Part shown: positions 1-64,000 of the stretch, piece after piece
Numbering within the stretch: the first letter of the stretch is position 1
Layout: each line of letters opens with the position of its first letter
DNA from: Deltaproteobacteria bacterium
GTDB lineage: Bacteria; Myxococcota_A; Polyangia; Haliangiales; Haliangiaceae
DNA length: 64,000 nucleotides
Direction of reading: 5' to 3'
Assembly: GCA_025353585.1 (NCBI GenBank)
Contig: JANXOM010000035.1
Span: forward strand, 1-64,000
Translations under genes and position numbers: made by a program
The notes under the pieces: generated by a model
Told to the model about the DNA's origin: nothing
Database searches by the model: none
What the model saw: only the letters and a program-made list of their open reading frames with translations

Positions 1-1409
1 AAGAACGCCGGGACGCTGACGAACATCACGCGCACGTCGAACCGCAGCACGCGCTTGCGGACGAGCACCACCGCCAGGCCGATCGCGAGCAGGATGCCGA
101 GGCCCACGCCGCCGAGCCGGATCGCGCGCCGCTCCAGCACGGCCGAGGCCGCGCTCGCCCCGGCCGCCGCCACCACCGCGCGCGTCGCCGTCAGGCGCTT
201 CGCATCGGCCGCGTGGCGCGCGGCGGCCGCCGCCGGCGATAGCTGCAACAGCTCCGTCAGCGTGCGGCCGAGGCCGTGGCCCGGCGCCGGGATCCCGAGG
301 AGCGCGGCGGCCGTGGGGGCCACGTCGATGAGGTGCGCGTCGTCGGGCGTGGCGCCCGGGACGACGCCTGCCCCCGCGAGCACCAGCGGCACCGTCAGCA
401 CCTCGGGCTCGATGCCGCCGTGCCCGCCGCGGTTCGTGTGGCCGTGATCGGCCGTGATGAGGATCGCGTCCTGCGCGAGATCCACGTGGCCGAGCGCGTT
501 CGCGAGCGCGCGATCCGCGGCCTCCGCCGCCGCGCGGTAGTCCGGGCTCGCCCCGCCGCGCGCATGCCCCGCCGCGTCGACCGCGCCGACGAGCATCACC
601 ACGAGCTCCGCGTGCTCGGCCGCGATCGCGGCGCCGGCCTCGCTGAAGCCGCCCGGCCACGGCGCGTAACGCGCGTCGTCGAACGGCGACGCCAGGTCGG
701 CGTCCGGCGCGTGCACGATCGCGCGCGCGAACGTGTCCTCGCTCGCGCCTGGCTCGTCGGGCCGCGAGTCGGCGGGCAGGCGCTCCGCGGCGTCGTCGCG
801 CTCGTCGGGCGGCGGCGGGACCACGCGCACGCGCGGATGCACGCCGCGGCGCAGGAACAGCTGCGGCAAGACGTCGTAGTCCGTCGCGCACGCGCTCGCG
901 AGCCCGGCCGCGTGCGCGCGATCCATCAGGGAATCGAGCTGCACGGGGGTCGAGTGGTGGTTCGTGCGGACGCCGCTCGCCGACGGCGGCACGCCCGTCA
1001 GGATCGACACGTAGTTCGGTCGCGACCAGCTCGGATAGTGCGACTGCGCCTCCGCGTCTACGCCGCGCCGCCGCAGCTCGTCGAGGAACGGCAGCTCGTA
1101 CGACTTGTCCAGCCGCAGGCCATCGATGATCACCACGAACACCCGGCGCGCGAGCCGCGGCGTCGCCGGATCGTCGACCACCGGCGCGGAGAGCGCGAGC
1201 GCGGGCTGCTCTTGCTCGAGATCGAACATGAAGTCCGCGCCCGCCATCCCCGCCTGGACCGCGCCGACCCCGCCGAGCAGCAGCAGCGCGACCGCCGCCG
1301 CCACCACGCGCCGCGTCGGGGCGGTTGGCCCTCCCGTGGCGGCCGTGGCCGCCGGGGCCGCCCGGGCCCCCCGGGCCGCCCGGGCCGAGCGATGGGGCGG
1401 CGGGGCCAT
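1..1409 (-). CDS. Alkaline-phosphatase-superfamily membrane protein (type I phosphodiesterase/sulfatase-like), partial
   Basis: Reading leftward from an ATG at 1409, about 469 codons run off the window start, so the C terminus is missing. After an Ala/Arg/Pro-rich leader there is one membrane segment (about residues 35-53). The metallo-phosphatase core follows: FVVIIDGLRLDKS carries the first metal-binding Asp, SRPNYVSILTG resembles the nucleophile/substrate loop, and ITADHGHTNRGGHGG gives the DHGxH metal ligands. Another hydrophobic stretch (GGVGLGILLAIGLAVVLV) lies near the window edge, so further membrane segments probably follow. The family hydrolyses phosphate or sulfate mono/diesters, usually outside the cytoplasm. 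The substrate cannot be read from sequence. Confidence 0.8.
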   Translation of the reverse strand, partial: MAPPPHRSARAARGARAAPAATAATGGPTAPTRRVVAAAVALLLLGGVGAVQAGMAGADFMFDLEQEQPALALSAPVVDDPATPRLARRVFVVIIDGLRLDKSYELPFLDELRRRGVDAEAQSHYPSWSRPNYVSILTGVPPSASGVRTNHHSTPVQLDSLMDRAHAAGLASACATDYDVLPQLFLRRGVHPRVRVVPPPPDERDDAAERLPADSRPDEPGASEDTFARAIVHAPDADLASPFDDARYAPWPGGFSEAGAAIAAEHAELVVMLVGAVDAAGHARGGASPDYRAAAEAADRALANALGHVDLAQDAILITADHGHTNRGGHGGIEPEVLTVPLVLAGAGVVPGATPDDAHLIDVAPTAAALLGIPAPGHGLGRTLTELLQLSPAAAAARHAADAKRLTATRAVVAAAGASAASAVLERRAIRLGGVGLGILLAIGLAVVLVRKRVLRFDVRVMFVSVPAF

Positions 1410-1457
1410 CCCCGAGGGTAGCTTGGCGCCGGGCGCGCGGCATGCGAGCCTCGACGG

Positions 1458-2333
1458 ATGCCGCGCTGTGCCAGCCTCGGAGTCGCCAGTCTTGTCCTCG
1501 CGCTGGCCGCGTGTGGCGGAGATAGCTCGTCGGGCCCCGATGCCGCGCACGTCCGCCCGGTGGTCTTTGGCGGTGACCGCCCGGCCACGCTGCGCGTCCC
1601 CGCCGGCTTCGACCCGAGCACGTCGTACCCGCTCGTCGTCGTGCTCCACGGCTACGGCGCCACCGGCTTCCTGCAGGAGTCCTATTTCGGCATCCGCGCC
1701 GAGGTCGACGCCGGCCGCGCCTTCGAGATCGCCCCCGACGGCAAGATCGACAGCACCGGCGCGCAGTTCTGGAACGCCGACCCCGCGTGCTGCGACTTCG
1801 ACGGCACCCACCCCGACGACAGCGCCTACCTCGGCAAATTGATCGACGACATCCTCGCCGCCTATCCGATCGACCGCGCGCGCATCTTCGTGATCGGCCA
1901 CAGCAACGGCGGCTACATGGCCTACCGGATGGCGTGCGATCGCCCCGACGTCATCACGGCCATCGGTGTCCTCGCCGGCATCGTCGCGACCGACCCGGCC
2001 ATGTGCCACCCCAGCCAGCCGCTCGCCGTCCTCCACATGCACGGCACGGCTGACCAGGCCGTCCCGTACGCGATGACGGCGACGTACCCCGGCGCCGTCG
2101 GCAGCGTGACCCGCCAGGCGGGGTACGACGCGTGCGGCACCACGCTCACGCCCGGCGGCACGCTCGATCTCGACACCGCGGTCGCGGGCGCCGAGACCCA
2201 GATCTCGACGTTCGCCTGCACGGCCCCGCTCGCCGTCGAGCTGTGGACGCTCAACGGCTCGACGCACGTCCCGGCGCCGACCACGGCCTTCGAGCCGGCG
2301 CTCTGGGCCTGGCTGAACGCCCACGCGCGCTGA
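1458..2333 (+). CDS. Secreted lipoprotein esterase, PHB-depolymerase/LpqC-like alpha/beta hydrolase
   Basis: 291 aa. A short signal peptide ends in a lipobox (LALAAC, Cys19), so the protein is probably lipid-anchored. The hydrolase fold shows LVVVLHGYGATG (oxyanion region) and the nucleophile elbow GHSNGG with Ser149. The acid and His would lie in the C-terminal third (LHMHGTADQAVP and NGSTHVP). An adjacent Cys pair (ACCDFDG) and the GTHPDDSAYL segment are typical of the polyhydroxybutyrate depolymerase/feruloyl esterase branch. It probably cleaves an extracellular or periplasmic polyester or ester. It is divergent from the upstream phosphatase-like gene, with about 48 bp between starts. Confidence 0.85.
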   Translation: MPRCASLGVASLVLALAACGGDSSSGPDAAHVRPVVFGGDRPATLRVPAGFDPSTSYPLVVVLHGYGATGFLQESYFGIRAEVDAGRAFEIAPDGKIDSTGAQFWNADPACCDFDGTHPDDSAYLGKLIDDILAAYPIDRARIFVIGHSNGGYMAYRMACDRPDVITAIGVLAGIVATDPAMCHPSQPLAVLHMHGTADQAVPYAMTATYPGAVGSVTRQAGYDACGTTLTPGGTLDLDTAVAGAETQISTFACTAPLAVELWTLNGSTHVPAPTTAFEPALWAWLNAHAR

Positions 2334-2474
2334 CCATTGGCCCGCCGCCCTCGGCATGATATCCATCCAGTAACATGTGGTACCTGGGTTCCGTCCCGCA
2401 CCAGCCTGACGTCGTCTAGCGGTCGCGCTGCGTCTGCTCTCGATGACTTTCACGCTCTGGACTGCGAGGACCCC

Positions 2475-3902
<1,428 letters not shown>

Positions 3903-3965
3903 GCTCCGCATCGCGCGGCGCGGCCGCTGACCCCGCTGGCGCGGCGTCTGCACGGTGACCAGACC

Positions 3966-4160
3966 ATGCCGACCAAGACGCCGCCCTGGGACAAGAAGCG
4001 GCCCGCGGGCCCGAAGAAGACATTGTCCACCGCCGACAAGGCGCGCGCTCGCGCACGGGCGAGGCGCGCGGGCCGGAGCTATCCGAACATGGTCGACAAT
4101 ATCTGGGCGGCGGAGAAGTCGAAGTCGAAGTCGAAGTCGAAGGCGAAGGGCAAGTCATGA
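3966..4160 (+). CDS. Small lysine/arginine-rich basic protein
   Basis: 64 aa, extremely basic. The ORF has a Pro/Lys N terminus, a central Ala/Arg run ([20 protein letters not shown]) and an SK-repeat tail encoded by a hexanucleotide repeat. The stop overlaps the next start in ATGA (4157-4160), so it is very likely co-translated with the following gene. The composition suggests nucleic-acid or polyanion binding. No domain is recognised. Confidence 0.6.
   Translation: MPTKTPPWDKKRPAGPKKTLSTADKARARARARRAGRSYPNMVDNIWAAEKSKSKSKSKAKGKS
4116..4139 (+). repeat. Hexanucleotide tandem repeat (AAGTCG)x4
   Basis: Four perfect in-frame copies of AAGTCG encode the KSKSKSKS tail of the small basic protein and are followed by a diverged copy AAGGCG. 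Copy number changes would lengthen or shorten the basic tail without a frameshift. Confidence 0.85.
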
Positions 4161-4519
4161 CCGCGAAGCGGCGGGCGCCGCGGAGGGCGCCGACGAAGGA
4201 CCCGAAGGGCGGCCTCACCGCGGCCGGTCGCGCGAAGTTCCGCGAGACCGACGGGGCGCACCTCAAGCCCGGCGTGACGAAGGCCGCGAGCGCGATGTCG
4301 CCGCAGGAGATGAGGCGCAAGGGCAGCTGGGCCGTGCGCTTCTACGGGCGCGCCGGCGCGTTGCCGCCGCTCGTCGACGCAAAGGGGGAGCCGACGCGCT
4401 TCGCCAAGACGGCCGCCGCCTGGGGCGAGCCGGTCCCCAAGACGGTGGCGGCGGCGCGCGCCCTCGCGGCGAAGGGCCGTCGCCTGCTCGCTCGCTACAA
4501 GACGATCTCCGCGAAGTAG
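4157..4519 (+). CDS. DUF6321-like small basic protein
   Basis: 120 aa. The core is KDPKGGLTAAGRAKF, then LKPGV, MRRKGSWAVRFYGR, PTRFAKTAAAWGEPVPKT and AAKGRRLLARYK. This set resembles the DUF6321 family, which I recall from phages and bacteria; its function is not established. It overlaps the preceding Lys-rich gene by four bases. Both are very basic, so a joint nucleic-acid-associated role is possible, but that is inference. Confidence 0.7.
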   Translation: MTAKRRAPRRAPTKDPKGGLTAAGRAKFRETDGAHLKPGVTKAASAMSPQEMRRKGSWAVRFYGRAGALPPLVDAKGEPTRFAKTAAAWGEPVPKTVAAARALAAKGRRLLARYKTISAK

Positions 4520-4567
4520 CCAAGTGCGTGAAACCTGTCACGGTTAGGCGGCGTCGAAGCGTCACGC

Positions 4568-5785
4568 ATGGAGGTCCGCACCAAGCTCCGCATCCTCGCC
4601 GACGCCGCGAAGTACGACGCGTCGTGCGCGTCGAGCGGCGGCAAGCGCGCGACCCCGACCGGCGGCCTCGGCAACGCGACGGGCGAGGGGATCTGCCATA
4701 GCTACACCCCGGACGGCCGGTGCGTGTCGCTGCTCAAGATCCTGCTGACCAACAAGTGCACGTTCGATTGCACGTACTGCATCAACCGCCGCTCGAGCGA
4801 CATCGAGCGCGCCGTCTTCACGCCGGCCGAGGTCGTGGACCTGACGCTGGCGATGTACCGCCGCAACTACATCGAGGGCCTGTTCCTGTCGTCGGGCGTG
4901 CTGCGCGATCCGGACTACACGATGGAGCTGGTGATCACCGTCGCGCGCGAGCTGCGCACGACCCATCGGTTCGGCGGCTACATCCACCTCAAGGCCGTCG
5001 CGGGCGCGTCCGCGGCGCTGATCGCCGAGGCGGGGACGTGGTGCGACCGGCTCAGCGTGAACATCGAGCTGCCGACGGCGGCGGACCTCGCGTCGCTCGC
5101 GCCCGAGAAGGAGGTGCCGTCGATCCACGGCTCGATGACCACGATCGCCGAGCACCACGCCGACCAGCCGCGCCGGTTCGCGCCCGCCGGCCAGAGCACG
5201 CAGATGATCGTCGGGGCGACGGACACGACAGACGCCGCGATCCTGGAGACGGCGACCACGCTCTACGACCGCTTCAAGCTCCGCCGCGTGTACTACACGG
5301 CGTACTCGCCGACGCCGCGGGGGGATGCGCGCCTGCCGGTCGCCGCGCCGCCGCTCGGCCGCGAGCACCGGCTCTACGAGGCGGACTGGCTCGTGCGGCA
5401 CTACGGGTTCGCCGCGTCGGAGCTCACGACGCCCGAGGCGCCGAACCTCGACGCGGACGTGGACCCGAAGCTCGCCTGGGCGCTGCGGCATCGGGCCGCG
5501 TTTCCGATCGACATCAACACGGCGGACCGCGAGCAGCTGCTACGAATCCCCGGGCTGGGCGTGCGGACGGTCGACCGCATCCTCGCGACGCGGACCCAGC
5601 GCTCGATCCGGCTCGCGGATCTGGCCGCGCTGCGCGTGCCGATGAAGCGCACGACGCCGTTCGTGATCACGGCCGACCACAACCCGGATGCGCAGCTGAT
5701 CGATCGGCTGGATCTGCGGGTGCGCGTCGCCCCGCCGCAGCAGCTCGCGCTCGACTTTGGCGCGGCGCGCGGCGGGCAGCTGTAG
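4568..5785 (+). CDS. Putative DNA modification/repair radical SAM protein (TIGR03916-like)
   Basis: 405 aa. The N terminus (KLRILADAAKYDASCASSG) and the CTFDCTYC cluster motif match the radical SAM family that is consistently linked to uracil-DNA-glycosylase-like proteins. A helix-hairpin-helix DNA-binding segment (INTADREQLLRIPGLGVRT) sits near residues 315-350. The stop at 5783-5785 directly abuts the ATG of the next gene, so the two are surely one operon. The family is predicted to modify or repair DNA, but its reaction is unknown. The HhH supports a DNA substrate. Confidence 0.85.
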   Translation: MEVRTKLRILADAAKYDASCASSGGKRATPTGGLGNATGEGICHSYTPDGRCVSLLKILLTNKCTFDCTYCINRRSSDIERAVFTPAEVVDLTLAMYRRNYIEGLFLSSGVLRDPDYTMELVITVARELRTTHRFGGYIHLKAVAGASAALIAEAGTWCDRLSVNIELPTAADLASLAPEKEVPSIHGSMTTIAEHHADQPRRFAPAGQSTQMIVGATDTTDAAILETATTLYDRFKLRRVYYTAYSPTPRGDARLPVAAPPLGREHRLYEADWLVRHYGFAASELTTPEAPNLDADVDPKLAWALRHRAAFPIDINTADREQLLRIPGLGVRTVDRILATRTQRSIRLADLAALRVPMKRTTPFVITADHNPDAQLIDRLDLRVRVAPPQQLALDFGAARGGQL

Positions 5786-7150
5786 ATGCAGCGGGCCGAC
5801 GCGACGCCCGATCTGGACGCGTGGCGAGGGACGGCGCGGGTGCTGCTGGCGGCGAACGTGGCGCCGGCGGATGTCAGCTGGGCGGCGCCGGGCAGCACCG
5901 GGGTGCTGTTCGCGGATGTCGCGCTCGTCGCGGATCCGGCGGCCCCGCGCGCGCACGTGCCGGCGCGGTTCGTCGAGCTCGCGGCCGATGGGGTGCTCCA
6001 TCGCGAGCCCGGCGCGCACGCGCTCCTCTATCGCCTGCTGTGGCGGCTCGCCCACGGCGAGCACGAGCTCCTCGCGGACGCGGTCGATCCCGACGTGCGC
6101 GCGCTCGCGTTGCGCGTCGGCGCCGTTCGCCGCGACGTGCACAAGATGCACGCGTTCGTGCGCTTTCACGCGGTGGACGACGACCAGTACGTGGCGTGGT
6201 ACGCGCCCGATCACCACATCCTCGCGCGGGGCGTCGAGCACTTCGTCGCGCGGTTCCCCGCGATGCGCTGGGCGATCCTGACGCCGGACCGGAGCGTCGC
6301 CTGGGACGGCGCCGCGCTCGTCTTCTCGCCGGGCGTCCCGCGGCACGCGGCGCCGAGTCCCGACGAGCTCGAGGACCTCTGGCGCACGTACTACGCGTCC
6401 ACGTACAACCCCGCGCGCACGAACCCGAAGCTCATGCGCCAGCACATGCCGGCGCGGTTCTGGCCGCAGCTCCCCGAATCGTCGGCGATCCCCGAGCTGC
6501 TCGCGCGCGCCGCGCCGCGCGTCGAGGCGATGCTGGATCCGGCGGCCAGCGTTCCCGCCGCGCGCTCGCTGCCGGTCCTCGCCGCGGCCGCGCGTGGCTG
6601 CACCGCGTGCGATCTGTGCGGACCGGCCACGCAGACCGTGTTCGGCGAGGGGCCCGAGGGCGCCGCGCTCGTGCTCGTCGGCGAGCAGCCGGGCGATCAG
6701 GAGGACCTCGCGGGGCGGCCGTTCGTCGGCCCCGCGGGGCAGGTGCTCGACGCGGCGTTGCGGGCGGTCGGACTCCCGCGCGAGCGGATCTACCTGACCA
6801 ACGCGGTGAAGCACTTCCGCTTCGAGCCGCGCGGGAAGAAGCGCATCCACCAGCGCCCGACCGCGTCACAGATCCGCGCGTGCAAGCCGTGGGTCGCGGC
6901 CGAGCTCGAGACGATCCGCCCGCGCGTGATCGTGTGCCTCGGCGCGACGGCGGCGCTGTCGCTGATCGGTTCGCGCTTCCGGATCAGCGCCGAGCGCGGA
7001 CGCTGGGTCACGACGCACTGGGCGGACGCGCTGATGGTCACGCATCACCCCGCTGCGGTCCTGCGCGTCGACGAGGTCGACCGCCCGCGCTACGAGGCCG
7101 AGCTCCGCGCAGACCTGGCGCTCGCGGCGGCCAAGCTCGACGGCCTGTAG
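5786..7150 (+). CDS. DUF4130 domain fused to UdgX-type uracil-DNA-binding domain
   Basis: 454 aa. The N-terminal half is the DUF4130/TIGR03915 domain (signature LWRTYYASTYNPARTNPKLM around residue 205). The C-terminal half is a family 4/5-like uracil-DNA glycosylase with Cys residues for a 4Fe-4S cluster (GCTACDLC), motif GEQPGDQEDLAGRPFVGPAG and the UdgX-specific KKRIHQ loop. His355 in that loop corresponds to the residue that, in studied UdgX, attacks deoxyribose and leaves a covalent protein-DNA link. The partner radical SAM gene lies immediately upstream with no intergenic base. The fusion therefore probably marks or repairs uracil-containing DNA. Confidence 0.88.
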   Translation: MQRADATPDLDAWRGTARVLLAANVAPADVSWAAPGSTGVLFADVALVADPAAPRAHVPARFVELAADGVLHREPGAHALLYRLLWRLAHGEHELLADAVDPDVRALALRVGAVRRDVHKMHAFVRFHAVDDDQYVAWYAPDHHILARGVEHFVARFPAMRWAILTPDRSVAWDGAALVFSPGVPRHAAPSPDELEDLWRTYYASTYNPARTNPKLMRQHMPARFWPQLPESSAIPELLARAAPRVEAMLDPAASVPAARSLPVLAAAARGCTACDLCGPATQTVFGEGPEGAALVLVGEQPGDQEDLAGRPFVGPAGQVLDAALRAVGLPRERIYLTNAVKHFRFEPRGKKRIHQRPTASQIRACKPWVAAELETIRPRVIVCLGATAALSLIGSRFRISAERGRWVTTHWADALMVTHHPAAVLRVDEVDRPRYEAELRADLALAAAKLDGL

Positions 7151-7182
7151 CGAACGAGTAACCGATGTATTGCCGATGGCGA

Positions 7183-7602
7183 ATGAAGGGATTCGGCGCG
7201 GAGATCGACATCGCGGCCCCGCCGGCGCGCGTCTGGGCCCTGCTCACGGACCTGCCGTCCGATCCGACGTGGAACACCACCGTCGACAAGGTCGAGGGCT
7301 CGATCGCGCTCGGCCACAAGCTGAAGGTGTTCGTGAAGCTCGACCCGGGGCGCGCGTTCCCGGTGAAGGTCGCCGAGCTCTTCCCGAACGAGCGCATGGT
7401 GTGGCGCGGCGGCCTGCCGCTCGGGCGGTTCGAGGGCGAGCGCACGTACACCCTGACGCCGGCGGGCGGCGGCACGCGCTTCGCCATGCACGAGGTCTTC
7501 TCCGGCCTGATGTCGGGGATGATCGCGAAGTCCATCCCGGACCTGCAGCCTGCGTTCGACGAGTTCGCGCGGGCGCTGAAGATGCGGGCCGAGCGCGCCT
7601 AA
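7183..7602 (+). CDS. SRPBCC (START/Bet v1-like) ligand-binding protein
   Basis: 139 aa from ATG 7183; an in-frame ATG six codons earlier (7165) is possible. The N-terminal pattern EIDIAAPPARVWALLTDLPSDPTWN is the classic polyketide-cyclase/SRPBCC opening, with a later RFEGERTYTLTPAGGGTRFAMHE strand pair. These proteins form a hydrophobic pocket for lipids or aromatic ligands. The ligand is not predictable. The gene begins about 30 bp after the UdgX gene and is followed by a REP-like palindromic region. Confidence 0.8.
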   Translation: MKGFGAEIDIAAPPARVWALLTDLPSDPTWNTTVDKVEGSIALGHKLKVFVKLDPGRAFPVKVAELFPNERMVWRGGLPLGRFEGERTYTLTPAGGGTRFAMHEVFSGLMSGMIAKSIPDLQPAFDEFARALKMRAERA

Positions 7603-7626
7603 CTTTAACTTGGACTGCGGGGCAGC

Positions 7627-7827
7627 ATGCCTCAGACTCCGCCCATGACGGTGTCGCGCCTCCGGGTGGCCAAGTCCGAGACGCGAGAGATGGTGGATCG
7701 CGATGCCATCCACCCACGCTCGCGGCTGAGCGAGCCGACGGACTGGCACATGAGCAGCGCGACGTTTCTGGTCGCGTTCATCGCGATCGCGGCGGTGCTC
7801 ACCATCCTGGCCCTCGCGCTCCGCTGA
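7627..7827 (+). CDS. Possible small single-pass membrane protein
   Basis: 66-codon ORF with a polar N-terminal half and one C-terminal hydrophobic segment (SATFLVAFIAIAAVLTILAL). A shorter product from ATG 7750 would be almost only the membrane helix. Position 25 bp after the SRPBCC gene allows co-transcription. Nothing else supports it, so it could be spurious. Confidence 0.3.
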   Translation: MPQTPPMTVSRLRVAKSETREMVDRDAIHPRSRLSEPTDWHMSSATFLVAFIAIAAVLTILALALR

Positions 7828-7866
7828 CGGAGTCGCGGCCCCTCGGGCCGGCCCGCCCCCCGGGCC

Positions 7867-8100
7867 GGGGACGCTGTCACGTTTGTCAACTCTGGCTCGA
7901 CCGGAAACTGCAGCGATCACGCGTCCTTGACGGGGGACGCTGTCAAGTCTGTCAACTCTGGCTCGACGTTGTCCGAACTCCGGACGTTTTGCGCTCGCGG
8001 TCGACCCAGAGTTGACAAACGTGACAGCGTCCCCGGGTAGGACGGCGAGATCATTCCGAAAGCTTCGCGAGCTAGAGTTGACAAACGTGACAGCGTCCCC
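7867..8100. repeat. REP/BIME-like cluster: four copies of a 27-34 bp unit, two direct then two inverted
   Basis: The unit begins GGGGACGCTGTCA, continues with GTTTGTCAACTC and ends TGGCTCGA. Copies lie at 7867-7900 (+), 7933-7966 (+), 8001-8034 (-) and 8074-8100 (-). Copies 1 and 3 differ by a single base over 34 bp. The two outer and two inner copies face each other, so the whole 234 bp can fold into a nested hairpin. It lies between convergent genes, the usual site for REP elements. No transposase-like gene is near. Confidence 0.85.
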
Positions 8101-8120
8101 GTGTGGCGGGGCGGCGGTCG

Positions 8121-8477
8121 TCAGGTCAGCGCGTCGGCCCACGCGGCCTCGCTGAAGCCCACGAGCGCGGCCGTGCTCGAGACGGCGAGCGGACGCTTGA
8201 TCAGCTTGCCGTCGGCGGCCAGCGCGGCGAAGGCTTGGGCGTCCGTCATCGCCGGTAGCTTTGTCTTGAAGTCGCCCTCGCGATACGAGACGCCGGCGAG
8301 GTTGAACATCTTCTTCACCGGCACGCCGGCGAGCTTCGCCGCCGCCGCGAGCTGTGCCTTCGTCGGCGGCGTCTTCACGATGTCGATCGCCGTGTGCGCG
8401 ACCTTGTTCGCCGTGAGCCACGCGAGCGCCTTCTTGCACGTCGAGCAGTTGGGATAGTGATAGACGGTGAGGGCCAT
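8121..8477 (-). CDS. ArsC/Spx-family thioredoxin-fold protein
   Basis: 118 aa. It opens MALTVYHYPNCSTCKKALAWL: the CSTC motif sits after the first strand, followed by KTPPTKAQL and a typical KRPLAV segment before the C terminus. The family includes arsenate reductases and the Spx/MgsR regulators of unknown-function type. The CxxC redox pair fits a thiol oxidoreductase, but the lack of neighbouring ars genes argues against a dedicated arsenic operon. The start codon overlaps the start of the divergent AraC gene (CATG), so the two genes share a promoter region inside each other. Confidence 0.8.
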   Translation of the reverse strand: MALTVYHYPNCSTCKKALAWLTANKVAHTAIDIVKTPPTKAQLAAAAKLAGVPVKKMFNLAGVSYREGDFKTKLPAMTDAQAFAALAADGKLIKRPLAVSSTAALVGFSEAAWADALT

Positions 8478-9423
8478 GCCGCGGTTGTCCCATACCTCGC
8501 CCGGGATCCGCGACCTCGCGTTCCGCCCGGCGCACCCGGACGCGCGGAAGGCGGCGATCGGCTTCGAGATCTTTCCGCTCGCCGACCTCTTCCGGCGCTT
8601 CGCGAGCGGCCACCACAACCACGCGGCCGATGCGCCGCAGCGGCTCGGGTTTCACATCGCGTATGTCGGGTTGCGCGGGCGCGGCCAGCTCGTCGTCGAC
8701 TTCGCCCCGGCGCCGCTCGGCGCGGGCTGGCTGACGATCGTCGCGAGCGGGCAGGTGCAGCAGTTCGTGCCGGGACAGGAGCCGGACGCGTGGATGCTGC
8801 TGTTCTCTCCGGAGTTCCTCGCGCTCGGGGCGCGCGCTGTCGACCCGCTGCGCGGCGCGTCCATCCTCGCCGCGCGGGCCGAGCCGGCGCTCGCGCTCGC
8901 AGCCCCGGCGCGCCGCGAGCTCCTCGCCCTGTGCGACCTCCTCGCCGCCGAGTACGCTCGCCCCCTCGACGCGCTGCAGCCCGCCGTCCTCGCCGCGCTG
9001 CTGCGCACCGTGCTGCTCCACGCCGAGCGGATCGCAGCCATCGCGCGGGGCCCGACCCGGACGCCGGCGCCCGAGCTCGCACGCTTTTTTACCACGCTCG
9101 AGCGCGACGTCATGGCCACGCGCTCCGTCGGGCACTACGCCCGCGCCGCTGGTGTCTCCTCGCGCCGCCTCGGCGAGCTCCTCGTCGCGCACACCGGTCG
9201 CTCGACCAAGCAGCTCGTGGGCGAGCGCCTCGCGCTCGAGGTCAAGCGCCTGCTCGCGCACACCGACCTCTCCGTCAAGGAGCTCGCGGATCGGGCCGGG
9301 TTCGCCGAGCCCACGAACTTCGTGAAGTTCTTCCGCCATCACGCCGGCACCACCCCGCTCGCGTTTCGCGCACGTTTTCATCATCCGGCCACCGACGCCG
9401 CGCTCGCGCCAACGCAGCGCTAG
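8476..9423 (+). CDS. AraC-family transcriptional regulator
   Basis: About 315 aa. The N-terminal ligand-binding region starts IGFEIFPLADLFRRF and contains YVGLRGRGQLVVDF. The C-terminal AraC domain has two helix-turn-helices: VGHYARAAGVSSRRLGELL and LSVKELADRAGFAEPTNFVKFF, ending in the TTPLAFR segment. A GTG three codons upstream (8467) is an alternative start. Either start lies within or on the divergent ArsC-like gene start, so the regulator may control that gene as well as itself. Confidence 0.85.
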   Translation: MPRLSHTSPGIRDLAFRPAHPDARKAAIGFEIFPLADLFRRFASGHHNHAADAPQRLGFHIAYVGLRGRGQLVVDFAPAPLGAGWLTIVASGQVQQFVPGQEPDAWMLLFSPEFLALGARAVDPLRGASILAARAEPALALAAPARRELLALCDLLAAEYARPLDALQPAVLAALLRTVLLHAERIAAIARGPTRTPAPELARFFTTLERDVMATRSVGHYARAAGVSSRRLGELLVAHTGRSTKQLVGERLALEVKRLLAHTDLSVKELADRAGFAEPTNFVKFFRHHAGTTPLAFRARFHHPATDAALAPTQR

Positions 9424-9443
9424 CGGGCGGGCCGACCCAGCCG

Positions 9444-9920
9444 ATGCGCTCGCCGCGCCTCCTCGCGCTCTCCGCCGTCGTCGTCGCCGCGCCCGCGGCT
9501 GCCGCCCGGCAAACGTCAGGCAAACGGCGAGGGCGCGCACGGGACGGCAGGCTCGGTGCGCTCGCCCCCACGGCGCCCGTGGTCCCGGTACCGCTCGCAG
9601 GGATCACCCTCACCGTCCAGGACACGCCGCTCGAGACCGTCGGCGCCATGCAGGGCGCCGACGCGACCACCACGCAAGGCCGGGCGAAGCCGTCCGATGG
9701 CGTCGCGCGCTCGAGCCGAGGCGCGAGATCGCGGGCCACGAGGACCTGCCGCTCGACGACTCGCCGAGACCGAGGCCGACCGCGTCGACTTCGACACGGC
9801 CGGCGCGTCGTCGTAGCCTCGGCCGCGGCGCAACCGAAGATCGAGGCGAAGTGCGGCAAGCTGCTGCTCGACATCCTCGGCATCGGGCGGCGGACGCCCC
9901 CTTTTCCGCCAGCGAAGTAA
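9444..9920 (+). CDS. Questionable secreted small protein or decayed gene
   Basis: The open frame starts with a plausible signal peptide (MRSPRLLALSAVVVAAPAAA) and ends KCGKLLLDILGIGRRTPPF. The middle is Arg/Ser-rich and looks out of frame. Protein-like fragments appear in the other two forward frames over 9690-9850 (EPRREIAGHEDLPLDDS and LAETEADRVDFDTAG). This pattern would fit a small exported protein broken by frameshifts. It is equally possible that the 520 bp between the AraC gene and the next lipoprotein hold no gene. Confidence 0.25.
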   Translation: MRSPRLLALSAVVVAAPAAAARQTSGKRRGRARDGRLGALAPTAPVVPVPLAGITLTVQDTPLETVGAMQGADATTTQGRAKPSDGVARSSRGARSRATRTCRSTTRRDRGRPRRLRHGRRVVVASAAAQPKIEAKCGKLLLDILGIGRRTPPFPPAK

Positions 9921-9944
9921 CCCCGCCACGGCTACGATCCAGGC

Positions 9945-10457
9945 ATGCGCGCGCTCGCGACCCTGGTGCTCCTCTCCAGCGCCTGCGTGCACGTGGACAC
10001 GTTCGCGCAGCCGACCGCCCTCGCGCGCCACGGCGACGATCTGCGCGCCACGGGCACCGCGCGGGTCGAGGTGGAGCAGGGCGGCACGGTGGCCGTCGGC
10101 GCCGACGATGTCGTGCAGGTCGTTTTCCCGGGCACCGAGGAGTCGCACCTGTGGGGCCTCGTCAAGACGGGCACGCCTGACGCGGCGCAGGCGGTCACCA
10201 TCGCGAACCTCGTGGCGCGCTGCGCACCGGACGCGAGCGGGCGCGATTGCCTCGCCGGCCGCACGCGCGGTCCGATCCGCGTCGGCCACCGCACCCGCGT
10301 CGACGGCGCGCGCATCGGTGTCGGCCTCTTCGGCGCGGTCGCCACGACCGGTGCCATCACCTGCCTCGCCGTATGCACGAAGCCGGGCGTGCTCGCCTAC
10401 GTCGGCGCGGGCATCGGTGCGCTCGTGATGCTCGTGCCGCTCTCCGGTACGTTCTGA
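9945..10457 (+). CDS. Lipoprotein with C-terminal hydrophobic hairpin
   Basis: 170 aa. The signal peptide is short with lipobox LSSAC (Cys14). A soluble middle region (VEQGGTVAVGADDVVQVVFPG) precedes two hydrophobic segments near residues 124-140 and 148-166 (IGVGLFGAVATTGAITCLAV and VLAYVGAGIGALVMLVPL). No family is recognised. It is convergent with the site-2 protease gene, 10 bp away. Confidence 0.6.
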   Translation: MRALATLVLLSSACVHVDTFAQPTALARHGDDLRATGTARVEVEQGGTVAVGADDVVQVVFPGTEESHLWGLVKTGTPDAAQAVTIANLVARCAPDASGRDCLAGRTRGPIRVGHRTRVDGARIGVGLFGAVATTGAITCLAVCTKPGVLAYVGAGIGALVMLVPLSGTF

Positions 10458-10467
10458 GCCAGCGCGC

Positions 10468-11169
10468 TCACGCCACGTCCACGATGACGTAGCGCCCGTC
10501 CACCTGCCGCACGACATACCGGCCACGTCCCGTCCCGCCTGCCGCCGCCTCGGCGCGCGCCATCTGCTGCTCGCGCGTGGTCATCATCCACAAGAACGGC
10601 GCCAGCATCAGCAGCTGGTACGCGCCCATCAGGCCGATCACCGCGAAGCCGATCGTCGCCACGCGCGCGACCTTCACCGCCGCCTCCGTCGCGCGAACGT
10701 GCCCCATGCGATACGCGAGCAGCGCGCGCAGGATCCGCCCGCCGTCCATCGGCAGCGCCGGGATCAAGTTGAAGCCCGCGATGACGAGGTTGATCCAGCC
10801 GATCAACCCGAGGAGCGACACGTGCGTGACCGCGCCGAGTCCGATGCCGATCGCCGCCAGCGCGAGCGACACCGCCGGCCCGGCCGCTGCGATCGCGAGC
10901 TCGCGGCCGGGCGCACGCGGCATGCCGTCCATCTTCGCGGCGCCACCGAAGAAGCCGAGCTCGATCCCGGACACGCGCACGCCGAAGCGCCGCGCGACGA
11001 CCGCGTGCCCCAGCTCGTGGAGCAGCACGGATGCAAAGGACAGCCCCACGACCATCACGCCGGCGAGGCCGCCGAACGCGATGAACACGAACGCGAGGAG
11101 GAGGAGAAAGCTCGGGTTGACGTCGATCGGGAAGCCCATCCACGCCCCGAGGCGCCATGGCTTGAACAT
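10468..11169 (-). CDS. Site-2-protease-like M50 membrane zinc peptidase
   Basis: 233 aa from ATG 11169 (MFKPWRLGAWMGFPIDV), which fits the family better than the upstream ATG at 11244. The zinc motif HELGH is in the second membrane segment and the third ligand lies in NLIPALPMDGGR (Asp). Several hydrophobic helices surround these. Such peptidases cut substrates within the membrane, for example anti-sigma factors. There is no PDZ domain, so this is a minimal form. It is divergent from the EttA gene. Confidence 0.88.
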   Translation of the reverse strand: MFKPWRLGAWMGFPIDVNPSFLLLLAFVFIAFGGLAGVMVVGLSFASVLLHELGHAVVARRFGVRVSGIELGFFGGAAKMDGMPRAPGRELAIAAAGPAVSLALAAIGIGLGAVTHVSLLGLIGWINLVIAGFNLIPALPMDGGRILRALLAYRMGHVRATEAAVKVARVATIGFAVIGLMGAYQLLMLAPFLWMMTTREQQMARAEAAAGGTGRGRYVVRQVDGRYVIVDVA

Positions 11170-11266
11170 GTCTCTCAGTGTGCGCACCCCACGGCCCGGC
11201 GGACCCTCCTCGATCGGCCAGGTTTCGAGACTCACCGACGGCAACGCGTGCTAGAACCGCCGCGAG

Positions 11267-12946
<1,680 letters not shown>

Positions 12947-12954
12947 GCCGCCGC

Positions 12955-14169
12955 GTGGCGGTGCTGTTCCCCCGCCGCGTCGGATCCCGCGGCTGGATCG
13001 CGAGCCTCGCGGCGATGACGGCCATCGTCGCGATGTCGATCGATACGAGCCTGCCGGCGCAGCCGGAGCTCGCGCGCGTGTTCGACGTGGCGCCCGACAC
13101 GGCCGCGCTGACGCTCTCGCTGTTCATCGCCGGCTTCGCGGGCGCGCAGCTCGTGACGGGCTATCTGTCCGATGCGTTCGGGCGCCGGCGCGTGCTCGTC
13201 GTCGGGCTCGGCCTGTTCTCGGCCGCCGGCGCGGCGTGCGCGCTCGCGCCGAGCATGGGCGCGCTGATCGCGTTCCGCGTGCTCGCGGGCGCGGCCGCGG
13301 CGGCGCCACCCGTCGTCGCGCGCGCGATGGTGCGCGACACGCAGCCCGCCGGCGAAGCGGCCCGCCTCCTGTCCGCGATGCTCGCCGTGATGGCGGTAGC
13401 GCCGATGGTCGCGCCGCTGATCGGCGGCGCCGTGCTCGAGCTCGCGGGCTGGCGCGCGGTGTTCGGCGTGCTCGCCACCGTCGGGGCGGCGCTGTTCGTG
13501 CTCGCGCAGCTGACGCTCGCGGAGACCCTCGAGGCGCACCAGCGCCGCCCGCCGAGCTTGCGCGGCCTCTTCGCCGCGTACGGCACGTTCCTCTCGACGC
13601 CGGGGACGCGCATCCCGGTGCTGATCGGCTGCGCGTCGTTCGCCGGTCAGTTCGCGTGGATCTCCGACTCGCCGTTCGTGTTCAAGGCGCACTACGGCGT
13701 CTCGTCGTTCGCGTTCGCGCTCTACTTTGGCGGCACGGCGCTCGCGCTGATCGCGAGCTCGGTCACCGGCGGCCGCCTGCTCGAGCGTGGGCTCTCACCG
13801 CGTCGCATGGTGCTCGCCGGCACGACGCTCCTCGCGGTCGGCGGCGTCGGCGCGGCGGCGATGACGCAGCTGACGGACCTCGGCATCCCCGGCTTCATGC
13901 CGCCACTGGTCGTGTACTTCCTCGGCATCGGGCTCGCGAGTCCGAGCGCGATGGCGATGGCGATGGCGCCGGTCCCGAGCATCGCCGGCACCGCGTCCTC
14001 GGTGGTCGGCTTCGCGTCGATGGCGGCGGGCTCGCTGAGCGGCTACCTGACGACCAAGCTCGGCGGCGATTCGCCGCGCGGCTTCGCGAACGTCCTCGCG
14101 GCGATGGGCGTCCTCGCGCTGGGCCTGGCCCTTGGCGCGCCGCCGGCCCGGCGTCCGCACGCGTCGTAG
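12955..14169 (+). CDS. MFS transporter, Bcr/CflA-type drug-efflux family
   Basis: 404 aa from GTG 12955, eight bases after the EttA stop. Twelve hydrophobic segments are visible. The opening (AAMTAIVAMSIDTSLPAQPELARVF) and motif A between helices 2 and 3 (GYLSDAFGRRRVLVVG) match the Bcr/CflA drug:proton antiporters. A second family hallmark is ARAMVRDTQP near helix 5. It probably exports small toxic compounds. It may be co-transcribed with ettA. Confidence 0.88.
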   Translation: MAVLFPRRVGSRGWIASLAAMTAIVAMSIDTSLPAQPELARVFDVAPDTAALTLSLFIAGFAGAQLVTGYLSDAFGRRRVLVVGLGLFSAAGAACALAPSMGALIAFRVLAGAAAAAPPVVARAMVRDTQPAGEAARLLSAMLAVMAVAPMVAPLIGGAVLELAGWRAVFGVLATVGAALFVLAQLTLAETLEAHQRRPPSLRGLFAAYGTFLSTPGTRIPVLIGCASFAGQFAWISDSPFVFKAHYGVSSFAFALYFGGTALALIASSVTGGRLLERGLSPRRMVLAGTTLLAVGGVGAAAMTQLTDLGIPGFMPPLVVYFLGIGLASPSAMAMAMAPVPSIAGTASSVVGFASMAAGSLSGYLTTKLGGDSPRGFANVLAAMGVLALGLALGAPPARRPHAS

Positions 14170-14307
14170 GCCGCCGCGTGCGCTCGCACGTGGCGCCAGC
14201 GCACAGCTGCACCATGCGCGCTCACTTCCGACGAAGAATCGCGTAGTTCCACGTCATGGCTCGCGCGGAACTCGGGCATAGCCCGTGCTCTTGTGCCGGC
14301 CATCCCT

Positions 14308-14868
14308 ATGAAGACTCTCCTCGCGTCCAGCGTCGTTGCCGCAGCCACCTTCCTCGCCCTGCCAGCCTTTGCCGACTCCGATCGCGATCGGGTCGGCATC
14401 GTCGTCGGCGGCTCCGTCGACGGCGGCAACATCGGCTGCCAGAACAAGAACGGCGACGACTGCGGTAACGGCGCGCACGCCGCCGGCGGGCTCTCCGTTC
14501 ATCTCGGCGGCATGGTCGGCCCGAACATCGCCATCCTCGGCGAGGTCTGGGGCATGGCTCACACCGACGACAACGTCACCGCCAGCCAGGTCCTCGCGAC
14601 CGCGAACCTCCGCGGCTGGGTCCTGCCGAACCTGTGGCTCCAGGCCGGCGTCGGCGTCGCGCAGTCGCGGCTCGCCTTCAAGAGCGGCGCGTTCATGGCG
14701 TCGACGAATTCGGACACCGTCCCCGCGTTCGATCTCGCGGCCGGCGTCGAGATCATCCGTACGCCGCAGTTCGGCCTCGACGTCGAGGTGCGCGGCGGCT
14801 CGGGCTTCTATCAGAGCGACACGCGCGTGTACAACACGTCGCTCGGCATCGGCGTCAGCTGGTTCTAG
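14308..14868 (+). CDS. Outer-membrane beta-barrel-like protein
   Basis: 186 aa from ATG 14308, giving a clean signal peptide MKTLLASSVVAAATFLALPAFA. The mature part alternates short polar and hydrophobic strands (GGLSVHLGGMVGPNIAILGEVW, LRGWVLPNLWLQAGVG) and ends in Phe after SLGIGVSW, the usual C-terminal signal for BAM-assembled barrels. Function unknown. Its stop shares four bases (CTAG) with the stop of the convergent deacetylase. Confidence 0.7.
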   Translation: MKTLLASSVVAAATFLALPAFADSDRDRVGIVVGGSVDGGNIGCQNKNGDDCGNGAHAAGGLSVHLGGMVGPNIAILGEVWGMAHTDDNVTASQVLATANLRGWVLPNLWLQAGVGVAQSRLAFKSGAFMASTNSDTVPAFDLAAGVEIIRTPQFGLDVEVRGGSGFYQSDTRVYNTSLGIGVSWF

Positions 14869-16010
14869 TCACCGTTCGGCGCGCACACGGTCGCCGTCGC
14901 GGCGGAGGCGCCGCTGCTGCCCACGTAGCGCGGCATCGCGACGTCCGTCGTATCCGGCAGCCGCTGGCACGTCTGGTTCTGCGCCGCCGCCTTCGCGACG
15001 CAGATGCCGCCGGTCCCCTGCGGCCCGTCGGCGATGCAGAACGTCGCGGCCTTGCCCGCCGTGTCGGGGCACGTACCCTCGCACGGCTGCGTGCAGAAGC
15101 CGGCCGCGTGGCAGTCGTTGCTGCTGCAGTCGAGGCTCGTGGCGCACGCCTCGCCGAGCGCCTGTTTCGGCCGCGCGCCCGCGAGCTGCGGGAATACGGA
15201 CACGTCGTCGATGCGGACGAACGTGAAGCCCTGCTGCTCGAGCGCGGTCAGCACGCCGTCGAGGTGATCGACGGTGAATTGATGGATGTCGTGCATGAGG
15301 ATGATGCCGCCGCCGGTCTGCTTCGCCTGCGAGAGCACGTAGGCCTGGTAATCGGTGCGCATCGCGTCCGGCACGTACTTGAACGTCGCCGGCTTGCAGG
15401 TGCCGTGGCCCGCCTGGTAGCACCAATCGGCGCTGTCGATGTGCCAGCCAACGAAGATGTAGCCGCGGTCGTGCACGGCGGCGACGCCCGCGCACGTCGA
15501 GCTGCCGAACGGAAAACGGAAGTACTTCGCGGGCGAGCCGGCGGCGCGGATCAGGACGTCCGTCTCGTCGATCTCGCTCGCGAGCTTCGCCGCCGTCTGG
15601 TGCGCGAGGTCGAGGTGGTTCTGGCTGTGGTTTCCGAGCATGTAGTCGGGGTCGTGGGCGATCTGCGCCGCGACCGCCTTCGCCGCGGGCGACGTGTAGC
15701 GCATGCCGTTGTTGAAGAACGTCGCGGGCGCGTGGTGCTTCTTCAAGATCGCGATGATCTTCGGCGTGGTCGCCGGGTTCGGGCCATCGTCGAACGTGAG
15801 CGCGATGTGATGGTCGAAGCCGTTGCGGTCCGGGACCACCACGCCGTTGCAGCTGCCGTCGGCCTTGCCGCCCGCGGTCTGCGTCTCGTACGCGCTGTTC
15901 ATCAGCTCGCCGTCGTCGCCGTCGTCGACCTCGTCCTGGGTGGCGCAGCCGGAGAACATCAGCAGGGAGGCGAGGGGTAGCAGCGAGGCGAAGCGCGCGG
16001 AGGGACGCAT
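14865..16010 (-). CDS. Polysaccharide deacetylase lipoprotein with Cys-rich C terminus
   Basis: 381 aa. A lipobox ends at Cys22 (LLMFSGC) and an acidic linker follows. The NodB domain has motif 1 TFDDGPNP (Asp74/Asp75), motif 2 GNHSQNHLD (zinc His pair), and later RFPFGSS and MHDIH. The last about 100 residues contain about ten Cys in short spacings (CSSNDCHAAGFCTQPC), a small disulfide-knot region common in myxobacterial surface proteins. The enzyme probably removes N-acetyl groups from peptidoglycan or an exopolysaccharide outside the cell. Confidence 0.88.
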   Translation of the reverse strand: MRPSARFASLLPLASLLMFSGCATQDEVDDGDDGELMNSAYETQTAGGKADGSCNGVVVPDRNGFDHHIALTFDDGPNPATTPKIIAILKKHHAPATFFNNGMRYTSPAAKAVAAQIAHDPDYMLGNHSQNHLDLAHQTAAKLASEIDETDVLIRAAGSPAKYFRFPFGSSTCAGVAAVHDRGYIFVGWHIDSADWCYQAGHGTCKPATFKYVPDAMRTDYQAYVLSQAKQTGGGIILMHDIHQFTVDHLDGVLTALEQQGFTFVRIDDVSVFPQLAGARPKQALGEACATSLDCSSNDCHAAGFCTQPCEGTCPDTAGKAATFCIADGPQGTGGICVAKAAAQNQTCQRLPDTTDVAMPRYVGSSGASAATATVCAPNGD

Positions 16011-16064
16011 CCGGCCACCACGAGCACACACCGCGCCACGCGGATCCGCCCTGTGGGGCGTTCT

Positions 16065-16086
16065 GGGGCTAGGGACACTTGTCCCC
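16065..16086. repeat. REP-like palindrome GGGACA-CT-TGTCCC
   Basis: A perfect 6-bp-arm hairpin (16072-16085) preceded by GGGGCTA, in the gap between the deacetylase start and the MFS gene. Its GGGGAC/GTCCCC ends recall those of the cluster at 7867-8100, but the core differs. A single copy cannot prove a repeat family. Confidence 0.5.
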
Positions 16087-16217
16087 ACCTCCGTGCGTAG
16101 CCGGCGGCCCGAGTTGCGGATCGCGCTGCTTCAAAGGCGTGTCCTCTCGTACATCTCCACGCGCCTGGGAACCTTGTCGGGTTGACGCCTTACACGGGTG
16201 GTCTGCGACCGTGACGC

Positions 16218-17483
16218 GTGCCCGAGACACCTCATCCGCGCGAGCGCTGGATCATCGCGGCCGCGGCGACCGTCATGCAGCTCGCGCTCGGCGCGGTCTA
16301 CGCCTGGAGCGTGTTCAGAAAGCCGCTCGCCGACGCCCTCGACGCGAGCGTCACCCAGGTCAACGTCGCGTTCACGGTCGCGAACGTCACGCTCGGCATC
16401 GCGGCCTTCGTCGGCGGGCTGTGGCTGACGCGCGTGGGCCCGCGCGTGCTCGCGCTCACCGCCGGTTGCCTCTACGGCCTCGGCGTCTTCCTCGCCGGCT
16501 TCTCCGCGCATCATCTCGCGCTCCTCTACGTCACCTATGGCGCGCTCGCCGGCACGGGCATCGGGCTCGGCTACATCGTGCCGCTGGCGACGCTCGTGAA
16601 GTGGTTCCCCGACAAGCGCGGCATGATCACCGGCCTCGCGGTGGCGGGCTTCGGCGGCGGCGCGCTGGTGGTCAGCCCGATCGCGCGCGCGCTCGTCGGC
16701 GCGTACGGCCCGTTCACCGCGTTCCACGTGCTCGGGGCGGCGTTCCTCGTCGTCGTGCTCGCGGCGGCGATGTTCATGCGCGATCCGCCGGCCGGCTACG
16801 TTCCCGCCGGGTGGCGGCCGCCCGTCGCCACGGCGCTCGGCCCGGTCGCCGATTACACGCTCGGCCAGGCGCTGCGCACGTGGCAGTGGTACGCGCTGTG
16901 GGTCGTCCTGTTCCTCAGCGTGGGCGCGGGCATCTCGATCATCGCCGAGGCCGTGCCGATGGCCCAGGAGCTCGTCGACGCGAGCGACGCGCAGGCCACC
17001 GCGCTCGTCGGGACGATCGCGCTGTTCAACGGCGCGGGCCGCCTCGTCTGGGCGAGCCTGTCCGATGCCCTCGGGCGCCGCACGGTGTTCGTGATGATGT
17101 TCCTCCTGCAGGCCGGCGTGTTCTGCGTGCTGCCGCTCGCCGGCAGCTACCAGCAGCTCCTCGCGCTCGCGTGCGTGAGCCTGCTCTGCTACGGCGGCGG
17201 GTTCGGCACGATGCCGGCGCTCGTCGCGGACTACTTCGGGCCGCGCCACGTCGGGCGGATCTACGGCCTCCTGCTGACGGCGTGGAGCGCGGGCGCGATC
17301 CTCGGGCCGCTGATCGTGTCACGGCTGCGCGACGCGAGCGGCACGTACACGAGCGGCCTCCGCGTGATCGCGGCGCTCATGGTGGTCGGCGCGATCGTCC
17401 CGCTGCTCCTGCAGTCGCCCGCCCGGAGCGCCGCGCGGCCTACGACTGCGCCGGCCCGAGCTCGTCGTGCGGCGCGTGCTTGA
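16218..17483 (+). CDS. MFS transporter, OFA (oxalate/formate antiporter) family
   Basis: 421 aa from GTG 16218. The N terminus [33 protein letters not shown] is the OFA signature, where QLxLGxxYAWSVF is nearly invariant. [34 protein letters not shown] is the equally typical helix 4-5 region. Twelve hydrophobic segments are present. Members exchange small carboxylates such as oxalate/formate, or import monocarboxylates; the substrate here is unknown. The 3' end overlaps the convergent endonuclease-family gene by 44 bp. Confidence 0.9.
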
Positions 17484-18210
17484 CCGCGTGCAAGCGGACG
17501 TCGGCCACCAGCGGACGGTGATCGCTCGCCCGGCGCGCGAGCTCGGTATCGCAGCGCGCGAGACCCAGGTAGTCCATCGAGCCGCGGACGAAGATCGCGT
17601 CCAGCGCGCGGAGCGGGCCCCACGCCGGGAACGTGCGGGGGCGCTGCTCGATGCCGCGGAAGCCGGCCGGCGCGAGGAGCTCGCCGAGCCCACCGTAGAC
17701 GTCGTTCAGATCGCCGCCGACGACGACCGGCGTGTCGCCGTGCAGCTGCTGGAACGGGTGGGATTCGAGGAACTTGCGGAGCTGGATCTTGCGCTCGTAG
17801 CGCGCGAGGCCGAGGTGCATGTTGTACGCGTGCACCGTGCGGTCGACGCCGTCGTGCCGCACGCGCAGGACCGCGTGGAGCGCGCTGCGGGCCTTCTTGA
17901 AGCGAATGGTCAGATCGAGGTTCGCGCTCTCGACGATCGGATAGCGGCTCAAGATCGCGTTGCCGTACTGTCCGCCGCCGCGCACGTCCACGTTCGGGTA
18001 CCAGCAGCGGTGCTTCATGCCGAGCTCCTCGCCGAGCACGTCGACCTGGCGGTCGCGGTTGCTGCGTGGGACGCCAGCGTCCACCTCCTGCAGCATGCAG
18101 ACGTCCGGCTCGAGCCCGCGGATCACGTCGACGATCCGCCGCGGCTCGTAGCGCCGATCGACGCCGCCGATGCACTTGTGGATATTGTAGCTGAGGACGC
18201 GGAGCTTCAC
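17440..18210 (-). CDS. Endonuclease/exonuclease/phosphatase-family metal-dependent hydrolase
   Basis: 256 aa from GTG 18210, where GTGA overlaps the stop of the upstream phosphatase gene. All EEP motifs are visible: [17 protein letters not shown] (metal Glu), YNMHLG, GGDLND, and the terminal SDHRPL with the catalytic Asp-His. Enzymes of this fold cut phosphodiester bonds in DNA, RNA, phospholipids or inositol phosphates. This short form resembles bacterial YbhP-like proteins of unknown substrate. Confidence 0.85.
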
Positions 18211-20387
18211 GCCTGACCTCCGATCGCGCCGGGTTCTGCGATCTGGGCGATCACGAGCGTCTCGTCGTCGACACGCGCGCGGCCGGCCCGGTGCGCGGTC
18301 ACGGCTGCATGCACGCGGTCGTGTACGGCGACCGGCGCGAGGTGCGCGCTGTCGAGCTTGCGCAGGAGGCGCTGGAGCCGGCGGTCGCCGAACGCATCGC
18401 CGCGGGGATCCGGCGCTTCGACCACGCCATCGGTATACCAGACGACGAGATCGCCGGCGTGCAGCGGCCGCTGCACCACCTTCGCGACCGGCGCGGCGCC
18501 CGAGCCCAGGAGGTTCCCGCGCGCGACGAGGGCCTGCAGCTCCACCTCGCGCGTGCCCGGGATCGCCCGGCACAGGTACGGCGTCGAGTGCCCGCACGAC
18601 GCGAAGCGCAGCTCGCCGGCCGCCGGATCGAGGATCGTCGCGGCCGCCGTCATCGAGAGCGTGCCGCCGCCCACGCGCCACACGGCCGCATCGAGCGCGG
18701 CCATCAGCGCCGCCAGATCGAGATCGGGGCCGCTGCGCCGCACCGCCACGTCGCACGCACCGACCGCGGCCGCCGTCACCATCGCCGAGGCCACGCCGTG
18801 CCCGGTGACGTCGCCGATCGCGACCAGCACGCGCCCGCCGCCGAGCGGGTACACGCCCCAGAAGTCGCCGGCGCAGCGCGTGGCGGGCTGCCAGGAGCCG
18901 ACGATCGTCACGTCGCCCACCCGCTGGGGCGCGCGGCCGGGCAGGAGCTCGCGTTGCACGGTCGCGGCGAGCTCCACCTCGCGGGCGAGGGCGGCCCCGC
19001 GCGCGGCCTGCTGCGCCATGCGCGCGTGCACGATCGCCTCGGCGAGCCGGCTCGCGGCGCGCTCGAGGAACTCCAGCGACCGGCCGCGGATCCGAGGCGC
19101 GCTCGTGGGGATCATCAGCACGCCGAGGAGCTCGTCGTGGCTCGTCACGGGGACCAACCCGCGCGCGCCGTGGAGCGCGAACAGCCCGCCCACGAGGTCT
19201 CGCAGATCGTCGGGGGTCGCCGGATCGAGCTCGTTCGCGAACAGGGCGCCGCGCTGCTCCGCGAGCCAGCCCGCGATCAGCGGATCGGGCGCGCGTTCGT
19301 CGGCGATGCGCTCTCCGCCGGCGGTCGTCCAGCCCCAGTCCTCGGCGGCGGCGAGCAGGATCTCGGGCCGCACGCCGAGCCCGAGCTCCACGATATCGAG
19401 CGCGAGCCGCGCGACCTCGCCCTCGGTCGCGAGCGTCCGGGCCCGGCCCACGAGCTGCGCGAGGAGCCGATCGAGCGGACCCTCGTGGCGCGCGCCGCGA
19501 TTGACGAGCGCGATCACCGCGATGGCGATCCGCACGCCGATGAAGCTCAGCACGAGCGTGGCCGTCGTGCCCCACCACGCGATCTCGGTACGGCTGCCGA
19601 GGGCGGACAGCGCGAGCCACGCGACCACGACGCCGGCGGCGTACAGCAGCACGAGCCGCGGCGCGGCCGTGTCCACCGCGCGCACGCGGAGCAGATCCTC
19701 CACGACGAGCGCGCGCACGACGAGCAGGCTGCCGAAGCCCGAGAGCAGCCAGCCCACGGGAAACAGGCCGTGGCCATACGCGAACGCGACGTCGACAAGC
19801 CCGCCGTACGTAATCGCGTTCGCGAACAGCACGTGGCGCTGCTGGCGGCGCGTGTCCGACGGCGGCGCGCGCAGCGCCTGGCGGGCAAGCACGGTGAAGC
19901 CCGGGATCGACGTCGCGAACGTGGTGAGCAGCGCGAGCCACGCCCACTGGCCCGCGGTCGCGTACCAGAGCTTGAGCTCCGGCAGGTAGCGCACGCCCGC
20001 GACGGCCGTGTCCGTGAAGATGCCGGCGATGATCCAGGCGACCGCGACGGCGACGCCCGTCCACACGACCACGCGGTACTTGCGATCCTGGCCCACGAGC
20101 GCGATCTGGAAGCCCGTGCCGGTCGCGGCCGCCATCGGGATGAACGCCGCGCCGACGCGGAAGATCGTCTCGGCGGCCCGCCCCGAGCTGATCGACGGCG
20201 AGAGCGTCATCGTGACGGCGTACGGCAGGAGGGAGAGGCAATGGGCGAGGAGCCAGCCGCGCAGGCGGGGCTCGCCGCGCATCACCACCGCGTAGGCGAT
20301 GACGATCAGCATCGCCGCCGGCGCGAAGGCGAACGGCAGGGACAACCGGTGCGGCGCGTAGCTCGCGCTCGACCACAGCTCGTGCAT
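18207..20387 (-). CDS. Membrane-bound SpoIIE-type PP2C Ser/Thr phosphatase with GAF-like sensor
   Basis: 726 aa. The N-terminal third has about nine hydrophobic segments (an MASE/7TM-like sensor), then a GAF-like region around residues 315-470, a coiled-coil ([21 protein letters not shown]), and a SpoIIE phosphatase domain with [29 protein letters not shown] and DDETLV metal-binding motifs. Such enzymes dephosphorylate anti-sigma antagonists or kinase targets. The gene is divergent from a Ser/Thr kinase with only 35 bp between starts, suggesting a matched kinase/phosphatase pair, and overlaps the next gene by GTGA. Confidence 0.88.
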
Positions 20388-20422
20388 CTACCGCCGCAGC
20401 ATATCTCGTGTAGGATCGGCGC

Positions 20423-22135
<1,713 letters not shown>

Positions 22136-22251
22136 GCCTGCGTTCGTGGCGGGCGATCTGCTCCGTACAGGCGCTGGCGGCGGGGCCGACAAGCCGATCG
22201 ACAGAGACCGCGATGTATTCGCGGGCTCTGAGCCCGGGCGGCGACGGATCG

Positions 22252-22640
22252 GCCGAACTGCGGTTTTCCGTAGTAGGCAAATGACACTGTTTCTGGCACG
22301 GTTATCCAAGTGGCGTGGCGTTCGTACCTCAAGGTCTGCGTCATCGACGGCGCGCGCGGCGCCCGGACGGCCGGCTATTGCGTCGAATCGCCTGACCGCG
22401 ACTTCATCCCCTCGCGCCTCGTGACGGTCGAGCCGCCGCCGATGAAGACGAAGATGACCACGCTGCCCACGCGCCGTGTCCCCACGACGCCGCCGCCGCT
22501 GACGGCCGCGCCCGCCGCGACGATCCCGATGTCGCCGTCGACGGCTCGCCTGATGGCGAAGCCGAAGGCCGGCCGCGGCCCGACGTCGCGCTGACTCCAG
22601 AGCGCCGGGCCCATTCTGCCCTGCGGAAAGCCGCAGTTCC
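22252..22640. repeat. Short element bounded by about 20-30 bp inverted repeats (MITE-like)
   Basis: The left end at 22255-22273 reads GAACTGCGG-TTTTCCGTAG. The right end at 22619-22637 is its inverted copy with two changed bases, and weaker matching (GGCA-AATG) continues inward. Each end is itself a small hairpin, e.g. CTGCGG-AAAG-CCGCAG at 22621-22636. The 536-bp gap between the kinase and hydrolase-like genes is mostly this element. No target-site duplication was obvious. Confidence 0.5.
22310..22594 (+). CDS. Hypothetical 94-aa protein inside the inverted-repeat element
   Basis: Starts GTG 22310 (VAWRSYLKVCVIDGARG) and ends in a Pro/Thr/Lys-rich tail. Codon third positions are almost all G or C, as in real genes here, which is the only positive evidence. 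There is no recognised domain and no clear ribosome binding site. The reverse strand is also open for much of this stretch. Confidence 0.3.
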   Translation: MAWRSYLKVCVIDGARGARTAGYCVESPDRDFIPSRLVTVEPPPMKTKMTTLPTRRVPTTPPPLTAAPAATIPMSPSTARLMAKPKAGRGPTSR

Positions 22641-22671
22641 CAGCGCGACGCGATGAGCGCAAGCTGAGCCG

Positions 22672-23316
22672 GTGGGGGCAAGGGGATTTCTGGCGGCCGG
22701 TAGTGTCGTCCCGCTGTCCGGGCTCGACGTCCGGGACTTCGGCTCGGGCCCGCCGGTGCTGTGCCTGCACGATGCGGGGAGCTCGGCCGCCGCGTTGACG
22801 CCGCTGGTCCAGCGCCTCGGCGAGCGCTATCGCGTGCTCGTGCCGGTGCTGCCGCCGATCGCCGGTGTCGACGCGGTGGCGTCGATGATCGAGAGTGGCC
22901 TCGCGGATCGGCAGCTCTCGCACCTGCACGCGATCGTCGGCATCGGCGCGGGCGCATACCGAGCGCTGCACCTCGCGCTGTGGCGCGAGCTCCGCCTCGA
23001 CATGCTGGTGCTCCTCGGTGGCGCGCTGACCTCGCCGGTGCTCGCCGCGTTCGGGCCCGCGCCGAGCTTGCGCCCGCTCGCGTCGCGGCTCTGCGCCGAT
23101 GTCTATCTCCGCGTCGGCGAGCACGGCGATGTCGCCGGGAGCGAGGAGATCGCCGCCTGCACGGGCGCGCGGCTCGACGTCGTGCGCGGCGCGGGCGCGG
23201 ATCTCTTCGCCGACGACGGGCCGGCCACGCTCGCGACGATCGCGTCCGCGCTCGCCGCCTTCGCCGAGGAAGCGCCGATCCCGCCGCGGTTCACGACGCG
23301 CCAGCCGACCGCGTAG
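22672..23316 (+). CDS. Alpha/beta-hydrolase-fold protein lacking the nucleophile Ser
   Basis: 214 aa from GTG 22672. GSGPPVLCLHDAGSSAAALTPLVQRL is the HG-oxyanion segment of alpha/beta hydrolases, and HLHAIVGIGAGAYRALHLAL is where the nucleophile elbow GxSxG should be. Here it reads G90-I-G92-A-G94, so the serine is a glycine. A shortened C-terminal half retains VVRGAGADLFADDGP near where the His loop would be. It is probably a non-catalytic binding protein. It is convergent with the first of two LuxR genes (15 bp). Confidence 0.7.
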   Translation: MGARGFLAAGSVVPLSGLDVRDFGSGPPVLCLHDAGSSAAALTPLVQRLGERYRVLVPVLPPIAGVDAVASMIESGLADRQLSHLHAIVGIGAGAYRALHLALWRELRLDMLVLLGGALTSPVLAAFGPAPSLRPLASRLCADVYLRVGEHGDVAGSEEIAACTGARLDVVRGAGADLFADDGPATLATIASALAAFAEEAPIPPRFTTRQPTA

Positions 23317-23331
23317 GCAGCGGACGTCGAG

Positions 23332-24384
23332 TTAGCCGGCGAGCACGCGGGCGAGCAGCGCGGATCGGCTCTCGACGCCGCCGCGGGCGAGGAGCGCGGA
23401 CACGTGGAGCTCGATGGTGCGTGAGCTGACGGCGAGCAGCGCCGCGATCGTGGCGTTCGGCTGCCCACGCGCGAGGAGCTCGAGCACCTGGCGCTGGCGC
23501 GGCGTCAGGTTCCACACGCTGGCCCAGCGCCCGACGGCGGCCGCGATCCGCAGCTCGCTCGGTGCGTCACGGACGATCGCGAGCCAGCGCGGGCCGACGC
23601 CCGTCTCCGCGACCGGCGTCAGCTCGATGGCGATCGCGTTCGCGGTGCCCGTGAGGGCATCGGCGAGGGCCATCGCGATGTCGCGGCGATGCGAGACGAG
23701 GAGCGCGTGGCCGTGCGCGTTGGTCTCGTGGATCACGCCGGTGGCGGAGACGACGAACGCGGCCGCGCCGAGCTGGGTCAACGCGACCTCGAGCGCGCGG
23801 GCGTGGTGCACGCCGGTCGCGAGCCGCCGCTCGATCGCGAGCCGCCGGCGCATGGCGGGGACGAGCGCGGTGAGCAGCAGCGCCTGGCGCGCGGTCGTCT
23901 CGTCGGGGTGCAGGATGCCAAACCACCCCAGCAGGACCGGGCCATCGCACACGAGCGCGCGCAGCTGCTTGTGCTCGAACATGCGGAGCGGCTCGAACAC
24001 GTGGCGATACATCCGCGACGCCTTCCACGTGCCGGGCGAGCGCTCGTCGACCCATGCGCCGGCCTCGAACACCCGGTCCCGGATCTCGGCCGCGGGGAGC
24101 AGCGGATCGTAGAACACGGCGTCGGTGGCCTCGGTGGCGAACAGCGCATCGACGTGCGGGCGAACCCGCGGATCCGCGAGCGCGCCATCGACATCCCAGC
24201 GCTCGAGCTCCCAGCCGCTCAGACAGCGGCCGACGGTGTAGACGGCCGCGCTCTCCGCCTCGCCGAGCTCGCGCAGCTCGGCGAGGGACGTCGGGATGGC
24301 CGACGGCCCGCCGATCTGCAGCGTATCGAGCGCCGACGCGATCTCCGTGATCCGGTGTGCGTCCCGGCCCGCCAACGCCCTCAT
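23332..24384 (-). CDS. LuxR-family transcriptional regulator (paralogue 1)
   Basis: 350 aa from ATG 24384. The C-terminal LuxR HTH is clear: NLTPRQRQVLELLARGQPNATIAALLAVSSRTIELHVSALLARGGVESRSALLARVL. The region before it (residues 180-285) is PAS-like (LGAAAFVVSATGVIHETNAHGHALL). The N-terminal half is unlike any sensor I recognise but matches the neighbouring paralogue, including GPVLLGWFGILHP. No receiver Asp is present, so it is probably ligand- rather than phosphorylation-controlled. Confidence 0.85.
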   Translation of the reverse strand: MRALAGRDAHRITEIASALDTLQIGGPSAIPTSLAELRELGEAESAAVYTVGRCLSGWELERWDVDGALADPRVRPHVDALFATEATDAVFYDPLLPAAEIRDRVFEAGAWVDERSPGTWKASRMYRHVFEPLRMFEHKQLRALVCDGPVLLGWFGILHPDETTARQALLLTALVPAMRRRLAIERRLATGVHHARALEVALTQLGAAAFVVSATGVIHETNAHGHALLVSHRRDIAMALADALTGTANAIAIELTPVAETGVGPRWLAIVRDAPSELRIAAAVGRWASVWNLTPRQRQVLELLARGQPNATIAALLAVSSRTIELHVSALLARGGVESRSALLARVLAG

Positions 24385-24437
24385 ACAGCCCGCGCACCAT
24401 AACAGCCTCGCGCGTGGCAGAGGGGCGTCGCGCGACG

Positions 24438-25487
24438 CTACGCGAGCACGCGTGAGACGAGCGTCGCTCGATTGTCGGCCCCCGCGCGATCGAGGATGGC
24501 CGTGACGTGAAGCTCGACAGTGCGCTCTGTGATCCCGAGGCTTTCTGCGGTGGCGCCGTTCGAGAAGCCGCGCACCACGAGCTCCAGGACCGTGTGTTGC
24601 CGGGGCGTTAGGTGCCAACGCGCCGACGCGGCAGCCACCGCTTCGGTGATCCTCGTAGCCGGCGTGGACGCGCGTAGGATCGCGAGCGCACCGCCACCGG
24701 CGACGGGATACAGTTCGAAGGGGAGGGAGGCGGTGCGCTCGGCGCGCGCCGCTGCGATCGCATCTGCGATCTCGGCGTGGTGCGTTGCGAGGAGGGCGCG
24801 GCCGGTCGGGTTGGCCTCGTGGATCGCGCCGCGGGCGCCGATGAGGAACGCGGCGCCGCCGATCTGGGCGAGGGCGGCGTCGAGCACACTCTGGGTCCAG
24901 GCCGCGGAGCGCAGGCGCTGCTCGGCCGCGAACCGCCTCTGCATCACCGGCACGAGAGCGTCGAAGATCGCGAGCGGCGTTGCAGTGGGCACGGTCGGGA
25001 AGAGCCCGCCGAACCAGCCGAGGAGAGTCGGGCCGTCGTAGACGAGCGCGCCCGCCGCGTGAAGCCGGGGATGGCCGAGCGCGCGCTGCGCGTCCGCGAA
25101 GATCGGCGAGTCGAGCCAGGCGCTCGGTGCTTCGCGCTCGAGCCACGCGCCGAGATCGAAGGCGCGATTGCGGAGGCGCGGTTCGATCGCGACCGGCGGG
25201 GCGGGCGCCGTCCCCGCGGTGAGCGCGCCCAGGAGAGCATCGACGAGCTCGCGAACCCCCGGCGGGGCGAGGGCCGCGCGCCAGTGCTCGAGGGCGAGCC
25301 CGGTGGTGCGCGTGGCGATCGCGGCCACGACGACGCAGCTCGCCCCGGTGAGGTCGGCGAGCGACAGCAACGCGTCATGGACGCCGACATCGTGCTCGAG
25401 GCGAAGCATGCCGAGCTCGGCTTCGATCTGGGCGAAGCGGGGATCAGTTCTCGTTGGCCACTCGGTCGTCACGGCCGGCCTCACCAC
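24438..25487 (-). CDS. LuxR-family transcriptional regulator (paralogue 2)
   Basis: About 349 aa from GTG 25487; GTG 25484 or 25472 are alternatives. The start was chosen because the resulting length equals that of the downstream paralogue. Shared blocks include GPTLLGWFGGLFP, the PAS-like IGGAAFLIGARGAIHEANPTGRALLATH and the HTH HLTPRQHTVLELVVRGFSNGATAESLGITERTVELHV. The two genes point the same way with 53 bp between, a tandem duplication. The upstream gap of about 350 bp is shared with the divergent sigma-54-type activator gene. Confidence 0.82.
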   Translation of the reverse strand: MVRPAVTTEWPTRTDPRFAQIEAELGMLRLEHDVGVHDALLSLADLTGASCVVVAAIATRTTGLALEHWRAALAPPGVRELVDALLGALTAGTAPAPPVAIEPRLRNRAFDLGAWLEREAPSAWLDSPIFADAQRALGHPRLHAAGALVYDGPTLLGWFGGLFPTVPTATPLAIFDALVPVMQRRFAAEQRLRSAAWTQSVLDAALAQIGGAAFLIGARGAIHEANPTGRALLATHHAEIADAIAAARAERTASLPFELYPVAGGGALAILRASTPATRITEAVAAASARWHLTPRQHTVLELVVRGFSNGATAESLGITERTVELHVTAILDRAGADNRATLVSRVLA

Positions 25488-25669
25488 GTTCCCCGCGCGC
25501 CCGGGCCAGGCCCTGCGCTCAGCTCGGATTCCGACGGTCGCGAGATCTGGACTTCGAGGCTCGGCATGCGGGAAGCCGCTAAAGCAGCGGGCGTGCCGGC
25601 TCCGACGACACGTCAGATCGCGCGGACAGGCCGGTCCGCGTCCACCGCAGTTGGATCGGCAGGCAGATG

Positions 25670-25689
25670 GTGTCCAGTGGAGTGGACAC
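25670..25689. promoter_or_regulatory. Palindrome GTGTCCA-N6-TGGACAC, probable operator
   Basis: Perfect 7-bp arms with a 6-bp spacer in the intergenic region between the LuxR gene and the AAA+ activator gene. It lies about 50 bp upstream of the sigma-54-type promoter, a normal place for an enhancer-binding or repressor site. The rest of the 25488-25836 gap shows no gene. Confidence 0.5.
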
Positions 25690-25738
25690 TGGCGCGCTCG
25701 GCGGCGGTGCGGCGCGGGCGTGGCGTGGGAGGAGGGCC

Positions 25739-25755
25739 CTGGCGTGTGACTTGCT
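25739..25755 (+). promoter_or_regulatory. Sigma-54-type -24/-12 promoter
   Basis: CTGGCGTGTGACTTGCT has the GG and GC dinucleotides at exactly the required 10-base separation and the TTGC -12 box; the -24 box is TGGCGT against consensus TGGCAC. Transcription would start near 25767, some 70 bp before the activator's ATG at 25837. Position and match are good, but no experimental signal can be read from sequence. Confidence 0.55.
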
Positions 25756-25836
25756 GTGAATGAAGCGGTGCAGCGCGGATTGAGTGGGTGGCGTGATTGC
25801 TCGGCGCGCGGCCGAGATCCTATAGTCCGGAGCTCC

Positions 25837-27339
25837 ATGGTGGAGTCCTCGGGTGTGAGGCCGGAGCTGGAGCGCGATCTGTTCGCGCAGCTCCTCGCGA
25901 TTCGGGCGGCCGGCGATCCGCGCACCGTCATCGCCACCGTCCTGCGGTTGCTCGTCGAGGCATCGCACGCGCGGCGGGCGTACCTCGAGGTCTACGGGAG
26001 CGCGGAGCGCGCGGCGCCGCAGTGGCGGACGAGCTATGCGTGCACGGCCGAGGACGAGACGGCGATCCGCGCGGTGACGTCGCGCGGGATCGTTGCGGCG
26101 GCGCTGGCATCGGCCGCGACGCTCCACGTCCCGTACGCGGCGCTCGATGATCGGTTCGCGGCGCTGCCGAGCGTGCGGGACCAGCGGCTCGAGGCTGTGA
26201 TTTGCGTGCCGCTTGGTGGAAATGGCGGCGGTATCCTGTACGTGGAGGGCGAGCGCGGCGGCGGGCCATTCGGGGAAGGCGTGATCGAGCTGGCGGAGCT
26301 CGTCGGGACGCACGTGTGGGCGAGCCTCGGGCGGGTGGTGCGATCGGACCTCGCGGCGCGCGAGCCCGATCCGACGCGCGGACACCGGGGGCGGCTGCGG
26401 CTCGACGGGATCGTGGGCCGGAGCGCGGGCCTGGCGCGCGTGTTCGAGCAAGTGGAGCCGTATGCGCCGCTGGACGTGACGCTGCTGATCACGGGCGCGT
26501 CGGGGACGGGGAAGACGCAGATCGCGCGCGCGATTCACGACAACAGCCCGCGGCGGAATGGGCCGTTCGTGGAGCTCAACTGCGCGGCGATCCCCGAAGG
26601 TCTGATCGAGAGCGAGCTGTTCGGAACGATGCCGAGCGCATTCCCGGGCGCGCGGCGGCAAGCGGGCAAGGTGGAGGCGGCGGAGGGCGGGACGTTGTTC
26701 CTCGACGAGATCGTGGAGATCCCGTTCGCGGCGCAGGGGAAGCTGCTCCAGCTGTTGCAGTCGCGCCAGTACTACGCGCTTGCGAGCACGAAGCTGGCGA
26801 CGGCGAACATCCGGCTGATCGCGGCGACGAACGCGGATCTGGTCGCAATGGTGGCGGAGAAGAAGTTCCGCGAGGATCTGATGTACCGGATCAACGTGGT
26901 GAACCTGCGGATGCCGGCGCTGGCGGAGCGGCGGGAGGACGTGGGGCTGCTGGTGGACGACTTCGTGGCGAAGATCGCGAGGGAGCACCGGCTCGCGGCG
27001 ATCCCGGCGTCCGAGCAGTTCCGTCAGGCGATGGAGGCGCGCGACTGGCCGGGGAACGTGCGCCAGCTGCGGCATCAGGTGGAAGGCGCGCTCATCCGCG
27101 CGAACGCCGAGGGGGCGCCGCAGGTGGAGGTCCGGCATCTGCCCGACGGGGCGGGCCCGGGTGCAGGGGGGGCGCCGCGGTCGCCGACGTTTCACGAGGC
27201 GACGCGGGCGTACCAGCGGGAGCTGTTGCGCCGCGAGCTGACGGCCTGTGACTGGAATGTCACGCAGGTCGCGGCCCGGCTCGATCTGACGAGATCGCAT
27301 ATCTACAATTTGATTAACCAGTTCAACCTGACCCGTTAA
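25837..27339 (+). CDS. GAF-AAA+-Fis sigma-54-activator-like regulator with altered GAFTGA loop
   Basis: 500 aa from ATG 25837. A GAF-like sensor (about residues 15-165) precedes the AAA+ domain with Walker A GASGTGKT (220-227), Walker B GTLFLDEI, sensor I LIAATNAD, arginine-finger block FREDLMYRINVVNL and WPGNVRQL. A Fis-type HTH (VTQVAARLDLTRSHIYNLI) ends the protein. The sigma-54 contact loop, normally GAFTGA, is SAFPGA at residues 267-272. The ATPase should work but contact with sigma-54 is doubtful. The stop is 17 bp before the low-GC gene pair, so it heads that operon. Confidence 0.88.
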   Translation: MVESSGVRPELERDLFAQLLAIRAAGDPRTVIATVLRLLVEASHARRAYLEVYGSAERAAPQWRTSYACTAEDETAIRAVTSRGIVAAALASAATLHVPYAALDDRFAALPSVRDQRLEAVICVPLGGNGGGILYVEGERGGGPFGEGVIELAELVGTHVWASLGRVVRSDLAAREPDPTRGHRGRLRLDGIVGRSAGLARVFEQVEPYAPLDVTLLITGASGTGKTQIARAIHDNSPRRNGPFVELNCAAIPEGLIESELFGTMPSAFPGARRQAGKVEAAEGGTLFLDEIVEIPFAAQGKLLQLLQSRQYYALASTKLATANIRLIAATNADLVAMVAEKKFREDLMYRINVVNLRMPALAERREDVGLLVDDFVAKIAREHRLAAIPASEQFRQAMEARDWPGNVRQLRHQVEGALIRANAEGAPQVEVRHLPDGAGPGAGGAPRSPTFHEATRAYQRELLRRELTACDWNVTQVAARLDLTRSHIYNLINQFNLTR

Positions 27340-27356
27340 ATAGAAAACGAGGACGT

Positions 27357-27959
27357 ATGGCAAACTTTTTCAGAGCGTATATTGACGATCCAGGTGATGG
27401 AGGACTGTCCCCGCCGGACGCGAAGGCATCTATCGGACCTGTTCGTAATCCTGCTGACGATCAGGAAATCATTTACTGGTGCTACGGCGCGAAGCCCCGA
27501 AGCTACAAGCCGTATTTTGTCAGGGTGCGCGAAATTGCGGACGGCGAAATAACGTTCTGGCTCTGCTCGCCCGATCTCCTTCCCGGGCAAACCGCACCAA
27601 CTGAACTGCATAAGAATCCGATTACCGAGCGCCTGAGTCGTGGAGACCGGGTTTGGAACGAGTTGCCGTCCACGGCCCACCTCGTGCAGCCGGGCGAAAA
27701 GATCCTCATTTACGGATTTCTTTTCCTTACCGATTCTTACATCGGCCTGCTCATCGACCAAGGATTTATTTCCTCAGCAACTCTTGCGGCATTCGGACCA
27801 TCGGACGGGCCTGGAAAGTGGCCTCGCGGGACCGGTGGCGCTGCGAGAGCTGGGGTCGCTGGTGCTATTGATAAACTTCACGATCTCAAAAAGTCGAACA
27901 CGCAACTTAATGAAGCCCAACAACTGCAACTGCAAAAGTTTCTAGACGTGCTGAAGTGA
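27357..27959 (+). CDS. Unrecognised 200-aa protein, first gene of low-GC pair
   Basis: 200 aa. A good ribosome binding site (GAGGA, five bases before ATG) follows the regulator gene directly. GC content is about 50% against about 70% around it, and AT-ending codons are frequent, so the gene was probably acquired. Residues 1-135 look like a compact mixed alpha/beta domain (IIYWCYGAKPRSYKPYFVRV, GEKILIYGFLFLTDSYIGLL). A Gly/Ala linker then leads to a C-terminal helix rich in Lys and Gln (DKLHDLKKSNTQLNEAQQLQ). No family is recognised. Its stop shares one base with the next start (TGATG). Confidence 0.75.
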   Translation: MANFFRAYIDDPGDGGLSPPDAKASIGPVRNPADDQEIIYWCYGAKPRSYKPYFVRVREIADGEITFWLCSPDLLPGQTAPTELHKNPITERLSRGDRVWNELPSTAHLVQPGEKILIYGFLFLTDSYIGLLIDQGFISSATLAAFGPSDGPGKWPRGTGGAARAGVAGAIDKLHDLKKSNTQLNEAQQLQLQKFLDVLK

Positions 27960-28717
27960 TGCCCCTGCGAGTAGTCGTCGTAAGTCGGCCTCGTGGCGAT
28001 GATGGAGTTTTGAGGTCGATTTACGAGATTATTTCCGCAAGACGTGAGCCGAACGTCCATTGCTACCGTTGTGATTCGTCCGAAGACCTCGATCGAATAG
28101 TCCGTGACGCGTGCCGGTCATACGGTTATATCGAGTTTTTAGATTTGATTGGTCACGGCGCAGCGGGCGTGTTCGCTCTAGGAGATAGAAATCTTTTTGA
28201 CACGTCGTACAAGTTCGATGAGCCATTGAAAAATGCACCAATAGCCCGCGGGCTCTGCCGATATCTTCGCGAAACGGCGCAAGTGCGAATCCTCGGTTGC
28301 AATACCGGTGGTGCGGCGTTCATGTTAGACCCTCGGCCGCGTCCGGCGACACCATTCCAACCCGAGTTGAATGACAACGACGAAATGCATGGCCGGGCCT
28401 TGCTGACAAAACTCGGGATTGAGTTCGGCCCCCATCGAGTGGTCTACGCGCCAATCGACTGGCTCGACGATTTTGATTATTCGTCGAAACGCCCGCTTGG
28501 AAGTGAAGCGATGAACATGTCAATGTTGCTTTCATCCGATCAGACGGTTGATTCCGGAACTACTAGAACCGCGCGAATTTACAGAATGCGGGATTATTTT
28601 GATCCATATTTCCGCACGAGGCCGACGCCGAAGTATCAGAGGCGTGATCGCTCGCGCGATGCCGTTTTTGATACCGTCACGACCGCTCTATTCCGGATGT
28701 TGCGGATCGGCCACTAG
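27959..28717 (+). CDS. Putative caspase-fold (CHAT/DUF4347-like) cysteine peptidase
   Basis: 252 aa from ATG 27959, translationally coupled to the 200-aa gene. The order of elements is that of clan CD peptidases: strand LRVVVVSRP, strand YIEFLDLIGHG with His66, strand VRILGCNTGG with Cys114, then a helix containing GRALLTKLG. His-Gly and Cys after two adjacent strands is the catalytic dyad layout of caspases, CHAT and DUF4347 domains. The C-terminal 100 residues are basic (RRDRSRDAV) and unassigned. GC is again near 50%. The assignment rests on motif layout only. Confidence 0.55.
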   Translation: MPLRVVVVSRPRGDDGVLRSIYEIISARREPNVHCYRCDSSEDLDRIVRDACRSYGYIEFLDLIGHGAAGVFALGDRNLFDTSYKFDEPLKNAPIARGLCRYLRETAQVRILGCNTGGAAFMLDPRPRPATPFQPELNDNDEMHGRALLTKLGIEFGPHRVVYAPIDWLDDFDYSSKRPLGSEAMNMSMLLSSDQTVDSGTTRTARIYRMRDYFDPYFRTRPTPKYQRRDRSRDAVFDTVTTALFRMLRIGH

Positions 28718-31700
28718 TACTGCGACACGCAACGAATGCCAAGCCCGTACTCGAGGTACTGGTCCGGGTGCGTATTGCGCCACTTGATGTTTTGCTGCTC
28801 GAGCTTCGGATCGACCGACCACGCGGAGCCGAGCACCAGGCGGAGCTGACCGACAGCGGGTGCCTGGTAAATTGCCTTCGACCACTCGCTGACGTTTCCC
28901 GCGAGGTCGAAGACGCCGTAGGGGCTGCGGTCTTCGCGGAACGTGCCGACCGCGGAGGGCCCGGTCTCCTCGTCGTAACCCAGGTTCGCCGGGCGTGGCG
29001 ACGTCGTCGTTGCCCACGGCGTCGATCGGGTGGGAGCGTTGTTCGGCAGCCCGGACACGAACACGCCGCCTCGAAACGACTTCTGCCACTCATCGACGAC
29101 TGGCAGGTCTGCGCCCGCGAACCGACAGTATGCGCGCGCGACCTCGAAGTTCACTCCGGCGATTGGCTGCGCATGTGTCGTTCCGTCCGCGCGCGGCAGC
29201 AGTGACTCGTCGCCGGTGAGCACCTTCATCGACGTGTACTCGTCGAACGCGCCACGCGTCACCTCGGTGCGCCCGATCGCGAAAGCACCGGTCGTCGCGA
29301 GCTCTTCGGTGCCGTACACGTTCCGATAAAACGGGCCGGCCGGGATCTCGACCATGTCGACTTTGGAGGCCGCGCATGTCGGCACGCGTAGATGCAATAC
29401 CGTGCGCGTCGCCAGCCGTTCGCGGTAGCCCGGCAGGCGCTGGAGCCGGATCGTGCTCGGACTGCACTCGGCTCCGCGCGTCACCACGATCACCGCCGCG
29501 CTCGATCGCGCCTCGACTCGTTCGACCGACACCGCGCCTCGCCACGTCGCGCCGTGCCGCACCAGCTCCCCCTCGCCGTACTCCTTGCCCGTCTCGTGCG
29601 GGTGCTGCGGGTCCTCGTAAAACAGCTTCCACGTCAGCGCCGGATGCGCCGCGGGCGCCGATGCCGTCTGCGTCGCCGGATCCCAGTCGAACGGCGCGAG
29701 CTCCAGGTCGAACTCGCCCATGTCTTCCGCCGCCAGCCGCGCCTCCGCCTCCTTCTTCGCGAAGGACACGGCCACCCCGATCGCGCCCACCGCGACCGCC
29801 GCCAGCGCACCGATCGTCAAGCCGAGCATTGCGCGCCGCCGCCGCCGCGCCCGCGCCGCCCGCCGCAAGCTCGCGTCAAGAAAGCCGCGCGTTGACGTCG
29901 GCACGCTCACGTTCCACTCGTCGATCTTGCGCACCGCCTCGCCGAGCGCCGCGCCCGACCAGGTCTCGTCGTCGCGCTGGCCACGCCGCTGCCAGAGCTG
30001 GGTCGCCTGCTCCAGCTCGATCACCAGGAGCCGCTGCTCGGACGTCTCGTCGAGCCAGCGGGCCAGCTGCGGCCACGCCGTCGCCAGCGCCTCGTGAGCC
30101 ACCTCCAGCTGCGTCTCGTCGCTCTCCACATCCCGCGTCGCCACAACGAGCCGCCGCGCCAGTAACTGGTCTACCACCGCGCTGGCATCCGCCGGCATCC
30201 CGTTCACGAGCTCACGTCGTCGCCGCGGCCGCCGGGTCCCGTCGGGGTGGAACAGGCCCAGCAGGATCGCGCGCACGCTGCGCACCTGATCCGGCGCGAG
30301 CTCCGACAATAGCGCCTGCGCGTGCGCGGCGAGCGCGCCCGTCGCTCCGCCCATCGCGTCATACTCGCTCGCGAGCACGCGCCGCGTTCCGGCGTCGCGC
30401 CGGTCCCACAGCGCGCGACACGCGAACTGCAGCAGCGGCAGGCACGCTGCTTGCCCGGACACGTCCGCCACGATGCGCGCCGGCAGCTCCGGCGCATCCA
30501 CCGTGTACCCCGCGTTCGCCAGTGGCCCGGTCACCGCCGCGAGCAGCTCCGCCGCGCCGAGCGGGGCGAGCGGCGCCACCGCGCCGAGATGAATCCGCAG
30601 CCGCGGCGACTCGGCGAGCCGCGCCAAGAAGTCGTCCCGCACCGTGAGCACCGTCCGCCAGGGCTCGCCCGGCAGCGTCGCGGCGCTCGCGACACACTCC
30701 ACGAACGCCGCGGCCTCGTCGGACGCCGCGAGCGTGAAGGTCTCCTCGAACTGATCGATGAACAGAAGTACGCGGGCGCCGTGCTGCGCCGCGAGCGTCC
30801 CGAGCTCGAGTGCGAGCGCGTCCGGGTTCGCGCGCAACGCCGCCGCCAGCCCCGGCGCCGCCGCACCTGTCAGCGCATGCGCCAGCGCCGCGAACGGCGA
30901 CGCGCCTGGTCGCAGCGCCGCGACGCGCCAGCTCCCGGCCTCGTCGAGGCGCGGCAGGAGCGCGGCGTTCACGAACGAGCTCTTCCCGATCCCGGATGGC
31001 CCGACGATCGGCACGAGCGGCCGCGTCCGCAGCGCCTCGACGAGCGCGTCGAGCTCCGCGGCGCGCCCGAAGTAATCCGCTGCATCCCCGCGCGCGAACG
31101 CCACGAGGCCGGGGAACGGGCTGCGCTCGGCCGCCTCGGCCGTGTCCGCTGCTGGTCGCGCGCGCGGGTCGAGCAGCACGCCGAGCCGCCGTACGAGCTC
31201 CTCCGCGGTCGGGCGCGCCGCCGGCTCCGCCGCCAGGCAGCCGCGCACCAGCGCGCTCCAGCCGGTCTCGGGCAGCATCGCGAGCACGAGCGGCGCCTTG
31301 CCGTACACGTGCTGTACCACCGCGCCGTCCGCGATCGGCCGCGCCCCGGTGATCATCTCGCCGAGCAGCAACCCGAGCGCCCACACGTCGAGCGCGCCCG
31401 TTGGCGCCGCGCCGCGCAACCGCTCCGGCGCCATGTACGCCGGCGTCCCCGAGGTGCCGCCCGTCGCGCCATCGCCGATCAGCTTCGCGAGCCCGAAGTC
31501 GACGACGCGGACCCGTCCGTCGCGCGGGATGAGCACGTTCTCCGGCTTCAGATCCGCGTGCACCAGACCGCGCCGGTGCGCCTCCGCGATGGCCTCCGCG
31601 ATCGCGCGCGCGTAGCGTAGCGCCTCGCGCGCCGGCAAAGGTCCGCCCCGGAGCCGCGCGCGCAGTGACTCGCCATCCACGTGCTCGAGCGCGAGGAACG

Positions 31701-32001
31701 GCCGCCCCGCGTGCTCGCCGACCGCATGCAGCGTGACGATGTGCGGGTGGTTGAAGTTCGCGGTGGTGCGCGCCTCCTCGAGGAAGCGCGCGACGCCATC
31801 GGCGTCCATCACCGCGCGCTTGATGAGCTTGAGCGCCACGCGCCGCCCGAGCACCGTGTCCTGGGCCAGGTACACCTCGCCCATCGCGCCTTCACCGAGG
31901 AGCCCCCGCACGCGGTAGTCCCCGATCTGCGTGCCGGCCGCCAGCGGCTCGCTGGACGCGCCAGGCGTGACCTGCTCGGAGGGCATGCGACGAGGCGCCA
32001 C
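28714..32001 (-). CDS. Ser/Thr kinase - STAND NTPase - membrane helix - FGE/SUMF1-like protein
   Basis: 1095 aa. Kinase domain (about 28-280): LGEGAMGEVYLA, VALKLIK, HADLKPENVL (Ala for the HRD Arg), VVDFGLAK and GTPAYMAPERL. STAND-type NTPase (about 300-700): Walker A GPSGIGKSSFV near residue 335 and Walker B VLLFIDQFEETF. A single membrane helix lies near 725-748. The C-terminal FGE-sulfatase/SUMF1-like domain (about 880-1095) has MVEIPAGPF, GRTEVTRGAF, PVVDEWQK, YGVFDLAGNVSEW and GIRCV. The active-site Cys segment of true formylglycine enzymes is not there, so it probably senses ligands. It converges on the low-GC pair with a 4-bp stop overlap. Confidence 0.9.
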   Translation of the reverse strand: MAPRRMPSEQVTPGASSEPLAAGTQIGDYRVRGLLGEGAMGEVYLAQDTVLGRRVALKLIKRAVMDADGVARFLEEARTTANFNHPHIVTLHAVGEHAGRPFLALEHVDGESLRARLRGGPLPAREALRYARAIAEAIAEAHRRGLVHADLKPENVLIPRDGRVRVVDFGLAKLIGDGATGGTSGTPAYMAPERLRGAAPTGALDVWALGLLLGEMITGARPIADGAVVQHVYGKAPLVLAMLPETGWSALVRGCLAAEPAARPTAEELVRRLGVLLDPRARPAADTAEAAERSPFPGLVAFARGDAADYFGRAAELDALVEALRTRPLVPIVGPSGIGKSSFVNAALLPRLDEAGSWRVAALRPGASPFAALAHALTGAAAPGLAAALRANPDALALELGTLAAQHGARVLLFIDQFEETFTLAASDEAAAFVECVASAATLPGEPWRTVLTVRDDFLARLAESPRLRIHLGAVAPLAPLGAAELLAAVTGPLANAGYTVDAPELPARIVADVSGQAACLPLLQFACRALWDRRDAGTRRVLASEYDAMGGATGALAAHAQALLSELAPDQVRSVRAILLGLFHPDGTRRPRRRRELVNGMPADASAVVDQLLARRLVVATRDVESDETQLEVAHEALATAWPQLARWLDETSEQRLLVIELEQATQLWQRRGQRDDETWSGAALGEAVRKIDEWNVSVPTSTRGFLDASLRRAARARRRRRAMLGLTIGALAAVAVGAIGVAVSFAKKEAEARLAAEDMGEFDLELAPFDWDPATQTASAPAAHPALTWKLFYEDPQHPHETGKEYGEGELVRHGATWRGAVSVERVEARSSAAVIVVTRGAECSPSTIRLQRLPGYRERLATRTVLHLRVPTCAASKVDMVEIPAGPFYRNVYGTEELATTGAFAIGRTEVTRGAFDEYTSMKVLTGDESLLPRADGTTHAQPIAGVNFEVARAYCRFAGADLPVVDEWQKSFRGGVFVSGLPNNAPTRSTPWATTTSPRPANLGYDEETGPSAVGTFREDRSPYGVFDLAGNVSEWSKAIYQAPAVGQLRLVLGSAWSVDPKLEQQNIKWRNTHPDQYLEYGLGIRCVSQY

Positions 32002-32063
32002 ATTACCTCAAGCCGGCGCGATCCCTTGCCGCCCGCGGCCCACGCGTCTACGTTCCGCGCACC

Positions 32064-33446
32064 ATGCAATGGACTCGCGCCCTCGCTGGCGCTGCCTTGA
32101 TCGCCGTCGGTGCTGCGAACGCGCCGGCGCTCGCGGATCCCGCGGCGGATCCGAAGATCCCGTTCGAGAAGTACAAGCTGCCGAACGGGCTCGAGATCAT
32201 CCTCGCCCCCGATCCCAGCGTGCCGCTCGTCGCGGTGAACGTCTGGTACCACGTCGGCTCCGGCGACGAGGTGTTCGGCCGCAGCGGGTTCGCGCACCTG
32301 TTCGAGCACATGATGTTTCAGGGCAGCAAGAACGTCGGCGCGGACAAGCACTTCGAGATCCTCAAGAAGATCGGCAGCGAGCAGATCAACGGCACCACGA
32401 ACACCGACCGCACGAACTACTTCGAGGTCGTGCCGAGTAACCAGATCGAGACGGCGCTCTGGCTCGAGAGCGACCGCATGAGCCACCTGCTCGACATCCT
32501 CGATGCGGACCAGCTCAAGAACCAGATCCTCGTCGTGCGCAACGAGCGCCGCCAGAGCTACGAGAATCGGCCGTACACGAAGGCCTTGTTCGCGCTGCAC
32601 GAGGCGCTCTATCCCGAAGGCCACCCGTACCGCTACTTGACGATCGGCAAGGCGGCCGACCTGGACGCCGCCACCGTCGCGGACGTGAAGAACTTCTTCC
32701 GCACCTGGTACGTGCCCGCCAACGCCACGATCGCGATCTCGGGCGACTTCGAGCCGGCCGCCGCGAAGAAGCTCGTCGACAAGTGGTTCGGCACGTTCCC
32801 GACGAGCCAGAAGCCGGCCGTCATCACCGTCACGGCTCCGCCGGTCGCCGCGCGCGAGCTCACCATCACCGACGACAAGCTCGCGAAGCTCCCCGAGATC
32901 ACGTTCGCGTGGAGCTCGCCGGCGAACTTCGGCGAGGGCGACGCCGAGCTCGACTTCGTGGCCAACGCCCTCGGCGCCACGGGCCCGGGTCGCCTCTACA
33001 AGGCGCTCGTCTATGACAAGCAGCTCGCGCAGAGCGTGAGCGTCGAGCAGAGCGGCTCGCAGTTCTCCGGCACGTTCGAGATCACCGTGACGCTCAAGAG
33101 CGACGCGGCCGGTAAGCTCGACGAGGTCAAGAAGATCGTCGCCGACGAGGTCGCACGCGTGACGCGCGAGCCGCTCGGTGACCGCGAGATCGAGCGCGTC
33201 GTGGCCGGCGTCGAGGCCCGCGCGATCCGCGGCCTCGAGTCGACGTTCGGCCGCTCGCAGGTGCTGCAGCAGTACAACCACCTTCTCGGTGATCCCGACA
33301 AGGTCACGTTCGACCTGGACCGGTATCGCAAGACCACGCCGGAGAAGATCCGCAGCGTCGCGGCGCGCGTCCTCGACCCCGCGCACGAGATCACCGTCCT
33401 CACGCTCGTCCCCGCCGCCGACAAGAAGAAGGAAGGCACGCCGTGA
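32064..33446 (+). CDS. M16-family zinc metallopeptidase, catalytic subunit
   Basis: 460 aa with signal peptide (MQWTRALAGAALIAVGAANAPALA). The inverted zinc motif HLFEH is at residues 78-82 within AHLFEHMMFQGS, and the distal Glu lies in VRNERRQSYENRPY. Length fits half-size bacterial M16B peptidases. The stop overlaps the next start (ATGA), and that gene is the non-catalytic M16 partner. Together they should form a periplasmic heterodimer that degrades peptides. Confidence 0.92.
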   Translation: MQWTRALAGAALIAVGAANAPALADPAADPKIPFEKYKLPNGLEIILAPDPSVPLVAVNVWYHVGSGDEVFGRSGFAHLFEHMMFQGSKNVGADKHFEILKKIGSEQINGTTNTDRTNYFEVVPSNQIETALWLESDRMSHLLDILDADQLKNQILVVRNERRQSYENRPYTKALFALHEALYPEGHPYRYLTIGKAADLDAATVADVKNFFRTWYVPANATIAISGDFEPAAAKKLVDKWFGTFPTSQKPAVITVTAPPVAARELTITDDKLAKLPEITFAWSSPANFGEGDAELDFVANALGATGPGRLYKALVYDKQLAQSVSVEQSGSQFSGTFEITVTLKSDAAGKLDEVKKIVADEVARVTREPLGDREIERVVAGVEARAIRGLESTFGRSQVLQQYNHLLGDPDKVTFDLDRYRKTTPEKIRSVAARVLDPAHEITVLTLVPAADKKKEGTP

Positions 33447-35095
33447 AGCGCTTCGCTGCAACGCTACTGGTCACGCTCCTCGCCGCCTGCGCGGGCCCCA
33501 AGCCCGTCGCCGTCCCGGCCCCGCCGCCGACTCCCCCGACCGAGCCGGTCGCCCCGCCAAAGACCGCGGAGACAAAGCCGATGCCGACCGCCACGCCCAC
33601 CCAGACGGCCGCGCCCCAGGCGCTCGCGTTCCCCGACGAGGACTTCCGGCGCGCGCAGCCCGTCCCGGGCGAGAAGCGCACGTTCAACTTCCCGAAAGTG
33701 AAGACCTTCACGCTCAAGAGCGGCGTCAAGGTGTTCCTCGTCGAACAGCACGTGCTGCCGATCGTCTCGATGGACCTCAACATCGAGGGCGGCGGCCTCG
33801 CCGATGCCAAGGGCAAGGACGGCATGGTGGGCGTTTGCATGTCGATGCTCACCGAGGGCACCGACAAGCTCGACAAGATCGCCTACTCCGAGGCGCTCGC
33901 CGACATCGCCTCCCAGGTCAACGCGTACGCCGGCGATGACTCGCACGGCCTGACGCTGTCGAGCCTCACCAAGCACCTCGACGAGACGTTCGATCTGTTC
34001 GCGGCCACGCTCCGCACGCCGGGCATGCGGCAGTCGGACTTCGACCGCATGATCAAGCGCCGGATCGAGAGCGTGAAGCAGAGCAAGGGCAGCCCGCAGG
34101 CGATCTACCCACGCGTCGTCGGGCCCGTGCTGTACGGCCCGAGCCACCCGTTCGGCGGCGTTATCACCGAGGACGGCCTCGGCAAGATCACCCTCGACGA
34201 CTGCAAGAAGTTCGTCGGCGCGTGGCTGAGGCCGAAGGGCGCGCGCCTGTTCGTCGTCGGCGATCAGACCGAGGCGCAGATCCGCGCTCGCTTCGATGGC
34301 GCGCCGGCGCTCGCGCAGTGGACCGGCTCGGCCCCGAAGCCGCCCGCGCTCCCCGCGCCCAAGACCATGGCCGGGCGCATCTTCTTCGTGAACGTGCCGG
34401 GCGCGGCCCAGTCTCAGGTGGCGATGATGCACTTCGGACCCAAGCGCACCGATGCGGGCTACTTCGCCAGCTCGATCCTGGCGTCGGTGTTCGGCGGCGG
34501 CTTCGCGAGCCGCATCAACATGAACCTGCGCGAGGAGAAGGGGTACTCGTACGGCGCGCGCGGCGGGTTTGGCTACTCGCGCGCGTACGGCGTGTTCACC
34601 GCGAGCTCGGGCGTCCAGGCGAACTCGACGTACCAGTCGCTGATCGAGATGCACAAGGAGCTCGTCGACCTGTCGTCCGGCAAGAAGCCCACGACGACCG
34701 AGGAGCTCGAGCGCGAGAAGGTCGGCGCCACGCTCGCGCTGCCGGGCCGCTTCTCGACCGCCCAGGCCGCGCTCGGGCAGTACCGCAACCTCGTCTACTT
34801 CGATCTCCCGCTCGACTACTACGACACCTACGTTGCGCGTATCGAGAAGGTCGCGGCGGGGGACGTCGCGGCGGCGGCCAAGAAGCAGCTCAAGGGCGGC
34901 GAGGCCATCTACATCGTCGTCGGTGACGGCGACGCGCCGATGATCCACGCGGTCGACAAGAAGTACGACGTGGAGCTCAAGAAAGGCGACAAGCGCGTCA
35001 CGCTCCGTGAGGCGCTCACCGACCTCGCGGCCAGCGGTGATGTGGGCAAGGGTGGGCTAGTGGAGCTCGACGCCGACGGTCACGTCGTCCACTAA
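33443..35095 (+). CDS. M16-family non-catalytic partner, lipoprotein
   Basis: 550 aa. Lipobox LLAAC (Cys16) and a long Pro/Thr-rich linker to about residue 60 precede an M16 fold. The zinc motif is missing: the corresponding stretch reads GMVGVCMSMLTEG. The substrate-binding Arg/Tyr pair is kept in GFASRINMNLREEKGYSYGARG. This is the usual division of labour in bacterial M16B heterodimers. The lipid anchor would tether the complex to a membrane. Confidence 0.9.
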   Translation: MKRFAATLLVTLLAACAGPKPVAVPAPPPTPPTEPVAPPKTAETKPMPTATPTQTAAPQALAFPDEDFRRAQPVPGEKRTFNFPKVKTFTLKSGVKVFLVEQHVLPIVSMDLNIEGGGLADAKGKDGMVGVCMSMLTEGTDKLDKIAYSEALADIASQVNAYAGDDSHGLTLSSLTKHLDETFDLFAATLRTPGMRQSDFDRMIKRRIESVKQSKGSPQAIYPRVVGPVLYGPSHPFGGVITEDGLGKITLDDCKKFVGAWLRPKGARLFVVGDQTEAQIRARFDGAPALAQWTGSAPKPPALPAPKTMAGRIFFVNVPGAAQSQVAMMHFGPKRTDAGYFASSILASVFGGGFASRINMNLREEKGYSYGARGGFGYSRAYGVFTASSGVQANSTYQSLIEMHKELVDLSSGKKPTTTEELEREKVGATLALPGRFSTAQAALGQYRNLVYFDLPLDYYDTYVARIEKVAAGDVAAAAKKQLKGGEAIYIVVGDGDAPMIHAVDKKYDVELKKGDKRVTLREALTDLAASGDVGKGGLVELDADGHVVH

Positions 35096-35142
35096 CACGA
35101 TCGAAGTCGCGGCGCCGCGAGAGCGCGTGGTACGCTGGCGTC

Positions 35143-35664
35143 GTGAGGGAACACGAACGCGGCTTCACGTTGATCGAGATGATGATCACGGTCGCGATCA
35201 TCGCGGTGCTCGCGTTGATTGCCGTGCCGGCGTTCTTCAGTCAGTCGCGAAAATCGAAGGCGAGCGCCGAAACGGCCTCCATGTTCGCCGAGCTGTCGAC
35301 GAAGGAAGAACAATACAAGATCGACCAGGGAACGTACCTGGCGGTACCTGCGTGCGCAGGCTTTCCCTCCGCGCAGCTCCAGAGCATCACGGCGTGCATC
35401 CCCGGCGCATGGGCGACGATGCACGTGAACCCGCCCGAGTCGAAGGCGTACTGCAGCTACGCGATCACGGTCGGCCCGCAGAGCTCCACCCCGAGCGCGC
35501 CGGCGCCGTTCCACATGGCGAGCGACGGCACGGATCCCGTCCCCGTCGCGGCCTGGTACTACATCCTCGCGACCTGCGACATGGACGGCAGCCCGACGGT
35601 GAACAGCACTTACTTCATGAGCAGCATGGACACGCGCATCCAGGTCGACAAGCCGGGCAACTAG
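35143..35664 (+). CDS. Type IV pilin-like protein (prepilin-type cleavage site)
   Basis: 173 aa from GTG 35143. A short charged leader ends at the prepilin peptidase site in RGFTLIEMMITVAIIAVLALIAVPAFF, with Glu at +5. Four Cys in the mature part could form two disulfides. It heads a run of five prepilin-like genes and then PilY1-like genes, so it is either a pilin subunit or a minor pilin. There are only about 47 bp between the M16 stop and this start. Confidence 0.88.
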   Translation: MREHERGFTLIEMMITVAIIAVLALIAVPAFFSQSRKSKASAETASMFAELSTKEEQYKIDQGTYLAVPACAGFPSAQLQSITACIPGAWATMHVNPPESKAYCSYAITVGPQSSTPSAPAPFHMASDGTDPVPVAAWYYILATCDMDGSPTVNSTYFMSSMDTRIQVDKPGN

Positions 35665-36222
35665 ATGCGGTCCCAACGCGGCTTCACCTTGATCGAGATG
35701 ATGATGGTCGTCGCCATCATCGGCATCCTGAGCATCTTGTTCATCGGGCTCAGCGCGCGCACCTTTGGCTCGAACGCCGACAGCATCGGGGACGAGGTCG
35801 TGGCCCAGATGAACTTCGCGCACACGCGCGCGGTCTCGACGCGGCGCTATCACTGCGTCGAGGTCAAGCCGCAGCAGATCCTCATCTACCAGGCGTCGTC
35901 CGGCGGCGCCGGGCTCTTCGGCATGGCCGCCGTACCGACGGTCTGTCCCACGCCGGCCAACTGGCAGCTCGTCCAGAAGATGTCGATCCCGACCGGCACC
36001 ACGATCAACGACGTGCAGGCGATCCGGGCCACCGCGACCGGCGCGGCCGTGGCGCCGAACGGCGCGCTCGACTCCATCATCTTGTTCAAGCCCGATGGAA
36101 CGGCCAGCGCCGTCGCGGGCACCGGCGCGACCGTGTTCCTCACGGACGGCACGGGCGCACGCCGGGATCGCATCAACCTCTCGTACGCGACGGGCAACGT
36201 GTACGCGCGAAAGGCCTGGTGA
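35665..36222 (+). CDS. Minor pilin, GspH/FimT type
   Basis: 185 aa. The ATG directly follows the TAG of the pilin gene. Leader MRSQRGFTLIEMMMVVAIIGILSILF has the prepilin site. The mature domain shows AHTRAVSTRRYHCVEV, the GspH-like beginning in which the helix leads into the first strand. Minor pilins of this type prime pilus assembly at the inner membrane. Confidence 0.85.
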   Translation: MRSQRGFTLIEMMMVVAIIGILSILFIGLSARTFGSNADSIGDEVVAQMNFAHTRAVSTRRYHCVEVKPQQILIYQASSGGAGLFGMAAVPTVCPTPANWQLVQKMSIPTGTTINDVQAIRATATGAAVAPNGALDSIILFKPDGTASAVAGTGATVFLTDGTGARRDRINLSYATGNVYARKAW

Positions 36223-36227
36223 CCGCG

Positions 36228-36632
36228 ATGCGGCGCATCTCTTCCCCTCGCGGGCGTGGGCAGCGCGGCTTCACGCTGGTCGAGGTCATGGTCGCGCTGC
36301 TCATCACCGTGATCGCGGTGATCGGCATCCTCGCGCTGTACATGGTCGAGACGCGCGCCTCCGGCTACTCGCGCCACGAGACCGAAGCCGCGGTCCTCGC
36401 CGAGGACAAGATGGAGCTCTTGCGCACGATCACACCACCGGCGCTGGTGCCACTTGCCGGGACCGATCCCAACGTCAACGAGTTCGGGACGCCGGTGGCC
36501 GGCGGCCTCTACACGCGCGTCTGGTCGATCACGCCCAATGGTTCCCCGGCCACGTACTGGGACTACGTGGTGACGGTGAACTGGACCGAAGACAACGTCG
36601 GCCGTTCGGTCACCGAAAGGTCGCGCCTGTGA
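36228..36632 (+). CDS. Minor pilin, PilV type
   Basis: 134 aa from ATG 36228; GTG 36219, overlapping the previous stop as GTGA, is an alternative. Cleavage motif GQRGFTLVEVMVALLITVIAVIGILAL, then YSRHETEAAVLAEDKMELLRT, typical of PilV/GspI with early loss of the helix. It is shorter than the other pilins in the set. It is part of the minor pilin operon. Confidence 0.85.
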   Translation: MRRISSPRGRGQRGFTLVEVMVALLITVIAVIGILALYMVETRASGYSRHETEAAVLAEDKMELLRTITPPALVPLAGTDPNVNEFGTPVAGGLYTRVWSITPNGSPATYWDYVVTVNWTEDNVGRSVTERSRL

Positions 36633-37687
36633 TGTCGCGTAGCCAGCACCGCGCGACCGCGCGCCCGACCGAGCGCGGCTTCACGTTGATCGAGCTCATG
36701 GTGTCGCTCGTGCTGTTCAGCGTCGCCGTCGCCGGCGTGCTGTCCGTGGCCGTCACGATGTCGACGGCCTTCCGCGACCAGCGCTCGCTGGTCCAGACCG
36801 AGACGGCCACGCGCAGCCCGATGGACTACCTCGCGGACGTGCTCCGCAACGCCAGCCCCGGCGTCCAGAACGGCGTCATCACGGACGGGTACGCGCCGGC
36901 CGCCAGCGCCGTGTGCCTCAGCCCGAAGGCGATCGAGGTCGTGGACGCCAACGTCGGTGCCTCCCCGGGGCCTGCCGCGGGGACGGACACGCTCGACGTC
37001 ATCTACGCCTCGGGGGCGTTCTTCACGTACTCCCACGCCGTGTGGTTGGCGGGCAGCACCACGCTCAACGTCGCGGACCCGTCGGGCTTCGCGGCCGGCG
37101 ACTTCATCGTCCTGACGGACCTGACGAACGGCATCGTCCTCAAGATCACGGGCGTCGCGGGCAACACGCTCACGTTCGCCCCGCAGACCTGCACCACGAA
37201 CGTCCCCGGCTCGGGCTACGCGAACGGCTCGCTCGTCATTCGCGCCATGCACGCGAAGTTCTACGTCGACGCGCTCGCCGTCGATGGCCAGCCGAACCTC
37301 ATGATGCTTGTCGATCCGAATAACGCCGCGTACACGGCCGGTCAGCCCGTCGCGGATGGCGTCGAGGATCTCCAGGTCGCGCTCGGCATCGACAACAGCC
37401 CGGCCGATGGCGCGATCGGCGCGGAGGTCCCGCTGGTCACCGGCGCGGACGAGTGGATCTACAACGCGAACGGCGAGACCCAGCCGGCGTTTCCGTACGT
37501 CCTGCGGTCCGTCCGGGTCACGCTGATCGCCCGCAACGTGAACGCGAACACGAACGGCAACGTGGTCCTCACGTACAATCGGCCGGCCGCCGAGAACCAC
37601 CTCGCGGCGCCGCTCAACTCGGACAACTTCCGGCGGCGCATCCTGCAGAGCACCGTCGAGATTCGCAATCTGGAGGGCTCGCCATGA
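36632..37687 (+). CDS. Minor pilin, PilW type
   Basis: 351 aa. The start overlaps the previous stop by one base (TGATG). Prepilin site in ERGFTLIELMVSLVLFSVAVAGVL. The large soluble domain includes YLADVLRNASPGVQNG and VADGVEDLQVALGID, the VExLxVxYG-like strand seen in PilW. Size matches PilW, which caps or stabilises the priming complex. Confidence 0.87.
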   Translation: MSRSQHRATARPTERGFTLIELMVSLVLFSVAVAGVLSVAVTMSTAFRDQRSLVQTETATRSPMDYLADVLRNASPGVQNGVITDGYAPAASAVCLSPKAIEVVDANVGASPGPAAGTDTLDVIYASGAFFTYSHAVWLAGSTTLNVADPSGFAAGDFIVLTDLTNGIVLKITGVAGNTLTFAPQTCTTNVPGSGYANGSLVIRAMHAKFYVDALAVDGQPNLMMLVDPNNAAYTAGQPVADGVEDLQVALGIDNSPADGAIGAEVPLVTGADEWIYNANGETQPAFPYVLRSVRVTLIARNVNANTNGNVVLTYNRPAAENHLAAPLNSDNFRRRILQSTVEIRNLEGSP

Positions 37688-38232
37688 CCCGCGTCTTGAC
37701 CTCAGCCCGGCGCGCGGGTGAGCGCGGTAGCGCCCTCCTCGTCACGCTCGTCCTCGTCGGTGCGTTGCTCGCCGGCTCCGCGGTGCTCGTCCTGCTGCAA
37801 ATGACGTCGACTCGCTCGACGGACATGACGCGCACCGGGCTGTCGGCGCTGTACTGCGCCGAGGCGGGGCTCGCCGCGGCGCGCGCCACGATGCTCGCGA
37901 ACTACACCCAGTGGAACACCGGCCTCGGTGCGTTCCCGGGCGAGCCGGCGTTCCTCGGCGCGGGGGCGCCGAACTTCATCAGCCACGACATCGACGGAGA
38001 TGGCTCTCCGGACTTCGTCCTCTCGATGCAGGACAACGAGGACGAGCTCTTTCCCGCCGCGCCGCAGCCGCTCGTCGACAGTGACCTGAAGGTCTTCTTG
38101 ATCTCGCGCTGCATCAGCCCGAAGCTCCTCGACAACCCGAAAGAGGTCCGGGAGCTGATCCAGTTCACGGGTGGCGGGCAGTGTTACCAGTCTCAGCTCG
38201 GCGGCTGCGGCGGCAACGGCAACAACAATTGA
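37684..38232 (+). CDS. Minor pilin, PilX type
   Basis: 182 aa, ATGA overlap with the previous gene. The N terminus ERGSALLVTLVLVGALLAGSAVLVLL is PilX-like: Ser rather than Phe follows the cleavage Gly and there is no Glu5. YCAEAGLAAARATML is the PilX AExGLxxA signature. It ends in a Gly/Asn-rich tail with two Cys. In other systems PilX bridges to PilY1, which fits the next two genes. Confidence 0.85.
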   Translation: MTRVLTSARRAGERGSALLVTLVLVGALLAGSAVLVLLQMTSTRSTDMTRTGLSALYCAEAGLAAARATMLANYTQWNTGLGAFPGEPAFLGAGAPNFISHDIDGDGSPDFVLSMQDNEDELFPAAPQPLVDSDLKVFLISRCISPKLLDNPKEVRELIQFTGGGQCYQSQLGGCGGNGNNN

Positions 38233-38338
38233 GCCTGCGAAGACCGCTGTGATCTGGTGTGTGTCGCGAACCCCGCGACGCCCCGATCCGCCCATGTTCT
38301 CCGACGACGATCTGCTATCCGAGTAGCGATTTGTCGAC

Positions 38339-38356
38339 AGGTCAGACTGATGACCT
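38339..38356. promoter_or_regulatory. Inverted repeat AGGTCA-N6-TGACCT upstream of first PilY1-like gene
   Basis: Perfect 6-bp arms with a 6-bp spacer, 31 bp before the ATG at 38388. This is the only striking feature of the 155-bp gap between the pilX-like and pilY1-like genes. It could be an operator or an RNA hairpin in the leader. Confidence 0.4.
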
Positions 38357-38387
38357 CATGTTAAGGTGCGTTGTCGAGAGGAGTCCC

Positions 38388-41300
38388 ATGCGTCTGAGCC
38401 GGATTATTGGCAGCGCGGTCATCGTCACGTGCGGCCTGGTCAGCGCCGCGAGCGCGAACAGCACGTCGACGCCATTTGCCGCTGGATCGCTCATCCTCCC
38501 GACGCAGTCGTCGTACCAGGACGATTGCGGCGCGCTCTCCGTCTACGGCCTCGTCTACGACGTGCTGCGGGCGGAGACGTGGCTCGCGACGAACGGGCAT
38601 CCGCTCGTCACGATCAACTACGTCATCGACGACCTCAAGCCGGCGCCTAATCGCTGCCGCCCGACGAGCCTGAACGCCGCGCCGAACGGGCTCGGCGCGA
38701 ACGCGGCCTGGGACGACAGCTGTGATCTCAAGCTCACCGGCGCGAGCTCGATCGTCAAGCTCGTCAACAACGCGTCCACCGCGAGCACGAACGACACCGC
38801 GTTCAGCACGACGCTGACCAGCAGCTCCGCCTATCCGCAGTACCTGGCGACCCCGACGGCGAGCGCCACGAGCATCGGCTACTTCGGCGGCCCGTTCGTC
38901 ATCAGCGCCGCCGATGCGCCCACGTTCCTGAGCCTCCTCGATGGCACGTACCCCGCCCTCGACTCCGACAACCAGCCGATCGACTTCAGCGCCTTCCGCG
39001 CGACGGCGAGCTGCGTCGTGGGCAGCACGCACCACGTCAATATCCACCGCTCGTCCGTCGCCTTCTCCGCGCCCGTGCGCAAGGCGTTCACGGCCAAGCC
39101 GCCGCGCCTCGCCGTGCTCTCGACGGACAGCCTCCACTACTACAAGCCGATCGGCCCGCACGCGTGCCCGACCGACCTCGGTCTCTGCGGCGTCATCACC
39201 TCCACGCCGTCGTTCGGCATCGCGAACGCGAGCGAGCTGGGCTCCACCGCGACCTACAACGCTTCGAGCGCGCATGGCCTCGTGGCCGGTGACGTCGTCG
39301 TGGTGTCCGGCATGAACCGGGCCCCCTACAATGGCCGGTTCACCGTCACGAGCGCCCCGTCGAGCACCCAGTTCAAGGTCACCCTCTCGGTCACGGGTGT
39401 GCTCGGCGGCGCCGGGGGCAATGGCACCGAGAACGGCTCCATCATGGAGAACTACCTCGCGAACGCCGGGCTGAACTTCCAGAACGCGCAGGGCTGCCCC
39501 GCCGGCGGCACCAACGTCGGCAACATCGCGATCTGCCCGAACTCCGGCGCGGCGGGCCAGATCTTCGACATCATCGACTTCCAGGACATCGTGGCCGGCA
39601 ACGCGGCCAACGGGCTCGGCCTGTTCACCAAGGACAGCGGCGTGCCGCGCTACACGATGTTGTGGTCGCCGCACTGGGTCACGACGGCCAGCACGACCTC
39701 CGGCCCCCTCGCCGTCGAGAACACCGCGATGGCGAACATCAACACGTTCCTCAACGGTCAGACCGGCCTCCTCGCCGAGTGCGCCGCCATCTCGTCATTC
39801 GAGGGCGCCTATCAGGGCGGCTCGAAGGACCTGGTCACGGGCGGCCTCCAGCTGCAGACCTGCGTCAACGACGGCACTGGCAACTGCTCCGTCGGCGCGA
39901 CGTCGTGGGGCATGGATCGCGGTCCGTCGAGCCTGCCCACCGGCACGCTGCACAACTGCACCGATCCCGCCGGCGGCGGTGGCAACTGCGTGAAGTATGG
40001 CGCGCCGACGGACGAGTTCGTTCAGGTCGCGGACTATCTCTGGGACACCAATGGCGGCCACGTCACCGGCTTCCAGCCCGCCGCCGCGACGACGTCGATG
40101 TTCAAGCCCGGCGTGACCCCGCTGATCTCCGCGTACACCGGTGGCGGTAGCACCCTCCGCGGCCACTACGCGAGCCGCAACATCAAGGACAACACGCCCG
40201 GCAAGGCGAACGTCCTCTACCTCGGTGGCCACGACCAGTCGGGCAATGTCGCCGGCACGAAGCTCGCCCTCGAGACCCTGCTCCTCCTCGGCTCGCCGAC
40301 GATCGTCCCGGCGCCGACGATCTTCGAGACGTCGCGCTCGTCTCCGATCGCCACGACGCTGCCCAACGGGGACGCCGTCGTCGTCAGCGGCACGTTCGAG
40401 AACGTCGTCCCGGCGCCCATCCTCCCGAACGCGGTCCTCAACACGAGCGCGGACTTCGCGAACGGCATCTGGTCGTTCCCGGCCGTGAAGGGGCACCTGC
40501 ACGCGACCGTGGCGGGCACGATCGGGACCTCCGAGACGACGATCGGCACCGGCTCGACGGACTTCGACGGTGCGCTCAACATCCCGACCCCGAACAACGC
40601 CGGCTGCGGCACGAACTTCAACCTCAGCTGTCGCTCCGTCTTCACGACGATCGCGCCGACCGTCCTCGGCGTGGCCCTCCACCCCGCGGTCACGTTCGTC
40701 ACGGACAGCCAGGCCGCGAACCTCGGGCCGGCCCTCGTGTCCGGAACCGCGCTCGTGGCGGCGGACTACACGAACATGATCCACCGCGTGCTCGCGGGCT
40801 CCTGGAACGGGACCTCCTACGTGCCCGCGCTCGGTGGCATCGATCATTCGACCGTCGCGGTGATCGGCCCGAGCACGCTCGCCAACGGGGGCCGTGCCAC
40901 CATGGCGTACGTCGGTGCGAGCGACGGCATGCTCCACGCCTTCTGCGCAGAACAGAACGCCGCGAAGGGCTGCGGCACGATCGGCGGCGAGCTGTGGGCC
41001 TTCTTGCCGCGCACGCAGCTGGCGGGCATTCACTCGAACAAGGCGGTCATCCAGGGTTCGCCCCACGTCATCGATTCCTTCGGTGACTTCTCGGGCTCGG
41101 GGACGAAGAGCTTCCGCACGATTCTCACGTTCCTGACGGGCTCGGGCGATCCGACCGATCCGGCCGCCTCGCAGCCGGCGCTCTACGCCCTCGACATCAC
41201 CGACCCGCAGAACCCGAAGGTCGTCTTCGAGTACACGATCCAGTCCCCGGGCGCGCTGCGCGGCGCCGATGTCATCGGCAGTGGCCTCGCGCTCACCGCG

Positions 41301-42203
41301 GGCCCGATCAATGTCGGTGGGATCTCGCGCAACCTCGTCTTCGCCGAGACCAACGACGGCGGCACGAACGGGGCGGCCGATTCGTCCACCGCGAACCTCG
41401 TCTTCGGCATCGACCTGGAGACAGGGATCACGGTCTGGACGTTCAAGAGCAACTACGCGCCGACGCGCTCGGGGGGCGCGCTGATCCCGCGCTCGGGGGT
41501 CCCCGGCGGCGCCGTCGGCGTCGACAAGCAGGGCCAGGGCTTCATCACCGACGTCGTGTTCGGCGACCTGTTTGGCCGCGTGTGGGAGCTCGACGCGGCC
41601 ACCGGCATCTCGCGGTACCTCCCGAACAAGCCGCTGTTCTCGTTCCAGACGGACTTCCACCCGATCGGCGTCGTCCCGGCGATCTACAGCAACGGCGGCC
41701 AGGACTTCTCCGTCGTCACGACAGGCGGCTACTACGATCCGAAGGACCTGACGAGCTGGGCGACCGGCGCGGTCTCCCCGCAAGCCGTGCTCGCGATCGC
41801 GCTGAACGCCCCGACGGCCGACGTCACGCTGTCGGAGGTCTCGCCGGTGGCGGATATCCCGATCAAGTTCAACCTCGCAGCGGGTGAGCGCGGCTTCGCC
41901 CAGGCGACGGTCGTGGGCGGCGAGCTGTTCATCTCCACCGACAACTCGGACGTCAACGCCAGCGGCTACGGCACGACTGGCTCGACGGGCCACGTGTACA
42001 CTTCGGACCTCACCTCGAGCTTCACGGTGGTCAGCGTCCGCGGCGGTGCGAGCTCGCTCGCGACGGCCGGCCTCGATATCTACTCCGCATCGAGCAACAA
42101 GCAGCAGCAACTCGGGAACGCCGACAACACCGCGTCGACCGGCAAGGTCGACACGGCCGGGCAGCCGAAGATCGCTCGACTGCTCTGGCTCCGCACGCAG
42201 TAG
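38388..42203 (+). CDS. PilY1-like giant secreted protein (copy A)
   Basis: 1271 aa from ATG 38388, with GAGAGGAG as ribosome binding site and a signal peptide ending SAASA. The C-terminal half is the PilC/PilY1 beta-propeller: YVGASDGMLHAFCAEQ, ALYALDITDPQNPKV and GVDKQGQGFITDVVFGDLFGRVWELD. The N-terminal half is unusual. It opens GSLILPTQSSYQDDCGALSVYGLVYDVLRAE, includes a small phage-tail-like insert (SAHGLVAGDVVVVSGM), and ends GKANVLYLGGHDQSGNVAGTKLALETLLLLG, which resembles a Rossmann/amidotransferase-like core. It probably caps the pilus tip as an adhesin. Confidence 0.88.
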   Translation: MRLSRIIGSAVIVTCGLVSAASANSTSTPFAAGSLILPTQSSYQDDCGALSVYGLVYDVLRAETWLATNGHPLVTINYVIDDLKPAPNRCRPTSLNAAPNGLGANAAWDDSCDLKLTGASSIVKLVNNASTASTNDTAFSTTLTSSSAYPQYLATPTASATSIGYFGGPFVISAADAPTFLSLLDGTYPALDSDNQPIDFSAFRATASCVVGSTHHVNIHRSSVAFSAPVRKAFTAKPPRLAVLSTDSLHYYKPIGPHACPTDLGLCGVITSTPSFGIANASELGSTATYNASSAHGLVAGDVVVVSGMNRAPYNGRFTVTSAPSSTQFKVTLSVTGVLGGAGGNGTENGSIMENYLANAGLNFQNAQGCPAGGTNVGNIAICPNSGAAGQIFDIIDFQDIVAGNAANGLGLFTKDSGVPRYTMLWSPHWVTTASTTSGPLAVENTAMANINTFLNGQTGLLAECAAISSFEGAYQGGSKDLVTGGLQLQTCVNDGTGNCSVGATSWGMDRGPSSLPTGTLHNCTDPAGGGGNCVKYGAPTDEFVQVADYLWDTNGGHVTGFQPAAATTSMFKPGVTPLISAYTGGGSTLRGHYASRNIKDNTPGKANVLYLGGHDQSGNVAGTKLALETLLLLGSPTIVPAPTIFETSRSSPIATTLPNGDAVVVSGTFENVVPAPILPNAVLNTSADFANGIWSFPAVKGHLHATVAGTIGTSETTIGTGSTDFDGALNIPTPNNAGCGTNFNLSCRSVFTTIAPTVLGVALHPAVTFVTDSQAANLGPALVSGTALVAADYTNMIHRVLAGSWNGTSYVPALGGIDHSTVAVIGPSTLANGGRATMAYVGASDGMLHAFCAEQNAAKGCGTIGGELWAFLPRTQLAGIHSNKAVIQGSPHVIDSFGDFSGSGTKSFRTILTFLTGSGDPTDPAASQPALYALDITDPQNPKVVFEYTIQSPGALRGADVIGSGLALTAGPINVGGISRNLVFAETNDGGTNGAADSSTANLVFGIDLETGITVWTFKSNYAPTRSGGALIPRSGVPGGAVGVDKQGQGFITDVVFGDLFGRVWELDAATGISRYLPNKPLFSFQTDFHPIGVVPAIYSNGGQDFSVVTTGGYYDPKDLTSWATGAVSPQAVLAIALNAPTADVTLSEVSPVADIPIKFNLAAGERGFAQATVVGGELFISTDNSDVNASGYGTTGSTGHVYTSDLTSSFTVVSVRGGASSLATAGLDIYSASSNKQQQLGNADNTASTGKVDTAGQPKIARLLWLRTQ

Positions 42204-42311
42204 CGCGCGTCGGGGAGTACGAGGTGGGAGCGGGGCCCACCCGGATCGAGCGTATTCGCGCTGTCCCGAATGCGCACATCGATCTTCGATAAGCGCGCGT
42301 GATAGCCTGGG

Positions 42312-42324
42312 CCCCCTAGGGGGG
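42312..42324. promoter_or_regulatory. Palindrome CCCCCTAGGGGG overlapping the ribosome binding site of PilY1-like copy B
   Basis: The right arm provides the purine-rich GGGGGG stretch ten bases before the ATG at 42335. If it paired with the left arm, the ribosome binding site would be hidden. A second hairpin (GGTGGG/CCCACC, 42223-42241) follows the stop of copy A and might act as a weak terminator. Confidence 0.4.
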
Positions 42325-42334
42325 ATTCGTAGCC

Positions 42335-45300
42335 ATGCGCATGCTCAGATCGATCAGTGGTGCGGTGGTGCTCGTGCTGGCGATCGCGCATCGAGCGCAC
42401 GCCGGGTTCAGCGCCGGTGCGCTGATCATCCCGACGAACGCCTCCTACCAAGACGACTGCGGCGCGGTGTCCGCGTATGGCCTCGTCTACAACGTGCTGC
42501 GCGCCGAGGGCTGGCTGGTCGCGAACGGCAAGCCACGCATCACGATCAATTACGTCGTCTCGCCGTCGAAGACCTCGCCGAATCGCTGCCGACCCTCGAA
42601 CCAGTTCGCGGGGCCGACCGGCAGCGCGCTGTGGGACGACGGCTGCGACTTCCAGCTCAGCAACGGCGCCGGCAACATCGTCAAGCTCGTCAACAACAGC
42701 TCGACGTCGGCCGCCAGTGACGCGCTGGTCAACACGGTCGACACGACCTCGAACCCGGCGGTGTACCCGCAGTACACGTCCAAGCCGCTCGACGCCACCG
42801 CGACCACGGTCGGCTACCTCGGCGGCGCGTTCATCATCGACGGCGGCGTCGACGCCACGAACTTCCTGGCGCTCCTCGACGGGACGTACGCCGCGACCGA
42901 CGCCGACGTGCCCCCGAACCCGATCGATTTCGGCCCGTACCGCGCGACGGGTACGTGCATCTTCGGCGTCTCTCACCACGTCAACGTGCATCGCGCGCAG
43001 TTCCCGTTCAGCGCCCCCGTCCGCAAGTCGTTCACCGCACAGCCGCCGCGCCTCGCGGTTCTCGAGACGGATAGCACCGGCTCGACCGGTCCGATCAAGG
43101 TCATCACGCCCGTCACGGTCCCTCTCCAGACCACGGTCGGTGGCGCCACCGAGGCGGGCTTCACGGCGACGTACACGACCCAGTACGCGCACGGCTTCGT
43201 GCCAGGCAATCGCGTCACGATCTCGGGCGTCAAGAAGCCCGAGTACAACGGCGTGTTCACGATCCAGACGACGCCGACGCTGACGACGTTCACCGTCACG
43301 CTGCCCGTGTCGGGGCTGCCGGCGTCGAGGAAAGGCAAGGTCGACCGCGGCGACAGCATCCTCGAGGATTACCTCGCCAACGGCGGGATCGACTTCGACG
43401 GCGCGCAGGGCTGCCCGACGGGCGGCCAGAACATCGCCGATCCCGTGCTGTGCCCCAACGGCGGCAGCGCCGGCCAGATCTTCGACATCTTCGACTTCGC
43501 CGATCTGGCCAACAACAAGCTCCAGATCCTCGACTCCGGCGTGAAGCGGTACACGATGCTGTGGACGCCCCACTGGGAGACCACCGCCGGTCCGGGCTCG
43601 CCGCCAAGCGCGACGGAGCTCGTCGCCCTCAGTAACATCAGCGCGTTCCTCGACGGCCAGACCGGTCTCATGGGCGAGTGCGCGTCGATCTCGACGTTCG
43701 AGGGCGCTTACTTGGGCGGGGCTCCCAACATCGTGGATGGCACCGCCGGCGCCAACCTGCAGCTCCAGACCTGTGTCAACAGCGCGGGGTCGTGCGCCGC
43801 GGTCGGCACGCAATGGGGCATCGACCGCAACCCGGCGGCCGAACCCATCGGCACGTTCCATAACTGCTCCGATCCCGCGTCCGGCGGGTTCCCGGGCTCC
43901 GACTGCGTTGCCTTCGGGACCCCGACCGACGAGTTCGTGCAGCTCGGAGACTACCTGTGGAACACGGGCAGCTCGCTCGACCACGTGCGCGGCTATACCC
44001 CGCTCGGGGCCACGGGCTCGATGTTCAAGCCGGGCGTCATCCCGCTCGTGGCGGAGATGTCCGGGGGCTCCCTCATCTCCTACAGCGCCAGCCGCAGCAT
44101 CAAGGACAACACGCCCGGCAAGGCGAACGTCCTCTACCTGGGTGGTCACGATCAGAGCAACAGCGTCGCCGGCACGAAGCTCGCCCTCGAGACCCTGCTG
44201 CTCCTCGGCGAGAGCACCGTCCCCGTCCCCACGACCACGACCGAGACCTCGCGGTCGACGCCGATCGTGGCGACCGTCGCGGCGGGCGTCTCGGCGCTCG
44301 TGGTGGGCACCTTCGAGAACGTCCAGCCGCCGCAGCTCGCGCCGGTCGTCGCCGCGACGGCGGACCTGACAGGCTGGACCTTCCCGTTCGTCAAGGGCCA
44401 CCTCCGCGCCACGGACCTCACGTCGATCACCGGCGCCATCGCACAGGGCGCCGGCACGGTGCTGTTCGATGCGGCCACGCAGATCCCGGCCGTCTCCAAC
44501 AGCTGTGGGACGATCGATGGCTCGTGCCGCGTGGTCTTCACCACCACGGTCACGCCATCGACCACGACCGGCGTGGCGCTGCGTCCGCCCAACGTCTACG
44601 TGACGGACGCGAACGCCCCGACGATCGGCGCGCTCCTCGCGGTCGGCACCACGCTCGTCCCGGCCGACTACGTCACGATCACGCGCCGGCTGCTCGCGGG
44701 CTGGTGGACCGGGGCCACCTACGTCGCCGCGCTCGGCGGCATCGACCGGTCGACGGTCGCGGTGATCGGCCCGAGCACGCTCACCATCGGCGCGCGCGCG
44801 ACGATGGCGTACGTCGGCGCGACCGACGGCATGCTCCACGCCTTCTGCGCCCAGGTGGACGTGGCCCATGGCTGCCCGCACCTCGGCACCGAGCTGTGGG
44901 CGTTCCTCCCGCGCGTGCAGCTGGCGTCGGTCCGCTCGAACCTGTCGGTCATCGACGGCTCGCCGCGCGTGATCGACGCGTTCGGTGACTTCACCGGCTC
45001 GGGGACGAAGAGCTTCCGCACGATCTTGATGTTCCAGACCGGCTCGGGCGATCCGAACAACCTGCTCGCGGCGCAGCCGGCGATCTACGCGCTCGACATC
45101 ACCGACCCCCAGAACCCGGCGGTCATCTGGGAGCGCTCGATCAAGGTCCCCGGTCCGGGCCGCGGCCTGACCGAGATGGGCGTCGGGCTCGCGCTCGCGG
45201 CGGGCCCGATCAACGTCGGCGGTGTGACGCGCAACCTCGTCGTCGCGCAGACCACCAATGGCGGCACGCTGGGCGTCGTGGACGCCACGGCGGGCGAGGT

Positions 45301-46120
45301 CGTCAACGGCATCGACATGACCGACGGCTCGCTGATCTGGGCCACGCCGTTCACGTTCTCGTATGCGCCGACGCGGGCGGGCGGCACGAGCCCGCCGCAC
45401 TCCGGCGTGCCGGGTGGCGCGGTCGGCGTGGACAAGCAAGGGCAGGGCTTCCTGACCGATATCGTGTTCGGCGATCTCTACGGCGACGTCTGGGAGCTCG
45501 ACGCCGTCACCGGCGTGTCGCGCTTCCCCACCAACAAGCCGCTGTTCTCGTTCACCACGGACTTTCATCCGATCGGCTCGCCGCCCGCGATCTACGCGAA
45601 CAGCGGCAAGCAGTTCGCCGTGATCTCGACCGGCGGCTACCTCGACGTGACCCCGCTCATCCCCGTGCCGAGCTGGGGGACTGGCCATCAGCAATCGGTG
45701 GTCGCGATCGCGCTCGATCCCGCGCCGCTGCCGGTGCCGCCGCTGAACGAGAGCTCCCCGGTCGCCGATATTCCGTTCAAGTTCGACTTCGCCACCACCG
45801 CGGAGGCCGGCTTCTCGCAGGCCCAGATCGTCGGCGGGGAGCTGTTCGTCACCACGGACAGCACCGACGTGAACGCGAGCGGGTACGGCACGGCCGGCTC
45901 GACCGGCCACGTCTATCGCGCGCCCCTGTCGTCGGTGACGACGGTCGTCGCGGTCCAGGGTGGAGCGGCCGCGCTCGCCGCGGGCGGCACGGCGTTGTTC
46001 GCCGCGTCGAGCAGCCAGCAGGAGCGCCTCGGGACGGATGCGGCGTCCACGGTCGGCAACAAGGTCGACTCGCAGGGCGCGCCGCGCATCAGCCGTATGT
46101 TGTGGCTGCGCACCGAGTGA
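42335..46120 (+). CDS. PilY1-like giant secreted protein (copy B)
   Basis: 1261 aa, colinear with copy A over the whole length. Shared blocks are ASYQDDCGAVSAYGLVYNVL, YAHGFVPGNRVTISGVK, GKANVLYLGGHDQSNSVAGT, YVGATDGMLHAFC, YALDITDPQNPAV and GVDKQGQGFLTDIVFGDLYG. The C-terminal ends are nearly the same (SRMLWLRTE against ARLLWLRTQ). The signal peptide ends RAHAG. Two such genes in tandem imply a duplication, giving alternative tips or a joint complex. Confidence 0.88.
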   Translation: MRMLRSISGAVVLVLAIAHRAHAGFSAGALIIPTNASYQDDCGAVSAYGLVYNVLRAEGWLVANGKPRITINYVVSPSKTSPNRCRPSNQFAGPTGSALWDDGCDFQLSNGAGNIVKLVNNSSTSAASDALVNTVDTTSNPAVYPQYTSKPLDATATTVGYLGGAFIIDGGVDATNFLALLDGTYAATDADVPPNPIDFGPYRATGTCIFGVSHHVNVHRAQFPFSAPVRKSFTAQPPRLAVLETDSTGSTGPIKVITPVTVPLQTTVGGATEAGFTATYTTQYAHGFVPGNRVTISGVKKPEYNGVFTIQTTPTLTTFTVTLPVSGLPASRKGKVDRGDSILEDYLANGGIDFDGAQGCPTGGQNIADPVLCPNGGSAGQIFDIFDFADLANNKLQILDSGVKRYTMLWTPHWETTAGPGSPPSATELVALSNISAFLDGQTGLMGECASISTFEGAYLGGAPNIVDGTAGANLQLQTCVNSAGSCAAVGTQWGIDRNPAAEPIGTFHNCSDPASGGFPGSDCVAFGTPTDEFVQLGDYLWNTGSSLDHVRGYTPLGATGSMFKPGVIPLVAEMSGGSLISYSASRSIKDNTPGKANVLYLGGHDQSNSVAGTKLALETLLLLGESTVPVPTTTTETSRSTPIVATVAAGVSALVVGTFENVQPPQLAPVVAATADLTGWTFPFVKGHLRATDLTSITGAIAQGAGTVLFDAATQIPAVSNSCGTIDGSCRVVFTTTVTPSTTTGVALRPPNVYVTDANAPTIGALLAVGTTLVPADYVTITRRLLAGWWTGATYVAALGGIDRSTVAVIGPSTLTIGARATMAYVGATDGMLHAFCAQVDVAHGCPHLGTELWAFLPRVQLASVRSNLSVIDGSPRVIDAFGDFTGSGTKSFRTILMFQTGSGDPNNLLAAQPAIYALDITDPQNPAVIWERSIKVPGPGRGLTEMGVGLALAAGPINVGGVTRNLVVAQTTNGGTLGVVDATAGEVVNGIDMTDGSLIWATPFTFSYAPTRAGGTSPPHSGVPGGAVGVDKQGQGFLTDIVFGDLYGDVWELDAVTGVSRFPTNKPLFSFTTDFHPIGSPPAIYANSGKQFAVISTGGYLDVTPLIPVPSWGTGHQQSVVAIALDPAPLPVPPLNESSPVADIPFKFDFATTAEAGFSQAQIVGGELFVTTDSTDVNASGYGTAGSTGHVYRAPLSSVTTVVAVQGGAAALAAGGTALFAASSSQQERLGTDAASTVGNKVDSQGAPRISRMLWLRTE

Positions 46121-46151
46121 CCCCAGGCGGCTTTGTGCCAAACTCCCCGGT

Positions 46152-46754
46152 GTGAAGCGCGCGCCTGTACTGCTCGGATCGCTGGTGCTGGTCGGGATGG
46201 CCGCGTGCACGCCACCTCCGCCGAACTATCCCTACAAGGACGAGCCCGACCCCCGTAACCACGAGCTCACCCTCGGGGTCGGCGACGTGGTCGACATCCG
46301 CGTCTGGGAGAACCAGAACCTCAACACCGAGTCGACGATCCGCCCGGACGGCACGATCACGATGCCGCTGGTCGGTGATCTGAAGGCGGTCGGCGAGACG
46401 CCGTCGGGCCTGCGCGCCAAGATCAACACGCAGCTCGCCGAGTTCCTCAAGCTGAACGGCACGGAGACCACCGTCGCGGTGCGCTCGTGGCACAGCTATC
46501 GCTTCCGGATCGACGGCGAGGTCTCGCGCCCCGGCATCTACTCGTCGGATCAGTACCTGACCGTCGCGGACGCGATCGCGCTCGCCGGTGGTCCGACCCG
46601 CTTTGCCAAGCGCAACGAGGTCAAGCTCATCCGCACCGACGCGAAGACGCACGCGGTGCACCCGATCCCGCTCGATTACGATCTGCTCTCGAACGGCACG
46701 CGGACGGACATGAACATCTACGTCATGCCGGGCGACGCGATCAACATTCCGTGA
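46152..46754 (+). CDS. Wza-like polysaccharide export lipoprotein
   Basis: 200 aa from GTG 46152. Lipobox GMAAC (Cys19). The polysaccharide-export domain is complete: LTLGVGDVVDIRVWENQNLNTESTIRPDGTITMPLVGDLKAVG. One SLBB domain follows (FRIDGEVSRPGIYSSDQYLTVADAIALAGG). It is shorter than Wza, with no C-terminal amphipathic helix. It may export a polysaccharide or work with the PilY1/pilin machinery next to it. No glycosyltransferases are nearby. Confidence 0.88.
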   Translation: MKRAPVLLGSLVLVGMAACTPPPPNYPYKDEPDPRNHELTLGVGDVVDIRVWENQNLNTESTIRPDGTITMPLVGDLKAVGETPSGLRAKINTQLAEFLKLNGTETTVAVRSWHSYRFRIDGEVSRPGIYSSDQYLTVADAIALAGGPTRFAKRNEVKLIRTDAKTHAVHPIPLDYDLLSNGTRTDMNIYVMPGDAINIP

Positions 46755-46773
46755 CTCTGGCCCGCCCTGGCGG

Positions 46774-47907
46774 TCAGTTCTTGCGCGGGATCCACACGGC
46801 CGCGCCGTCGACGACCTTCACGACGAGGATCGGCGGGTCGGTGAACGGGCCGTCGAGCTTGCCGCGGAAGAGGCTGAGCGGTCCGGACGGCGGCGCCACG
46901 GCGACGTCGGGGCCCGCGGGCTCGCCGCCCTCGCTGCCGACGTCGTCCGTGGGCTCGTCGGGGATGGCCGCTGGGGGCGGCGGCGGGGCGGGCGTTGGCG
47001 CCTTCTTGCCCTTGGGGACCTTCGGCGACGCGGCGGCGGGCTTGCTCCCATCGCGATTGCCGAGCACGAGCGCCCAGCTGCCATCGCTCGCGACCGACGC
47101 CGCGGTGAAGCCCTTCCAGCACTTGTACTCGCCGCCGCTCGCCTTCATCAGGCACGCCTTGCCGGCGTCCTGAACGAGCGCCCACTGCGAGTCGTGCGAC
47201 CACTCGAGCGGCACGCCATCGCGGATGGCCTTGCGCCGCGCGCCGGCGCCATCGAGCTGGAAGCTCATGAGGACGTCCGCGGGCTTCTTGTGGTGCACGT
47301 CGGTGTAGACCTGGTCGGTGAACACGCCGAGCGCGCGCTTGCCGTCCGGGCTCGCGAGGAAGCCGCGCACGGGCGCCGTCGGCGCGACCTTGGTCTTGCG
47401 GCCGGGCGAGTCGGCGGGCGCCGTCCACACGCCGTTCGCGTCGGCCCACACGAGGCGGAGGCCGTCGGCGGTGCTCGCGAGCCGCGCGCCGTTCGCCGAG
47501 ATCGCGGCCGCCGCCGCGCGCTGCGCGTGGAGGTCGTACACGATGCCGCCGACCTTCGGATCCGGCGAGCGGCACACCACGCTCGAGCCATCCTCGGCGA
47601 GCTGCGCCGGGCCCTCGGCGCACGGGAGCTCGGCGAGCGACTTCGTCGAGCCGTCGAGCGGGAGCCACGACCACTTGCCGCCGACATCGGCGAGCAGCAC
47701 GCTGCCCGTCGCGTCGGTGCGCAACGCGCGCACGGCCGTCCTGGCCGGCAGGGTCGCGATCTCCGTCTCGCCCTTGCCGCGCGCGTCGACGCGGTAGAGC
47801 GACGCGCCGCGCGCGAAGATGACGGTGACGCCGGTCAGCTCGTCGTCGGCGTGGGCGGCCGCCGCCGAGGCAGCGACCAGCAGCGCGGCGGCGAGCGCGG
47901 TCTTCAC
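46774..47907 (-). CDS. Exported WD40/TolB-like beta-propeller protein
   Basis: 377 aa from GTG 47907. A signal peptide (ALAAALLVAASAAAAHA) is followed by repeated strand pairs of the kind seen in propellers (GSVLLADVGGKWSWLPLDG, GARLASTADGLRLVWADANGVWTA, GKRALGVFTDQVY). A Lys/Pro-rich linker (KVPKGKKAPTPAPPPPP) leads to a small C-terminal segment. No specific family is recognised. It is the last gene of a four-gene minus-strand run. Confidence 0.65.
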   Translation of the reverse strand: MKTALAAALLVAASAAAAHADDELTGVTVIFARGASLYRVDARGKGETEIATLPARTAVRALRTDATGSVLLADVGGKWSWLPLDGSTKSLAELPCAEGPAQLAEDGSSVVCRSPDPKVGGIVYDLHAQRAAAAAISANGARLASTADGLRLVWADANGVWTAPADSPGRKTKVAPTAPVRGFLASPDGKRALGVFTDQVYTDVHHKKPADVLMSFQLDGAGARRKAIRDGVPLEWSHDSQWALVQDAGKACLMKASGGEYKCWKGFTAASVASDGSWALVLGNRDGSKPAAASPKVPKGKKAPTPAPPPPPAAIPDEPTDDVGSEGGEPAGPDVAVAPPSGPLSLFRGKLDGPFTDPPILVVKVVDGAAVWIPRKN

Positions 47908-47908
47908 G

Positions 47909-49132
47909 CTAACCCAGGAGCGCCGCGGCGCGCTCGGCGCCCTTGGTGAGCGACGTGACGAAGCGGCCCTTGCCCGGCACCTCGAGGAGCGTCGCGTCGC
48001 CGAAGCGCGGGAAGTGCACCTCGAGCGAGCGGATCCCGTCGTGCGCCTGCGCGTCCTTCTCGAACACGGCCTTCGAGAGCGGCTTGCCCTCGACGAACAC
48101 CTCGGACAGGAACTCGAGCGGCGCGATCCACGCGGCGCCGTCGCGGTGCATCCGGTCGCGCAGCTCGCCCGTGAGCTGATCGGAGCTGCGCAGGACCTGC
48201 TCCCAGTCCTTCTTGCCGAGCGCGGCGGCGACGTCGAGGTCGAACCGATCCGGCGGGAAGACGAGGATGACCTTGTCGTCGAGGAGCTTCGCGGAGAGCG
48301 CGCCGCCCTTCGGCTCGGGCTTCGGCTCGGGCTTCGGCGGCTCGGCGGCCGGCTTCGCGGCGGCGGCGGCGGGCGCGGGAGCGCCGTTCGCGGCGACCAC
48401 CTTCTTCTTGGGCTGCGGCGCGCCGGGGATCATCGAGAACTGGTCCAGCGCGCCGAGCTGAGCCTCGAGGGCCATCGACTTGCGCTGGTCCCAGGTGCCG
48501 TCCTCCTCGAGGACGTCCACGATGTGGAGGTCGCCGCGCTTCTCGTAGTTGATGCCCGAGAGGTTCGCGAGGATCTGCTCGTCGTCCAGCTCGTCGAGGC
48601 GCTTCTCGAACGCCAGGAGCTTGGTCTCGAACTCCTTCTGCGAGAGCGGCGTCTGGCGGCGCTTGCCGTCGACATCGACCTGCGGGTCGAGGGCGTAGGG
48701 CAGGAGGCAGATGCCGCGGAGGTCGCGCGCGCTCGTGGAGACCAGGACCGCGTCACCCCAGGTCCCGAGGACGAAGAGGCGGCCGAGGCGCACCGGCAGC
48801 GCGGTGCAGATGGCGATCAGCGCCTCCTTCGCGGGGCGGAGGTCGCGGCTGACGATCGGGTCGAGCGTCGGATCGGGGCGGGCGGCGGGGCCGGCCTCGC
48901 CCGCGTCGTCCACGATCATGACGCGGCGCTCGCCCCGGCGGCGGAACGGCATCGACGGCGACAGCTCCATCTCCTGCCGGGGCTCGAGCATGCGATCGAC
49001 GTCGATCAGCTGCTTCGTCTCGACCGCCGCCTGGCCGCCGAGCGCCTCCACGAGGGCTTTCTGCGCCGCGGCGTCGATCGCCGCGTTCGCGTTGAAGATC
49101 AGGTCGGTGACGAGGCTATCGGGCTGGAGCAT
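47909..49132 (-). CDS. Hypothetical protein with Ala/Pro/Lys linker
   Basis: 407 aa, no signal peptide. The N-terminal 235 residues look alpha/beta (LIAICTALPVRLGRLFVLGTWGDAVLVSTSARDLRGICLL). A low-complexity linker (AAAAAKPAAEPPKPEPKPEP) follows, then a C-terminal alpha/beta part (DLDVAAALGKKDWEQVL, ATLLEVPGKGRFVTSLTK). I do not recognise it. It lies between the VWA-like membrane protein and the propeller-like gene with 1-15 bp spacing, so it is part of that operon. Confidence 0.7.
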   Translation of the reverse strand: MLQPDSLVTDLIFNANAAIDAAAQKALVEALGGQAAVETKQLIDVDRMLEPRQEMELSPSMPFRRRGERRVMIVDDAGEAGPAARPDPTLDPIVSRDLRPAKEALIAICTALPVRLGRLFVLGTWGDAVLVSTSARDLRGICLLPYALDPQVDVDGKRRQTPLSQKEFETKLLAFEKRLDELDDEQILANLSGINYEKRGDLHIVDVLEEDGTWDQRKSMALEAQLGALDQFSMIPGAPQPKKKVVAANGAPAPAAAAAKPAAEPPKPEPKPEPKGGALSAKLLDDKVILVFPPDRFDLDVAAALGKKDWEQVLRSSDQLTGELRDRMHRDGAAWIAPLEFLSEVFVEGKPLSKAVFEKDAQAHDGIRSLEVHFPRFGDATLLEVPGKGRFVTSLTKGAERAAALLG

Positions 49133-49147
49133 CGGCGTAGTGCCGGT

Positions 49148-51643
49148 TTACAGGTACCCACTCCGCTGGCGCAAGAGCCACTCGAGCCCGAGGAGCCCGA
49201 CGACGAGCAGGAGGAGCCCAGGACGGCTCCACAGCTCCACATCCGTGCGTTTGTCGACGCGCACGATGCGCGGCGGGTCGAAGGCTAGCCCTTCGGGCAG
49301 GACGTCGATGGCGCCGAGGGCGACGCCGCCCGTGGCCTTCGCGATGGCCTCGAGCGTGGCCGGATCGCCCACCGGGCGGTCGAGCTCGCTCCCGGCCTCA
49401 CGGACGAGGAAGATGTCACTGGCGTCGACCTGACGTCCGCCGATCGTGGCGTGGCCCAGCGCGCGATAGACGCCGGGCTGGAGGCCAGCGAGCTCGTGGA
49501 TGGCGGTGCCGTCGTCGCCCACGGTGACCTTTGCGGCGAAGACCTGCTCGGCGGTCGCCGGATCGGCGCCGCGCTTGACGGTGAGCTCGACGACGCCGCC
49601 CGGCGTGGGCTGGTAGTCGCGGCCGAGGAGGCGGATGGCCACGCGGACGGGCGCGCCGGGCGCGTACTCGCTGGCGTCGCTGTCGACGTGCAGGTTGCGG
49701 AGATCGGGATCCTGGATCAGCCAGCGCATCGCGTTCTCCCAGAGCTTCGTGTACTGGCGGCCGTCGTCGCCGGGGCGAGCGGCGGCGACGAAGCCCCACC
49801 GCCACAGCGTGTCCGTGGTGACGGCGAGCGAGCGGCCCTTGCCGTACTCCCCCGCGACCATGACGGGCATCGGCTTGCCGGCCTTCGTCTTGAGGCGCGG
49901 GTGGACGGCGAGGACGGTGGCGTCCGGCTTGGCCGCGGCGATGAGGTTCACGCCCTCGAGCGGCGGCAGCGCGCGCCACGCCGCGGCGTTGTCGTCGGCC
50001 GCGTAGCGCAAGGAGGTGATCGGGTGCGAGGTGCCGGCGTCGGTGAGCTGGGGGACGAACCGGCCGGTGTCGAGGACGGGGCCGCTGTCGAACGGGCCGT
50101 AGAGCAGGACCGGCAGCGCCTCGGCGACAGGCGTGCCGTAGTAGCCACCCGACGAGAAGCTCTGCGCGCCGCCGAGCATCACGAGGCCGCCGCCGCCCTC
50201 GACGTACGTGCGGATGTTCTCGAGGTAGTCGGCGATGCCGTACGGCAGGTACTCGAAGTTCTGCAGGATGATGAGGTCGAACGAGGGGAGCTGCTGCTCG
50301 AACAGCTCGCGCGTGGGGAACGGGATCAGCGACTTCTCGTCGTTCGGCACGAGCGAGACGTCGTCCTGCGTGGTCAGGATGAAGAACGAGATCAGGTCGA
50401 CGTTCGGGTTGCTCTTGAGCGTCTGGCGGAGCGCGCGCACGTCCCACGACGGCTGGCCGGCGACCTGGAGCACGCGGATCTTGTCGCGGATCACGCGCAC
50501 CACGAAGCTGCGCCGGTTGTTCGTGGTGACGGCCTCGCCCTCGGCCACGGGCACGCTGATCTCGTAGACGTAGCGGCCGACGCGCGGCGGCGTGACCTCG
50601 AACGTGACGGTGACGTCGTGGTCGCCGGCGGGGAGGTCGACGAGCTTCTGGCGCAGCGGCTCGCCGTCGGTCGCGAGCGTGACGGGGACCTGGCGCGCGG
50701 GCAGGCCCGTGGTGTGGATGACGGCGTCGATGCGCGTGACGGTGCGGACGAACGCGAACTCGTCGGCGTGGACCTGGGCCACGGCGACATCGCGCAGGCC
50801 CGGGCGCGCGGCCCACACGGTGTGCACGCGCGTGTCGAGCGAGCGCAGGAAGTCGCGCACGGCGCCATCGCCGCTGTCCTCGGCGAAGCCGCCGGTGGCC
50901 GCGCCATCGGAGATCAGCACGACGCCGGCGAGGTCGCCGCCCTCGTAGCGCGCGCGGATGGCCTCGAGGCCCTTGCGGATGAGGGTCGCCTTGCCCTCCG
51001 CCGGATCGCTGGCGAGCGCGGCGAGCGTCGTGGGGCTGACGGTCTCGGCGAGCGTATAGAAGTCGACCTTGTGATCCACGCTCCACGCGGCGAGCGTGTC
51101 GGACGAGGCGGCGAGCAGCTGGCGGGCGCGCGCGATGCGCGTGGGGCCCTGCGGATCCTCGGCCAGCGACATCGACTTGCTGTCATCGATCAGCACGGCG
51201 ACGCGGTTCGGCTCGCGCGCGACCTGCCGCAGCTCGACGGCGGGCTCGAGGAACATCACCAGCGCGGCAACGGCGCCGCCGGCGCGCAGGCCGATCATCG
51301 TGGCGCGGCGCCAGGCGGGGGCCCCGCGCGTGGCGCGCCAGGCGAGCGCCACGATCCCGACGAGCGCGGCCCCGCCCAGCGCGAGGCCGAGCCGGCCCCA
51401 CGGCGCGAGCATCACCCAGCGATACTCGTTGAAGTCGGAGGCGCCGGGCGCGGCGAGGCGGACCGTGAGCGCGACGAGGGCCTCGCCAGCGAGCGCGCCG
51501 CCCGAGAGCAGGGCCGCGACGCCCAGCAGCGCGCCGAGCCCGCCGTAGCCGCGCTTCACGGCGACGATCGTGGCCGCGACGAGCAACACCGCGGCGAGGC
51601 CGAGGACGATGCGCATCAGGTCCGAGAACAGGACGATGTTCAC
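49148..51643 (-). CDS. Membrane protein with VWA-like and glutamine-amidotransferase-like domains
   Basis: 831 aa from GTG 51643, where GTGA overlaps the upstream stop. Four hydrophobic helices (residues about 8-130) precede a VWA-like domain with MIDAS-type RVAVLIDDSKSMSLAED. Next comes a segment with IRVLQVAGQPSWDVRALRQTLKSNPNVDLISFF and ILQNFEYLPYGIADYLENIRTYVEGGGGLVMLGG, the GATase-1-like fold seen in DUF1355-type proteins. A last membrane helix (LLLLVVGLLGLEWLL) ends the protein. Homologues sit with MoxR/BatA-type clusters. Confidence 0.85.
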   Translation of the reverse strand: MNIVLFSDLMRIVLGLAAVLLVAATIVAVKRGYGGLGALLGVAALLSGGALAGEALVALTVRLAAPGASDFNEYRWVMLAPWGRLGLALGGAALVGIVALAWRATRGAPAWRRATMIGLRAGGAVAALVMFLEPAVELRQVAREPNRVAVLIDDSKSMSLAEDPQGPTRIARARQLLAASSDTLAAWSVDHKVDFYTLAETVSPTTLAALASDPAEGKATLIRKGLEAIRARYEGGDLAGVVLISDGAATGGFAEDSGDGAVRDFLRSLDTRVHTVWAARPGLRDVAVAQVHADEFAFVRTVTRIDAVIHTTGLPARQVPVTLATDGEPLRQKLVDLPAGDHDVTVTFEVTPPRVGRYVYEISVPVAEGEAVTTNNRRSFVVRVIRDKIRVLQVAGQPSWDVRALRQTLKSNPNVDLISFFILTTQDDVSLVPNDEKSLIPFPTRELFEQQLPSFDLIILQNFEYLPYGIADYLENIRTYVEGGGGLVMLGGAQSFSSGGYYGTPVAEALPVLLYGPFDSGPVLDTGRFVPQLTDAGTSHPITSLRYAADDNAAAWRALPPLEGVNLIAAAKPDATVLAVHPRLKTKAGKPMPVMVAGEYGKGRSLAVTTDTLWRWGFVAAARPGDDGRQYTKLWENAMRWLIQDPDLRNLHVDSDASEYAPGAPVRVAIRLLGRDYQPTPGGVVELTVKRGADPATAEQVFAAKVTVGDDGTAIHELAGLQPGVYRALGHATIGGRQVDASDIFLVREAGSELDRPVGDPATLEAIAKATGGVALGAIDVLPEGLAFDPPRIVRVDKRTDVELWSRPGLLLLVVGLLGLEWLLRQRSGYL

Positions 51644-52449
51644 GGCTTGCTCGGCAGCTTCGCAGGATCCATCGCGCCGTCGTCCGGCTTCCAGCGCCGC
51701 CGCTTCATGATGAAGGGCACGTGCACCTGGTCGGACTTGTAGTCGAGGCAGAGCGCGTACATCACGAGGTTCACGCCCATGCGGAACGAGAGCTCGCGCT
51801 GGCGATCGCCGCCGGGCTCGCACGGAAAGTCATAGTTGCCGAAGTCATCGCGGGCCCACGCGCCGCCCATGTCGTTCGCGACGTACGCGGCGACGAGCCG
51901 GTCCTCGCGCACGATGCCCTCCAGCGCGGGCGCGATGGCGAGGCGGCCGAGCGGCTTGTCGAGCAGGTAGAACGACTTGTAGACGACGTGGTCGGGCGGC
52001 ACCACCTCGAGGGTCTTGGCCGGCTGCGGATAGATCGCGGCGACGAGCTTGCGGACCGAGCCGTCGAAGGCGCCGTCGGCGGAGCCCTCCGCGCTGTCGA
52101 TCAAGAGGAAGCCGCCGTACGTCAGGTAGCGGCGCAGCGCCTCGATGCCGGCCGCGCTCGGCAGCTCGAAGTCGCGCTCGCCCGCGAGGTAGAGGAACGG
52201 CGATTCGTGCAGCGTTTCGGAGGTCGGCGTGACGAGCGCCGGCTCGAGGTCGATGTCGATCGACGTGCGCTTGTCGATCTCCCACGCGAGGCGCTTGAGC
52301 GCGGCGGGGCGGGGCGGCTTGGCCGAGCCGATCTGCAGCTGGGCGAACCGGAATCGACTGCCGGGTCCGATCGCGCGCGCGCGCCGGGGCACCGCCGCGA
52401 GGGCGAGGGCCGCCGCGGCGCCAGCGACGAACCCGCGGCGCGTGATCAC
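51640..52449 (-). CDS. DUF4159 protein with Tat-type signal
   Basis: 269 aa from GTG 52449. The N terminus ITRRGFVAGAAAALALAA fits a twin-arginine signal. The DUF4159 core is FRFAQLQIGSAKPPRP, LYLAGERDFELP, LRRYLTYGGFLLIDSAEG and HVVYKSFYLLD, related to the GATase-like domain of the next gene. It ends with KSDQVHVPFIMKRR. DUF4159 proteins typically occur in MoxR/DUF58/VWA operons, consistent with the overlapping downstream gene. It heads the operon in this window. Confidence 0.85.
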   Translation of the reverse strand: MITRRGFVAGAAAALALAAVPRRARAIGPGSRFRFAQLQIGSAKPPRPAALKRLAWEIDKRTSIDIDLEPALVTPTSETLHESPFLYLAGERDFELPSAAGIEALRRYLTYGGFLLIDSAEGSADGAFDGSVRKLVAAIYPQPAKTLEVVPPDHVVYKSFYLLDKPLGRLAIAPALEGIVREDRLVAAYVANDMGGAWARDDFGNYDFPCEPGGDRQRELSFRMGVNLVMYALCLDYKSDQVHVPFIMKRRRWKPDDGAMDPAKLPSKP

Positions 52450-52591
52450 GGGCAGAAGGTAGCGCGCGGAGCCCCGAGGTATAAGGAGAAATGCAGCGAA
52501 CCCGACGGCGGAGCCGTCCGCTCGGGCTCGTCCCCGGCCGTCCGGTCGGCCTGACCCGCGTGGCGCTGATGATGCTCGGCAGCGCGCCCTC

Positions 52592-52930
52592 GTGCACGAT
52601 GGCGACGAGGTCGTCGCGACCGTCGGCGGGACCGAGCGGCGCGTGATCAACGGCAAGCCGAGCCACCTCCACGGGATCCGATGGCACACCGATGCGGCCG
52701 GGCCGCTGACGTGCGTGATCGATCGCCGCGCGGGGACGCTCGCCTGGCGCGACGGCAGCAGCGCCACGGCGCTCGCCTCGCTCGGCCCCGATTGGACGCG
52801 CGGCATGGTGCGGCGCTCGGACCTGCACCCGGTCGCGCTGTCCGCCGAGGAGCGCGGGGCGATCGTGGCCCTGCTCGAGGCGGCGGGCGGCGGGGCGATG
52901 CGCGGGCCCATCGCCGGCAGCGCGCGCTGA
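52592..52930 (+). CDS. Small hypothetical protein, possibly frameshifted at the 5' end
   Basis: 112 aa from GTG 52592 (VHDGDEVVATVGGTERRVINGK). No signal or known domain. A good ribosome binding site (AAGGAG) precedes an ATG at 52492 in another frame, whose ORF runs over the GTG and stops soon after. A single-base shift near 52575 would join them. Either the gene is short, or the 5' end is broken. Confidence 0.4.
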   Translation: MHDGDEVVATVGGTERRVINGKPSHLHGIRWHTDAAGPLTCVIDRRAGTLAWRDGSSATALASLGPDWTRGMVRRSDLHPVALSAEERGAIVALLEAAGGGAMRGPIAGSAR

Positions 52931-52950
52931 TCCCGGTGTACGCTGCTCGC

Positions 52951-53670
52951 ATGCGAAGCCTGGGGGCCGCTCTGTTCTTGCTCGTGTGCGCGAGCCCGGT
53001 CACCATCGCGCGCGCCGATGGCGGCCTCGCGCCGGCAAAGGATACCGACGGCACGGCGCCGGCCACCGCGACCGACCCGGGACCGGTCTCGGCCCCGCCG
53101 CTTCGCGATCCCAGCAAGGGCCCGTTCTTCCACGCCGGGCAGATCGGCGTGTCGGCGCGCCTGGCGCTCGGCATGCGCGGCACCGCGACGTACCACGACA
53201 CCGACTACTGCGGCTCGACGTCGACCGACACGAACACCGGCAACGCGCCCGTGTGCCTGACGCGCGCGCCGCTCGCGCTCGAGGTCGAGATGGCTTACGG
53301 CGTGAGCCGCAAAGTGGACCTCCTGCTCGAGATGAAGGTCGGCCTCGAGAGCGATTTCGGCTCGACCGCGACGACGAGCGACGGCCCGCACACGATCAGC
53401 CTGTCGCCGGGCCTGCGGTACTTCTTCGCCGAGGGGCGCACGAGCAAGCTGTTCACGACGGCGCAGGCGGTGTTCGACTTCAGCGGCTACAAGGACGCGG
53501 CGGGAACGGCGCGCGGCACGGACTTCGGCGTGCGCAACCTCAACGGCTTCTGGCTCGACTTTCACCGCGCGTACGGGTTCTACATCTTCGCGGGCGAGAC
53601 GCTGTCGATCGCGCGCTGGCTCGACCTCGAGCTCGAGGTCGGGCTCGGCGTGCAGGTCCGCTACCCGTGA
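52951..53670 (+). CDS. Outer-membrane beta-barrel-like protein
   Basis: 239 aa from ATG 52951. Signal peptide MRSLGAALFLLVCASPVTIARA, a Pro/Thr/Ala-rich linker, then regular strands (HAGQIGVSARLALGMRGTATY, KVDLLLEMKVGLESDF, LSPGLRYFFAEG, DLELEVGLGVQVRYP). Two Cys lie in the first extracellular-type loop. Barrel-like architecture is clear, function is not. Confidence 0.7.
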   Translation: MRSLGAALFLLVCASPVTIARADGGLAPAKDTDGTAPATATDPGPVSAPPLRDPSKGPFFHAGQIGVSARLALGMRGTATYHDTDYCGSTSTDTNTGNAPVCLTRAPLALEVEMAYGVSRKVDLLLEMKVGLESDFGSTATTSDGPHTISLSPGLRYFFAEGRTSKLFTTAQAVFDFSGYKDAAGTARGTDFGVRNLNGFWLDFHRAYGFYIFAGETLSIARWLDLELEVGLGVQVRYP

Positions 53671-53782
53671 GGTGGGGGTGCACGGCGGGCTGGCCGCAGA
53701 AGACATTCACGTTCATCGACGACACGGTCGCCTAGCCAGCGCGCGGTCGCGACGTTCGCGGTGGGCGCGGCATCGGAGCGAG

Positions 53783-54559
53783 ATGGCATTCGAAGACCAC
53801 TTCTCGACGCTCGCGGCGCGCTACGCGACGTATCGCCCGCGCTATCCGCCCGCGCTCGTCGAGCTGCTGGCCGACCTCGCGCCGGCGCACGCGCTCGCCT
53901 GGGACGCGGGGTGCGGGACGGGGCAGCTGTCGGTGGCGCTCGCGGCGCGGTTCGGGCGCGTGATCGCGACGGAGCCGGCGGCCGCCCAGCTCGCCGATGC
54001 CGAGCCCCACGCGCGCGTCGAGTACCGGCAGGAGCCGGCGGAGGCGTCGACGCTCGCGGATGCGAGCGCGGACCTGGCGGTCGCGGCCCAGGCCGCGCAC
54101 TGGTTCGACTGGTCGCGCTACGTGGCGGAGGTCGCGCGCGTCGCGAAGCCGGGCGCGCTCGTCGGCGTCGTGACGTACGGCGACAACACCGTCGAAGGCG
54201 TGGCGGGCCCGGTCGTGGCCGCACACATCGCGGCGGTCGCGCCGTACTGGCCGGCGGGCCGTGCGCACGTGACGAACTACTATCGCGATCTGGTGTGGCC
54301 GTGGCCGGCGCTCGCGACGCCGTCCCTGGAGCTGACGGCGGACTGGACGCGCGAGGAGCTGGGCGGCTACCTCGCGACGTCCTCGGCCGCGGCTCGCGAG
54401 CGCGCGGCAACCGGGCCCGGGCGCCTCGAAGCGCTCGTCCGCGCTCTGGAAGCCGTGCTCCCCGATCCCACCACCCGCGTCCGGATCCGCTGGCCGCTCA
54501 CGGCGAACCTGGCCCACCGTCCGAAAACCGGCCTGACAGGGGCCTGGCCCGGTTGTTAG
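53783..54559 (+). CDS. Class I SAM-dependent methyltransferase
   Basis: 258 aa from ATG 53783, the start that gives the familiar AFEDHFSTLAARYATYRPRYP opening. Motif I is LAWDAGCGTGQLSVALA, acidic residue at the end of strand 2 in ATEPA, motif after strand 4 VAAQAAHWFDW. This pattern matches the trans-aconitate/small-molecule methyltransferase group. The substrate is unknown. Confidence 0.88.
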   Translation: MAFEDHFSTLAARYATYRPRYPPALVELLADLAPAHALAWDAGCGTGQLSVALAARFGRVIATEPAAAQLADAEPHARVEYRQEPAEASTLADASADLAVAAQAAHWFDWSRYVAEVARVAKPGALVGVVTYGDNTVEGVAGPVVAAHIAAVAPYWPAGRAHVTNYYRDLVWPWPALATPSLELTADWTREELGGYLATSSAAARERAATGPGRLEALVRALEAVLPDPTTRVRIRWPLTANLAHRPKTGLTGAWPGC

Positions 54560-54644
54560 TGATGGTGGTTCAGGGGCCGCCGGCGCGGCAGATCGCAACG
54601 GCGGATCCCGCAGCCCGCGCGCGCACCCCTGCTAACCTGCCGCG

Positions 54645-55478
54645 GTGACGCCGCGTCTCCTCGCCCTCGACCTCGACGGCACGCTCCTCCGCACCGACCA
54701 GCAGGTCGACGAGCGCGACATCGCCGCGATCCGCGAGCTCCAGGCGGCCGGCGTCACGGTCACCATCGTGACCGGCCGCATGCACGCCGGCTCCGTCGGC
54801 GCCGCGCGCGCGTGCACGATCGAAGGCGCCATCGCGTGCGTCGAGGGCAGCCACCTCATCGACGTCGCCAGCCGCCGCACGCTCGTTCACCACGCGATCA
54901 CGCCGCCCGCCACCGCGCTCCTCCGCGAGACGTTCGGCGCGCACGGCCTCGCGAGCTTCATCTTCGGCGCCGAGCACATCCACCACGACGCGGCCGGCGA
55001 GCCGTACGCCGACTACGTCCGCACGTGGTCGCCGAGCCTGCAGCGCGTCGCGGAGGCGTTGCACGTCGACGCCTGGGCGAGCGGCCCGCTCGCCGCCGTC
55101 GCGATCGGCGATGCCGCGTCCGTCGCCGCCGCCGCCGGCACGCTTCGCCTGCACACCGACCAGCTCTTCTCGGTGAGCTTTCCGATCGGCCCGCTGTTCG
55201 GCAAGCCCGGCGAGCGGCACGCCGTCCTCGCGCGCGCGGCCGGGCCGACCAAGGGCACCGCCCTCGCGGAGCTCTGCCGCCTCGCGGGGTGCGACCTGAG
55301 CGACGCCGTCGCGGTCGGCGACTGGGTCAACGACGTCCCGATGTTCCGCGTCGCAGGCCGCTCGTTCGCGATGGCGACCGCGCCCGAGCACGTGCGCGGC
55401 GCCGCCACCGACACGCTCGTGGCCGAGGCCGGGGCGGGCGGCGGGATCGCCGAGGCGATCCGGCGCGCCTGGGGTTAG
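54645..55478 (+). CDS. HAD-superfamily phosphatase, Cof-type
   Basis: 277 aa from GTG 54645. Motif I LALDLDGTLL, motif II VTIVTGR, Lys motif GPTKGTALAEL and motif III VAVGDWVNDVPMF are all intact. The inserted C2B cap lies between residues 85 and 190. Cof-type enzymes hydrolyse sugar phosphates, nucleotides or phosphorylated cofactors. The next gene starts nine bases later. Confidence 0.9.
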   Translation: MTPRLLALDLDGTLLRTDQQVDERDIAAIRELQAAGVTVTIVTGRMHAGSVGAARACTIEGAIACVEGSHLIDVASRRTLVHHAITPPATALLRETFGAHGLASFIFGAEHIHHDAAGEPYADYVRTWSPSLQRVAEALHVDAWASGPLAAVAIGDAASVAAAAGTLRLHTDQLFSVSFPIGPLFGKPGERHAVLARAAGPTKGTALAELCRLAGCDLSDAVAVGDWVNDVPMFRVAGRSFAMATAPEHVRGAATDTLVAEAGAGGGIAEAIRRAWG

Positions 55479-55487
55479 GCGACCGCG

Positions 55488-56204
55488 ATGGGTGTCACCG
55501 CGTGGGTCGCGCTCGCGATCGTCGTCGACGGACTCGCGGGGCTCGCCGGTGGCCTCATCCCCGAGCGGCTGCTGGAGCGGCACCGGGCGCTGCTGCTCGG
55601 CTTCGCCGTCGGCGCGCTGCTCGCGGCGGTCGCGTTCGATCTCGCGCCCGAGGCCGCCGCGGCGCTCGGCTGGCGCGCGGCGGCGTGGGCCGGCGGCGGC
55701 CTGGTCGCCATCGCGACCCTCCAGTACGTCGTCGGCCGCCGCCACGCCGCCCACGACGAGCCCGGCCGCCGCGACGCGCGCGTCCTGCGCTACTCGCTCC
55801 TCGGCAGCGACGCCCTCCACAACTTCGGCGACGGCATGGCGATCGCCGCCGCGTTCGTGCAGTCCGTACACCTCGGCCTCGGCACCACGCTCGCCGTGAT
55901 CGTGCACGAGGTCCCCGAGGAGATCGCGGACTACGCGCTCCTGCGCGCGGGCGGCTTGCCGCGCGGTCAGGCCCTCGCCGCGCTCGGGGCCGTCCAGCTC
56001 ACGGCGGGCCTCGGCGCGGCCGTCACGCTCGCCGGCGTTGCCCGCGTCGACTCGTTCGCCGACATCGCGATCGCCGTCGCGGCCGGCACGTTCATCGCGA
56101 TCGTCCTCCAGCTCGCGCCGCCGCTCGTCCGCGATCGCGACCATCGCTTGCCCGCGCTCCTCGGCGTTGTCGTCGGCGCCGCGGCCGTCTTCGCCGTCAG
56201 CTGA
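55488..56204 (+). CDS. ZIP-family metal transporter
   Basis: 238 aa with eight hydrophobic segments. The two metal-site helices are clear: DALHNFGDGMAIAAAF (helix 4) and IVHEVPEEIADYALL (helix 5). These residues form the binuclear metal centre of ZIP proteins, which usually move zinc, iron or manganese into the cytoplasm. Probably in an operon with the HAD gene; no Fur/Zur-like box was recognised. Confidence 0.9.
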   Translation: MGVTAWVALAIVVDGLAGLAGGLIPERLLERHRALLLGFAVGALLAAVAFDLAPEAAAALGWRAAAWAGGGLVAIATLQYVVGRRHAAHDEPGRRDARVLRYSLLGSDALHNFGDGMAIAAAFVQSVHLGLGTTLAVIVHEVPEEIADYALLRAGGLPRGQALAALGAVQLTAGLGAAVTLAGVARVDSFADIAIAVAAGTFIAIVLQLAPPLVRDRDHRLPALLGVVVGAAAVFAVS

Positions 56205-56216
56205 CCGCGCGCGCGC

Positions 56217-57542
56217 TCACGCGATGCCCATCGCCGCCTTGCACATCTTCGTGTAGACGTCGCGGAACGCGTTGTCGGGGTCGGTGAGCCGCTTCACGGC
56301 GTCGTAGTTCGGCCGGTTGAAGATCGACCAGAACTCCGCCTCGCTGTAGTAGTTGTGCGAGATCAGCGTCTTGATCCCGCCGATCGCCATGAGCTTCTCC
56401 TCGATGCGGCGGTGCGCCCCGACGCGCCGGCCCGTCTGCTTCATGCCGTAGAGCGCGATGTCGAGGAACAGGTCGTCCTCGAGATCCTTGTAGAACCCGT
56501 CGGCGAGCCACTCGTAGTCGCGCACGCGCCGGTACGGCACCATCCACAAGGGATAGAACGCGAGCTCGCGCTCGTACCACGCGAGGAACTCGCCGACGCG
56601 CGACATCGGCACGAACGTGTCGAGCGTGACGGTGGGGTTCTCGTGCGGCAGGAGCCGGTGCAGCTTCGCGCCGATCGTCAGCCACTGCGTCGACGACAGG
56701 AACTTCCCGAACACCAGCCGCCCCGCGAACGACGACGGCCGCACGTTGGTCACGCCGCGGTCGTATCGGAAGAAGTAATCCGCCGTGCGCAGGTAGTCCT
56801 CGGTGCGCGTGCCGGTGCTCTGCCAGTAGACCTCGAGCCACGAGTAGTCGCTCGTGTACGGCGCGTCCTCGGCGAACCGCCCGAGCGCGAGGACGTACTT
56901 CGTCGGGCCGTGGATGATGCCGTCCATGAAGTCCACGTCGCGCTCGGCGGCGTGGCGCTCGATCGCCACCGCGTAGGCCTCGTACGTCGCGTGCGTCTCG
57001 TACGTCAGCCGGACGAACGCCTTCGCCGGGACCAGGCGGAACGTCAGCTTGGTCACGATCCCGAGCGTGCCGAACGCGTTCTGCATCATCTGGAACGCGA
57101 GCGCGTGCTCGCCATCCGGCGTCAGCGTCAGCACCTCGCCGCGCCCGGTCAGGATCTCGTATGCCACGCACGAATCGTGGAACCCGCCGTACACGAACGA
57201 CATCGACTCGATCGAGCACCCGGCCACCGCGCCGCCGATGGTGATCGTCTTGAGCTCCGGCACCACCACCGGCACGAGCCCGTGCGCGAGCGTGGCCCGG
57301 ACGAGGTCCACGAACGTCACGCCCGACTCCGCCGTGCACAACCGCGCCTCCGGGTCGATCGACAGGATCTCGGTCAGATCCGACACGTCGATCTTCGCGT
57401 CCGTGCGCCGCAGGTCGCCGTGCTTTGGCACCTGGTGCGCCACGGCCCTCTTCCGCAGCGACACCGGCGTCCCGGGCGGGCGCGCGCGGAGCTGCTGCGC
57501 GATCCGCTCGACCTTGGCCGCGTGACGTTGCGCCTCGTACAT
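56217..57542 (-). CDS. FAD-linked oxidoreductase (DHCR24/DIM-like)
   Basis: 441 aa. The FAD-binding (PCMH/vanillyl-alcohol-oxidase type) half shows ESGVTFVDLVRATLAHGLVPVVVPELKTITIGGAVAGC and ESMSFVYGGFHDSC. The pattern WxxxPYR-like and the KPNYDxVKRLxDPD-like C-terminal block match delta24-sterol reductase/DIMINUTO-like proteins. No sterol genes are visible in the window, so the substrate stays open. It is convergent with the ZIP gene (12 bp). Confidence 0.87.
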   Translation of the reverse strand: MYEAQRHAAKVERIAQQLRARPPGTPVSLRKRAVAHQVPKHGDLRRTDAKIDVSDLTEILSIDPEARLCTAESGVTFVDLVRATLAHGLVPVVVPELKTITIGGAVAGCSIESMSFVYGGFHDSCVAYEILTGRGEVLTLTPDGEHALAFQMMQNAFGTLGIVTKLTFRLVPAKAFVRLTYETHATYEAYAVAIERHAAERDVDFMDGIIHGPTKYVLALGRFAEDAPYTSDYSWLEVYWQSTGTRTEDYLRTADYFFRYDRGVTNVRPSSFAGRLVFGKFLSSTQWLTIGAKLHRLLPHENPTVTLDTFVPMSRVGEFLAWYERELAFYPLWMVPYRRVRDYEWLADGFYKDLEDDLFLDIALYGMKQTGRRVGAHRRIEEKLMAIGGIKTLISHNYYSEAEFWSIFNRPNYDAVKRLTDPDNAFRDVYTKMCKAAMGIA

Positions 57543-57616
57543 GCGTGCGAGGCTACCGCCGGCGTCAACTTGTCGCCTTGCGCGGGGGCGCCAGACGAGC
57601 GTAAGACTTGCGCCGC

Positions 57617-58822
57617 GTGCCGCTGAACGAGCTTCTGAACGTCATCTTCCGCTGGGCCCACGTGATCGCCGGGATCATGTGGATCGGCAACTCGATGCTG
57701 TTCAACTGGCTCGACCGCAACCTCGAGAAGGACCAGGCGCTGTCGCGGCTCTCGCAGGGCAAGCTGTACATGGTCCACAGCGGCGCGTTCTACGACGTCG
57801 AGAAGAAGCTCCTCGAGCCGGGCCAGATGCCCGACCGGATGCACTGGTTCAAGTGGCAGAACGGCTTCACCTGGCTGACCGGCATCTCGCTGCTCGTCGT
57901 CGTCTACTACATGAACGGCGCGGGCGCGCTCCGCGATCCCCACGTCGCCAACCTCGACGCCTCCGTCGCATGCACGCTGTCCGTGGCGTCGCTGTTCTGC
58001 GGCTGGCTCGCCTACGACGCGCTGTGGCGGATCTTCGGCGAGGCCAACCCGCGGCTCGCGAACGTGCTCTCGATCGCGCTGCTGTTCGGCGCGATCTGGG
58101 GCTTCGCGCAGGCGTTCAGCGGGCCGGGCGCGTACATGCAGACCGGCGTGCTGATCGGCACGATCATGACGGGCAACGTCTGGCTCTGCATCATGCCGTC
58201 GCAGAAGTCGCTCATCGCCGCGACGCTCTCGGGGAAGGAGCAAGACCCCGTCCTCTCGCTGCGCGCCAAGCAGCGGAGCATCCACAACAACTACCTGACG
58301 TTCCCGCTCCTGTTCATCATGATCTCGAACCACTTCCCGAGCGCGACGGGCGCGCCGCTGAACTGGCTCGTGCTGATCGTCGTGATGGTCGGCGGCGCGG
58401 GCGTGCGGCACTTCATGAACTGGCGCTACCTCGGCGGCGGTCGGCAGCGCCCCAAGGCGGCGTGGCTCGCGCCCGCGTTCGCCATGGGCGGCGTGGTGGT
58501 GATCGGCCTCCTCGTGCTGACCAACCTCCGCACCGGCCCGAAGGTCAAGGTCGATCATCCGGTCGACTACGCGCGGATGGAGGAGATCGTGTCGGCGCGC
58601 TGCGTGCCGTGTCACAGCACGCACCCGACGGACAAGCAGTTCCCGGTGGCGCCGAAGAACGTCGTGTTCGACAGCCCCGATGCGATCCGCGCGATGGCGC
58701 CGCGCATCCGGGCGATGGCCGTCGACAGCCAGCAGATGCCGTTTCTCAACCGGACCAATATCACTGACGTCGAGCGCGCCGAGATGGGCGTGTGGATCGA
58801 CAGCGGAGCGCTGCTGAAATAG
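57617..58822 (+). CDS. puuD: Urate hydroxylase PuuD with C-terminal cytochrome c domain
   Basis: 401 aa from GTG 57617; a TTG at 57608 is the alternative. The N-terminal membrane region with RWAHVIAGIMWIGNSMLFNWLDRNL is diagnostic of PuuD (DUF989), with eight or so helices. The C-terminal domain carries one c-type heme motif CVPCH (Cys329, Cys332, His333). It oxidises urate to 5-hydroxyisourate, passing electrons to cytochromes instead of oxygen. The products are handled by the HIU hydrolase and OHCU decarboxylase encoded about 5 kb downstream. Confidence 0.92.
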   Translation: MPLNELLNVIFRWAHVIAGIMWIGNSMLFNWLDRNLEKDQALSRLSQGKLYMVHSGAFYDVEKKLLEPGQMPDRMHWFKWQNGFTWLTGISLLVVVYYMNGAGALRDPHVANLDASVACTLSVASLFCGWLAYDALWRIFGEANPRLANVLSIALLFGAIWGFAQAFSGPGAYMQTGVLIGTIMTGNVWLCIMPSQKSLIAATLSGKEQDPVLSLRAKQRSIHNNYLTFPLLFIMISNHFPSATGAPLNWLVLIVVMVGGAGVRHFMNWRYLGGGRQRPKAAWLAPAFAMGGVVVIGLLVLTNLRTGPKVKVDHPVDYARMEEIVSARCVPCHSTHPTDKQFPVAPKNVVFDSPDAIRAMAPRIRAMAVDSQQMPFLNRTNITDVERAEMGVWIDSGALLK

Positions 58823-58874
58823 CGCCGCGTGTAGGTGCCGCCGGGTGGTCCGCGGTTTGCTCGGGTCCGCGTCC

Positions 58875-59348
58875 ATGACGACGATCTTCGACTCGCTGAC
58901 GACCGAGCAGGGAGAGATCGAGGCGCTGTTCCGGCGCCTGCTCCGCGCGCGGTCCATCGAGACGGCGCGCGAGCGGTTTCGCGCCCTCTCGAGCCGGGTC
59001 GTGGCGCTGCTCCGCAACGAGCGGCTGGTCGTCTATCCGCACCTCGCCGCGATCCCGGGGCTCGGCGACGAGGTCGCGCAGGCCCGCGAGAAGCACGCCG
59101 AGATCGAGTCTGTGATCGCGCACTTGCGGCTCGCGTCGATCGAGCCGGAGGCGTGGTTCGCGCTGGCCGCCGACCTCCACATCCAGTACCGAGAGCTGAT
59201 CACGGTCGAGGAGTGCGCGTTGTTCCCGGTCGCCCGGCTCACCCTGGCGACCGACCTCGCCCTGAAGCTCGGGCGCGATCTGGCCGGCCTCGACGCCCAC
59301 GGCGCCGAGGTCGCCTGCGTCTCGATCACCTACGAGCTCGCCTCTTGA
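58875..59348 (+). CDS. Hemerythrin-like (HHE) protein
   Basis: 157 aa from ATG 58875. HHE blocks: LRNERLVVYPHLAAIPG, AREKHAEIESVIAHL and LHIQYRELITVEECALFPVA. The first iron-ligand His expected in a DHxxI motif is Gln here (TEQGEIEALF), so metal binding may be altered. It lies 52 bp after puuD and may be co-transcribed. Confidence 0.7.
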   Translation: MTTIFDSLTTEQGEIEALFRRLLRARSIETARERFRALSSRVVALLRNERLVVYPHLAAIPGLGDEVAQAREKHAEIESVIAHLRLASIEPEAWFALAADLHIQYRELITVEECALFPVARLTLATDLALKLGRDLAGLDAHGAEVACVSITYELAS

Positions 59349-59434
59349 GGACGCCGCACCCGAGGTGAGGCGCGCGGGGCGGCACGGGCGTGCGGATCCG
59401 CCGAGCGGGCGCGCACATCGCGGCGTGGTGACCC

Positions 59435-59941
59435 CTACAGCCGGTTGGCAAGCACGCCCACCAGGCCCTCGGCGCTGGCCGCGGACGGACCCGTGCTGTC
59501 CGCGCTGAGCGCGCTGACGAACACGAACTTCCCCTTCGCGAGCATCCCGAACCGCGTGCCGTCGGCCGTCCGGTAGGCGCGCTGGCCGATGCCGGGCAGC
59601 TGCACGGGATCCTTGCCGAGCAGCTCGGCCTTGAGGGTCCGGCGCAGGCCCTCCTGGCCGTCGCTGTAGACCATGACGCTGACCGACGAGCCGGCGGGGC
59701 TGTCGGACTTGTAGACGCACTCCGCGGGATCGCGCTTCTTGCCGATCGCGCCGTCGCCGACCGGGTGGCCCAGGAGCTTCGCCGCGTCCTCCTTCGTGAC
59801 GAGCTTGCAGGCGCTGTCATCCGGCGCGAGCTCCACCGGCTGCGCAGGCACCGGCGGAGGCGGGGGATCCTTCTTGCTGCCGCACCCAGCGGCGCCGGCG
59901 AGCGCGAGCATCAACACGGCAACGAGAGCTCGGGGCTGCAT
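59435..59941 (-). CDS. Small lipoprotein
   Basis: 168 aa. Lipobox GAAGC (Cys20) followed by a Pro-rich linker and a domain with two Cys (SACKLVTKEDAAKLLGHPVGDG, AECVYKSDSP). The layout resembles DUF3558-like lipoproteins, with KLVTxEDAAxLLGxPV as shared opening. Function unknown. The long inverted repeat lies 26 bp upstream of its start. Confidence 0.75.
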   Translation of the reverse strand: MQPRALVAVLMLALAGAAGCGSKKDPPPPPVPAQPVELAPDDSACKLVTKEDAAKLLGHPVGDGAIGKKRDPAECVYKSDSPAGSSVSVMVYSDGQEGLRRTLKAELLGKDPVQLPGIGQRAYRTADGTRFGMLAKGKFVFVSALSADSTGPSAASAEGLVGVLANRL

Positions 59942-59967
59942 CGCGCGAGCTTACGCCCTCCGTTCGT

Positions 59968-60145
59968 GCGTTGCGTAGCGCAGAGGAACAGAGGAGGAAG
60001 AGGTCAGAGGAGCCCGGATCAGAAGGGTTGGTAGCCGACCGCGCCGAGTGCAGCCAACGCTGCATCCGTCGAGCTCGGCTGCAAACCCCTCTCGTTCCGA
60101 CTCCTCCGACCTCCTCTTCCTCGGCGCTTCTGCGCTACGCAACGC
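59968..60145. repeat. 178-bp inverted repeat: two 85-bp arms around an 8-bp loop
   Basis: The outermost 17 bp of the arms (GCGTTGCGTAGCGCAGA) are identical in inverted orientation. The remaining 68 bp align without any gap at roughly 70% identity, including GGTC, CAGGA/GGAGGAG and CCGA/TGCA blocks, down to TGCA-N8-TGCA at the centre. It fills the gap between two minus-strand lipoprotein genes. A transcript would fold into one long hairpin. No poly-U follows, so it is not a simple terminator. Confidence 0.85.
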
Positions 60146-60160
60146 GCTGACGCAACGCGC

Positions 60161-60781
60161 TCACCGTGCGCGCGTGGCCGGGTGGACCGCGTCGGGCGTC
60201 GTGCCGTGGCCGAGGTGACCGTGGTGGATGCGCAGGCCATCGTCGCCGCCGCCGTCATCGCCGCCGCCGCCATCGCCGCCGCCGCCATCGCCGTCATCGC
60301 CACCACCGTCATCGCCGCCGCCGTCGCCGCCGGGATCGCAGCTCCCGTCGTTGCAGCTGCCGTCATCGCCGCCGCCGTCGTCGCTGCTCCCGCCGTCGTC
60401 GCAGCTGCCGTCGTCGCAGCTGCCGCCGTCATCGCCGGAGTCGTCGTAGCTGCCGCCGTCGGCGATCCAGCCGCCGTCGTCCCAGACCGAGCCGTCGTCC
60501 CAGCCGCCGTTGGCGCCCGTGAACCGCACGCGGACCCGCGCGCCGCCCGTGTCGCGCTCGAGGATCTTGCACTGGAGGATCACGGCGTCGGGGCCGAGCT
60601 CGAACACGTCGACGCAGAGCGGCTCGCAGTCCGCGTGCGCCGCGCACTCCACGATGTCGGCGTGGAAGGTCGCGTCCGGCGCGTACGCGTGCTCGGTGAT
60701 GACGTCGCTCGTCACGCACCCGCTCGCACCCGCGCCCGCTGCCACGGCGAAGACCGCCGCGAGGATGAACCGTGTCGCCAT
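60161..60781 (-). CDS. Lipoprotein with Gly/Asp/Ser/Cys-rich repeat region
   Basis: 206 aa from ATG 60781 (ATG 60790 is an alternative). Lipobox GASGC (Cys22). A folded region to about residue 95 contains a Cys-rich stretch (CAAHADCEPLCVDVFELG) and a strand pair. Residues about 96-185 are made almost only of Gly, Asp, Ser and Cys (DDGSCDDGSCDDGGSSDDGG). The tail is His/Arg-rich (RIHHGHLGHGTTP). The acidic Gly-rich part could bind Ca2+ or remain disordered. Confidence 0.65.
   Translation of the reverse strand: MATRFILAAVFAVAAGAGASGCVTSDVITEHAYAPDATFHADIVECAAHADCEPLCVDVFELGPDAVILQCKILERDTGGARVRVRFTGANGGWDDGSVWDDGGWIADGGSYDDSGDDGGSCDDGSCDDGGSSDDGGGDDGSCNDGSCDPGGDGGGDDGGGDDGDGGGGDGGGGDDGGGDDGLRIHHGHLGHGTTPDAVHPATRAR
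60235..60480. repeat. Low-complexity GCC/GTC trinucleotide-rich tract
   Basis: Imperfect 3- to 12-bp units such as GCCGCCGTC and GCTGCCGTC repeat over about 245 bp. They encode the Gly/Asp/Cys tract of the lipoprotein on the minus strand. Such tracts can expand or contract in frame. Confidence 0.75.
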
Positions 60782-60810
60782 GAAGAGCATGACAGCACCC
60801 CACGTGCTAT

Positions 60811-60831
60811 AGCCAAGTGGCTGTAACCACT
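60811..60831. promoter_or_regulatory. Overlapping short inverted repeats before allantoinase gene
   Basis: AGCCA-AG-TGGCT (60811-60822) and AGTGG-N6-CCACT (60816-60831) overlap, in the gap between the divergent lipoprotein and allantoinase genes. They lie about 80 bp before the ATG at 60913. This is an operator-like arrangement without a recognised regulator. Confidence 0.3.
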
Positions 60832-60912
60832 ATGCAATGGTTCGGGGCATGTGGTCTGGGATTCACGCTCGTGGCGCTGGCGCCACCCGCGCTGTCCGGC
60901 GACTGTAGGGCC

Positions 60913-62250
60913 ATGCTCGTCGTGCGCTCGCGTCGCGTCGTCACCTCCGACGGCATCGCGCCCGCCGCCATTCACATCGCGGACGGCCGCATCGCCCGCG
61001 TCGCCGCGTGGGATGACGTGCCCGCCGGCGCGCAGCTGGACGATGTCGGCGAGCTCGCCGTCCTGCCGGGGATCGTCGACACGCACGTGCACCTGAACGA
61101 GCCCGGACGCACGGAGTGGGAGGGCTTCGCCACGGCCACGCGCGCGGCGGCGCTCGGCGGCGTCACCACGCTCGTCGACATGCCGCTCAACTCGATCCCG
61201 CCCACCACCACGCGCGAGGCGTTCGCCGCGAAGCGCGCCGCGGCCCGCGGGCAATGCGCGGTCGACGTCGGCTTCTGGGGCGGCGTCGTCCCGGGCAACG
61301 CGGGCGAGCTCGCCGGCCTCGTCGCCGATGGCGTGCGCGGCTTCAAGTGCTTCCTCGTCGACAGCGGCGTCGCCGAGTTCGGCTGGTGCGACGAGGCGGT
61401 CCTCGCGCCGGCGATGGCGATCCTCGCGGAGCTCGGCGCGCCGCTCCTCGTGCACGCCGAGGTCGCGGGTCCGATCGACGCGGGCGCCGCCTCGCTCGCG
61501 CACCTGGACCCGCGCCGCTACGCGACGTACCTCGCGTCGCGCCCGCCCGCCGCCGAGGAAGAGGCGATCGCGCTCGCCACGCGCCTGTGCCGCGCCACGC
61601 GCGCCCGCACGCACATCGTCCATCACTCGGCCGCGAGCGCGCTGCCGCAGCTCCGGGCCGCGCGCACCGAGGGCCTGCCGCTCACGGCCGAGACGTGCCC
61701 GCACTACCTGCACTTCATCGCCGAGCGCATCCCCGACGGCGCCACGCCGTTCAAGTGCGCCCCGCCGATCCGCGACGCCGCGAACCGCGAGGCCCTCTGG
61801 GCCGCGCTCGCCGACGGCACGCTCGAGCTCGTCGCGTCGGATCACTCGCCGTGCAGCCCGGGCCTCAAGGCGCTCGAGCAGGGCGACTTCCTCGCGGCGT
61901 GGGGCGGCGTGTCGGGCCTGCAGCTCGCGCTGTCCGTCGTGTGGACCGAGGCGGCCGCGCGCGGGCACTCGCTCGTCGACATCGCGCGCTGGATGAGCGC
62001 GGCGCCGGCGAAGCTCGCGGGGCTGACGGCGACCAAGGGCGCGATCGCCGCGGGCCGCGACGCCGACCTCTGCGTGTTCGACGACGCCGCCTCGCAGACG
62101 GTGACGCCGGCGGCGATCGCCCATCGCCACAAGGTGACGCCGTACGCGGGCGAGACCGTGCGCGGCGTCGTACATGCGACGTATCTGCGCGGAGCCAAGG
62201 TTGCAGAGGCGGGCCGCGCGCTCGCCGAGGATCGAGGACAGCTCGTATGA
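60913..62250 (+). CDS. allB: Allantoinase
   Basis: 445 aa from ATG 60913; the frame is open 96 bp further but that part is not family-like. Metal-binding residues of the amidohydrolase family are all there: DTHVHLNEPG, the carboxylated Lys in GFKCFLVDSG, LVHAEV, HIVHHSA and SDHSPC. It opens allantoin to allantoate, the third step of urate breakdown. It overlaps the allantoicase fusion gene by four bases (ATGA). Confidence 0.93.
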   Translation: MLVVRSRRVVTSDGIAPAAIHIADGRIARVAAWDDVPAGAQLDDVGELAVLPGIVDTHVHLNEPGRTEWEGFATATRAAALGGVTTLVDMPLNSIPPTTTREAFAAKRAAARGQCAVDVGFWGGVVPGNAGELAGLVADGVRGFKCFLVDSGVAEFGWCDEAVLAPAMAILAELGAPLLVHAEVAGPIDAGAASLAHLDPRRYATYLASRPPAAEEEAIALATRLCRATRARTHIVHHSAASALPQLRAARTEGLPLTAETCPHYLHFIAERIPDGATPFKCAPPIRDAANREALWAALADGTLELVASDHSPCSPGLKALEQGDFLAAWGGVSGLQLALSVVWTEAAARGHSLVDIARWMSAAPAKLAGLTATKGAIAAGRDADLCVFDDAASQTVTPAAIAHRHKVTPYAGETVRGVVHATYLRGAKVAEAGRALAEDRGQLV

Positions 62251-63818
62251 CCCTGCCATTTGCGGAGCTCCCGGATCTCGCCAGCGAGGAGGTCGGTGGC
62301 GCGGCCATCGCCTGCAACGACGAGTTCTTCGCCGAGAAGGAGAACCTCCTCAAGGTCGCGCCCGCCGTGTGGAAGGACCACGTCTACACCGACCGCGGCA
62401 AGTGGATGGACGGCTGGGAGACGCGGCGCTACCGGCCGGTGGACGGCGTGGCGCCCGGCGCGGACAGCAACATCCACGACTGGTGCGTCGTGCGGCTCGG
62501 GATGCCAGGCCGGATCCGCGGGATCATCGTCGACACGGCGTGGTTCCGCGGGAACTACCCCGATAGCTGCGCCATCGAGGCCGCCGAGATTCCCGACGCG
62601 CTGGACCTCTCGATGATCGATGGAACCGCACCGCCCTTCGGCGGCGCTTCGCCCGACGCTCGCGCCAAGCTGGGGAACGCGAGCTGGGAGGAGATCATCC
62701 CGCGCTCGCCGCTGCAGGGCGACACGAAGAACGGCTTCGCGATCGAGTCGCCGAAGCGCTTCACGCACGTGCGGCTCCGCATCTATCCCGATGGCGGCGT
62801 GGCACGGCTACGCGTGCACGGCGAGGTCATCCCGCGCTGGTCGCGGCTGCGCGCGCTCGGCGGCGCCGTGGATCTGGCCGCGCTCGAGCACGGCGCGGTC
62901 GTCGAGGCCTGCAGCGACATGTTCTTCGGCTCGCGCAATAACCTCGTCAAGCCGGGGCCGTCGCGCAGCATGGCGGATGGCTGGGAGACGCGGCGGCGGC
63001 GCGGCCCGGGCCACGACTGGGCGCGCATCAAGCTCGCGGCGGCGGGGACCGTGGAGCGGCTCGAGCTCGACACGTCGCACTTCAAGGGCAACGCGCCGGC
63101 GCGCGCCGAGGTCGCGGGGGCGACGAGCGCGGAGGGCCCGTGGCGGCTCCTCCTCGCCACCCCGATGCAGCCGCACACGCGCCACGTGTTCGACGCCGAG
63201 CTCCGGCGCATCGGCCCCGTGACGCACCTCCTGCTCTCGGTGTTCCCGTGCGGCGGCGTGGCGCGGCTCCGCGCGTGGGGCGAGCTGGCGCCGGACGCGA
63301 CGGCCGCGGCGGTCGGGGTGGCGAAGCTCAATGCGATGGGCCCCGAGGAGGCGACGGCGGCGCTGCGGCGCTGCAACGGCTCGGCGCGCTGGGCGAGCGA
63401 GGTCGCGCGCGGGCGGCCGTTCGAGGACGAGGCGGCCCTCCTGCGCATCGCCGAGCGGACGTGGTTCGCGCTCGAGCCGGACGATCACCTCGAGGCGTTC
63501 GCGGCGCACCCGAAGATCGGCGAGGCGCGCCCGCACGACGCGGCCACGGCGGCGTGGTCCACCGCCGAGCAGCGCGCGGCGGCCGAGACGGCGAGCAGCG
63601 TGGCCGACGCGCTCGCGGCGGCGAACGCGCGGTACGCCGAGCAGTTCGGCTTCATCTTCATCGTGTGCGCCACGGGGCGCAGCGCGGAGGCGATGCTCGC
63701 GGACCTGCAGACGCGGATGGCGAACGGGCGCGCCGACGAGATGCGCACCGCCGCCGAGGAGCAGGCGAAGATCACGCGGCTGCGGCTGCACAAGCTCCTG
63801 GCCGAGCTCGGAGGCTGA
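62247..63818 (+). CDS. Allantoicase fused to OHCU decarboxylase
   Basis: 523 aa. Residues 1-355 are allantoicase with its two repeats: NDEFFAEKENLLKVAPAVW/DMFFGSRNNLVKPGPSRSM and MDGWETRRYRPVDG/MADGWETRRRRGPGHDWA. Residues about 365-523 are 2-oxo-4-hydroxy-4-carboxy-5-ureidoimidazoline decarboxylase, with catalytic His421 in HPKIGE and NARYAEQFGFIFIVCATGRS. Hence one polypeptide does steps two and four of the pathway, making allantoin and later splitting allantoate to ureidoglycolate and urea. The HIU hydrolase gene follows two bases later. Confidence 0.93.
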   Translation: MTLPFAELPDLASEEVGGAAIACNDEFFAEKENLLKVAPAVWKDHVYTDRGKWMDGWETRRYRPVDGVAPGADSNIHDWCVVRLGMPGRIRGIIVDTAWFRGNYPDSCAIEAAEIPDALDLSMIDGTAPPFGGASPDARAKLGNASWEEIIPRSPLQGDTKNGFAIESPKRFTHVRLRIYPDGGVARLRVHGEVIPRWSRLRALGGAVDLAALEHGAVVEACSDMFFGSRNNLVKPGPSRSMADGWETRRRRGPGHDWARIKLAAAGTVERLELDTSHFKGNAPARAEVAGATSAEGPWRLLLATPMQPHTRHVFDAELRRIGPVTHLLLSVFPCGGVARLRAWGELAPDATAAAVGVAKLNAMGPEEATAALRRCNGSARWASEVARGRPFEDEAALLRIAERTWFALEPDDHLEAFAAHPKIGEARPHDAATAAWSTAEQRAAAETASSVADALAAANARYAEQFGFIFIVCATGRSAEAMLADLQTRMANGRADEMRTAAEEQAKITRLRLHKLLAELGG

Positions 63819-63820
63819 CC

Positions 63821-64000
63821 ATGATCACGACCCACGTCCTCGACACGGCCCGCGGCACGCCCGGGCGCGACATCGCGATCGAGCTCGAGCACCAGCACGC
63901 CGGCGCGTGGCACGTCATCGGGGCCGGGCGCACCGACGCCGACGGCCGCCTGCGCACGCTGACGGCGCCCGGCCCGCTCGCCACCGGCACGTATCGCATC
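63821..64000 (+). CDS. 5-hydroxyisourate hydrolase, partial (cut by window end)
   Basis: First 60 residues of a transthyretin-like protein: ITTHVLDTARGTPGRDIAIELE has the active-site His5, and RTDADGRLRTL the active-site Arg region. It hydrolyses 5-hydroxyisourate made by PuuD to OHCU. It follows the fusion gene with two bases between, so allantoinase, the fusion and this gene form one operon. Confidence 0.92.
   Translation, partial: MITTHVLDTARGTPGRDIAIELEHQHAGAWHVIGAGRTDADGRLRTLTAPGPLATGTYRI

Follow-up and report, generated by a model that had tools for sequence, protein, structure and literature searches.

Two adjoining genes of low GC content, placed directly behind a regulatory gene in the 64,000-nucleotide stretch of DNA analysed here (the window), raise the question of whether they form a unit of their own or belong to a larger system, and of what such a system might do. 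A sequence-only reading had taken the pair, together with the regulator, for an acquired and signal-controlled protease module, perhaps serving defence or self-killing. The best explanation overall, to which we give a probability of roughly 55%, is that the pair belongs to a signalling module of four genes, of which it forms the variable half, with a protease-effected response.

The pair consists of gene A (27357–27959, plus strand, 200 amino acids) and gene B (27959–28717, plus strand, 252 amino acids), which overlap in the sequence TGATG at 27957–27961. Gene A starts 17 bp (27340–27356) behind the stop codon of the regulator gene and has a ribosome-binding-like sequence, GAGGA (27349–27353, plus strand), at a short spacing of 3 nt from its ATG. 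On the far side, the stop codons of B and of a convergent kinase gene on the minus strand share the four letters CTAG (28714–28717), and 4-nt overlaps of B and the kinase gene are present also at two other loci (C133 and L136). The coordinates of A and B, the 17-bp gap, the TGATG coupling, and the positions of His66 (in GHG) and Cys114 (in GCN) of B all agree with the sequence-only reading.

That reading had also described both genes as low in GC, and the figures bear this out: GC is 53.9% in A and 53.2% in B, and GC at third codon positions (GC3) is 0.55 and 0.56, respectively, about 16 standard deviations under the other genes of the window (mean 0.941, SD 0.024, n = 49 called genes). Its further claim that the change begins and ends at the gene boundaries holds for the drop itself, not for its exact limits. 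A fine GC scan places the onset at about 27270, inside the last ~70 bp of the regulator gene, and the drop fades 100–200 bp into the convergent kinase gene; the low-GC block (27270–28860) thus reaches from the 3' end of the regulator gene across A and B to the outermost 3' part of the kinase gene. When the block was searched at DNA level for a possible donor, all matches were of ~40 bp or less. The host codon-usage model calls neither A nor B, as would be expected if both were spurious open reading frames in a low-GC intergenic stretch. This reading has a negligible probability and is refuted by conservation: the two proteins have homologues with conserved motifs and synteny in other genera, and B additionally yields a confident fold.

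Pfam DUF4347 (PF14252) matches B with 19.4 bits (E 9.4e-4) and a relative from the f24 family with 14.5 bits; as the score of B lies under the curated cut-off of 24.6, we call the protein ‘DUF4347-like’ only. An AlphaFold model built on five aligned sequences has a core pLDDT of ~80–90 (blocks 1–120 mostly 80–90), with alternating strands and helices, in which His66 ends strand E58–68 and Cys114 directly follows strand E103–113. The top Foldseek match of this model is 9qpe_G, the DUF4347 protein Tce1 (E 1.5e-4), which is also the best solved match (Z 13.9, 159 residues, 3.0 Å). Next come SAVED-CHAT (Z 10.7) and caspase-7, legumain, and GPI transamidase (8.9), and C11- and C80-type proteases are matched as well; matches to SDR proteins, being low-TM Rossmann matches, were discarded in favour of the clan CD rows. 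In a PDB sequence search with the B profile, 9qpe_G reached an E value of 1.3 only, and a weak lectin match was judged to be due to chance.

The relatives of B were found within the same phylum and are 17–29% identical to the B of the window. His66 and Cys114 are kept in 21 of 21 relatives read; none of the seven aligned relatives lacks the pair, which is invariant in three alignments (A1, A3, and A5). On the strength of the model, B almost certainly has the clan CD (caspase-like) cysteine peptidase fold, as the sequence-only reading had proposed from the His66/Cys114 layout, and it is probably an active protease. The authors of the Tce1 structure regard Tce1 and Tce2, which have this His/Cys pair too, as putative cysteine proteases, and the toxicity of Tce2 to yeast was relieved by mutating its active-site Cys115 (PMC13323088). 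Tce1, a type VI secretion system effector of Pseudomonas aeruginosa (PDB 9qpe), shares its fold and its His/Cys pair with B; it differs in that it is loaded into Hcp for secretion, whereas B adjoins a receptor kinase and no secretion context was seen. By inspection, the N termini of both A and B are without a hydrophobic leader. B also resembles the proteases of CHAT/SAVED-CHAT and Craspase (fold matches Z 10.7 and 8.0), in which a caspase-fold protease is activated within a sensory defence complex; unlike these, it has no TPR or SAVED domain, and no CRISPR or CBASS genes were noted beside B at the loci examined.

Whether A and B belong to each other and to their neighbours can be judged from their recurrence. 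A genome-contig search with the B alignment found three loci, all in Myxococcota metagenome-assembled genomes (MAGs); weak B matches within unrelated genes (L006/L015, L009/L018, and L010/L019) were judged from their context to be due to chance. The B profile has 23 matches in 361 genomes, spread over 14 of these; two matches lie inside very large proteins and 21 are stand-alone genes, of which 18 adjoin a kinase-nSTAND-FGE gene and 14 a profile-detected A. Five A–B pairs (G158:C40, G060:C32, G060:C100, G016:C2, and G005:C47) had not contributed to the profiles that detected them, so that the co-occurrence of the pair, which the sequence-only reading had proposed as a check, extends beyond the training set, and the order regulator–A–B recurs too. 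None of the three outcomes named beforehand as speaking against the sequence-only reading was seen: the model of B shows a clan CD fold, Cys114 and His66 are conserved in homologues, and the pair is found together elsewhere. B-like domains occur in two very large ORFs of ~2200 and ~1560 amino acids (L133, G307:C18, and L134, G006:C558), possibly DUF4347-bearing surface proteins.

The full set, consisting of a regulator gene, an A-position gene, B, and a kinase-nSTAND1-FGE gene, is present at ten loci within the phylum, three of which lie in the window's own genome (the window, C133, and C173). The order regulator–A–B–convergent kinase gene is found in the window, C133, G288, L136, G392, and G386 (L136 being a Myxococcaceae MAG, and G392 and G386 belonging to the same genus), and the order is rearranged in C173, L135, G379, and G247. 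In all ten the linked regulator is of the GAF- or FHA-AAA+-Fis type. In the f24 family, A and B lie together with a kinase-nSTAND-FGE gene or two such genes, and no regulator was seen. Convergent A and B genes, present in other families, indicate that co-transcription is not required, and the kinase gene does not always adjoin them there. These recurrences make it very probable that the four genes are one module. Two genes and a regulator had been proposed as the module; the set itself recurs, and its extent was underestimated, since the convergent kinase-nSTAND1-FGE gene had been missed.

If A and B were instead a stand-alone mobile protease–inhibitor pair of toxin–antitoxin type, with receptor and regulator as incidental neighbours, their low GC against the flanks and their translational coupling would be readily explained, as would the few pairs without a kinase gene (G005:C47, G060:C100, and possibly G086:C71). 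The 18 of 21 stand-alone B genes next to a kinase-nSTAND-FGE gene and the regulator common to ten loci argue against this, as does C173, where A comes after an FHA-type regulator gene and B stands in line with the kinase gene; moreover, no relative of A or B was found in the plasmids, phages, or viral contigs searched. We consider a stand-alone pair quite improbable.

As an observation apart, three f24 loci (L016, L017, and L122) contain tandem kinase-nSTAND-FGE + A units with B genes interspersed, which suggests local duplication of receptor–A units. Elsewhere in the window's genome, a Ser/Thr kinase-nSTAND gene (G000:C195; L066: 5217–11826) encoding 1739 amino acids, with no FGE match, lies directly upstream of an AAA+ regulator gene, hinting that pairs of linked regulator and kinase-nSTAND are a broader theme.

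The convergent gene (28714–31986, minus strand) encodes a receptor-like protein of 1090 amino acids, recognised by Pfam, a transmembrane (TM) scan, and four invariant cysteines, in which a Ser/Thr kinase, nSTAND1, a TM segment, a linker, and an FGE/C-type-lectin-like domain follow one another. The kinase domain (31201–31917, minus strand) has the motifs HADLKPEN and DFG and the nSTAND1 NTPase domain (29971–31119, minus strand; Pfam E 2.7e-95) the Walker A motif GPSGIGKS, both from Pfam and motif comparison. The same protein carries the FGE-sulfatase/C-type-lectin-like domain (28717–29379, minus strand; Pfam E 1.2e-23), predicted by a topology scan to be extracytoplasmic, and Pfam finds this pairing of nSTAND1 and FGE in C173 and C133 too. 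The kinase gene at C253 is without this C-terminal layout, and no A or B adjoins it.

Between nSTAND1 and FGE lies a predicted TM segment (residues 725–743; 29758–29814, minus strand) with an Arg/Lys-rich cytoplasmic side. The hydropathy scan finds a hydrophobic segment at this place in 19 of 19 kinase proteins, most of which are enriched in Arg and Lys on its N-terminal side, and four cysteines beyond the segment are invariant in all 19. Judged by these two features, the proteins look like outside-in receptors. This predicted topology fits an arrangement in which kinase and NTPase would lie inside and a disulfide-bonded FGE region outside the inner membrane, and an outward-facing FGE domain is quite likely. 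Active formylglycine-generating enzymes have a closely spaced pair of catalytic cysteines near the C terminus. This pair is absent from the C-terminal 345 residues of the kinase protein in the window, whose only cysteines (841, 871, 954, and 1086) are not closely spaced; a binding role is thus, judging from these residues, more likely for the FGE domain than an enzymatic one.

The regulator gene (25837–27339, plus strand, with an in-frame upstream GTG at 25756) encodes 500 amino acids with a GAF domain, an AAA+ domain (Sigma54_activat, PF00158, E 9.2e-58), and a Fis-type helix-turn-helix (HTH_8), all identified by Pfam, and its Walker motifs GASGTGKT and LFLDEI are intact. In characterised activators the motif GAFTGA makes the contact with sigma-54. 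The corresponding L1 loop of the window's regulator reads SAFPGA; in a comparison of seven loci, GAFTGA was present in L135 and L125 only, the other loci having GAFSGA, GAHSTA, or GAFPGA. The substitution makes sigma-54 control of the module, and the sigma-54 dependence of this regulator as judged from its loop, doubtful. The name ‘sigma-54-type activator’, given to the protein previously, is therefore apt for its PF00158 ancestry and questionable for its function. A site scan found a weak sigma-54-like site, TGGCGTGTGACTTGC (25740–25754, plus strand), with two mismatches, upstream of the regulator gene; the frequency of such sites in the 64-kb window does not exceed that expected by chance.

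The four genes have diverged to very different degrees. Between close loci, identity is 58–72% for regulator and kinase, ~49–59% for nSTAND1, and 39–49% for FGE, falling to 30–40% for A and 23–37% for B in their alignable parts. At three loci (the window, C173, and G288), GC3 is low across A and B and in the part of the kinase gene that encodes FGE, with a step near the FGE boundary from 0.96 to 0.54–0.78 in G288, from 0.84–0.98 to 0.48–0.68 in C173, and, more weakly, from 0.90 to 0.80–0.86 in the window. The remaining module copies, including C133 and L136, have native GC throughout, which indicates that low GC is not a constant trait of the module. The acquired look of A and B noted earlier is thus seen in the foreign-looking GC of the window, C173, and G288, and not as a constant low GC. 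The simplest reading of these sequence data is that FGE, A, and B would have been replaced as a block from outside sources, with subsequent amelioration; fast evolution alone may also be the explanation. The most variable parts are A, B, and FGE, and they seem to be exchanged together; this would suit a recognition-and-response unit under diversifying selection, be it for defence or for telling self from non-self.

The C-type-lectin-like sensors diversified by diversity-generating retroelements (DGRs) are similar in that an FGE/CLec domain on nSTAND1 proteins is the variable sensor (PMC10907252). Such diversification of FGE was rejected here because no PF00078 reverse transcriptase is present in the window's genome (89.9% complete); unlike in the DGR systems, the variation looks like block exchange and divergence.

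A has no family match in Pfam, PADLOC, NCBIfam, or PHROGs (nor does PADLOC match B), in keeping with the earlier remark that it resembles nothing familiar, and a genome-contig scan with the single A sequence gave no match. A profile of A-position proteins gained new members that directly adjoin independently found B genes. The A of the f24 family, which belongs to the same phylum, consists of two tandem repeats (hhalign probability 95, E 2e-8), and residues ~39–143 of the window's A form one unit that aligns with the second of these (probability 92.8, E 3.9e-7). Homology of the window's A to the A-position proteins of C133-type and C173-type loci of the same genome is not demonstrable by hhalign (probability 5 and 0.4). 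PDB sequence matches of the A profile, mainly to designed beta-propellers through summed weak repeats with none passing singly, were discarded, and a weak A match in L004/L013 was judged from its context to be due to chance. The model of A (pLDDT 43.5) is too poor to name a fold or to see an active site.

We tentatively regard A as an adaptor or inhibitor, at slightly under even odds. PopC/PopD-type regulated protease–inhibitor pairs of myxobacteria, in a related phylum, likewise have a small partner gene beside a protease gene; their protease class differs from that of B. A could also take the place of the shared EAD/Death-like adaptor that links NTPase and effector in NTPase-FGS systems; Pfam finds no EAD match in A, B, or the kinase protein. 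Alternatively, A might itself be the effector, held inactive until cleaved by B as in a proenzyme–protease pair, with the receptor controlling B only. The pairing of A and B, with an A that differs in length, number of domains, and sequence, would suit this arrangement, and nuclease–protease pairs of such logic have been reported elsewhere (PMC12799240). The sequence of A resembles no enzyme, however, and the model is too poor to reveal an active site; we regard this alternative as unlikely.

For the module as a whole, the closest description is due to Kaur, Iyer, Burroughs, and Aravind, who predicted an NTPase-FGS group that comprises nSTAND1, kinases, caspases, and trypsins in putative counter-invader systems (PMC8195603). 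Central nSTAND1, C-terminal FGE, N-terminal Ser/Thr kinase, and caspase-type peptidases as proposed effectors are common to both. Here, however, the protease is a separate DUF4347-like gene accompanied by a small A protein, the predicted place of FGE is outside the membrane, and the linked genes include a GAF/FHA AAA+-Fis regulator; the text of that paper mentions neither ‘Myxococc’ in any form nor sigma54 or sigma-54. The module is best read as a form, seen in Myxococcota, of the predicted NTPase-FGS conflict systems, in which a DUF4347-like protease would act as effector. A literature search of limited coverage, by which novelty is not proven, turned up no account of such a DUF4347-like effector, of A as a partner, of a linked regulator, or of a layout that spans the membrane.

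A mechanism may be proposed along these lines. The receptor would span the inner membrane and expose its lectin-like FGE domain to the outside, and a ligand bound by this domain could trigger nSTAND1 assembly and kinase signalling inside. B, presumably produced together with A under the linked regulator, would be activated by the receptor signal, A most likely serving as an adaptor or brake between receptor and protease. Activated B might then cleave cellular proteins, resulting in growth arrest or death. Intracellular invaders would escape a sensor that faces outwards, which sets this mechanism apart from the published FGS proposal. A role of the module in conflict or self-killing, which we favour slightly by analogy, has against it that no defence genes or mobile elements are shown at the locus. 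In a more specific form, the module would be a polymorphic transmembrane system of self/non-self recognition, in which FGE and its cognate A and protease form a cassette that is exchanged as a whole while the regulator and the kinase-NTPase core on either side stay constant, and mismatched alleles or attack lead to protease-driven death; this we hold to be improbable.

A housekeeping or developmental role would be compatible with much of the same evidence. The receptor would then sense an envelope or developmental cue, B would process a specific regulator, and A would inhibit B, with neither death nor defence involved, comparable to regulated proteolysis in myxobacterial development. A receptor topology with the sensor outside, a dedicated GAF/FHA regulator, several copies in a single genome, and the lack of a defence-library match for A and B would all be accommodated. 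A distribution as sporadic as that of B (14 of 361 genomes) is unusual for a developmental pathway, however, and the far greater divergence of A, B, and FGE than of the kinase core and the foreign-looking GC likewise weigh against a switch of this kind, which we deem rather unlikely.

DUF4347 domains have hardly been characterised. If the receptor-and-protease module is as proposed, it would connect a DUF4347-like protease of caspase fold with a membrane receptor in which kinase, STAND NTPase, and lectin-like sensor are combined, in an architecture resembling that of eukaryotic death receptors. The exchange of the sensor tip together with the effector pair, if true, would offer a testable case of bacterial receptor–effector co-diversification, for which a single genome supplies three natural alleles to set side by side.

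Around the module, two adjoining genes left of the regulator (23332–25409, minus strand) have similar C termini resembling LuxR-type helix-turn-helix domains. Right of the kinase gene, two tandem genes (32064–35095, plus strand), the first with an M16-peptidase-like HxxEH motif (HLFEHMMFQGS), look like host genes. Further along, two very large tandem ORFs of 1271 and 1251 amino acids with similar starts (38388–46120, plus strand) follow pilin-like ORFs (35179–38232).
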